Shown: positions 1-33,567 of the stretch, piece after piece
Numbering within the stretch: position 1 is the stretch's first letter
Layout: every line of letters starts with the position of its first letter
Assembly (NCBI GenBank): GCA_002694035.1
Contig: NZKY01000046.1
Span: 1 to 33,567, forward strand
DNA length: 33,567 nucleotides
Origin: Opitutia bacterium
GTDB taxonomy: Bacteria; Verrucomicrobiota; Verrucomicrobiia; Opitutales; Seribacteraceae
Reading direction: 5' to 3'
Program-made: the position numbers and the translations under genes
The notes under the pieces: model-generated
Database searches by the model: none
Told to the model about the DNA's origin: nothing
The model's input: only the letters and a program-made list of their open reading frames with translations

Positions 1-1833
1 GAAAATGGTGATCCTGTACTTGAACAAACTTACTCGGTGGAAACTGGAAAGGTTCTGACAATTAATACGAAAACAAAGAAATTGTATGAGGGAGAAACCG
101 AGCTCATGGATATCTCCCCTGCCCTCACTCCGCAAAAACTTGAATTTATCCGGGCTGGTGGTTCATACGCGATTGTTTTTGGTAAGAAACTTCAAACTTT
201 TGCCGCTTCTGCACTTGGGATTGACATTCCAACTGTTTTTGCAACTGCCCGTGAAATCTCCCATGAAGCCCAGGGACTCACTGCAGTAGAGAAAATCTTT
301 AACAAAAACATGGTGGGGGTGAAAGAAGGTAGTATTTTACATGCAGGTTCTGATGTCCGAGTGAAAGTAAATATCGTTGGATCTCAAGACACTACAGGCC
401 TAATGACTTCACAAGAATTAGAGGCTATGGCAGCGACCATTATTTCACCCACTGTCGATGGTGCTTACCAGTCAGGCTGTCATACAGCATCGGTTTGGGA
501 TAAGAAAGCACAGGTAAACATCCCCAAGTTGATGAGCTTTATGCAAAACTTCGGCCTGATTACCGGACGCGATCCCGATGGTAAATACCACGCGATGACC
601 GATGTTATTCATAAGGTATTAAACGATTTAACTGTCGACGACTGGTCAATAATTATTGGTGGTGATTCCCATACCCGTATGTCCAAAGGTGTTGCATTTG
701 GTGCAGACTCAGGAACCGTTGCTCTTGCACTTGCCACCGGAGAGGCAACCATGCCCATTCCAGAGTCAGTAAAGGTTACATTTAAGGGAAATTTAAAGGA
801 CCATATGGACTTTCGTGATGTGGTGCATGCCACTCAGGCACAAATGTTGAAGAAGTTTGGGGATAATGTATTTCAGGGCAGAATTATTGAGGTGCACCTT
901 GGGACTCTACCCTCAGACCAAGCCTTTACATTTACAGACTGGACTGCAGAGATGAAAGCAAAAGCATCCATCTGTATTTCTCAGGATGAAACATTGATCG
1001 AATCTCTTGAAATCGCAAAAAGCCGAATTCAGGTAATGATTGATAAGGGGATGGATAATGAAAAGAAAGTTCTACAAGGATTGATCGATACTGCGAATCG
1101 GAGAATTAATGAGATTAGATCCGGTGAGAAACCCGCACTCACTCCTGATTCAAATGCGAAATATTTTGAAGAATTTGTAGTCGATCTCGATCAAATTAAT
1201 GAGCCCATGATCGCCGACCCGGATGTTAATAATGACGATGTTTCCAAGAGATATACCCATGACACCATTCGTCCTGTTTCTTATTATGAGGGAACCAAAG
1301 AAGTGGACCTTGGATTTGTTGGTTCCTGCATGGTACACAAGGGTGATTTAAAAATTGTCTCCCACATGCTCCGTAATTTGGAAAAGGAAAGTGGAAAGGT
1401 CGAATTTCAGGCACCTCTCGTAGTTACTGCACCAACTTACAACATCATAGACGAATTAAAGGAGGAAGGTGACTGGAACATGCTGGAAAAATATTCCGGT
1501 TTTGTATTTAACGACGATGCTCCCAAAAACACTGCCCGTACGGAATATGAAAATATGATGTATTTGGAACGCCCGGGTTGTAACCTCTGCATGGGAAATC
1601 AGGAAAAAGCAGAGCGTGGAGATACTGTTATGTCCACCTCCACCCGCTTATTTCAGGGCCGTGTAGTTGAAGATTCAGAGAGAAAAAAAGGAGAGTCTCT
1701 TCTTGCATCCACTCCTGTAGTTGTTCTATCGGCTATTCTTGGACGAATTCCAACCATGGAAGAATATGAAACTGCAGTTGAGGGTATTAACCTCACCAAG
1801 TTTGCTCCGCCCCTTGAGGCTATGAGTAACTAA
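1..1833 (+). CDS. acnB: Aconitate hydratase B (AcnB), 3' part
   Basis: Bifunctional aconitate hydratase 2 / 2-methylisocitrate dehydratase of the TCA cycle (citrate to isocitrate), cytosolic, with a [4Fe-4S] cluster. The frame is open from base 1 (codons read ENGDPVLEQTY before the first GTG at 37), so the gene is cut by the window edge and the GTG is not its start; 610 codons are visible. The three cluster cysteines typical of AcnB are present: one in GSCMVHKG (visible codon 443) and two in GCNLCMGNQ (codons 527 and 530). IGGDSHTR, THDTIRPVSYY and the downstream GRVVEDS region also match the family. Compared with my memory of E. coli AcnB, the stretch at codons about 330-400 (SKSRIQVMIDKG to IADPDVN) looks longer and is rich in charged residues, as in the larger AcnB forms of Bacteroidetes and relatives. 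It converges on the minus-strand gene at 1882. Confidence 0.95.
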   Translation, partial: ENGDPVLEQTYSVETGKVLTINTKTKKLYEGETELMDISPALTPQKLEFIRAGGSYAIVFGKKLQTFAASALGIDIPTVFATAREISHEAQGLTAVEKIFNKNMVGVKEGSILHAGSDVRVKVNIVGSQDTTGLMTSQELEAMAATIISPTVDGAYQSGCHTASVWDKKAQVNIPKLMSFMQNFGLITGRDPDGKYHAMTDVIHKVLNDLTVDDWSIIIGGDSHTRMSKGVAFGADSGTVALALATGEATMPIPESVKVTFKGNLKDHMDFRDVVHATQAQMLKKFGDNVFQGRIIEVHLGTLPSDQAFTFTDWTAEMKAKASICISQDETLIESLEIAKSRIQVMIDKGMDNEKKVLQGLIDTANRRINEIRSGEKPALTPDSNAKYFEEFVVDLDQINEPMIADPDVNNDDVSKRYTHDTIRPVSYYEGTKEVDLGFVGSCMVHKGDLKIVSHMLRNLEKESGKVEFQAPLVVTAPTYNIIDELKEEGDWNMLEKYSGFVFNDDAPKNTARTEYENMMYLERPGCNLCMGNQEKAERGDTVMSTSTRLFQGRVVEDSERKKGESLLASTPVVVLSAILGRIPTMEEYETAVEGINLTKFAPPLEAMSN

Positions 1834-1866
1834 ATACTCTTCAGCTAAAATCCTTGTTATTATAGA

Positions 1867-1887
1867 AGATAGCAAAATCTGCTATTT
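1867..1887. terminator. Weak hairpin between convergent genes
   Basis: A six-base arm (atagca, 1869-1874) pairs perfectly with tgctat (1880-1885) around a five-base loop, extended by one G-T and one A-T pair. It sits 30 bases after the acnB stop and overlaps the stop codon of the minus-strand propeller gene. The flanks are AT-rich but there is no long T run, so it is at best a weak, possibly two-way terminator. Confidence 0.3.
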
Positions 1888-2814
1888 CAATTGAGCAAGT
1901 TTTTGCCTTAGGTTCTTTGCGTCTTTTCCATCCAAGACCTGCCAACATGCAAGGCCATTTCCGACCAGTTCAAATTCATTAAATTCCCAGACGACTTTTT
2001 TATCACGGGTAATTTCAAAAATCTGTGGATTGTTGGGTCCGGCATGACAATTACCAACGATGAAATTTCCATTCTCTCTTTCCTGTAGGCAGGTCATCCA
2101 TTTCAATTCAATTTCAGTTCCGGGTACTTTACCTTTGATTTCCCAGACCACTTTTTTTTCCGGAGTTACTTCAACCACACTGTTTCCACTGCCGGATGCG
2201 ATTAAAGTATTTCCATTCTTCAAACGGATAGCCCCATAAACTCTTGTTTTGATTAAATAGTCCCAGATAATTTTTCCCTTTTTATCATATTCTGTAACCA
2301 CACCGGGCTGCTCGGAACAGACAAGAAGTGTGCCCTGAGGAGTTGGCCGTGCCCATCGGGTGTTCATAGTACCACCGGGTTTAAGTTTGAAAAAGTTTTT
2401 TACTTCACCAGAACGATCTATATCAATAACCCGACCAATCCCACTTTCAACAATTTGGGTATTCCCGTTTGCCAGTCTGGAAAATGCATGAACATGAACC
2501 CGTTTTCCCTGGTTACCATTTGAATTTGAACAGTCATATGCCCAGACAATTTTTTTACCCAAAGTAATTTCTTTTACATCCTGCCATGTTTCATGAAACA
2601 GAATATTTCCATTTGATAACATGTGTACATCATGATGGCCCGCATGGCCTTTCTCTTTACCTGCCGTCTTATAAGACCAGATCACATCACCATTTGCTTC
2701 TGTAATAGCAAGAATGTTTTTCCCGTAGGATGCACTGACTAAAACTAGCCGTTCAGCCTGCAAAAAAGATGAAGTAAGTAAAAAGAGAAAAAGACCAACA
2801 ATTCGATTTTGCAT
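1882..2814 (-). CDS. Secreted PQQ-like beta-propeller protein
   Basis: Secreted beta-propeller protein of 310 residues, with no catalytic site that I can name. The ATG at 2814 is preferred over the TTG at 2868 because it places a signal peptide (MQNRIVGLFLFLLTSSFLQA) at the very N-terminus; the TTG start would add 18 residues of no signal-peptide character. Blade repeats of PQQ/quinoprotein type end in motifs such as NGDVIWSYK, KKGKIIWDY, EKKVVWEI and DKKVVWEF. Loops carry conserved-looking histidines (GHAGHHDVH, RVHVHAF), which could bind metal. Such propellers occur as arylsulfotransferase-like or PQQ-binding-like proteins in Planctomycetes and Verrucomicrobia. It is followed by a convergent acnB and lies downstream of the helicase gene on the same strand, with about a 100-base gap that probably holds its own promoter. 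The fold call is firm; the function is unknown. Confidence 0.75.
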   Translation of the reverse strand: MQNRIVGLFLFLLTSSFLQAERLVLVSASYGKNILAITEANGDVIWSYKTAGKEKGHAGHHDVHMLSNGNILFHETWQDVKEITLGKKIVWAYDCSNSNGNQGKRVHVHAFSRLANGNTQIVESGIGRVIDIDRSGEVKNFFKLKPGGTMNTRWARPTPQGTLLVCSEQPGVVTEYDKKGKIIWDYLIKTRVYGAIRLKNGNTLIASGSGNSVVEVTPEKKVVWEIKGKVPGTEIELKWMTCLQERENGNFIVGNCHAGPNNPQIFEITRDKKVVWEFNEFELVGNGLACWQVLDGKDAKNLRQKLAQLK

Positions 2815-2917
2815 ATATAGATTCAGGTTAGAATAAATTTGAAATATGAAATATGCCCCACATTTCAAAAATGTGTCAATCGAGTAGTTGGCTGCATGCT
2901 ATGAAACAGAAAAAGAC

Positions 2918-4207
2918 TTATCGTCCTGAAGAACGACGCTGTCCTGAATGGCGTCTGGAATTCCCGCTCTTTTGATTACGATTCCTTGGATTTTTCTTGG
3001 GAGAATGGGATGACTTACCAGATTCTTTACTTTTGTAAGGTTTAAATTTAGTGGCAGATGATGATCTTGAAAGATTGAATCCGGAAACTTTTTTCCGATA
3101 AATTGTTTTACGAATTTTTCGCTCCAGTAAACGAAGTGGTCCATGATCCTCGGGAGTGATAAAACTTATTGCCTCCCCTTGTGAATTCGCCCGTCCAGTC
3201 CGACCAATTCGATGAATGTAATCCTCCGTATTGGGTGGGAAATCAAAATTGATCACATGAGTGATCCCTTCCACATCAATACCACGGGCTGCAATATCAG
3301 TGGCCACAAGAACACGGGTCTTACCATCTTTAAAATCCTGCAAAGCACGGGCCCGTTGATTTTGTGATCTATTTGAATGTATGGCGGATGTCGGAATCCT
3401 GCTTTTGCTTAATTGGCGGGCCACACGATCGGCACCATGCTTAGTTCGCGTAAAAACAAGAACGGAATAGAGGTCATTGTCATGAAGCAAATGTTTAAGG
3501 AGGGAAAGCTTGGCTGATTTTGGAACCTCGTGAATGCACTGCCTTACGGTTTCTGCCGGGTTGATCCTTTTTCCAATCTCAACCGTTTTTGGCCGGTAAA
3601 GAAATTCCTTGGTAAGTTTTTCGATATCACGGGATAAGGTGGCAGAAAATAAAAGAGTTTGCCTACCCTTTTTGGGAAGATCTTTAACGATCTTTCGAAT
3701 ATTTGGAAGGAAGCCCATGTCAAGCATCCGATCCGCTTCATCCAGAACAAAAAATTCCAGTCCAGAAAAATCAGCACATCCCTGCCCCATTAAATCCATC
3801 AAACGTCCTGGAGTTGCGATGACCAGATCAACACCCCCACGAAGGGCTTTTTTTTGAGGTGCTTCATTCACTCCGCCATATACATTTGCCACCTTAAGTG
3901 GCAGGTGCCGAGCGTATGCACTCACATTTTCATGTATCTGAACCACAAGTTCACGAGTGGGAGAAAGAACAAGGGCACGCGTTTTACCTCGACGAGCAGG
4001 ATCCTTTGTCAACCGTTCAAGAGTTTCAAGCATGGGAAGTGTAAAGGCAGCCGTTTTTCCAGTCCCTGTCTGAGCAATTCCAATCAAATCACTACCTTCG
4101 ATAATTAAGGGGATGGCAGCTTGCTGAATGGGTGTAGGGTCGGTATAACCGACTTCCTCAATAGAACGTAAAAGATTTGGCCCCAGGCCAAGCGTTTCAA
4201 ATGACAT
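2918..4207 (-). CDS. rhlE: RhlE-type DEAD-box RNA helicase
   Basis: ATP-dependent RNA helicase of 429 residues, acting in rRNA/ribosome maturation or RNA decay in the cytosol. All core motifs are visible in order: Q motif (PTPIQQ, about 25-30), motif I AQTGTGKT (45-52), PTREL (83-87), motif II DEAD (156-159), motif III SAT (188-190), ARGID (307-311) and motif VI HRIGRTGR (332-339). The tail from about 375 to the end is rich in Lys, Arg, Ser and Gly, as is usual for RhlE and helps RNA binding. The start ATG at 4207 gives MSFETLGL, the usual RhlE N-terminus. The gene stands alone; a perfect inverted repeat (4269-4287) lies about 60 bases upstream. The subfamily (RhlE rather than DeaD or SrmB) is judged from length and motif spacing. 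Confidence 0.93.
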   Translation of the reverse strand: MSFETLGLGPNLLRSIEEVGYTDPTPIQQAAIPLIIEGSDLIGIAQTGTGKTAAFTLPMLETLERLTKDPARRGKTRALVLSPTRELVVQIHENVSAYARHLPLKVANVYGGVNEAPQKKALRGGVDLVIATPGRLMDLMGQGCADFSGLEFFVLDEADRMLDMGFLPNIRKIVKDLPKKGRQTLLFSATLSRDIEKLTKEFLYRPKTVEIGKRINPAETVRQCIHEVPKSAKLSLLKHLLHDNDLYSVLVFTRTKHGADRVARQLSKSRIPTSAIHSNRSQNQRARALQDFKDGKTRVLVATDIAARGIDVEGITHVINFDFPPNTEDYIHRIGRTGRANSQGEAISFITPEDHGPLRLLERKIRKTIYRKKVSGFNLSRSSSATKFKPYKSKESGKSSHSPKKNPRNRNQKSGNSRRHSGQRRSSGR

Positions 4208-4268
4208 TATCCTAAAATAAAAACATCTGTTGGGATTGCGATGTTATTCACAGAATATTCACTGATCA

Positions 4269-4287
4269 CTCACAATATTTTTGTGAG
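4269..4287. promoter_or_regulatory. Perfect 7-5-7 inverted repeat upstream of the helicase gene
   Basis: The sequence ctcacaa-tattt-ttgtgag is a perfect inverted repeat in the 91-base gap between the end of the CehA-like gene and the start of the helicase gene, both on the minus strand. No T run follows on either strand, so a terminator is less likely than an operator or an RNA hairpin in the helicase leader. Function is inferred only from position. Confidence 0.35.
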
Positions 4288-4298
4288 CAAGTTGAAAT

Positions 4299-5330
4299 TT
4301 AACGACCGTCCGTAAAAAGAGGTTGGGTCCAGGCATAGTATTCCCGCAGCGAACCATTATCCTTTTTAACTCGGTGAATCACTTTTGCCCGCAAATAGGC
4401 ACCATCAACTTCGCATGACCCAGAAAGTCCTTTTATCTTTTTTAAAACCTCTCCTCCTGGGCCAATAAATTCGATGTATGTACCAGGTTCTCCCTTTTTT
4501 ACTGGATGGCCGAATAGAAATTTGGATGCCAATTCCTTTTTAGTTTCTTTCTCATTTACAGAAAGTTCAATGCGATCTTTTGCACGAATCACCTGATCCA
4601 ACATCACTCCCGAAGAAGAATAAAAATCACCCCGAAGCATGGCCTTTGTTAAAGCATCCGAACTTAACTCATCTGAATTTACCATTACCCAACCCCGCCC
4701 CGGATTGTTTTCTTTTTCTCCCCATTTTTGTAATTTATGAGCGTCATCGGAAGAAACACCGTAAATAATCATTCCTTTTTCAAGCAGAGCATCCCATAAT
4801 ATCTCGAGGTTTGGACGATGTGCATTTCCAAAGCTATGCACCCCGGGGTGAGAATTATAGAGTTCAAACATGTAGAGCTTTTTAACCGGCAAGATTTCAT
4901 GAGAGTGCAAACGTCTGCCAAAGTTCGGATGATTAAGAATCATGGCACCATCTGCTTTTCCGATTTCGTCCACATGATTTTGAATGATCCTTGAACGATT
5001 TTGATCTTTAAAATGCCAAGGAACAAGGCGACTTATATTCATAGCAGTGCTGTGCACCGGACCCGTCACCTCTTCTCCGGGAACCAATAAAAAATCATCC
5101 CTTACTTCTCCTTTAAGGTTAACAGTGGATGGATCGATGAATTTATTATGCTCACTAAGAACAAGAAAATTATATCCACGGTCATGGTACCACTGGGCAA
5201 CAAAATCTGGAGTGGAATCAGCATGTCCACAAAGCGTGGTATGGACATGTGTGTTCCCCTTATACCATTTAGCAGCAAATCCATAGATGGGGGTAAAGAG
5301 GAGAAAGAAATGGAGAGCAAATTTATTCAT
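4299..5330 (-). CDS. Secreted CehA/McbA-like PHP-domain metallohydrolase
   Basis: Predicted metal-dependent hydrolase of the PHP superfamily (CehA/McbA branch), 343 residues, exported. The ATG at 5330 is chosen over a TTG at 5354 because it starts a signal peptide (MNKFALHFFLLFTPIYGFAA). Metal-ligand-like motifs follow: THVHT (His28, His30), CGHAD (His36, Asp38), LSEHN (Glu60, His61), LNHPNFG, and SSDDAH later in the chain. PHP enzymes act on phosphoesters or, in the CehA/McbA branch, on carbamate esters; the natural substrate here cannot be told from the sequence. It lies between the helicase and a small membrane gene, all on the minus strand with gaps of about 90-100 bases, so it is probably transcribed separately. 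Confidence 0.8.
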   Translation of the reverse strand: MNKFALHFFLLFTPIYGFAAKWYKGNTHVHTTLCGHADSTPDFVAQWYHDRGYNFLVLSEHNKFIDPSTVNLKGEVRDDFLLVPGEEVTGPVHSTAMNISRLVPWHFKDQNRSRIIQNHVDEIGKADGAMILNHPNFGRRLHSHEILPVKKLYMFELYNSHPGVHSFGNAHRPNLEILWDALLEKGMIIYGVSSDDAHKLQKWGEKENNPGRGWVMVNSDELSSDALTKAMLRGDFYSSSGVMLDQVIRAKDRIELSVNEKETKKELASKFLFGHPVKKGEPGTYIEFIGPGGEVLKKIKGLSGSCEVDGAYLRAKVIHRVKKDNGSLREYYAWTQPLFTDGR

Positions 5331-5431
5331 AAATTTATGAGATTTAAGCTTCAAAGGTTAGTTAAATTTAGCAAACAATAAAAATCGAAAGCTTAAAAAT
5401 AAACTGATTTTTAAATCCAATAATAATATTT

Positions 5432-5671
5432 TTATTTCTTTTTAACCTTTCGAACAAAAGCAAAAAGCAAAAATCCTAAAGCTAAAAAAATTGTTCCGGC
5501 AGGCCATGCAAACCACCCAAACCCAAGAGAAAGACCACCGACAAAAAATAAGACCCAAATAAGCAAAATTCCGATCAAAAAAAGGACTGGTTTAAATACA
5601 GAAGGATCCTTTCTTTCTTCCTTTCCAGAATCTTCATTTTTAAATTCTCCAAATCCTCCGGGGTGAAACAT
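5432..5671 (-). CDS. Small membrane protein with two hydrophobic segments
   Basis: Hypothetical protein of 79 residues. Residues 1-27 are polar and charged (MFHPGGFGEF start, then Asp/Glu/Lys-rich). Two hydrophobic segments follow, at about 28-49 and 51-72, joined by a Gly-Phe-Trp-rich turn (GFGWFAWPAG), and the protein ends in a basic tail (RKVKKK), which by the positive-inside rule suggests both ends in the cytosol. I do not recognise a family. The ATG has no clear ribosome binding site, as for many genes here. The 96-base divergent gap to the propeller-azurin gene may hold promoters for both. Confidence 0.6.
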   Translation of the reverse strand: MFHPGGFGEFKNEDSGKEERKDPSVFKPVLFLIGILLIWVLFFVGGLSLGFGWFAWPAGTIFLALGFLLFAFVRKVKKK

Positions 5672-5767
5672 TTGTATATTTTAAATCATTCTAATAATAT
5701 ATTCAAATTTCAGATTTAATTGAGAAGTTTACCTTGCGAAAATAAGTACCTGACGCAGTATAAAAAA

Positions 5768-8512
5768 ATGAAAAAAGCCATTTTCCGTTTATCCATTCTT
5801 ATTTCATTTTCCATATTGAATTTAGATTTTATTCAAGCGGCTAATCTCAATGTGGCGAAGCCAAATATTCACCCATATGTTGATCCAGCAGGTGGTCGGG
5901 AAAAGCATGAATATACGGACAAAAAGGTAAATGAAGCACGGGTTTATGATTTCTATCAAAGACAGGCTGATTACTATATGGCTAACCCCGATAAATTACC
6001 TAAGATCATACCATCCTACCCTGGTCTTGATGCCGGTTTACATGGGCACTGGGGAAAATACAATCAAAACAACCATAATGACGGTCGATGGAATGATGGA
6101 GATACAGGTGAGCACTTTACCCATGTTGTAAAAGGCAAAGGGCTCAGTGTTTTGAAAGGAATTTGTGTAAAGCTAGGAAATGGTCACACCCTCTCAACCT
6201 GTTTTGATCCTATGACACTTTCCTACCGTACCGTTTGGCAAAATGGTTGGATAAAATTTGAACCTTTTCGATGGGGATGTTCTAGAAGTGCAAATATTGT
6301 TGGCACTCCTTGGTTTACAATTTCAAAATCAAATATGCCGAGTGAAGGTGAATATTTTGGTCTTCGCAGATTCGGCAAACGAGTGATCTTCGAATACAGG
6401 ATTGGAGATGTAAAAATTCAGGACGAACCATGGGCATCTGAAAATGCATTCTATCGTAGGATTGATATGACTAACCCGGTTGAAAAGCTTACAATTTCCT
6501 GTCGGATTACAAACCCTGAGCTAAAAGTAAAAATAATTGAAGCAAAAGGAGTTGGGCATTCGGAGTGGAAAGACGAACAACTGATTATGAATGATGTTCA
6601 ATCGAGTGCCTCTATAATCGTTCGAATTTCAAAAGAAAAAGAACCCGATAATGAGGGTGCTGTACTCGCCCACTTAAAAGCCAAAAGGAAATATGAAAAA
6701 AGATGGAAAGAAGTCATTAAAGCACCGGGTAAACTGGGTAAGCCAAATGATTCCAGTTATGTGGTCGATACCCTGACTGTACCTTACAAAAATCCTTACA
6801 AAACAGTCATGCAATTAACAAGTATGGCTTTTTTACCGAATGGAAATGCTTTGGTTTCGACACTTCCTGGCGATATTTGGTTGATCAAAGGAATTTCAGA
6901 TGATCTCAAAAATATCACCTGGCAAAGATATGCGACTGGTTTCAATCAACCAATTGGCATACATGTTGATGAGGACGGTATCTTCGTTCTGGATCGTGGC
7001 CAAATTTATCTTCTGCATGATCTTAATGGAGATGAAGAAATTGATTATTATGAAAAATATGCAAATGACTTTGGTAGCTACGACCGGAGCCATACCCATA
7101 CATTCGGTCTTCATAGAACTAAAGATAAATCTTTTCATTTTATTCAACGGACCAGCGTTTACAGAACTGGACCTGACAAAATAACCAGAAAAGTAGCCAC
7201 TGGTGTTCGTAATTGTATGGCAGTTGGAGGCACGGATGATTATTTTCTGGCGGGTCCTCAGGAAGGCACATGGACACCGACCTCTGCAATTATTGAGGTA
7301 AAGGATGGTGAGGAGTATGGACTTGGAGGGAAAGGAATATCCCCTCCCCTGTGTTTTGTACCTCGCGGAATTGATAATTCAACAGGTGGCATGAGAGAAA
7401 TAACCAGTCATAAATGGGGACCATTCAAGGGATCGCATGTCGGATTAAGTTATGGATCCGCTTCGCATTATTTAATTCTCAGAGATACCACCAGTTCACG
7501 ACCGCAAGGTGCAGTTGTTCCGATGGAAGGAAATTTCCTAGCGGGTGTAATGAGGGGGGATTTTCATCCAAAAGATGGTCAACTCTATGTCGCCGGTCTG
7601 GACGGATGGGGGGATTATTCAATAGAAGACGGATGTGTACACCGGGTTCGCTACACTGGGGGTAAGGTTCGAAAGCCAAGTGGGTTTAAAGTTTACACTA
7701 ATGGAATTCGAATTGAATTCACCACCGAGCTTGAGAAAAAATCCACTCAGCTTGTTGATCATTACTTTGCTCATGCATGGAATTATGAATATGCGAAAAG
7801 ATACGGATCGCCTGAATTCTCAGCCAAATTCCCAGAAAGTCTTGGACATGATCGAATAGATATACGATCGGTCAAATTGTTGAACAATAAAAAATCAATT
7901 TTTATCGAAATGCCCGACCTCGAACCCATCATGCAGTTGCACATACGCATGCACTTGAAGGATGAAAGCGGCACACAATTCAAAACGGACCTTTTTTGCT
8001 CACCCATGTTTCCGGATAAACCCTTTAAAATGAAAGGACTTGAAGAATCAAGAAAAGACAAACTTGCTTTTGTTTCTCTTAGAGTCGCAAATCACCAAAC
8101 AAAAAAGAAGCCTGAATTTACTGGAAAAGTTATCGAAGGTGAAAGGGAAATTCAAATTGATGCAAACAGTGGACTCGTCTACTCCAAAAAAATAATCGAG
8201 GCAAAACCGGATGAAGCACTTGTTTTAACTTTAAGAAATGTTGATGTAATGAATCATAATCTTGTTATTGTTGAACCCGGCTCAACCAAAAAAGTCGGAG
8301 AAGCTTCTTTTAAAATGATCAGTGATCCCAAGGCGGGGGAAAAAAATTATGCTCCCGATATGAAAGAAGTTTTATTTGTTGTTCCCGTAATTGAGCCTGG
8401 AGAAAATCACTCTCTTCATTTTCGGGCACCCGAAAAACAAGGAGACTATCCATACATTTGTACTTTCCCAGGTCATTGGATGGTCATGCAAGGAGTCTTG
8501 AGAATTCGATAA
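5768..8512 (+). CDS. Secreted DUF6797-like/beta-propeller protein with C-terminal azurin-like cupredoxin
   Basis: Large exported protein of 914 residues, probably a periplasmic or surface redox protein. The ATG at 5768 is chosen over a TTG at 5720 because it begins the signal peptide (MKKAIFRLSILISFSILNLD). Domains: an N-terminal DUF6797-like module (about 40-290, with FDP, WQNGW and EYRIG at 209-213); a six-bladed type propeller like those of PVC membrane-bound dehydrogenases (about 335-645, with QPIG and DLNGDEEID); a propeller tail with YEYAKRYGS (from 673); and a cupredoxin (about 790-914). The cupredoxin has the four type 1 copper ligands with azurin spacing: His830 in MNHN, then Cys898, His903 and Met907 in CTFPGHWMVM. 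There is no CXXCH heme motif. It is thus a propeller oxidoreductase-like protein with a built-in copper electron carrier. It converges on the lipocalin gene with a 7-base gap. The substrate is unknown. Confidence 0.85.
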   Translation: MKKAIFRLSILISFSILNLDFIQAANLNVAKPNIHPYVDPAGGREKHEYTDKKVNEARVYDFYQRQADYYMANPDKLPKIIPSYPGLDAGLHGHWGKYNQNNHNDGRWNDGDTGEHFTHVVKGKGLSVLKGICVKLGNGHTLSTCFDPMTLSYRTVWQNGWIKFEPFRWGCSRSANIVGTPWFTISKSNMPSEGEYFGLRRFGKRVIFEYRIGDVKIQDEPWASENAFYRRIDMTNPVEKLTISCRITNPELKVKIIEAKGVGHSEWKDEQLIMNDVQSSASIIVRISKEKEPDNEGAVLAHLKAKRKYEKRWKEVIKAPGKLGKPNDSSYVVDTLTVPYKNPYKTVMQLTSMAFLPNGNALVSTLPGDIWLIKGISDDLKNITWQRYATGFNQPIGIHVDEDGIFVLDRGQIYLLHDLNGDEEIDYYEKYANDFGSYDRSHTHTFGLHRTKDKSFHFIQRTSVYRTGPDKITRKVATGVRNCMAVGGTDDYFLAGPQEGTWTPTSAIIEVKDGEEYGLGGKGISPPLCFVPRGIDNSTGGMREITSHKWGPFKGSHVGLSYGSASHYLILRDTTSSRPQGAVVPMEGNFLAGVMRGDFHPKDGQLYVAGLDGWGDYSIEDGCVHRVRYTGGKVRKPSGFKVYTNGIRIEFTTELEKKSTQLVDHYFAHAWNYEYAKRYGSPEFSAKFPESLGHDRIDIRSVKLLNNKKSIFIEMPDLEPIMQLHIRMHLKDESGTQFKTDLFCSPMFPDKPFKMKGLEESRKDKLAFVSLRVANHQTKKKPEFTGKVIEGEREIQIDANSGLVYSKKIIEAKPDEALVLTLRNVDVMNHNLVIVEPGSTKKVGEASFKMISDPKAGEKNYAPDMKEVLFVVPVIEPGENHSLHFRAPEKQGDYPYICTFPGHWMVMQGVLRIR

Positions 8513-8519
8513 TTCATAA

Positions 8520-9650
8520 TCAGTTCAATCTGGCACCCAAACCACCACCGTATCCCGCAAGTTCAAGGTAAGCTTTCCCGATAGGTACGCCCTCATTATT
8601 AAGCACTTCACAAGCACCTTCCCAGTAAGCATTATCTGATCGAGTACCGGTAAATTCCTGAGAATCAAGTAAGGGACGAATTCGATATACCCGTTTTCCA
8701 TAATCCGGATGAAATGCAGTGATCCGAACTGTGTTAGGATAGATCAATCCGGTTTTTGGACTTTTCCATTGATCTTCAGATTCCCATTTAAATTGATCAG
8801 CATAAACCTCTACCGTTTTTCCATTGGTGTCGATCCAATAGACTGCAGACCAAGGGTCGCTTCCACCATCTTTTGTCCGCAAGCGATATGCTTTTACCTC
8901 TGTACCGTCCTTCAACTGCATGCATGTCCAATCCCATCCTTCCAATCCATCCCCTAATTGACTTGATGAAATTTCGTGATCCATCCATGCAATTCCTTTA
9001 ACCGAAACTTCCTTGCCGTTTTGAAATAATTTTCCAGTTGCCTGTAATCTGGTATAGGACCAGTACCAACTAACTGCAGGGGGGCTTTCTCCTTTCCGAC
9101 TAAGGCCTCGATCCCCAAAAACTATTAATGGCTTTAGGGGAGAAAAAGTTAGCTCCAAACGATCACCATTTTGATAACGGGTAATAACCTGTTGCTGATT
9201 CTTTTCCGTAAGTAATTTAGCCTCTATTCCTCCGACACTTAAATCAAGGTTATCAAGCGATGCCTTTGCCTGCCATCCTTCACGATATACTCTTTCATGA
9301 TGAATATATTTTTTATTCCCGAGGTCGCTTAGAGCGGAATGCACTAGAAACAAATTTTGATTCCCAAAGGAACGGATTGAATTGTAAATTTTACCTTCGG
9401 GTGATCCTGCAATCCGAAAGACTGTGGATTGAAATCCAAAATTCCTTTTTTCATTAACAGATTTCAAATGACCAACCCAATACCACCATTCAATCCCGTA
9501 TTTCGGGTGTGAACCATGATCTCTGGGAAAGTTTGGTGTATAATCAGGACTTGGAACCAAGTAACCTTTCGGGGAACGATCAGGCGGTTGAATCCACTCA
9601 GCTGATAATATTTGAAAAATAAAAAAATAGTTAAAAAAAAGAAATCTCAT
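8520..9650 (-). CDS. AttH/CrtC-like secreted lipocalin-fold protein
   Basis: Exported protein of 376 residues in the AttH / carotenoid 1,2-hydratase-like family (COG5621, 'predicted secreted hydrolase'), a double lipocalin-like fold. A short hydrophobic signal peptide (MRFLFFNYFFIFQILSA) is followed by the family motifs EWWYWVGHL (54-62), GIAWMDHE and GWDWTCMQL. The family includes CrtC, but the genetic context argues against carotenoid synthesis: this gene is the last of an operon with an ABC ATPase and an FtsX-type permease, as in many proteobacteria. Its ATG overlaps the permease stop codon in an ATGA, indicating translational coupling. A role in handling a lipid or other hydrophobic ligand moved by the transporter is inferred; the biochemical function of this branch is not known. 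Confidence 0.82.
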   Translation of the reverse strand: MRFLFFNYFFIFQILSAEWIQPPDRSPKGYLVPSPDYTPNFPRDHGSHPKYGIEWWYWVGHLKSVNEKRNFGFQSTVFRIAGSPEGKIYNSIRSFGNQNLFLVHSALSDLGNKKYIHHERVYREGWQAKASLDNLDLSVGGIEAKLLTEKNQQQVITRYQNGDRLELTFSPLKPLIVFGDRGLSRKGESPPAVSWYWSYTRLQATGKLFQNGKEVSVKGIAWMDHEISSSQLGDGLEGWDWTCMQLKDGTEVKAYRLRTKDGGSDPWSAVYWIDTNGKTVEVYADQFKWESEDQWKSPKTGLIYPNTVRITAFHPDYGKRVYRIRPLLDSQEFTGTRSDNAYWEGACEVLNNEGVPIGKAYLELAGYGGGLGARLN

Positions 9651-12223
9651 TTTTGTTTACGAATCCACAAAGCGGCAGAAAGTACACCGGATAAAAAGCC
9701 AATCGCAAAAAGCAATAGACCGAAAATTACAAAATCTGTCCAAGGTAAGTGCCATTGTAATGTCCAGCCAAAGCTCTGCACATTGATCACATTGATTAAC
9801 AACCAGCCAAGAGCTACTCCAACAAGTGACCCACTTATCCACGCTCCCATTCCAATGGCAGCACCTTCAAGTCCGGCAGTTAATAAAAACTGTTTTCTAG
9901 AAAAACCGAGATAATCAAGAGTAAACCAAGTACGGGATGATTCGTCAAAAATAGCAAACAGTCCAAGCAACAAGCCAGCAAATGCGACCATTAAACCAAT
10001 TCCATTAAGTGCTGAAGTTGCTTTAAATGTCTGTTCGAAAATTCCTAAAGCCACATCCCTCAATTCTGAAGCATTTCTTACATCAAGTCCAGGATATGAA
10101 AGACGTAGTTGATCTCTTATTTCATTCACATTTGACCCTTTCCCAAGATAGAGACTAACATTGATTGGTCGCTCGGACTGGGTCCATTCTTTCCAAATTG
10201 GAATATCCACAGCAGCGGTTCCAAATTCATTTCCATAATCTGAAAAAATTCCAATGGGAGAAATTTTCTTTTTTCCAGTCATCGTATCAAGTTCAATAAA
10301 GCCACCATCAATCAAGTCAAAACGGCGGGCAAAAGTTTCACTAATTAAAGCCGGTTCACATCCTTCCACAGGTTTTAAGGACCCAGGCTTTTTTAACCAA
10401 AGCTGTCGAATCTGCGTACTCCATGCTTTCATATCCACACCGGATAGAATAGTAATACCTTCTGGCGGCTTGGCATATGAAATATATACAATATCGGCAT
10501 ATGAAACCATATTTTCATGGACCAATTTATCCATAACCAAAGGGTCGATTCCGTTTATGGTTCCTGCACCCGTTACACCTCGCTCAGAGACATAAAGGTC
10601 AGCCTGAAAACGAACATCGAACCATTCTTCAATTGTAATTCTAAAACTATCCACCATCTGAAACATGCCAGTCACCATACCCACAGCTACTACTAGACCG
10701 GCAACCGAAAGCCGGTGCCTGCTCGATCCGTCCTGTAATCTGCTAAATACCAAACGGGTGATCGGACCTGCACAGTACGGTTTAATTAAACCAGCTAGCC
10801 TAACGAGTACATGACCGGAGAGTAAAGCGGCTCCCAAGATCCAACACCCTGAAGCTAAAAAACCACCGATTGCCATTTTCCCACCACCTGCAAGGGGAAA
10901 AGGAGGGAAGACCAAAAATATTAAGCCAGACAAAATAAGGACAATACCTACGCGACTTTTACGCAACCAGGAGAAACCGGGAGACCAATCACCCCGTGAA
11001 AGAATTTGGGCAGGTGGAGTTTGCATTGCATCACGGGCCGGTAACCAACCAGCTAAAAGCGTAAATAAAAAGCCCAGACAAAGACCAAAAAGACAATCCT
11101 GCAAAGTGAGAGAAATTGCTTCAATTGTAGTTGCAAAATAAAGAGCATTTACGGTATCAGCCAACATTTGCGCTGAAAGAAAAGCAAAGAACCACCCCAC
11201 TCCTATTCCCAATATTGATCCGAGTACTCCTATTACCGCGGACTCAAACAAGAAAGTTATAAACAGAACACCCCTGTTTACTCCGAGAGATATTAAAGTT
11301 GCCACTTCGGCACGACGCCTAACCACTGCAGCATCAAGGGCCTGAAGAATTAAATAAGCACCGACTAAAATAGCGATGAGTGAAAGGATTGTCAGATTTA
11401 GACGAAAAGCCGCTGTCATCGAAGCACGATCAGCAGCCCGGTTTTGAGTAGCTTTTAATGTCAGATTTTTGGGCAGGTTTTTTGATATTCTATCTTTTAT
11501 TCCCTGTAAAAAATTGAGATTTTCACGCATTTCGATTTGATCAACTATAACCTCAATCCGATTCAATTCACCCTTCCGACTGAGTAGATTCTGAACAGTA
11601 GGCAAATCGCCAATAACCAAATCATCTGGAAAAGAGACCGAACTGGCATCAATAAATTTCCTCACCACCATTTCCCGCACACGACCACTGGCAAAGAAGC
11701 TAATTTCATCCCCTTCTTCAATTCCAAGTTTCCTTCCCGCTTCACTTCCAATCCAGACAAAATTTTCGCTTCCCAGCCATTCGTACCAGTTGGGTTCCTC
11801 CTTACCAAAATCAAATTTTGACTCCATTAAACTTGGAAGATTAGCGAGGCTTAAAAGATCAAGCCCTACTAATCTTAGCTGTTGATCCGGGGAACCATTG
11901 CTATCCAATGAAGTAACGGAACCTTCGATTACCGGAAGAAGATGCCAATCTGGCTCCTTGGATATTTGGGCAAGATCTTGAAGAATATTTGAATTTAATC
12001 TTTGGGTTGAAGATTCAATCAAAAAATCGCTTTGGCCAGAAACTGCCTGATTAAAAAGTCCAAAATTTGCGGATGCCGACCTACTTGCCTGTCTAATCCC
12101 ATTAAACGCACCCACACCCACAGCAACTATGCCAACGAGTAAAAAATAACTTCCTAAATTTTTCCTCCAATGCCTGAAGGTAGTTCGAAAAAGGAGCAAA
12201 ATTGCCAGCCGAAAGGAGAGCAT
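9647..12223 (-). CDS. Large ABC transporter permease of the FtsX/MacB type
   Basis: Inner membrane ABC permease of 858 residues with the doubled architecture of the YbbP-like group: an N-terminal membrane helix (about 25-45), a periplasmic MacB-like domain (about 45-265), three helices of an FtsX domain (about 270-400), two central helices (about 425-475), a second periplasmic domain (about 520-740) and a final FtsX domain (about 745-850) ending in RKQK. It works with the ATPase encoded 16 bases upstream; transporters of this type usually move lipids, lipoproteins or peptides by a mechanical mechanism rather than by a channel. The downstream AttH-like gene overlaps its stop by 4 bases. It carries one copy of a 19-base repeat also found upstream of the operon. 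The substrate cannot be read from the sequence. Confidence 0.9.
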   Translation of the reverse strand: MLSFRLAILLLFRTTFRHWRKNLGSYFLLVGIVAVGVGAFNGIRQASRSASANFGLFNQAVSGQSDFLIESSTQRLNSNILQDLAQISKEPDWHLLPVIEGSVTSLDSNGSPDQQLRLVGLDLLSLANLPSLMESKFDFGKEEPNWYEWLGSENFVWIGSEAGRKLGIEEGDEISFFASGRVREMVVRKFIDASSVSFPDDLVIGDLPTVQNLLSRKGELNRIEVIVDQIEMRENLNFLQGIKDRISKNLPKNLTLKATQNRAADRASMTAAFRLNLTILSLIAILVGAYLILQALDAAVVRRRAEVATLISLGVNRGVLFITFLFESAVIGVLGSILGIGVGWFFAFLSAQMLADTVNALYFATTIEAISLTLQDCLFGLCLGFLFTLLAGWLPARDAMQTPPAQILSRGDWSPGFSWLRKSRVGIVLILSGLIFLVFPPFPLAGGGKMAIGGFLASGCWILGAALLSGHVLVRLAGLIKPYCAGPITRLVFSRLQDGSSRHRLSVAGLVVAVGMVTGMFQMVDSFRITIEEWFDVRFQADLYVSERGVTGAGTINGIDPLVMDKLVHENMVSYADIVYISYAKPPEGITILSGVDMKAWSTQIRQLWLKKPGSLKPVEGCEPALISETFARRFDLIDGGFIELDTMTGKKKISPIGIFSDYGNEFGTAAVDIPIWKEWTQSERPINVSLYLGKGSNVNEIRDQLRLSYPGLDVRNASELRDVALGIFEQTFKATSALNGIGLMVAFAGLLLGLFAIFDESSRTWFTLDYLGFSRKQFLLTAGLEGAAIGMGAWISGSLVGVALGWLLINVINVQSFGWTLQWHLPWTDFVIFGLLLFAIGFLSGVLSAALWIRKQK
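12048..12066. repeat. 19-base direct repeat, copy 1 (within permease gene)
   Basis: The sequence tgattaaaaagtccaaaat occurs here inside the permease coding region (codons for part of FGLFNQ on the minus strand) and again, identical and in the same orientation, at 12943-12961. Confidence 0.7.
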
Positions 12224-12239
12224 AAAAAATAGTATTATT

Positions 12240-12923
12240 TTAAACCAAGCACCCGTCCTGTATCGAAATCACCCGATTACAAATTCGGGTTGAAGTACGG
12301 TCATGAGTAACCATGAGAAGAGCGACTCCTTGCTCAATAGATAATTCTTCAAGCAGAGAAAGAACATCATCACCACTTTTTGAATCCAAACTACCCGTTG
12401 GTTCATCAGCAAGAACAAGGTGTGGATTATGGATCAAGGCACGGGCAATGGCTACTCTTTGCCTTTCACCTCCACTTAATTCATCAGGTTTATGCTGGGA
12501 GCGACTGGAAAGTCCGACAAGTTTTAAAATTTTACGAACCTTTTCAATTCTTTCGTCCTTAGGCATATCGATTAATTGAGCAGGTAATTCAATATTCTCG
12601 AAAGCAGTTAGTGTAGGCAGTAGATGAAAAGACTGAAAAATATAACCTATTGATTCCCTTCTCAATGCTTCAACTCCAGAACGGTTAAGCTCGCGAATGG
12701 ATGAGTTGTTTAAAAAAATATCTCCTGAATCCAAATTCTCAACACCAGAAATACAATTAAGAAGGGTTGATTTCCCACTTCCACTTGGCCCCATTAGTGC
12801 AATCCGTTCACCCTTTTTAATGATTAAATTAACCCCCTTTAGAACTCCAAGCTGACCAAATGATTTACATGCCGACGAAATTTCGAGAACATGCTCAGGG
12901 TGGTTTTCTTTTAAGGATGCCAT
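12240..12923 (-). CDS. ABC transporter ATP-binding protein (LolD/YbbA type)
   Basis: Cytosolic ATPase subunit of 227 residues that powers the adjacent FtsX-type permease. Visible motifs: Walker A GPSGSGKS (45-52), Q-loop Gln97 (YIFQSFHLLP), signature LSGGERQRVAIARAL (149 onward), Walker B with LVLADEP (Asp173, Glu174), D-loop SLD and H-loop His in VTHD. The length and the FQSFHLLPTLTAFENIELP stretch are typical of the LolD/MacB/YbbA group. It is the first gene of a three-gene operon (ATPase, permease, AttH-like lipocalin). The 68-base gap upstream separates it from the alpha/beta hydrolase gene on the same strand and should contain its promoter. Confidence 0.93.
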   Translation of the reverse strand: MASLKENHPEHVLEISSACKSFGQLGVLKGVNLIIKKGERIALMGPSGSGKSTLLNCISGVENLDSGDIFLNNSSIRELNRSGVEALRRESIGYIFQSFHLLPTLTAFENIELPAQLIDMPKDERIEKVRKILKLVGLSSRSQHKPDELSGGERQRVAIARALIHNPHLVLADEPTGSLDSKSGDDVLSLLEELSIEQGVALLMVTHDRTSTRICNRVISIQDGCLV

Positions 12924-12942
12924 CTCTACATCCTAGATAATT

Positions 12943-12961
12943 TGATTAAAAAGTCCAAAAT
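12943..12961. repeat. 19-base direct repeat, copy 2 (upstream of ABC operon)
   Basis: Identical copy of the sequence at 12048-12066, lying 20-38 bases upstream of the ATPase start codon, in the likely promoter or leader region. Confidence 0.7.
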
Positions 12962-12991
12962 GGATCTTAATTCATCAAAAAAGAAGCACTT

Positions 12992-13723
12992 TTAGGAAAG
13001 ATTCTTCTTCAACCAATCAGTGACTGCTCGAATCATGGGATCCAATCCCTGATCTGAAAAAACATGGTTTGCCCCTTCAATCTCAATTAATTGCTTAGGT
13101 TCATTTGCCAAAGAATACGCCTCGCGTGAATCATCAATCAAAACAACATCGTCAGTTGTCCCGTGCACTAAAAGCCAGGGAACCTGAATCTTCGAAGCAA
13201 AAGGTGCAGTTGAATGAATTGCCTTCAAGTCGTGCTTTAATTTGGATGAAAGTGGACAATCCTCATCTTCCCACATACAACCCTCGTCCGGTTTTTCTTC
13301 ACCGAATTCAGCATCATAAAACTTTTCTGTATTTACCATACCAGCTAATGAAATCAAAAACTGAATTCTAGGATCTTGTGCAGCTGCAAGCACCCCTACT
13401 GCTCCACCCATACTATGTCCGGCATATGATACCCGAAAACCATTCTGCTCAGCCGCAGTGATTACAGATCTGAGATCCTCGACCTCCTTGGAAATCGTAC
13501 AATCGCGAAAATCTCCATCCGAATTCCCATTACCAGCAAAAGAAAAACGAAGAACATTGATCCCGGCAGTGGAAACAGCTTCAGCCAAAGCGACCAAAAA
13601 AGGCCTATCCTTATTTCCTGTTACCCCATGACCAATGATCAAAAGATCACTCGACTCATTATTTGAAGCGTGAAATGAATGATCCAAGTTTTCTCCTTGG
13701 GGATTTGTGATAGTTTGGTTCAT
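12992..13723 (-). CDS. Alpha/beta hydrolase (serine esterase-like)
   Basis: Cytosolic alpha/beta-hydrolase of 243 residues without a signal peptide. The catalytic triad is visible: nucleophile Ser104 in GHSMGG, Asp191 or Asp192 in VHGTTDDVV, and His220 in GANHVF. The oxyanion region HGVTGNKDRP follows strand 3, as in the dienelactone hydrolase / BAAT-like esterase group. The cap region (about 133-170) is acidic and holds two cysteines seven residues apart (Cys149 and Cys156 around MWEDED), which could form a disulfide or bind a metal. The substrate is unknown. AAAGGA lies about 12 bases before the ATG. Upstream on the same strand are a TATAAT box and a strong hairpin. Confidence 0.88.
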   Translation of the reverse strand: MNQTITNPQGENLDHSFHASNNESSDLLIIGHGVTGNKDRPFLVALAEAVSTAGINVLRFSFAGNGNSDGDFRDCTISKEVEDLRSVITAAEQNGFRVSYAGHSMGGAVGVLAAAQDPRIQFLISLAGMVNTEKFYDAEFGEEKPDEGCMWEDEDCPLSSKLKHDLKAIHSTAPFASKIQVPWLLVHGTTDDVVLIDDSREAYSLANEPKQLIEIEGANHVFSDQGLDPMIRAVTDWLKKNLS

Positions 13724-13774
13724 AATTTTCGATTATCCTTTGTATGGAAACCTAGCAAGATTGGAATCCTTTTA

Positions 13775-13780
13775 ATTATA
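13775..13780 (-). promoter_or_regulatory. Possible -10 box (TATAAT) for the alpha/beta hydrolase
   Basis: On the minus strand TATAAT lies 51 bases before the hydrolase ATG. A TTAACC hexamer, 4 of 6 matches to the -35 consensus, precedes it by 16 bases and falls in the loop side of the 12-bp hairpin, so promoter and hairpin overlap. Confidence 0.35.
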
Positions 13781-13783
13781 GAC

Positions 13784-13816
13784 AAAAAAGAAAGCCGGTT
13801 AATCACCGGCTTTCTT
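13784..13816 (-). terminator. Strong intrinsic terminator-like hairpin, minus strand
   Basis: Arms aagaaagccggt (13788-13799) and accggctttctt (13805-13816) pair perfectly over 12 bp with a five-base loop. Read on the minus strand, the stem runs into a T tract (CTTTCTTTTTTG), the pattern of a Rho-independent terminator; on the plus strand A residues follow. No annotated minus-strand gene ends here, and the next minus-strand gene starts 64 bases downstream, so it either ends an unannotated transcript or acts as an attenuator. Confidence 0.7.
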
Positions 13817-14051
13817 AAAAATTTCAATTACAATTTTAAATAAAAAATAATTTTTAAATAAAATATGACCGACAAAATCATCACATCATTCATCAAAGGT
13901 AAAATCCTTTTTACCTTAATCACAGAAATGGTCTAAATTTACAAGATACGTACTCATTTATCCTGTAAATATTACTTTTCATTATAAGTTTTTTATCGTT
14001 CGTTAAAAAGTTCTATTGTAAAGATTATAAAACAAGAAACTATTCCTCACT

Positions 14052-14951
14052 ATGAATTCTAAAGAGAAAAAAATTGGATTTGTCGGCGTTGGGCGCATGG
14101 GTGCTAATATGGCACGAAATCTTAAAGAAAAAGGCTACTCACTCAGTTGTGTTAATGATGTAAACGAGGACGCAGCCAACTCCCTTGCCGAAGAATTGGG
14201 ATGTGCTCACGCAAGCACACTAGCAGAAGTGACTTCCAAGTCCGATATCGTACTCACTGTGGTCACAAATGATGCGGCAATGGAGTCCATCTTTTTCAAT
14301 TCAGATGATAATTTGTTTCAAGATTCGGCAAATACACTTTTTATAAATTGTGCAACCCTATCCCCCGAGATGCATGTTAAACTTGAAAAGGAGGCTTCCG
14401 AAAATAATGCTACCACCCTTGAAGGATGCATGGCATCAAGTATCACCCAGGCACGCGAAGGCACTCTTTATTTGATGATTGGGGGGAATAAGGAAGTATT
14501 TGAAAAGGTTAAGGACCTTCTTGATGACCTTAGCATTAACCTACGCTTTGTAGGTGAGGCTGGCAGGGCTGCACAAGTTAAGGCTCTCGTTAATATGGTT
14601 ATGAATATTAACACAGCTGCTCTGGCAGAAGGTCTCGGAATTGGAGATGCCCTTGGTCTTGACCTCAAAATGCTCTGTGAGATTTTTTCTCAGACCGGTG
14701 CAAATTCAAGGGTTTTAGAAACTGATGCAGAAGATATGCTTGAACGAGATCACGAGTGTTATTTCTCAGCTGAACATGCAGCAAAGGATTCAGGTATTGC
14801 GATCGATGTTGCCGAAAATGCAGGTATCCATGTGCCTTTGGCCAAAGCTACTCTATCTCAGTTTCAAAAAATGGTTGAACTTGGACTCGGGGAACTGGAC
14901 AAGTCAGGAATTGCTGAACTTACCTTTCGGGGAAGAGGCAAAACGAGTTAA
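14052..14951 (+). CDS. 3-hydroxyisobutyrate dehydrogenase-family reductase
   Basis: NAD(P)-dependent beta-hydroxyacid dehydrogenase of 299 residues, cytosolic (relatives: 3-hydroxyisobutyrate dehydrogenase, tartronate semialdehyde reductase). The N-terminal Rossmann signature IGFVGVGRMGANMA (8-21) and the catalytic lysine context VKALVNMV (Lys177, Asn181) are present. The substrate motif is unusual: where the family has DAPVSGG before GTL..MVGG, this protein reads EGCMASSITQAREGTL (124-139), so the usual Ser-Gly-Gly is replaced. The true substrate may therefore differ from the named relatives. The C-terminal helical domain is complete. Its stop codon overlaps that of the convergent MazG-like gene in TTAA. 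A 328-base intergenic region lies upstream. Confidence 0.85.
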   Translation: MNSKEKKIGFVGVGRMGANMARNLKEKGYSLSCVNDVNEDAANSLAEELGCAHASTLAEVTSKSDIVLTVVTNDAAMESIFFNSDDNLFQDSANTLFINCATLSPEMHVKLEKEASENNATTLEGCMASSITQAREGTLYLMIGGNKEVFEKVKDLLDDLSINLRFVGEAGRAAQVKALVNMVMNINTAALAEGLGIGDALGLDLKMLCEIFSQTGANSRVLETDAEDMLERDHECYFSAEHAAKDSGIAIDVAENAGIHVPLAKATLSQFQKMVELGLGELDKSGIAELTFRGRGKTS

Positions 14952-15286
14952 TCTTCTTTATACTTTTTAGAAGAACCCTTTGATTTTTCCACAGGGTACT
15001 TTTTCCCATTCTTAACAATTTTTTCCTTCACGATCTCTGCCACGGAAAGATTATTCTTTTCAGCAAGCATGAGAGCGTAGGCAAATACATCTGCGAGTTC
15101 TTCTTTTAAACGAATTTTATCAATCTTCTCGGATTCAGATTCCTTTTTCCAAAGGTATAATTCATTCAACTCGGCAGCCTCTATGGAAAGGGCAAGAGCA
15201 AGATTTTTGGAATCATGGAATTGACCCCAATCCCGTTCATCCCTGAATTGAACGAGTAATTCAGTAAGATCTTGAATATCACTCAC
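14948..15286 (-). CDS. MazG-like nucleotide pyrophosphohydrolase (dCTPase type)
   Basis: Small all-alpha NTP pyrophosphatase of 112 residues that probably cleaves dCTP or non-canonical dNTPs (nucleotide-pool cleaning), resembling DCTPP1/RS21-C6. The metal-binding residues of the fold are visible in IEAAELNE (Glu36, Glu39) and [12 protein letters not shown] (Glu63, Asp66). The C-terminal tail is lysine-rich (about 94-110). It starts with GTG, overlapping the purT stop as GTGA, so it is translationally coupled to purT; the pairing with purine synthesis fits a nucleotide theme. The exact substrate is inferred from the family only. Confidence 0.87.
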
Positions 15287-16470
15287 AGGGAAACATTCAC
15301 CTTGGAAACCACTTGATTAGCTTTTTCGCGTGCACTTTCAATCGAATCTGCACGTGCAAGAGCAACTCCCATCCTTCTTTGTCCATTGACCATGGGTTTT
15401 CCAAATAACCTAAGTTGTGTATCGGGAGTCAGTAAAGCCTCGTCCAAGTTAGTAAAAGAAACATTCTCAGACTTTCCTTCCACTAAAATAACACTGGAAG
15501 CAGAATGGCCAAACTGACGGATAACCGGAATAGGAAGCCCGAGGATTGCTCGGGCATGAAGGGCAAACTGCGAAAGATCCTGAGATATCATGGTAACCAT
15601 TCCAGTATCATGTGGACGGGGAGAAACCTCACTGAATAAAACTTCATCCCCCTTTATAAATAGCTCAACACCAAACACCCCATATCCCCCAAGAGCTTCC
15701 GTTATTGCCCTTGCGTATTGCCTAGCCTCCTGTTGAGCGGTTTCAGGCATTGGATGAGGTTGCCATGATTCCCTGTAATCTCCACTCACCTGGACATGGC
15801 CAATTGGTTCACAAAAGGTTGTCCCTCCGGAATGACGAACCGTGAGTTGAGTAATTTCATAATCAAAATCAACAAATCCTTCCACAATTACCTTCCCCTG
15901 CCCAGCTCGACCACCCTCCTGAGCATAATTCCATGCTTTTTTAATATCTTCCTCTGATCGAATAGTACTCTGCCCTTTACCCGATGAGCTCATAATCGGT
16001 TTTACCACGCATGGCATTCCAATTCTTTGAATTGCCTGATTAAATTCTTCCTCGGTAGATGCAAAAACAAAAGGTGATGTTCTTAAATCAAGTTCTTCCG
16101 CTGCTAACCGACGAATTCCTTCTCGGTTCATGGTTAACTGAGTTGCCCTAGCAGTTGGAATAACGGTAACCAACCCACTCCCCTCAAGATCAGCTAGAGT
16201 ATCTGTGGCAATTGCCTCTACTTCAGGTACAATCAAATCAGGTCGTTCGGATTCAATAATTTTCCGTAACGCATCCCCATCGAGCATAGAAATAACATGC
16301 GATCTGTCAGCCACTTGCATAGCCGGAGCATCCGAGTAAGAATCAACTGCAATCACTTCCACCCCATACCGCTGAAGTTCAATAACCACTTCCTTTCCTA
16401 GCTCACCAGAACCACAAAGGAGGACTTTTTTCGCTAATTTTTTAAAAGGAGTACCAATACAAACAGACAT
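15283..16470 (-). CDS. purT: Formate-dependent phosphoribosylglycinamide formyltransferase (PurT)
   Basis: ATP-grasp enzyme of purine biosynthesis that converts GAR, formate and ATP to formyl-GAR without folate. The length of 395 residues matches the family (about 390). Family features: [15 protein letters not shown] near the N-terminus (PurK/PurT-like dinucleotide fold), [11 protein letters not shown], the ATP-grasp loop MSSSGKGQS, the metal-binding Glu stretch [23 protein letters not shown], and the C-terminal RRMGVALA. It lies between a small conserved-looking gene (44 bases upstream) and the MazG-like gene (4-base overlap), very likely one operon. Confidence 0.95.
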
Positions 16471-16514
16471 GGATTAATTTAGATGATTTGAAATCAAAGG
16501 GGTCGAGAAAAAAA

Positions 16515-16706
16515 TTATTTCTCAGGATCTTGAAGCACCGCTCCTTTGATCAATCGACAAAATTCTTTTTTAGAAACTTCAATTACTTCAGACTCCTCGC
16601 AATCAGGATCTTTAGCATATTTGTACTTAATGGTCATTCGTGCCCATTCAGTTATCCGATAACTTTCAGTTCCTTTCATCCAAATCTGACCCTGTTTTAA
16701 TTTCAT
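16515..16706 (-). CDS. Small hypothetical protein, first gene of the purT operon
   Basis: 63 residues, ATG start (MKLKQGQIWMKGTESYRITE). It is charged and compact, with no signal peptide or membrane segment; the pattern of short strands (GQIWMKGTESYRI, RMTIKYKY) followed by a helix (SKKEFCRLI) suggests a small beta-alpha fold. Two cysteines (about 36 and 50). I do not recognise a named family, but the amino acid make-up and the 44-base spacing to purT on the same strand favour a real gene over the overlapping plus-strand frame. The function is unknown. Confidence 0.6.
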   Translation of the reverse strand: MKLKQGQIWMKGTESYRITEWARMTIKYKYAKDPDCEESEVIEVSKKEFCRLIKGAVLQDPEK

Positions 16707-16853
16707 AAAATTTAAATAATCATTATACGAAATACTACGATTTAATAAATTTTTTTCGATTTTAAATTATAAATTTTCATTATTATTATAATAGTATCGG
16801 ACAATAAAATATTTTACTATCAGCCGACAAAACTAAACACATAAAAGTAACAT

Positions 16854-17321
16854 ATGACTGAAGAAAATAAAGATTTAGCTGGAAGATTCCCAAGATTTTG
16901 TGCTGCCATGATTGATGGTGTAATATTAATGGTTCTTTTATTCGCTATCGCAAAGATCACTGGGTTTTGGGAACAAATAATGCCAAGATTAGCACAAAAT
17001 ATTCCTTTAACGATGGAGGAAAGCATTATTGCTTTTGTTGTAGGGCAAGCTCTATTTCTGATTCTAAATGGAATGCTTTTAGCAAAACATGGTCAAACCA
17101 TTGGTAAAGCAATAATCGGAGTAAAAATAGTTGATACTCAACAAAATGCTGTTGGCTTTGCAAAATTATATTTACTGAGGTATTTAACAATTGTTTTTAT
17201 CTCCATGATACCAGTAGTCGGGTCCTTGTTAAATTTGCTAAATATATTATTTATTTTTGGTAAAGAAAGAAGATGCTTGCATGATCGAATTGCTGGAACA
17301 ATCGTGATCGTAGCGAAATAA
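16854..17321 (+). CDS. RDD family membrane protein
   Basis: Inner membrane protein of 155 residues. The family signature is visible: Arg in RFPRF and Asp in AAMIDG of the first helix (about 11-35), and a late Asp in RRCLHDRIAGT after the last helices. Predicted helices lie at about 15-35, 52-75, 100-125 and 125-135. The middle GQTIGKAIIGVKIVD motif is typical of RDD proteins. The family's role is unclear; some members affect transport of ions or compatible solutes. It stands alone between the purT operon and the cytochrome operon, with its own 147-base upstream region shared with the divergent small gene. Confidence 0.88.
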   Translation: MTEENKDLAGRFPRFCAAMIDGVILMVLLFAIAKITGFWEQIMPRLAQNIPLTMEESIIAFVVGQALFLILNGMLLAKHGQTIGKAIIGVKIVDTQQNAVGFAKLYLLRYLTIVFISMIPVVGSLLNLLNILFIFGKERRCLHDRIAGTIVIVAK

Positions 17322-17434
17322 ATAATTTTTAAATGGTAGAATAAAATCTAGCTAAATTCTGAATTTTTTATTGAAGAATGGATTAATTACAGGCTTTCTT
17401 AGTCTTTTGCCTTTAAAATTAAACCATTCTTTTC

Positions 17435-18556
17435 GTGAAAAATAATTGTGTTATCAAATTCTCTGGTGTTCTGTTAGCTTTTTTTGTGTATGGTAATGCT
17501 GAAGTTCAGGCCAATGTTGAACAAAGCTTAAAGGTTTCAGACTATGCGGAGAAGGGTTATCTGACTTTTGATAACAAACCGCTGGGAAGTTTAAACCGGC
17601 CTCTCGTATTACGCACTTTTGTTCCAACTCTAGAACTTTCAAAAGAATCTGTTCTTTCTAATCATTCCTCGGGGTCAACTTCTCCAAAATATAGTCCGAG
17701 TAGTGGAAAAGAATCGGACAATAAGAACTATCAACCCATTGATGGAATCCCGGCTGCAATCGCAGTAAATCTTGGAAAAACACTATCCTATGTTTGGGAC
17801 ACTACTGAATGTCGTCTTCTTTACGCATGGACAGATGGCTTTCTTGATATGCTAAATTATTGGGGAGATCGGGCTAGTGGAAGAAGAAAAGGGTTTGGAT
17901 ATGTTCCAAGATTGTATGGTTTTGTTTTTTACAAGGCAGTTGGAAAACACCCACTCAAAATAGATGGGGTTTCAGTCTCAGAACTTGGAACGCCTAAGTA
18001 CAATGGATATTCGATCGGAGAAGATCGATTACCCGTGTATGATTATAGAATTGGAAAACATAATTTATCCCTAAAAATTAATTCCGGCCCTTCTGCCCAG
18101 ACTTTAAAGTTAGACTTCTCATCTAAAGATAATGAAAAACTTGAGTTTTCATCACCTAATACACAGGTCGAAATAAAAAATAAAAACTCAGGAAAACTCA
18201 GTATAATTATTCGTCCGAATGCCGGCGAACGGTTCTCTACAGATGAACCGAAAGAAGTCATCAAAAAACCTTCACGCGAAATTGGAGAAAGACTTTACAC
18301 ATCTTTAGGATGTATTGCCTGCCATTCTTTGGATGGTGGGAAAAACCACGGACCTACTCTAAAAGGTTCCTATGGTTCCAAGAGAGAATTTTTAAAAGCA
18401 TCTCCTATGGTTATAGACGAAGCGTACATAAGAGAATCAATCGAAAAACCCATGGCTAAGACTGTCAAGGGATACCTTACTGGAATGATGCCCCCCTATA
18501 AACTCCAAGAAGCTGAGTATAATTCATTGATATTATTTATTAAATCAGTCCGTTAA
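17435..18556 (+). CDS. Exported DUF6797-like protein with C-terminal cytochrome c domain
   Basis: Exported protein of 373 residues, GTG start, signal peptide (KNNCVIKFSGVLLAFFVYG, cleavage probably after VQA near residue 27). The N-terminal module (about 30-265) shares landmarks with the module of the protein at 5768-8512: LSYVWDTTE, YAWTDGF and DYRIG (203-207). The C-terminal class I cytochrome c has the heme site CIACH (Cys293, Cys296, His297) and a Met axial ligand in GMMPP (Met351 or Met352). It should act as an electron acceptor or relay in the periplasm. The next gene, a propeller-PmoA protein, starts 18 bases downstream, so the two are almost surely co-transcribed and probably act together. 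Confidence 0.87.
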   Translation: MKNNCVIKFSGVLLAFFVYGNAEVQANVEQSLKVSDYAEKGYLTFDNKPLGSLNRPLVLRTFVPTLELSKESVLSNHSSGSTSPKYSPSSGKESDNKNYQPIDGIPAAIAVNLGKTLSYVWDTTECRLLYAWTDGFLDMLNYWGDRASGRRKGFGYVPRLYGFVFYKAVGKHPLKIDGVSVSELGTPKYNGYSIGEDRLPVYDYRIGKHNLSLKINSGPSAQTLKLDFSSKDNEKLEFSSPNTQVEIKNKNSGKLSIIIRPNAGERFSTDEPKEVIKKPSREIGERLYTSLGCIACHSLDGGKNHGPTLKGSYGSKREFLKASPMVIDEAYIRESIEKPMAKTVKGYLTGMMPPYKLQEAEYNSLILFIKSVR

Positions 18557-18574
18557 AGTTTTTTATAATCTACC

Positions 18575-21007
18575 ATGAAGTTTTTTATTTTAGTTATTCT
18601 TTCCCTCGCATCATCATTAAGTGCATCTGTTTCGAGTTATCCTATTGAAAACATTAATTTCCCTGATGACATGCCCCCCGAAATTGGTGGCTTGGCCTTT
18701 GATCAAAATGGTAACCTTTATGCCTGTTTACGCCGGGGAGATGTTGTGATTACAAAACCCGGTAATAATCCAAACTTAACCCAATGGAAAGTGTTTGCCA
18801 CCGGTTTACATAACCCGATGGGGATGCTCTTGGTTGGACCAGGTCATATCATTGTCTCACAAATGGCAGAGTTGACTGAGATCATTGATACCGATATGGA
18901 CGGGATCGCGGATCGATACAATAACTTATCAACTGATTTCGGAATCAGCGGGAATTATCATGAAACGAATGCGATTTGTAGGGATGGGAATGGAGGATTC
19001 TATATTGCCCTTGGTACTGCATCACATAATGGACCCACTTTTTTTTCTCCTCGTGGAGAATATTCAAAGGATGGAAGAAGGGGGCGTAATTTTTCGTCCA
19101 ATCAACTACGCGGATGGGTCGTTCACTACGATAAAAATGGAAAGCTTTCTCCATTTGCGAGCGGATTCCGTATGCATAACGGAATAACCAGATCTCCTGA
19201 TGGAGAAATTTGGTGTGGTGACAACCAAGGAGACTGGCGGGGTGGTTCTCCAATATACAATGTTCGCCCTGGCTCTTTTAATGGTCATCCATCCAGTCTT
19301 GTATGGGATAATGATCTTAAAAACTTTGGAACTCCAATTTTCCTACCCCGTAAGATGCTTGATGATCTTCATAATCAGCCATCGGTCCAGTTAACTAGAA
19401 AAAGTATGAATTCTTGCGGAGAACCTTTTATTATTCAAAGTAAAAACTTTGGTCCTTTTAATGGTCAGATGTTAGTACCCGACGAAAACGGTCGAAGAAT
19501 AAACAGAATAATGATGGAAAAAGTTGACGGTGCTTGGCAAGGTGCTTCAGCTCTTTTCCTCAACACAAAACAATTGAGAGCAGGCGGTGTCAGAATAGCC
19601 ATGGATGATACAGGTAAAACGATTTACTACGGGTCTACAACCCGCGGATGGCAAAGCCCGGATGAAGGTCTTCAAAGGATTACTTATAATGGAAAAATAC
19701 CATTCCATGTGCAAAATCTAAAATTAACGACAAAAGGTTTTAAACTTTGGTTCACTAAACCAATTAAAAAGAAAAGTTTTGATTCCAAAAAAATTAAAAT
19801 TCGAAGCTTTCGATACGAATATGGATATCGTTATGGTTCCAGTGAAAAAGATAAAAAAGAACATCAGATAGTAGCGGTTAATGGGACAGGACCATTTGAA
19901 ATTATAATTGATGAACTGGTTGCTGGAAGGATCTACATGATCGAAATAAACCCTGAACTAACATCGGAAGACAATCAAAAGATACATGACCCATTCGTTC
20001 AATACACTGTTAACCGGCTTAAAAGACCTGAAACTAAATTTCCTGCAAAATTAAATCTTCAGGAAGATGGGATAGAAGTCTCGGTGGGTGGAGAATTTTT
20101 CGCTAAATATAATTTTTCAAAATTTTCACAGCCCATCATCTGGCCCGTTCAGGGACCGGGCAATATACGTATGCTTAGGGATTACCCTTTAAAGAATGGG
20201 ACGGAAGGAGAGGCTAATGATCACCCTCATCACCGAGCAATTTTTATAGGGCATCAGGGGGTAAGCGGCGTAAATTACTGGCATAATCAGAATAAAAATG
20301 CAGGCGTCGTTGAACACCTTAAGCTAATTGAAAGCAGATCTGGCGAAGACCGTGCCATTATCAAAACGCTCAATGCCTGGAAGGATAATGAAGGAAAAAC
20401 CATAGGTGCTGACACTCGTACAATTTCTTTTGGTGGAGATGCTGCTGCCCGCTTCATTGATTTGGAAATTAATATCCACGCGACTAATCAAGATTTAGTT
20501 TTTGAAGAATTTAAAGACGGGTTTGTGGGAATTAGAACACACCCTGACTTACGCCTTAATCCAAATCCCAAGCACGGTGTAAAGGAAGTATTTGGCAAAG
20601 CAAGAAACAGTGAGGGAATTGAAGGAAAAAGTATTTGGGGAAAACGGGCGGACTGGGTTCATTATCATGGAAAAATTGAAGGTAAAGACGCTGGAATCGG
20701 CTTTTTTAGCCATCCTTCAAATATAACCAAAAAAGGAGAAAAGTCTTGGTGGCATGCAAGGGATTATGGTCTTATCTCAGCCAACCCTTTTGCCCCAGTC
20801 AAAATTGGTGGTGATGGAGAGCACAAAATTGAGAAAGGACAAACCCTTACTTTACGCTATCGGTTCATCTTTCATAAGGGTCCAGCAAAAGATGCTAAAA
20901 TTGGTCAAATGTTTACAGAATACGCAAAAGATGATGGTCATCCAACTTCCTTGATGCCTGATCATCCCGGTTATCCCGAAGATTATCTTTCCCAAAAAAA
21001 GAAATAA
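18575..21007 (+). CDS. Secreted beta-propeller protein fused to a DUF6807 (PmoA-like) domain
   Basis: Exported protein of 810 residues with signal peptide MKFFILVILSLASSLSA. Domains: a PQQ-dehydrogenase-like propeller (about 25-385; FATGLHNPMG, DTDMDGIADRY as a calcium-loop-like stretch), a tail with YEYGYRYGS (414 onward), and a DUF6807/PmoA domain (about 490-800) with the histidine cluster DHPHHRAIFIGH (549-560). The propeller and tail are the same type as in the 5768-8512 protein. PmoA/DUF6807 domains were named from methane monooxygenase annotation but have no proven link to methane oxidation. Flanked by the cytochrome c gene (18-base gap) and the epimerase gene (19-base gap), it is the centre of a three-gene operon, probably sugar-related. 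Confidence 0.85.
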   Translation: MKFFILVILSLASSLSASVSSYPIENINFPDDMPPEIGGLAFDQNGNLYACLRRGDVVITKPGNNPNLTQWKVFATGLHNPMGMLLVGPGHIIVSQMAELTEIIDTDMDGIADRYNNLSTDFGISGNYHETNAICRDGNGGFYIALGTASHNGPTFFSPRGEYSKDGRRGRNFSSNQLRGWVVHYDKNGKLSPFASGFRMHNGITRSPDGEIWCGDNQGDWRGGSPIYNVRPGSFNGHPSSLVWDNDLKNFGTPIFLPRKMLDDLHNQPSVQLTRKSMNSCGEPFIIQSKNFGPFNGQMLVPDENGRRINRIMMEKVDGAWQGASALFLNTKQLRAGGVRIAMDDTGKTIYYGSTTRGWQSPDEGLQRITYNGKIPFHVQNLKLTTKGFKLWFTKPIKKKSFDSKKIKIRSFRYEYGYRYGSSEKDKKEHQIVAVNGTGPFEIIIDELVAGRIYMIEINPELTSEDNQKIHDPFVQYTVNRLKRPETKFPAKLNLQEDGIEVSVGGEFFAKYNFSKFSQPIIWPVQGPGNIRMLRDYPLKNGTEGEANDHPHHRAIFIGHQGVSGVNYWHNQNKNAGVVEHLKLIESRSGEDRAIIKTLNAWKDNEGKTIGADTRTISFGGDAAARFIDLEINIHATNQDLVFEEFKDGFVGIRTHPDLRLNPNPKHGVKEVFGKARNSEGIEGKSIWGKRADWVHYHGKIEGKDAGIGFFSHPSNITKKGEKSWWHARDYGLISANPFAPVKIGGDGEHKIEKGQTLTLRYRFIFHKGPAKDAKIGQMFTEYAKDDGHPTSLMPDHPGYPEDYLSQKKK

Positions 21008-21026
21008 GATATAGATTTTCAACTTT

Positions 21027-21842
21027 ATGAAATTTGCACTTTGCAACGAAGTTTTTCAGGACTTTTCAATTGAGGAAGGATTTTCTAAAATCGCTGAAAT
21101 TGGATACAAGGGAGTAGAAATTGCCCCATTCACTCTAAAAGAAGACCCTCTGGAGATAAATGAGGAAGATGCAATTCGTTGTGCAAACGCAGCAAAATCT
21201 GCCGGTTTAGAAATTGTCGGCTTGCACTGGCTAATGGCTAAGACAGAAGGTTTACATCTTACACATTCCGATCAAAGTATGCGCTTAGCAGCATCTAATT
21301 ACTTAAAAAAACTTACCGAACTTACCGCTCAAATGGGGGGAGACATTATGGTTCTTGGAAGTCCCCACCAACGTAACCTTGAACATGGAACCGTATATGA
21401 AGACGCATTTGCAAGGGCAGTCGAAATCATTCGCGAAGTCTGCCAACTTGCTGGTAAACTTGGTGTCACTCTTGCGGTGGAACCACTATCACCTGTGGAG
21501 ACCAGTTTTTTATCATCCTGTGCGGAGGCACGCCGTTTTATTACTGCCGTCAACATGCCTTCCTGTCGATTGCATTTGGATATGAAAGCAATGGCTCATG
21601 AACCTGCTGGAACTATTGCCACTATTTATGATCATCGTTGGGAAGTTGCTCACTTTCACGGGAACGATGTTAACCACAGGGGACCGGGACAGGGTCCAAC
21701 AAATTTAGATGAAGTGGCTAAAGCATTAAGGGAAATTGACTATCAGGGTTGGGTATCGGTTGAACCATTCGACTACCACCCTACCCCAGAGGAATGTGCC
21801 CGTATAAGTCTGAAAAATCTAAAAACTAGTTTTACTTTTTAA
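21027..21842 (+). CDS. Sugar phosphate isomerase/epimerase-family TIM-barrel protein
   Basis: Cytosolic TIM-barrel protein of 271 residues, of the xylose isomerase-like / D-tagatose or D-psicose 3-epimerase group. Likely metal ligands: Glu152 (VEPLSP), Asp185 (LHLDMKAM), His211 (AHFHGND) and Glu246 (VSVEPFDY). This set of two Glu, one Asp and one His is the usual one. It probably interconverts ketoses, keto-sugars or related polyols. As last gene of the cytochrome/propeller-PmoA operon, it could process the product of the periplasmic proteins after uptake. Only 3 bases separate its end from the convergent SHD1 gene. The exact substrate is unknown. Confidence 0.88.
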   Translation: MKFALCNEVFQDFSIEEGFSKIAEIGYKGVEIAPFTLKEDPLEINEEDAIRCANAAKSAGLEIVGLHWLMAKTEGLHLTHSDQSMRLAASNYLKKLTELTAQMGGDIMVLGSPHQRNLEHGTVYEDAFARAVEIIREVCQLAGKLGVTLAVEPLSPVETSFLSSCAEARRFITAVNMPSCRLHLDMKAMAHEPAGTIATIYDHRWEVAHFHGNDVNHRGPGQGPTNLDEVAKALREIDYQGWVSVEPFDYHPTPEECARISLKNLKTSFTF

Positions 21843-21845
21843 AAT

Positions 21846-23624
21846 CTAATTTTTGGAAATAGATACTTTTAATGCCCTACTTCTGGGAACCTCCGTTTTT
21901 TTCTCCTTTGAATAGTATGCTAAACTAATTCCCTGAAATGGAAAAACAGAGGCATAACCCTTCCCATACTCAAGGTTCATGTCCTTTGTGTTGTTGGGTG
22001 AAATATTAAATTTAAACTGATAGTATGGAGTTCCCATCGCCTCAACTCCTTTAAGGGAAGATAAAGCACCCCTTGGCAATTTTAGATCAACCCACTTCTT
22101 TTCGAAAGGAAGTTTTATTCTTTTTCCTTCCGTCGGAGTCATGTAAAAAGCACCATCTCCGATTTGCGGTTTTATCTTGCTCATGGGAAGATTCTTCACA
22201 TTGGGAATAATACCATGCATACTAACCCCGACTCTTGTGGATGTTGGCCATTTTTCACCTGCAGGATCTTTGATTCTTGACCAGAATTGCATACTGTTAC
22301 GATTTATTTCCATGTTGTATTCAAATGTTCCTCCATTCTCATACTTACCAGTGAGTGTAATTTTATCGCGATCAAGAGAGGGTTCGGGAGATGAATCAAA
22401 ACTTGTTATTTTTCTACTCCTTTTTCTAGTCCGCTTTGGATTAGTTCTGTCAGTAAAAATTGAACTGAAACCTATTGTCATTCTTCTCAAACCTACCGGA
22501 TTAGCCTTGGCAGATTCTGGCAGTTTATCAGCACCTGGATTAATCCATACATGTAAACCACTTCCACTGGACGGTAAAGCAATGGTATAGGAATCACCTT
22601 CAAAAATTGTGTTATAATCCTTATATTTCCCAGTCCCGTAGTGGGACAAGCGATTTCCTTTGGCAGGTATAATTTTAGGCTTCATGGAAGCCATTGAACT
22701 TTTCTTCCTTCTTAATGCTTCCAATTTTGCAATAGATGAAGAATCAAATTTACTCCATGGCAGGGAAAGTGGATTGGATTTCGATTTTAATAGAACAGAA
22801 ACCTCTAGATCATTTGCATCAACAAATTTTGCCATAATTGTTCTACCTTCAATATCTTTTAATTCGTGTTCAATCTCGAGATCCTGCTCGGAGATTAATG
22901 GCACTTTCATTGCTTTTCTCTTTTTGGCTAATGCTGCCGCTTTTTTTTCAAGAGCAGAAAGATTGGACTTCAATTTTTTTGCTAATGCTTGTGAATCTTT
23001 GGACAAAGAATTTAAAGGTACTGAAACTTCTCTGGCACCACCACCGATAGACAAAACAATATTTTGATCATTTAAATCTAAGAATCTTCCAACAATTGTT
23101 TGATTTTGGGAATTTTGCCAGGGATACTCTTTTTGCAAATCGAGTTCCCCATTCAAATCCACCTTTTGAACTGGCTGTTTAATTACCGGGATAGGTGATT
23201 TTTGTTTTTGCAAACGGAAAGCCATTTCCTGAGATTCCTGGCTAAACATAGAAAGAGGTAAAACGGTTGTCTTTCCATTCCAAATCAAAGTTACGGTTTT
23301 ATTATCCGACTTTACAAACTCGGCAGATATTGTCCTACCTGACTGATCCTTCCATTCTCTTACTTTTTTATTGTTTTTAACATTAATTGAATCGGGCTTT
23401 ACCCTCAATTTATTAACCAAAGATTTTGTTATAGAATTTAAGGTGCTTATGGGTAATGGAAAACGTTTCCCATTCCATTCGATTGTTACAGTAGTACTAT
23501 CAGCTTTAATAAATTTGGCTTGTAATGTTCTACCATTTAAATCTGTCCAAGAATGTAATTCATTGGAATCTTCTGCATTTAAAAAATGCATCAAAAAAAA
23601 TACAATTAAGAAAATAAATTTCAT
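21846..23624 (-). CDS. Secreted protein with four SHD1-type repeats
   Basis: Exported protein of 592 residues with signal peptide MKFIFLIVFFLMHFLNA. Four SHD1 (SLA1 homology domain 1)-like repeats are visible at about 23-73, 88-138, 167-218 and 252-306, each built as 'W-x-D-x-x-GRT-(hydrophobic)-x-A-x-F-(x)n-V-x-(hydrophobic)-x-W-x-G-K-x-x-x-(hydrophobic)-P-(hydrophobic)'. Repeats 3 and 4 are more diverged (QNQTIVGRF; EGRTIMAKF). A lysine-rich linker (about 222-242) sits between repeats 3 and 4. Residues about 325-592 form a beta-rich region without a family I recognise. SHD1 repeats are common in exported proteins of Planctomycetes and Verrucomicrobia; their function there is unknown. A 219-base AT-rich region upstream holds nothing I can name. 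Confidence 0.8.
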   Translation of the reverse strand: MKFIFLIVFFLMHFLNAEDSNELHSWTDLNGRTLQAKFIKADSTTVTIEWNGKRFPLPISTLNSITKSLVNKLRVKPDSINVKNNKKVREWKDQSGRTISAEFVKSDNKTVTLIWNGKTTVLPLSMFSQESQEMAFRLQKQKSPIPVIKQPVQKVDLNGELDLQKEYPWQNSQNQTIVGRFLDLNDQNIVLSIGGGAREVSVPLNSLSKDSQALAKKLKSNLSALEKKAAALAKKRKAMKVPLISEQDLEIEHELKDIEGRTIMAKFVDANDLEVSVLLKSKSNPLSLPWSKFDSSSIAKLEALRRKKSSMASMKPKIIPAKGNRLSHYGTGKYKDYNTIFEGDSYTIALPSSGSGLHVWINPGADKLPESAKANPVGLRRMTIGFSSIFTDRTNPKRTRKRSRKITSFDSSPEPSLDRDKITLTGKYENGGTFEYNMEINRNSMQFWSRIKDPAGEKWPTSTRVGVSMHGIIPNVKNLPMSKIKPQIGDGAFYMTPTEGKRIKLPFEKKWVDLKLPRGALSSLKGVEAMGTPYYQFKFNISPNNTKDMNLEYGKGYASVFPFQGISLAYYSKEKKTEVPRSRALKVSISKN

Positions 23625-23843
23625 GGTTTCGGGAGTGTTAAAATTGAGCTTTATCGAAATGTATAGCTAAAGTTTAAAGTATTACTTAATCTAGTAAAGG
23701 TACCAATATAAGAAGATATTAATCGAAATTTCATTTTTAATAAAAAGCAAATGTAAGTTCTGAAGTTATTAAATAATGATACAAATGAAAAATTAGTTAC
23801 TAAAAAATATTCATTTTAAATTTTCTTCTACTGGCATTTAATG

Positions 23844-24150
23844 CTAAGCAAAAGTAAAATTTAAGCAAAGCCACAGACATTGACTATAACGGTAGGTCAA
23901 AAAGGTTAATGTGATTGCGCCTCCAAAACAAAGACCCACCATCCAATTTGTCTGAATCAGATCAAAAAACCATAGGGATAAAAGCATAACCAATGGAAAT
24001 TCCGCCGATAAAAAATTCAATTCGTCCTCCCTGCTGTATTCAAAATTACACTTCGAACATTTTTCGTTTAAGTAAATTTCTTAATACAGCACCTTGGTTG
24101 CAGCTGGGACAACGATTTCGAAGCGTCCTGTAAAAGTATGTTATTTTCAT
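23844..24150 (-). pseudogene. DUF983 zinc-ribbon membrane protein, split by a frameshift
   Basis: On the minus strand an ATG at 24150 opens MKITYFYRTLRNRCPSCNQG, followed by AVLRNLLKRK. The frame then stops at 24046. If one A of the five-base A run (24060-24064, T on the plus strand) is left out, the frame continues as CSKCNFEYSREDE and goes on to a stop at 23844, giving a 101-residue DUF983 protein. It then has both CXXC pairs (Cys14/Cys17 and Cys31/Cys34), two hydrophobic segments and the family-typical ending RYSQCLWL. The break may be a true mutation, a sequencing error in the homopolymer, or rarely programmed slippage. Its ATG overlaps the stop of the upstream small gene in ATGA. Family function is unknown. 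Confidence 0.75.
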
Positions 24151-24383
24151 TTCGACTGTGCTTCTTTCGGAATCGCATCGAGATCGACATCTTCCAATAA
24201 ACTTGAATTCGTTTCAAATCGCTCGGTTACAGATTGAATTCTTAAGTGTCGTCTTATACCAAGAGCCAAAATTATGAGGAGTAAAAAAAATAAGAAACCA
24301 AGTTTTTCCAGAGAAAAACTTTTATTATCTATCGAAAACTGGAGGCTTCCAATTTTCGGGCAATTTACCCTGTGGGCGGACAC
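24147..24383 (-). CDS. Small single-pass membrane protein, start uncertain
   Basis: Open frame on the minus strand that ends at 24147 and overlaps the sulfatase 3' end. The part beyond the sulfatase stop (at 24325) reads as a membrane segment (LGFLFFLLLIILALGI), then basic RRHLR and an acidic tail ending DLDAIPKEAQSK, which looks like a real protein. Its stop overlaps the DUF983 ATG as ATGA, which supports translation. The start is not clear: no ATG lies in the right place. A GTG at 24383 would give 78 residues and overlap the sulfatase by 59 bases; a rarer start closer to the membrane segment is possible. No family recognised. Confidence 0.45.
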   Translation of the reverse strand: MSAHRVNCPKIGSLQFSIDNKSFSLEKLGFLFFLLLIILALGIRRHLRIQSVTERFETNSSLLEDVDLDAIPKEAQSK

Positions 24384-26508
24384 CTCTTGCTCCTTTTGGG
24401 ATGATACTGTCTGCCCTGGTAAGAAGAGATAAGTTATCGGGCAAATGCTTGATTCGCATTTCCTTAAACTCAACGGTCATCGGGGGACCTTTGTGAACCT
24501 GCATAGCCAATACTCCCTCCATTTTTCTGCCCGATTCATGCAAATCAATTAAATCAGCGGTAGGATGACCATTGATCCAGTGACGGTGTCTATTTCCTTC
24601 AACTAAAATTCGGAACTCATGCCACTCTCCAGATTTAAATTCCTTCACCGGAAAATTACCGATAATCCATGGCTGACCGGTGTTATCAACAATTACCTTC
24701 TCTCCTGTATGGGATAGAATTCGCCTACCCCTTTCTTCATATAACATTCCGTTATATTTTGTTTGATTGGCAACCACATCACATTGGTATCCTGTTACAA
24801 TATCGAGCCCAATATCTGCCCGGGATTTCCCCCGATATTGAATACCACTATTCCCTCCATTGCTTATCCGCACTTTTACCCTGAGGTCAAAATTTCGAAC
24901 TGTAGCTCCTTTCCAAGTAATAAATCGATTCATCTTTAATGTACCGTCCGTTTTGCCTATGAGTACTCCATCCTTCTTCGACCAAAACTTAGAATCGCCA
25001 GACCAATTACGTATTCGGTTACCTGCTGCGATAAGATTGGAAAATCCATCAGAACCAGGTTTATTAGCAACCTGTGCTGCTGACCTTGGATAAGGAACTG
25101 TAGAGAGTGAAAGATCTCCATTCATTGGGGAAAGTGGACCACCCAACTCCTTTACTTTTTTATCAGTGAGTGCACGCATATTTTTTAAGACATCATTATA
25201 ATTTGAATTTCCTGCCAAATTTTCTATTTCGTTAGGATCCTCGCTTAAATCGTGCAAAAATTCATAATTTCCTTCATCCACATAACGTACATATTTATAT
25301 CTTTCTCCACGCAAACCTTCAAAGGCAGGGATTCTTGAACGAACTGCAAAATGCTCATGAAAAGTGTGTTTTCGCCAAGAAAAAGGTTTGGTTTCAGAAA
25401 CTAGTTCATCAAAAGTCCTCCCTTGATATCGATCAGGAATTTGAACTCCCGCCCATGAGAGAAAGGTCGAAGGTAGATCAAGATTGAGAACTGGTTCTTT
25501 TCGAACCTGTCCCTTTGCTTTATTCTTTACTCTGGGATCAAATACAATCATGGGAACTCGTAAAGATTCTTCATAATGTGACCATTTACCCGCAAATCCT
25601 CGATTTCCCATATGGAATCCATTATCGGCTGTATAAACAATGATCGTATTTTCTGCCAAACCCTTTGCTTTCAAGGCACTAATAAATCGTCCTATTGCAT
25701 TATCTATTCCGCTAACCATTCGCAAATAAGCACGCATATTTATCCGATATCTTTCGTCTGTATTCCATCTCCAATAAAACCGCTCACGATTAATAGTGGT
25801 CTTGAGAAAATCGGGTTGTGAGTCAAAGATTTTAGGATCATTTAATTTGGGTGGAGCAATTTTGTCATCTTCGTACATTTCATCCATTGCTCGGGGCCAG
25901 GGAAAATGACCAATTCCAGGGCGTCGATCACCATCTTCCGCATGACAAGCATTAAACCACATATTAATGGCAAATGGTTTTCCGTCAGGCTGAGTATCCA
26001 AAAATTCAATCCCTCGATCAACTATCAATTCGGTTTCATGACGAAGGCTTCCATCCGGTTGTTTTTTATAAAATGGATTTCTTCCAATTGGATGGAATTC
26101 ATCAAAATGATCCTGTGCTTTCCATCCCTTAGGCATTTTAGCATGCCATTTTCCTGCAAAGCCTGTGCGGTATCCAGCATCCCTTAAATAATCTACATAA
26201 AGCTTTTCGACTGCCTCTGGTTTTGCCATATCATGATTGCCAGGCACACCATAACTTCTTCCTGTTAAACCTGTAAGAATCGTTGTTCGGCTAACCCAGC
26301 AGATTGACTGACTAACAAATGCATTTTCAAAACGAGTACCCTCTTTTGCCAATCGGTCAATGTTTGGAGTTTTGACCAATGGATGCCCATAACAGCCAAG
26401 AATACTGGAAGTTTGATCATCGGTAAAAAAGAATACGATATTTGGCTTTTTAGCCCAAATTGTGGCAGTACTAAATACCAAAGAAATGAGGAGGAATAAT
26501 AATTTCAT
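24325..26508 (-). CDS. Secreted sulfatase fused to a DUF1080 domain
   Basis: Exported arylsulfatase-family enzyme of 727 residues with signal peptide MKLLFLLISLVFSTATIWA. Active-site elements: Asp30 and Asp31 (FTDDQT), the formylglycine cysteine Cys70, Lys120 and His122 (GKWHAK), Asp295 and Asn296 (TADNGFHMG). The activation motif reads C-W-V-S-R (70-74), not the usual C-x-P/A-x-R; similar CxVSR forms occur in Planctomycetes/Verrucomicrobia sulfatases as far as I recall. Residues about 500-705 form a DUF1080 (3-keto-disaccharide hydrolase, LamG-like) domain with GNSGIQYRG and GYQCDVV. The combination suggests action on sulfated polysaccharides outside the inner membrane. A remnant of a second sulfatase lies 59 bases upstream. 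Confidence 0.92.
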   Translation of the reverse strand: MKLLFLLISLVFSTATIWAKKPNIVFFFTDDQTSSILGCYGHPLVKTPNIDRLAKEGTRFENAFVSQSICWVSRTTILTGLTGRSYGVPGNHDMAKPEAVEKLYVDYLRDAGYRTGFAGKWHAKMPKGWKAQDHFDEFHPIGRNPFYKKQPDGSLRHETELIVDRGIEFLDTQPDGKPFAINMWFNACHAEDGDRRPGIGHFPWPRAMDEMYEDDKIAPPKLNDPKIFDSQPDFLKTTINRERFYWRWNTDERYRINMRAYLRMVSGIDNAIGRFISALKAKGLAENTIIVYTADNGFHMGNRGFAGKWSHYEESLRVPMIVFDPRVKNKAKGQVRKEPVLNLDLPSTFLSWAGVQIPDRYQGRTFDELVSETKPFSWRKHTFHEHFAVRSRIPAFEGLRGERYKYVRYVDEGNYEFLHDLSEDPNEIENLAGNSNYNDVLKNMRALTDKKVKELGGPLSPMNGDLSLSTVPYPRSAAQVANKPGSDGFSNLIAAGNRIRNWSGDSKFWSKKDGVLIGKTDGTLKMNRFITWKGATVRNFDLRVKVRISNGGNSGIQYRGKSRADIGLDIVTGYQCDVVANQTKYNGMLYEERGRRILSHTGEKVIVDNTGQPWIIGNFPVKEFKSGEWHEFRILVEGNRHRHWINGHPTADLIDLHESGRKMEGVLAMQVHKGPPMTVEFKEMRIKHLPDNLSLLTRADSIIPKGARGVRPQGKLPENWKPPVFDR

Positions 26509-26567
26509 AATTATTTAATTACTTTTTAAAAAAGAAGTTATTTTGCCGACAAAAAAATAAAAAATAT

Positions 26568-26849
26568 TCACTGGTTCGAATTTTCAAGATCGCTCTGATA
26601 TTTTTTAGCAAGGAGGGCAAGAGCTTCTACTTTATTTGGATTGTCTTTAGCCCAGTTTTTTCTTTCTCCAGGATCTTTAATTAGATTAACAAGAAAGAAC
26701 TTTTTATCTTCTTTGCTCATTTCCTTAATTCCAGAAGGGCGGATATTTTCACGTGCTCTGGAATAAAGTTTCCAGTCACTCTCACGAACGACCCACTGTC
26801 CATTTTTATTCCCAAGTTGCCAATAATAATGATCATGCGGTGATTTCAC
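26568..26849 (-). pseudogene. C-terminal remnant of a second sulfatase
   Basis: A 93-residue frame starting at GTG reads as the last part of a sulfatase: KSPHDHYYWQLG, then WVVRESDWKLY, FFLVNLIKDPGERKNWAKD and a helical end (EALALLAKKYQSDLE). These are the family's C-terminal landmarks. The metal-binding and formylglycine parts are absent, and an in-frame stop (TAA) lies about 14 codons upstream, with no sulfatase sequence visible in the 300 bases before it. It is thus a truncated relic, probably left by deletion between tandem sulfatase genes. A short independent protein cannot be excluded but would have no catalytic residues. Confidence 0.72.
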
Positions 26850-27147
26850 TTTTTTGAATAAAGTATACTGGTAATTGATTTACCAAACAGTTTGCCCTTT
26901 TGGAATACTTACATTCACCGGCACCCCTGCTATAGGACAATCATAGATTAAAAATAATTACAGATACCTTAAAAAAAAGGATGGAAATTTTTCAACATTC
27001 CATATGGGAGAAAATTTAAACCTTCCGAATCATACAATCGCACTTCACATTCCAAACTACAAAATAAGTTAGAATTTATAATATCCCTGAAATGGATAGA
27101 TGGGTATAATTTGAAATTTAAATTTATAGAATTCAGCCACTTTAATT
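26850..27147. other. Intergenic region, no gene seen
   Basis: 298 AT-rich bases between the sulfatase remnant and the DUF1189 gene. I see no RNA gene and no further sulfatase sequence on the minus strand; only short open frames of about 25 codons, interrupted by stops. It probably contains the promoter of the DUF1189 gene. Confidence 0.55.
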
Positions 27148-27948
27148 ATGAAAGGAAAATCTTTATTTTTAGCTCCTTTTTATGCCTTCTATTCGAAGGA
27201 TTTCTACAATCACACAACATTAAAAAGTAAAGAGACAGGATTCTTATACCTTTTCGTACTCTTGAGCGTTTGCTTATTGGGTACTACAATAAAAGCTCAT
27301 TATTCAATCAAAGATTTTATTGAAAATGATGCACCAGATTTCGTTAAACAAATTCCTAAATTTGAAATTAAAAATGGTTTTGCATATGCGGATGCTCAAC
27401 AACCATACGAAATCGTTAATCGTTCAAATGGTGAACCGGGTATTATAATAGATACGACAAATTCAATTACCTCACTCGAGGGATTAAAGGCACAGGTTTT
27501 AATCAATAAAGAGGGAGTTTACACTCGTAAAAACGATTTAGAAACTCGGTTTCTCAGTTTCAGGGATATTGATTCATTTAGAATTGATCAGCCAATTATA
27601 AATCACTGGTTGGGATTAATAAAATCATATGGCAGTACGGTCCTTTTTATTATCTGCATCATTTTCGATTTCATAATCACCCTATTTCAAATTCTATTCT
27701 TTTGTCTGATAAGTCTTATTTTTTCTTCAATCTTAAAGATATCACTATCATTCAAAGCATTATTAAGAGTTTCAATCATTGCTATAACTCCATATATCGT
27801 AGCAAAGACCATATTTGGATACTTCGGAGCTTCTTTTGATTTTATTAATAAATGGGATTTTATCATCGGTTTGATTTATCTTTTTATTATTTTAAAATCG
27901 GCATCTAAAGATAAAGAAATAGAGACAAAACCGTCTCAAACTAAATAG
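27148..27948 (+). CDS. DUF1189 membrane protein
   Basis: Membrane protein of 266 residues. The N-terminus FYAFYSKDFYNH and GFLYLFVLLSVCLLG helix (about 29-47) match DUF1189. A large extracytoplasmic domain follows (about 50-160; PKFEIKNGFAYADAQQPYEI, IIIDTTN), then four to five helices between about 163 and 255 and a charged tail. The family is known mostly from Firmicutes and is thought to interact with regulators or sugar transport, without a firm role. The LemA gene starts 62 bases downstream on the same strand, so the two could share a transcript; a TTGACC at about 27954 could alternatively be a -35 box for lemA. Confidence 0.8.
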   Translation: MKGKSLFLAPFYAFYSKDFYNHTTLKSKETGFLYLFVLLSVCLLGTTIKAHYSIKDFIENDAPDFVKQIPKFEIKNGFAYADAQQPYEIVNRSNGEPGIIIDTTNSITSLEGLKAQVLINKEGVYTRKNDLETRFLSFRDIDSFRIDQPIINHWLGLIKSYGSTVLFIICIIFDFIITLFQILFFCLISLIFSSILKISLSFKALLRVSIIAITPYIVAKTIFGYFGASFDFINKWDFIIGLIYLFIILKSASKDKEIETKPSQTK

Positions 27949-28010
27949 CCTCTTGACCTTGAAACATGATTCCAACTATTTTTACATAAATTTTTAATCA
28001 ATATCTTATC

Positions 28011-28604
28011 ATGCTTATAACCTCACTCATAATAGTCGGTGTCTTGATCATTCTGGTGATGATAGTTGTAGGAATCTACAATAAATTAGTCACATTAAAG
28101 AATCGTTTTGAAAATGCCTTTTCACAAATCGAAGTTCAGTTACAAAGAAGGTATGACTTGATTCCCAACTTGATTGAAACGGTCAAGGGGTACATGGCTC
28201 ATGAAAAAGAAACACTAGAGGCGGTTATTCAAGCAAGGAATCAAGCTCAAAGTAGTTTACAGGCAGCATCGCAAAATCCTGGTGATGCCGGTGCAATTGC
28301 GGGTCTAGCCGGTGCAGAAGGACTTCTCGGTGGTGCTCTTGGTCGAATTTTTGCACTATCTGAGAGTTATCCAGATTTGAAAGCCAACCAAAATATGGCA
28401 AACTTACAGGAAGAATTGAGTTCAACTGAGAATAAAGTTGCTTTCTCAAGACAAGCTTTTAACGACTCGGTGACGGAATATAACACCTATAAGCAAACTT
28501 TCCCCCCTGTTTTTTTTGCCGGAATGTTTGGGCACGGACAAGATGCCACTTTGCTTGAATTCGAAAGTAAGAAAATTAAGGAAGCACCTAAAGTACAATT
28601 CTAG
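28011..28604 (+). CDS. lemA: LemA family protein
   Basis: Protein of 197 residues with one N-terminal membrane helix (about 2-23, LITSLIIVGVLIILVMIVVG) and a long helical domain outside or inside the membrane. The core FENAFSQIEVQLQRRYDLIPNL motif (37-58) and the LEAVIQARNQA segment identify the family; the C-terminal half contains YPDLKANQNMANLQEEL and AFNDSVTEYN, also typical. LemA proteins frequently accompany M48 (HtpX-like) peptidases, as here, where the first peptidase gene starts 27 bases downstream. The role may be in membrane stress or protein quality control, inferred from this conserved pairing. Confidence 0.95.
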   Translation: MLITSLIIVGVLIILVMIVVGIYNKLVTLKNRFENAFSQIEVQLQRRYDLIPNLIETVKGYMAHEKETLEAVIQARNQAQSSLQAASQNPGDAGAIAGLAGAEGLLGGALGRIFALSESYPDLKANQNMANLQEELSSTENKVAFSRQAFNDSVTEYNTYKQTFPPVFFAGMFGHGQDATLLEFESKKIKEAPKVQF

Positions 28605-28631
28605 GGTAATAAACTTTCTGCTCATCGAGAG

Positions 28632-30521
28632 ATGGACTTTTTTGAGCATCAATCACGAGCAAAATCAAAATCTGTAAAACTATATATTCTATTTGGTTTT
28701 GTAGTTTTACTTATCTCCTTCCTAGTTTTTTCTCTACTTTCTTGGTTTTTTGAAAGAAGCGATAGACTTGGAGACTTAGCTTGGTCTCCTTTTTTCTTAA
28801 TCTCCACTCTTTGGGTAGTTTGTTTTTTAATAATAGGTATTAGTTTATCAAAGATAAAAGAACTTTCAGGAGGCGGTTGGGTGGTTGCAAACGCACTGGG
28901 AGGAGAGCTCATTACATCAAGTTCGCAAAATCCGTTAAAAAGAAGAATTCTAAATATTGTTGAAGAAATGGCTATCGCATCTGGAGTTCAGGTCCCTCAT
29001 GTTTATCTATTGAAAGAAAACGGTATAAATGCCTTTGCAGCAGGGTATTCTACTGAAGATGCAGTAATTGGAGTGACAATTGGATGTCTAGAAAAATTAA
29101 ACCGCGAACAGTTACAGGGGGTAATAGCTCATGAATTCAGTCATATTTTAAACGGAGATATGCGTATTAATATTCGAATGACTGGAATAATCTTTGGGAT
29201 TGTTTTCATTGCACGAGCCGGACAAGCGATCATGGACTCACATGATGATCCTTTTTATCCAGAGGAAGAGGGTAAGTCTAGGTGGTATCTACTCGGTATT
29301 GGGTTATACATAATTGGAATTTTGGGAGCTTATCTTGGTGCCATTATTCGTTCATCAGTAAGCAGGCAAAGAGAATTTTTAGCTGATGCATCTGCAGTTC
29401 AATTTACTCGAAATGCTGAAGGTATCATGGGAGCACTCGAATGCATTGGTGGATATTCTAAAGGTTCGAGAATTTGGAATCCAAGATCCAGACAATTCTG
29501 CCATATGTTCTTTGGCCCCTGCATGAAAAACCTAATGGCAACCCACCCTCCCATCGAAAAAAGAATTAGAAGAATTATACCAAGCTGGAATACGGCTTTT
29601 CCAAACACAAATCAAATAAGCGAAGGTAAGATCTTTGAGAAAAATAACTTTAAAAGGACCTCATTTACCGGAAATCAATTCGAAAGAAGAAAACCTTCAA
29701 AGTTCGAGCATACATCTGTTGAAGGTGATAAGAGTAGAGCCTCTAGTCAAAAATCAATCATGCATGCACAGGATTTACTCAAAAAAATCCCAAGAGAGCT
29801 TACTGTTCAAACACATGATAGCTTTGGATCAAATTGTCTTCTTTTTGCAATGTTACTTGACCCTCATCACTCAATTCAAAAAAAACAAATATCCCTAATA
29901 AATCAGTGCACAGATTCAAAAATCTCTCAACATACTCAGAAAATTTTTCCTTATCTCACTTTAATTAGCTGTGAGGAGAAACTCGTACTTATTGAAATGG
30001 CCGCTTCTAAACTTTCGTTTTTATCTCCTGAGCAGGTAAAAAATTTTGAATCTGTCATCAATATGCTAATTAAAGAAGATAAAAAATTTCAACTTTTTGA
30101 ATGGAGCCTCTTAAAATTGGTTAATCATAAAATTAAACACATAAGAACCCCAAACAGACAAATTCACGGACGTAAACAGATTCTTTCCCGCCTTAATGAA
30201 TGTAACATAATTCTGAGCACCTTAGCTCATTATGGTAAGGATAATGAAGACCCAAATCTCGCTTTTAATATGGGGTTTAAACATTTAAACTCAAACAAAA
30301 AAAGAAAATTGATTTATAAAAAAGACTGCACATTTTCTAAACTTGATTTAGCCATCGACCGACTCAATGATTTAAATCTACGAGCCAAAAAAAAATTCCT
30401 TGAAGCATGTGAAATTACTGCCCTACACGATAAAAATATATGCGAAACTGAAACTCAAATCATCAGAACCGTAGCATCCTCCCTTGGTTACCCGCTATAC
30501 CTCCTTGCGAAAATGAACTAA
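28632..30521 (+). CDS. M48 (HtpX-like) membrane metalloprotease with C-terminal helical extension, copy 1
   Basis: Zinc protease of 629 residues. Two membrane helices (about 17-40 and 53-73) precede the catalytic domain, which carries HEFSH (His167, Glu168, His171) and the third ligand Glu248 in SRQREFLADASAV. Further hydrophobic segments lie at about 183-200 and 219-241. HtpX itself is only about 290 residues; here residues about 335-629 are an added region, with a low-complexity linker and a helical, TerB-like end (ACEITALHDKNICETETQIIR). It follows lemA and precedes a paralogue by 21 bases. Likely membrane protein quality control; the role of the extension is unknown. Confidence 0.9.
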   Translation: MDFFEHQSRAKSKSVKLYILFGFVVLLISFLVFSLLSWFFERSDRLGDLAWSPFFLISTLWVVCFLIIGISLSKIKELSGGGWVVANALGGELITSSSQNPLKRRILNIVEEMAIASGVQVPHVYLLKENGINAFAAGYSTEDAVIGVTIGCLEKLNREQLQGVIAHEFSHILNGDMRINIRMTGIIFGIVFIARAGQAIMDSHDDPFYPEEEGKSRWYLLGIGLYIIGILGAYLGAIIRSSVSRQREFLADASAVQFTRNAEGIMGALECIGGYSKGSRIWNPRSRQFCHMFFGPCMKNLMATHPPIEKRIRRIIPSWNTAFPNTNQISEGKIFEKNNFKRTSFTGNQFERRKPSKFEHTSVEGDKSRASSQKSIMHAQDLLKKIPRELTVQTHDSFGSNCLLFAMLLDPHHSIQKKQISLINQCTDSKISQHTQKIFPYLTLISCEEKLVLIEMAASKLSFLSPEQVKNFESVINMLIKEDKKFQLFEWSLLKLVNHKIKHIRTPNRQIHGRKQILSRLNECNIILSTLAHYGKDNEDPNLAFNMGFKHLNSNKKRKLIYKKDCTFSKLDLAIDRLNDLNLRAKKKFLEACEITALHDKNICETETQIIRTVASSLGYPLYLLAKMN

Positions 30522-30542
30522 ATTCAAAATTTAACATAGAAT

Positions 30543-32468
30543 ATGAATTTCTTTGAACAACAAGATAAATCCCGCCGTTTAAGTGGGTACCTGTATTTAC
30601 TTTTTGCTGCTGCAGTAGTCTGTATCATTATTTCAGTGTTTTGCCTAGCCTCGATAGCATTTAGTTATGAAAACAGTCTTGCCTCGTCAGCGTGGACTTT
30701 TGAATTGGCTATCATAAGCACAGTTATAACAATCATTGTCGTATTTCTTGCCAGTGCAGTACGAATCGGATGGCTTTCGCAAGGCGGGAAAGTAATTGCA
30801 GAGTCCATGGGTGGTAAAAAAATAAACCAAAACACTAAAGATCCGATGTCTCGACAAATCCTAAATGTTGTGGAAGAAATGGCAATTGCCTCAGGCACTC
30901 CCGTGCCTCCCGTCTATTTGATGGAGGAAGAAGGAATCAATGCTTTTGCAGCAGGTTATTCACCAAGAGATGCAGTAATCGGAGTAACCAGGGGATGTGC
31001 AACAAAACTGAACCGCGATCAATTACAGGGCGTTATGGCTCATGAATTTAGCCATATTCTAAATGGAGATATGCGCATAAACATTCGTCTTACAGGAATC
31101 ATATTTGGAATCGTATTTTTAGCCAGTATTGGTCGTATACTTTTTAACATGGGATTTTATTCAGGTGCAGGAAGAAGAAGAAATGACAAGAATAACAGTG
31201 GTGGAATAATCATAATTCTTGGACTCGGGTTACTTTTAATCGGTTGGATCGGTGGTTTTTTTGGATCGATTATTCGAGCTTCCATTAGCCGCCAGAGAGA
31301 ATTTCTTGCCGATGCATCTGCTGTTCAGTTCACCCGTAATCCAGATGGGATTGCCGGAGCACTCAAGAGAATTGGTGGATATAAGGAAGGTTCGAAAATT
31401 AATTCTGCAGGTGCACAGGAGTTTTCTCATATGTTTTTCTGTTCAGGAATAAGCAGTCTTTTTTCAACCCACCCCCCACTCCCAATTCGAATCAAGCGCA
31501 TTGAACCAAACTGGAATAATAAATATCCGCAAACAGATAAGATATCCAATAATTTTTCTACTGCACCAAATTTAAATAATATTTCCGGATTTACTAATTC
31601 AGTTCAAAATGACTCTTCAAATTTTAATCACAAAAAAGGAAACATCTCCGAGCCTTCTTCATCCTCAGCTAGTTCGTTCCTCAAAACAGAAGGCCAAATA
31701 ACTGAGGAAAAGCTAGCTGAAGTTAGATCATTAATTTCCTCCATACCCGAATCTTTAATGCGGGAAGTAAAAGACCCTTTCGGTAGCAGATGCATTATCT
31801 TTGCTCTTTTGCTAGATCAAAAAAATATGGAAGCAAGAGAAAGACAGATGAAACTAATTCTCCAACTTGCAGAAGAAGGTACGAACTTACAAACTGAGAA
31901 AATTCAAAAAGAAATTGTAACTTTATCCAGCGAGCAAAAATTAGTTCTTATTGAAGAAACACGTCCTGCTATAACTGAACTTTCGGAAAATCAATTTTCT
32001 CGTTTTCAATCAATTATTTTAAAATTAATTCATGCAGATGAAAGCATCGATCTTTTCGAATGGTGCTTGCACAAAGTAATTGAATTTGATTTTGGCAAAA
32101 AACACTACCCACGGCAACTTCATGGAAGAAGCTCCGTTATAAAATGCCTTGAGGAGTGTGCCGTCATTTTGGGTGCTCTTGCTCACTATGGACAAGAGGG
32201 TGCAGATCCAAAGCCTGCTTATGAAGCTGGTTTTCGATCTTTAGACAGAAACTGTGTAATCCCTATCCCAAAGATTCAAAACTGCGGACTTTCTTCAATT
32301 GATCAGGCACTTAAAAAATTAAACCGGATGACGGCTTCCGCCAAACGATCGCTTATCGATGCATGTGCCAAAACCATTGATTTTGATGGTAAGACCACCG
32401 AAACGGAAATTCAAATCCTGCGGGGTATTGCCAGTTCTTTGTCCAGTCCTCTGGGTCCCAATCTCTAA
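30543..32468 (+). CDS. M48 (HtpX-like) membrane metalloprotease with C-terminal helical extension, copy 2
   Basis: Paralogue of the preceding gene, 641 residues. The two align from end to end; the catalytic motif is again at His167, Glu168 and His171 (HEFSHILNGDMRIN), with Glu253 in REFLADAS. Membrane helices at about 17-40, 53-72, 182-200 and 220-245. The loop after the second catalytic helix differs (GAGRRRNDKNNSGG instead of DSHDDPFYPEEEGK). The linker (about 340-385) is rich in Ser and Asn, and the end (DACAKTIDFDGKTTETEIQILR) is TerB-like with an acidic loop. Both copies keep all catalytic residues, so both should be active. It converges on msrA with a 1-base gap. Confidence 0.9.
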   Translation: MNFFEQQDKSRRLSGYLYLLFAAAVVCIIISVFCLASIAFSYENSLASSAWTFELAIISTVITIIVVFLASAVRIGWLSQGGKVIAESMGGKKINQNTKDPMSRQILNVVEEMAIASGTPVPPVYLMEEEGINAFAAGYSPRDAVIGVTRGCATKLNRDQLQGVMAHEFSHILNGDMRINIRLTGIIFGIVFLASIGRILFNMGFYSGAGRRRNDKNNSGGIIIILGLGLLLIGWIGGFFGSIIRASISRQREFLADASAVQFTRNPDGIAGALKRIGGYKEGSKINSAGAQEFSHMFFCSGISSLFSTHPPLPIRIKRIEPNWNNKYPQTDKISNNFSTAPNLNNISGFTNSVQNDSSNFNHKKGNISEPSSSSASSFLKTEGQITEEKLAEVRSLISSIPESLMREVKDPFGSRCIIFALLLDQKNMEARERQMKLILQLAEEGTNLQTEKIQKEIVTLSSEQKLVLIEETRPAITELSENQFSRFQSIILKLIHADESIDLFEWCLHKVIEFDFGKKHYPRQLHGRSSVIKCLEECAVILGALAHYGQEGADPKPAYEAGFRSLDRNCVIPIPKIQNCGLSSIDQALKKLNRMTASAKRSLIDACAKTIDFDGKTTETEIQILRGIASSLSSPLGPNL

Positions 32469-32469
32469 T

Positions 32470-32985
32470 TTAGATTTTTTTTATCTTATATTTGTGGAGA
32501 AGTTTTAGAGGGATGTGGCAATTCTCATTAGGATATTTTTGTAATCTGTCCTGATGCTCATCACTGCTTCTGAGGTAATTTGTAAGAGGCCGAATTTCAA
32601 CAACTACAGAATCTGCATCATTAAGCTTCAAAATAAATTTTTGAGCACTGTAAAGATGTTTAGGATTTTCACTGTATATTCCAGTTCTGTATTTTTCTCC
32701 AATATCTCCTCCCTGCTTGTTCCATGAAAATGGATCAATAATTTCAAAGAAATACCCGAGTAATCTATTAATTGAGAGCTTTTCTGAATCAAATACAACC
32801 TTAACACATTCCGCGTATCCGTCGTACTCTGTATTTATTGAATTGGATATACCATTTGCCCGACCCGCTTCCGTTCTATGAATGCCAGGTAAATGCCTGA
32901 GAAACTCCTGGACTCCCCACAAACATCCTCCAGCAAGAAAAATTTCATCGAATTGAGAATCATTTTGTCCCTGTTTAACTTTCAT
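32470..32985 (-). CDS. msrA: Peptide-methionine (S)-S-oxide reductase MsrA
   Basis: Repairs methionine S-sulfoxide; 171 residues, cytosolic (no signal peptide). The active-site Cys21 lies in GGCLWGVQEF, a GCFWG variant with Leu for Phe. LPGIHRTEAGRANG, the GDIGEKYRTGIY segment (GDxGxxYRxGIY family form) and SSDEHQDRL (usually EDYHQ.YL, here with Glu for Tyr) are also recognisable. The usual GHAE is GYAE here. The sequence is more diverged than a textbook MsrA, so a somewhat different efficiency or partner is possible. A second cysteine near the C-terminus (NENCHI) could resolve the disulfide. It is divergent from the TonB receptor gene across 132 bases. Confidence 0.88.
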   Translation of the reverse strand: MKVKQGQNDSQFDEIFLAGGCLWGVQEFLRHLPGIHRTEAGRANGISNSINTEYDGYAECVKVVFDSEKLSINRLLGYFFEIIDPFSWNKQGGDIGEKYRTGIYSENPKHLYSAQKFILKLNDADSVVVEIRPLTNYLRSSDEHQDRLQKYPNENCHIPLKLLHKYKIKKI

Positions 32986-33117
32986 AATTTATTTATCCAA
33001 TTCAAAACAAGTCGTAAAATAAAATAAGTTTCTATAACTTTTTAATTAATTGTTAACTAAAGAATTAATATCAATTAACGTTTGTAGATACCATGTAAAT
33101 TATCTATCAATAACTAA

Positions 33118-33567
33118 ATGTTAACCAACAAATTTATTAATCCTAACATTTTATTCATTACCTTTTTTTGGGTGGCTACTTTAATTGCACAAGAAAATAA
33201 TCAACCCATTGCGGAAAGCCTCCCCACTCTTACTGTCCTAGGACAAGAAACTGCTAATCAAAGACCAGTTACCACATATGAAACTCCCATTTCAAATTTG
33301 GACTTTGATCCTCGAATTGATATGCAATCGCGAAACATGGCTGAAGCACAAGGAGATGTTAGTATAAGAGGAGGCACATTTGAAAATACTGGTGTAATGG
33401 TCGGAAGTGCGACCCTTCTTGACCCACAAACTGGTCACTACACCACAGAACTTCCCATCGCTCCTGAAATGCTCGGGGAGCCTAAAATCTTAACTGGTGC
33501 CGACAACGCCCTTCGAGGATTTAATAGTAATGCTGGCACTATTTCATATTCATGGAAAGAGATTACT
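33118..33567 (+). CDS. TonB-dependent receptor, 5' part
   Basis: The frame runs from an ATG at 33118 to the end of the window without a stop (150 codons). A signal peptide (about 1-24, ILFITFFWVATLIAQ) is followed by a plug domain: LPTLTVLGQE near the start, DMQSRNMAEAQGDVSIRGG (SIRGG is the plug's typical motif), then EPKILTGADNALRGFNSNAG, the usual gating region. This makes it an outer membrane receptor for active uptake of sugars, siderophores or cobalamin; the ligand cannot be seen in the visible part. Confidence 0.85.
   Translation, partial: MLTNKFINPNILFITFFWVATLIAQENNQPIAESLPTLTVLGQETANQRPVTTYETPISNLDFDPRIDMQSRNMAEAQGDVSIRGGTFENTGVMVGSATLLDPQTGHYTTELPIAPEMLGEPKILTGADNALRGFNSNAGTISYSWKEIT

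Follow-up and report, generated by a model that had tools for sequence, protein, structure and literature searches.

Three closely spaced genes lie on the forward strand of the window, the 33,567-nucleotide stretch of DNA analysed here, which is part of contig C30 of a 2.88 Mb genome that is 93% complete and whose close relatives are marine Opitutales. The open reading frames are exactly where the initial annotation had placed them, at 17435-18556, 18575-21007 and 21027-21842, with intergenic gaps of 18 and 19 bases; they start with GTG, ATG and ATG and encode proteins of 373, 810 and 271 amino acids, respectively. The first is an exported cytochrome (CYTC), the second an exported propeller protein with a DUF6807 domain and the third a TIM-barrel protein (TIM); inspection of the sequences by eye found N-terminal signal peptides in the first two proteins and none in TIM. 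Neither gap contains a terminator-like site; across the region the frequency of these sites does not exceed chance, and the search of the region for internal promoters and terminators returned sites at or below the chance level. Upstream, the PurT, HIBDH and RDD genes are kept only in some close relatives, and the RDD gene (16854-17321) was for this reason excluded from the parts of the operon. Convergent to the operon, on the reverse strand at 21846-23624, is a conserved neighbour encoding an exported protein of 592 amino acids with SHD1-like repeats (SHD1x). It adjoins the unit in both genera of the family wherever the contig extends far enough and is the same-strand fourth gene in genus g2, and it is a probable accessory part of the system.

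CYTC consists of a signal peptide (residues 1-27, approximately), a 235-amino-acid all-beta domain that we call CYTN (approximately 36-272) and a C-terminal cytochrome c domain (PF00034, 32.4 bits in Pfam). CYTN carries an invariant WDTxECRL..YAW..GF motif; Foldseek gave no useful match and no PDB fold for it, the structural matches covering the cytochrome only. The cytochrome domain has the CxxCH signature, the distal methionine and the fold of a cytochrome c: the haem-binding motif C293-I-A-C-H297 (18311-18325) and Met352 (18488-18490), the probable axial ligand, are both invariant in an alignment of 38 homologues. It shares 47% identity with 1w2l, the cytochrome of a caa3 oxidase (Z 16.2), a resemblance that suggests respiration as the electron sink.

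The 810-amino-acid protein comprises a six-bladed propeller (approximately residues 20-390), a small beta domain that extends to about residue 490 and DUF6807 (residues 500-779); the propeller, N-terminal to DUF6807, is of the DUF7133 type. The DUF6807 domain (PF14100, 20072-20911) scores 183.6 bits against a Pfam gathering threshold of 27 and contains invariant DHPHH, RTHP and WWHARDYG motifs. PF14100 once carried the name PmoA in Pfam, and the "PmoA" of the initial annotation is this superseded name, which implies no methane monooxygenase; a methane-oxidation reading was rejected because there was no Pfam or NCBIfam match to a membrane subunit of particulate methane monooxygenase. A fold search with the model of the whole protein lists beta-galactosidase entries that were not assigned to a domain. 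DUF6807, DUF7133 and DUF6797 are widespread in Verrucomicrobiota and Planctomycetota. In the open literature we found DUF6807 mentioned once, in passing, DUF6797, DUF7133 and TIGR02604 not named, and no functional paper.

The AlphaFold model of the propeller (mean pLDDT 88.4) has the six-bladed sugar-dehydrogenase form expected of a GSDH. Its top matches in the PDB are PQQ sugar dehydrogenases, led by 3a9g (Z 28.6, rmsd 2.9, 297 residues aligned) and followed by 2ism (Z 28.2), 3das (27.5), E. coli Asd (26.0), AA12 (23.9) and sGDH (23.4), with lactonase-type propellers at Z about 22.5. A shared propeller fold alone is no proof of activity. His129 (18959-18961) aligns with the catalytic-base histidine of GSDH and sGDH, and Arg199 (19169-19171) with their PQQ-contacting arginine; each is invariant in 29 of 29 propellers. 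The best candidate for the general base in sGDH is His144, assisted by Arg228 (PMC6881810, PMC6881789). When the propeller profile is aligned with one of GSDH proteins of the same order (E 3e-5), His129 and Arg199 fall opposite GSDH His169 and Arg236, positions that are themselves invariant among GSDH sequences. The Asn or Asp that comes directly after the GSDH arginine is not in place in the window protein, which has Met200 there and Asn202 two residues further on. PF07995 is not listed for the window propeller at E 0.1 and matches 8 of the 29 members of the propeller family, the best at 1e-7; an uninformative PDB profile search with the propellers retrieved little besides designed ones, picked up by a single short motif. 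The best reading of the predicted structure is that the window propeller is a periplasmic sugar dehydrogenase of a divergent GSDH type.

The search for PQQ synthesis genes covered the window's genome and 56 relatives. PqqC was not found in these 57 genomes, in a search that had no positive control, and no PqqE scored over the cut-off in any of them; the genes for PQQ synthesis are likely to be absent. If the propeller does use PQQ, it would have to be scavenged, or its place taken by something else, since the synthesis genes were not found. E. coli scavenges PQQ for its Asd.

TIM (21027-21842) is a TIM barrel of the AP_endonuc_2 or ketose-epimerase type (132.7 bits against Pfam AP_endonuc_2); the window genome has 12 AP_endonuc_2 genes over the cut-off. 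Its putative metal ligands, Glu152, Asp185, His211 and Glu246, are invariant, align with those of D-tagatose 3-epimerase and make up the Glu-Asp-His-Glu set that ketose 3-epimerases carry on their TIM barrels. The best-scoring models are IolO and the 3-epimerases; at 107.8 bits against an equivalog cut-off of 300, TIM falls outside the IolO 5-keto-L-gluconate epimerases, so its substrate cannot be transferred by name. A further match is to the 3-keto-D-glucoside 4-epimerase 6wn6 (1.6e-9). Taken with the metal ligands, these matches indicate that TIM is likely to act on a keto-sugar, and the sugar epimerase named in the initial annotation stands as one of the keto-sugar type.

The order CYTC-propeller-TIM was found in all 14 informative core Opitutales loci and in two truncated loci, and is shared by the genus of the window and a second genus of the family; in these two genera identities to the window proteins are 58-85% for TIM, 59-80% for the propeller-DUF6807 protein and 55-75% for CYTC. 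Given its recurrence across loci, the three-gene arrangement exceeds chance. In 41 of 41 loci that have sufficient sequence, a count that spans Opitutales, Akkermansiaceae and relatives, the propeller gene is immediately preceded by CYTC in the same orientation. Of 21 loci with a fused propeller-DUF6807 gene, 14 have TIM directly 3' of it, including every testable core Opitutales locus; TIM does not follow the more distant fused versions (L066-L069, L071 and L073 have no TIM neighbour; L071 belongs to the cultured Roseibacillus persicicus KCTC 12988). The conserved core is therefore CYTC plus the propeller, with the epimerase added in some lineages; the three-gene unit originally proposed holds for core Opitutales, but the unit that is conserved more widely has two genes. 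No homologues of the gene set were found outside Verrucomicrobiota; neighbourhood conservation, proposed in the initial annotation as a check across Verrucomicrobia and Planctomycetes, was found in the former and not in the latter, which yielded lone DUF6807 only.

The unit also occurs in rearranged and fused forms. The Akkermansiaceae propeller as a rule lacks DUF6807, and in a subgroup of that family (L081, L082, L084, L087, L088 and L096) a different TIM subfamily is encoded just upstream of CYTC. By tree and BLAST, the window TIM has a nearer relative in a paralogue of the same genome (27%, 84 bits) than in the Akkermansiaceae TIMs, so two TIM subfamilies appear, with moderate support, to have joined the same CYTC-propeller pair. 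In two genomes TIM, CYTN and cytochrome c form a single polypeptide with a signal peptide (622 amino acids in L180 and 631 in L225); the two fusions are 39% identical and come from different genera, and in both cases no more than 12 bases separate the fusion from a propeller gene downstream. In NCBIfam, the best model for the fused TIM of L180 (90 bits) is also the best for the window TIM. We found no precedent for a fusion of a cytochrome with an epimerase. Of all the observations, this fusion argues most strongly for joint function of the parts; it supports the view that TIM, CYTC and the propeller form one working system and, through its signal peptide, it shows that TIM can be exported. 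A further locus with these parts (L227; G375:C1:293000-309000, positions 4912-11127), in a nearly complete genome of four contigs, is broken: CYTN runs into a 735-amino-acid open reading frame, the cytochrome is in a separate frame and the propeller is split, suggesting that the locus was hit by insertion or decay.

The electron carrier also varies. Distant pairs keep CYTN and the propeller: in L172 and L173 an azurin-type domain replaces the cytochrome, and in L168, which belongs to the window's own genome, the cytochrome has moved to the N-terminus. This second CYTN-cytochrome and propeller pair (5009-10305; G000:C25) has sulfatases and a SASA esterase as neighbours, and a TIM-barrel gene is located about 3 kb from it. 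In the window itself, a protein of 930 amino acids (5720-8512, forward strand) joins DUF6797 to a propeller of the same family (E 7e-32) and a C-terminal azurin-like domain; judged by its domains, it resembles the redox module of the operon condensed into one chain, with copper in the carrier. Across these pairs and the 930-amino-acid protein, what stays constant is the beta domain, the propeller and some form of electron carrier.

Gene content around related units agrees with sugar or sugar-acid catabolism, without naming a substrate. An XylR-type sugar regulator is encoded upstream in L066, a Gfo/Idh/MocA dehydrogenase lies between the propeller and TIM in L060, and clusters with a mannonate oxidoreductase-like SDR and an Ldh_2 dehydrogenase are found beside related pairs in L172 and L238, the former also having a KDG-kinase-like PfkB and a 2-hydroxyacid dehydrogenase. 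On the window's contig, about 15-20 kb downstream of the operon, a similar cluster (L170, 7064-11086) has SDR, Ldh_2, sugar kinase-like and 2-hydroxyacid dehydrogenase genes. Elsewhere in the window, a CrtC-like lipocalin gene adjoins an FtsX-type permease gene and that of its ABC ATPase (8520-12923), possibly as one transport operon, and two tandem M48/HtpX-like peptidase genes (28632-32468; 629 and 641 amino acids, with long C-terminal extensions) sit behind LemA and DUF1189 genes.

We infer from these data that a sugar is oxidised with CYTC as the acceptor and that the product is converted by TIM. This reading draws on the order of the genes and its conservation, on their recurrent and fused association, and on predicted folds in which the relevant residues are conserved. 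On the evidence of fold and residues, the propeller would take a hydride from a sugar or glycoside with His129 as the base, and the cofactor, either PQQ taken up from outside or another one, would be activated by Arg199. The invariant gene pairing suggests that CYTC, as the dedicated cytochrome, would then accept the electrons at its haem and relay them to a terminal oxidase. DUF6807 might bind the oxidised sugar or process it further and, to judge by its family and metal ligands, TIM would epimerise or isomerise the keto-sugar product as a metalloenzyme of the ketose 3-epimerase type, in the cytosol in the window genome and in the periplasm where it is fused to CYTC. We give about an even chance to the operon being a periplasmic sugar-oxidising system with its own cytochrome that delivers a keto-sugar product to the epimerase. 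The failure to find PQQ genes, the lack of a PF07995 match, Met200 and the fused loci that have no TIM all count against it, as does the chemistry of the known GSDH enzymes, which oxidise C1 to a lactone: oxidation of that type would provide no keto-sugar for the epimerase. Somewhat less probable is a Verrucomicrobiota-specific periplasmic glycan-oxidising complex, in which dehydrogenases of a new family, whose cofactor may be unusual, would reduce a dedicated cytochrome or cupredoxin while a tethered TIM converts the keto-sugar in the periplasm.

The initial annotation is thus supported in part. Its proposal of sugar oxidation gains from the resemblance of the propeller to sugar dehydrogenases and the constancy of its cytochrome partner. 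The division between periplasmic oxidation and cytosolic conversion fits the window genome, but two relatives export an epimerase-cytochrome fusion. Neither cleavage of a glycosidic bond nor a sulfated polysaccharide substrate received direct support. The suggestion that the set is undescribed agrees with our finding no description of it in the open literature.

Cleavage is central to the alternative that survives best, which we nevertheless regard as unlikely: that the propeller and CYTC oxidise C3 of a bound glycoside and that TIM or DUF6807 then cleaves the glycosidic linkage, through beta-elimination or hydration, in the manner of the 3-keto pathways of Agrobacterium and Bacteroides. The eliminase and the probable hydratase of Agrobacterium are TIM-barrel proteins that had been annotated as sugar isomerases (PMC10628242), and the match of TIM to 6wn6 also favours this route. 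So do the commonest neighbours of lone DUF6807 genes, which are 3-keto-disaccharide hydrolase, Gfo/Idh/MocA and sulfatase genes, although the counts are small and these families are common in the phylum. A 3-keto-disaccharide hydrolase domain (PF06439, DUF1080) is present in the window at the C-terminus of a sulfatase (24325-26508), and a 72% identical copy of that fusion is found near the operon in L059; the window's fusion is encoded on the strand opposite to the operon, however, and the operon itself has no such hydrolase. The metal sites differ too: the O-glycoside beta-eliminase AtOGE has the metal set His132/Asp163/His189 and the catalytic base His134 (PMC10628242), whereas TIM has Glu152 in place of His132 on strand 5 and no histidine two residues on, so that the eliminase residues are absent.

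It is less probable still that the propeller is a lactonase or a sugar-binding propeller and that CYTC serves another donor, the genes sharing only their regulation. Six-bladed lactonase and SMP30-type propellers do match strongly (Z about 22-23), and the failure to find PQQ genes would be expected, but sugar dehydrogenases score 3-6 Z units above lactonase-type propellers, the GSDH histidine and arginine are invariant and the constant partner of the propeller is a redox carrier, whether cytochrome or cupredoxin. Very improbable is an incidental TIM, retained by common descent in one family beside a CYTC-propeller pair that alone belongs together: TIM is missing beside some pairs and AP_endonuc_2 genes are common, but two TIM subfamilies lie on opposite sides of the pair, fusions occur in two genomes and, taking about 12 AP_endonuc_2 genes in a total of roughly 2500, we estimate chance adjacency at about 1% per locus.

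The sugar-oxidising reading provides a testable hypothesis for DUF6807, DUF7133 and DUF6797, namely periplasmic oxidative sugar processing coupled to respiration; in the TIM-cytochrome fusion, a sugar epimerase and an electron carrier are physically joined. If the hypothesis is true, marine glycan breakdown would include a redox branch overlooked by surveys of glycoside hydrolases.

The system can be compared with several that are known. Like GSDH, sGDH and Asd (PF07995), the window protein is exported, is predicted to contain a six-bladed propeller and shows no variation in the catalytic His and Arg across its family; unlike them, it is below Pfam detection, does not conserve the Asx after the Arg in place, is fused to DUF6807 and has a cytochrome partner in its operon, with PQQ genes not found. 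The TIGR02604 (PVC-type heme-binding CxxCH) and DUF7133/DUF6797 proteins share its propeller family and redox-domain logic, but the window operon splits the module over two genes and scores 26.1 bits against the TIGR02604 cut-off of 122. The pathways of 3-keto-glycoside elimination (Agrobacterium GlycDH/OGE/HYD/Gfo; lacABC with DUF1080) also place oxidation first, periplasmic and cytochrome-linked in the case of lacABC, and a TIM-barrel metalloenzyme second, but they use another class of dehydrogenase and differ from the window operon in DUF1080 and in the eliminase residues. IolO and the D-tagatose and D-psicose 3-epimerases, the best NCBIfam and PDB relatives of TIM, have the same barrel and Glu-Asp-His-Glu metal set. 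The fungal PQQ pyranose dehydrogenase CcPDH (AA12 + AA8) likewise has a haem domain as the electron carrier of its sugar-dehydrogenase propeller, but there the two form one polypeptide with a cytochrome b, whereas the window has a separate c-type cytochrome with a beta domain, plus an epimerase. A c-type partner encoded by a separate gene, the joining of DUF6807 to the propeller and the fusion of epimerase with cytochrome are undescribed in the searchable literature; the association of a sugar-dehydrogenase propeller with a haem partner is already known from CcPDH.
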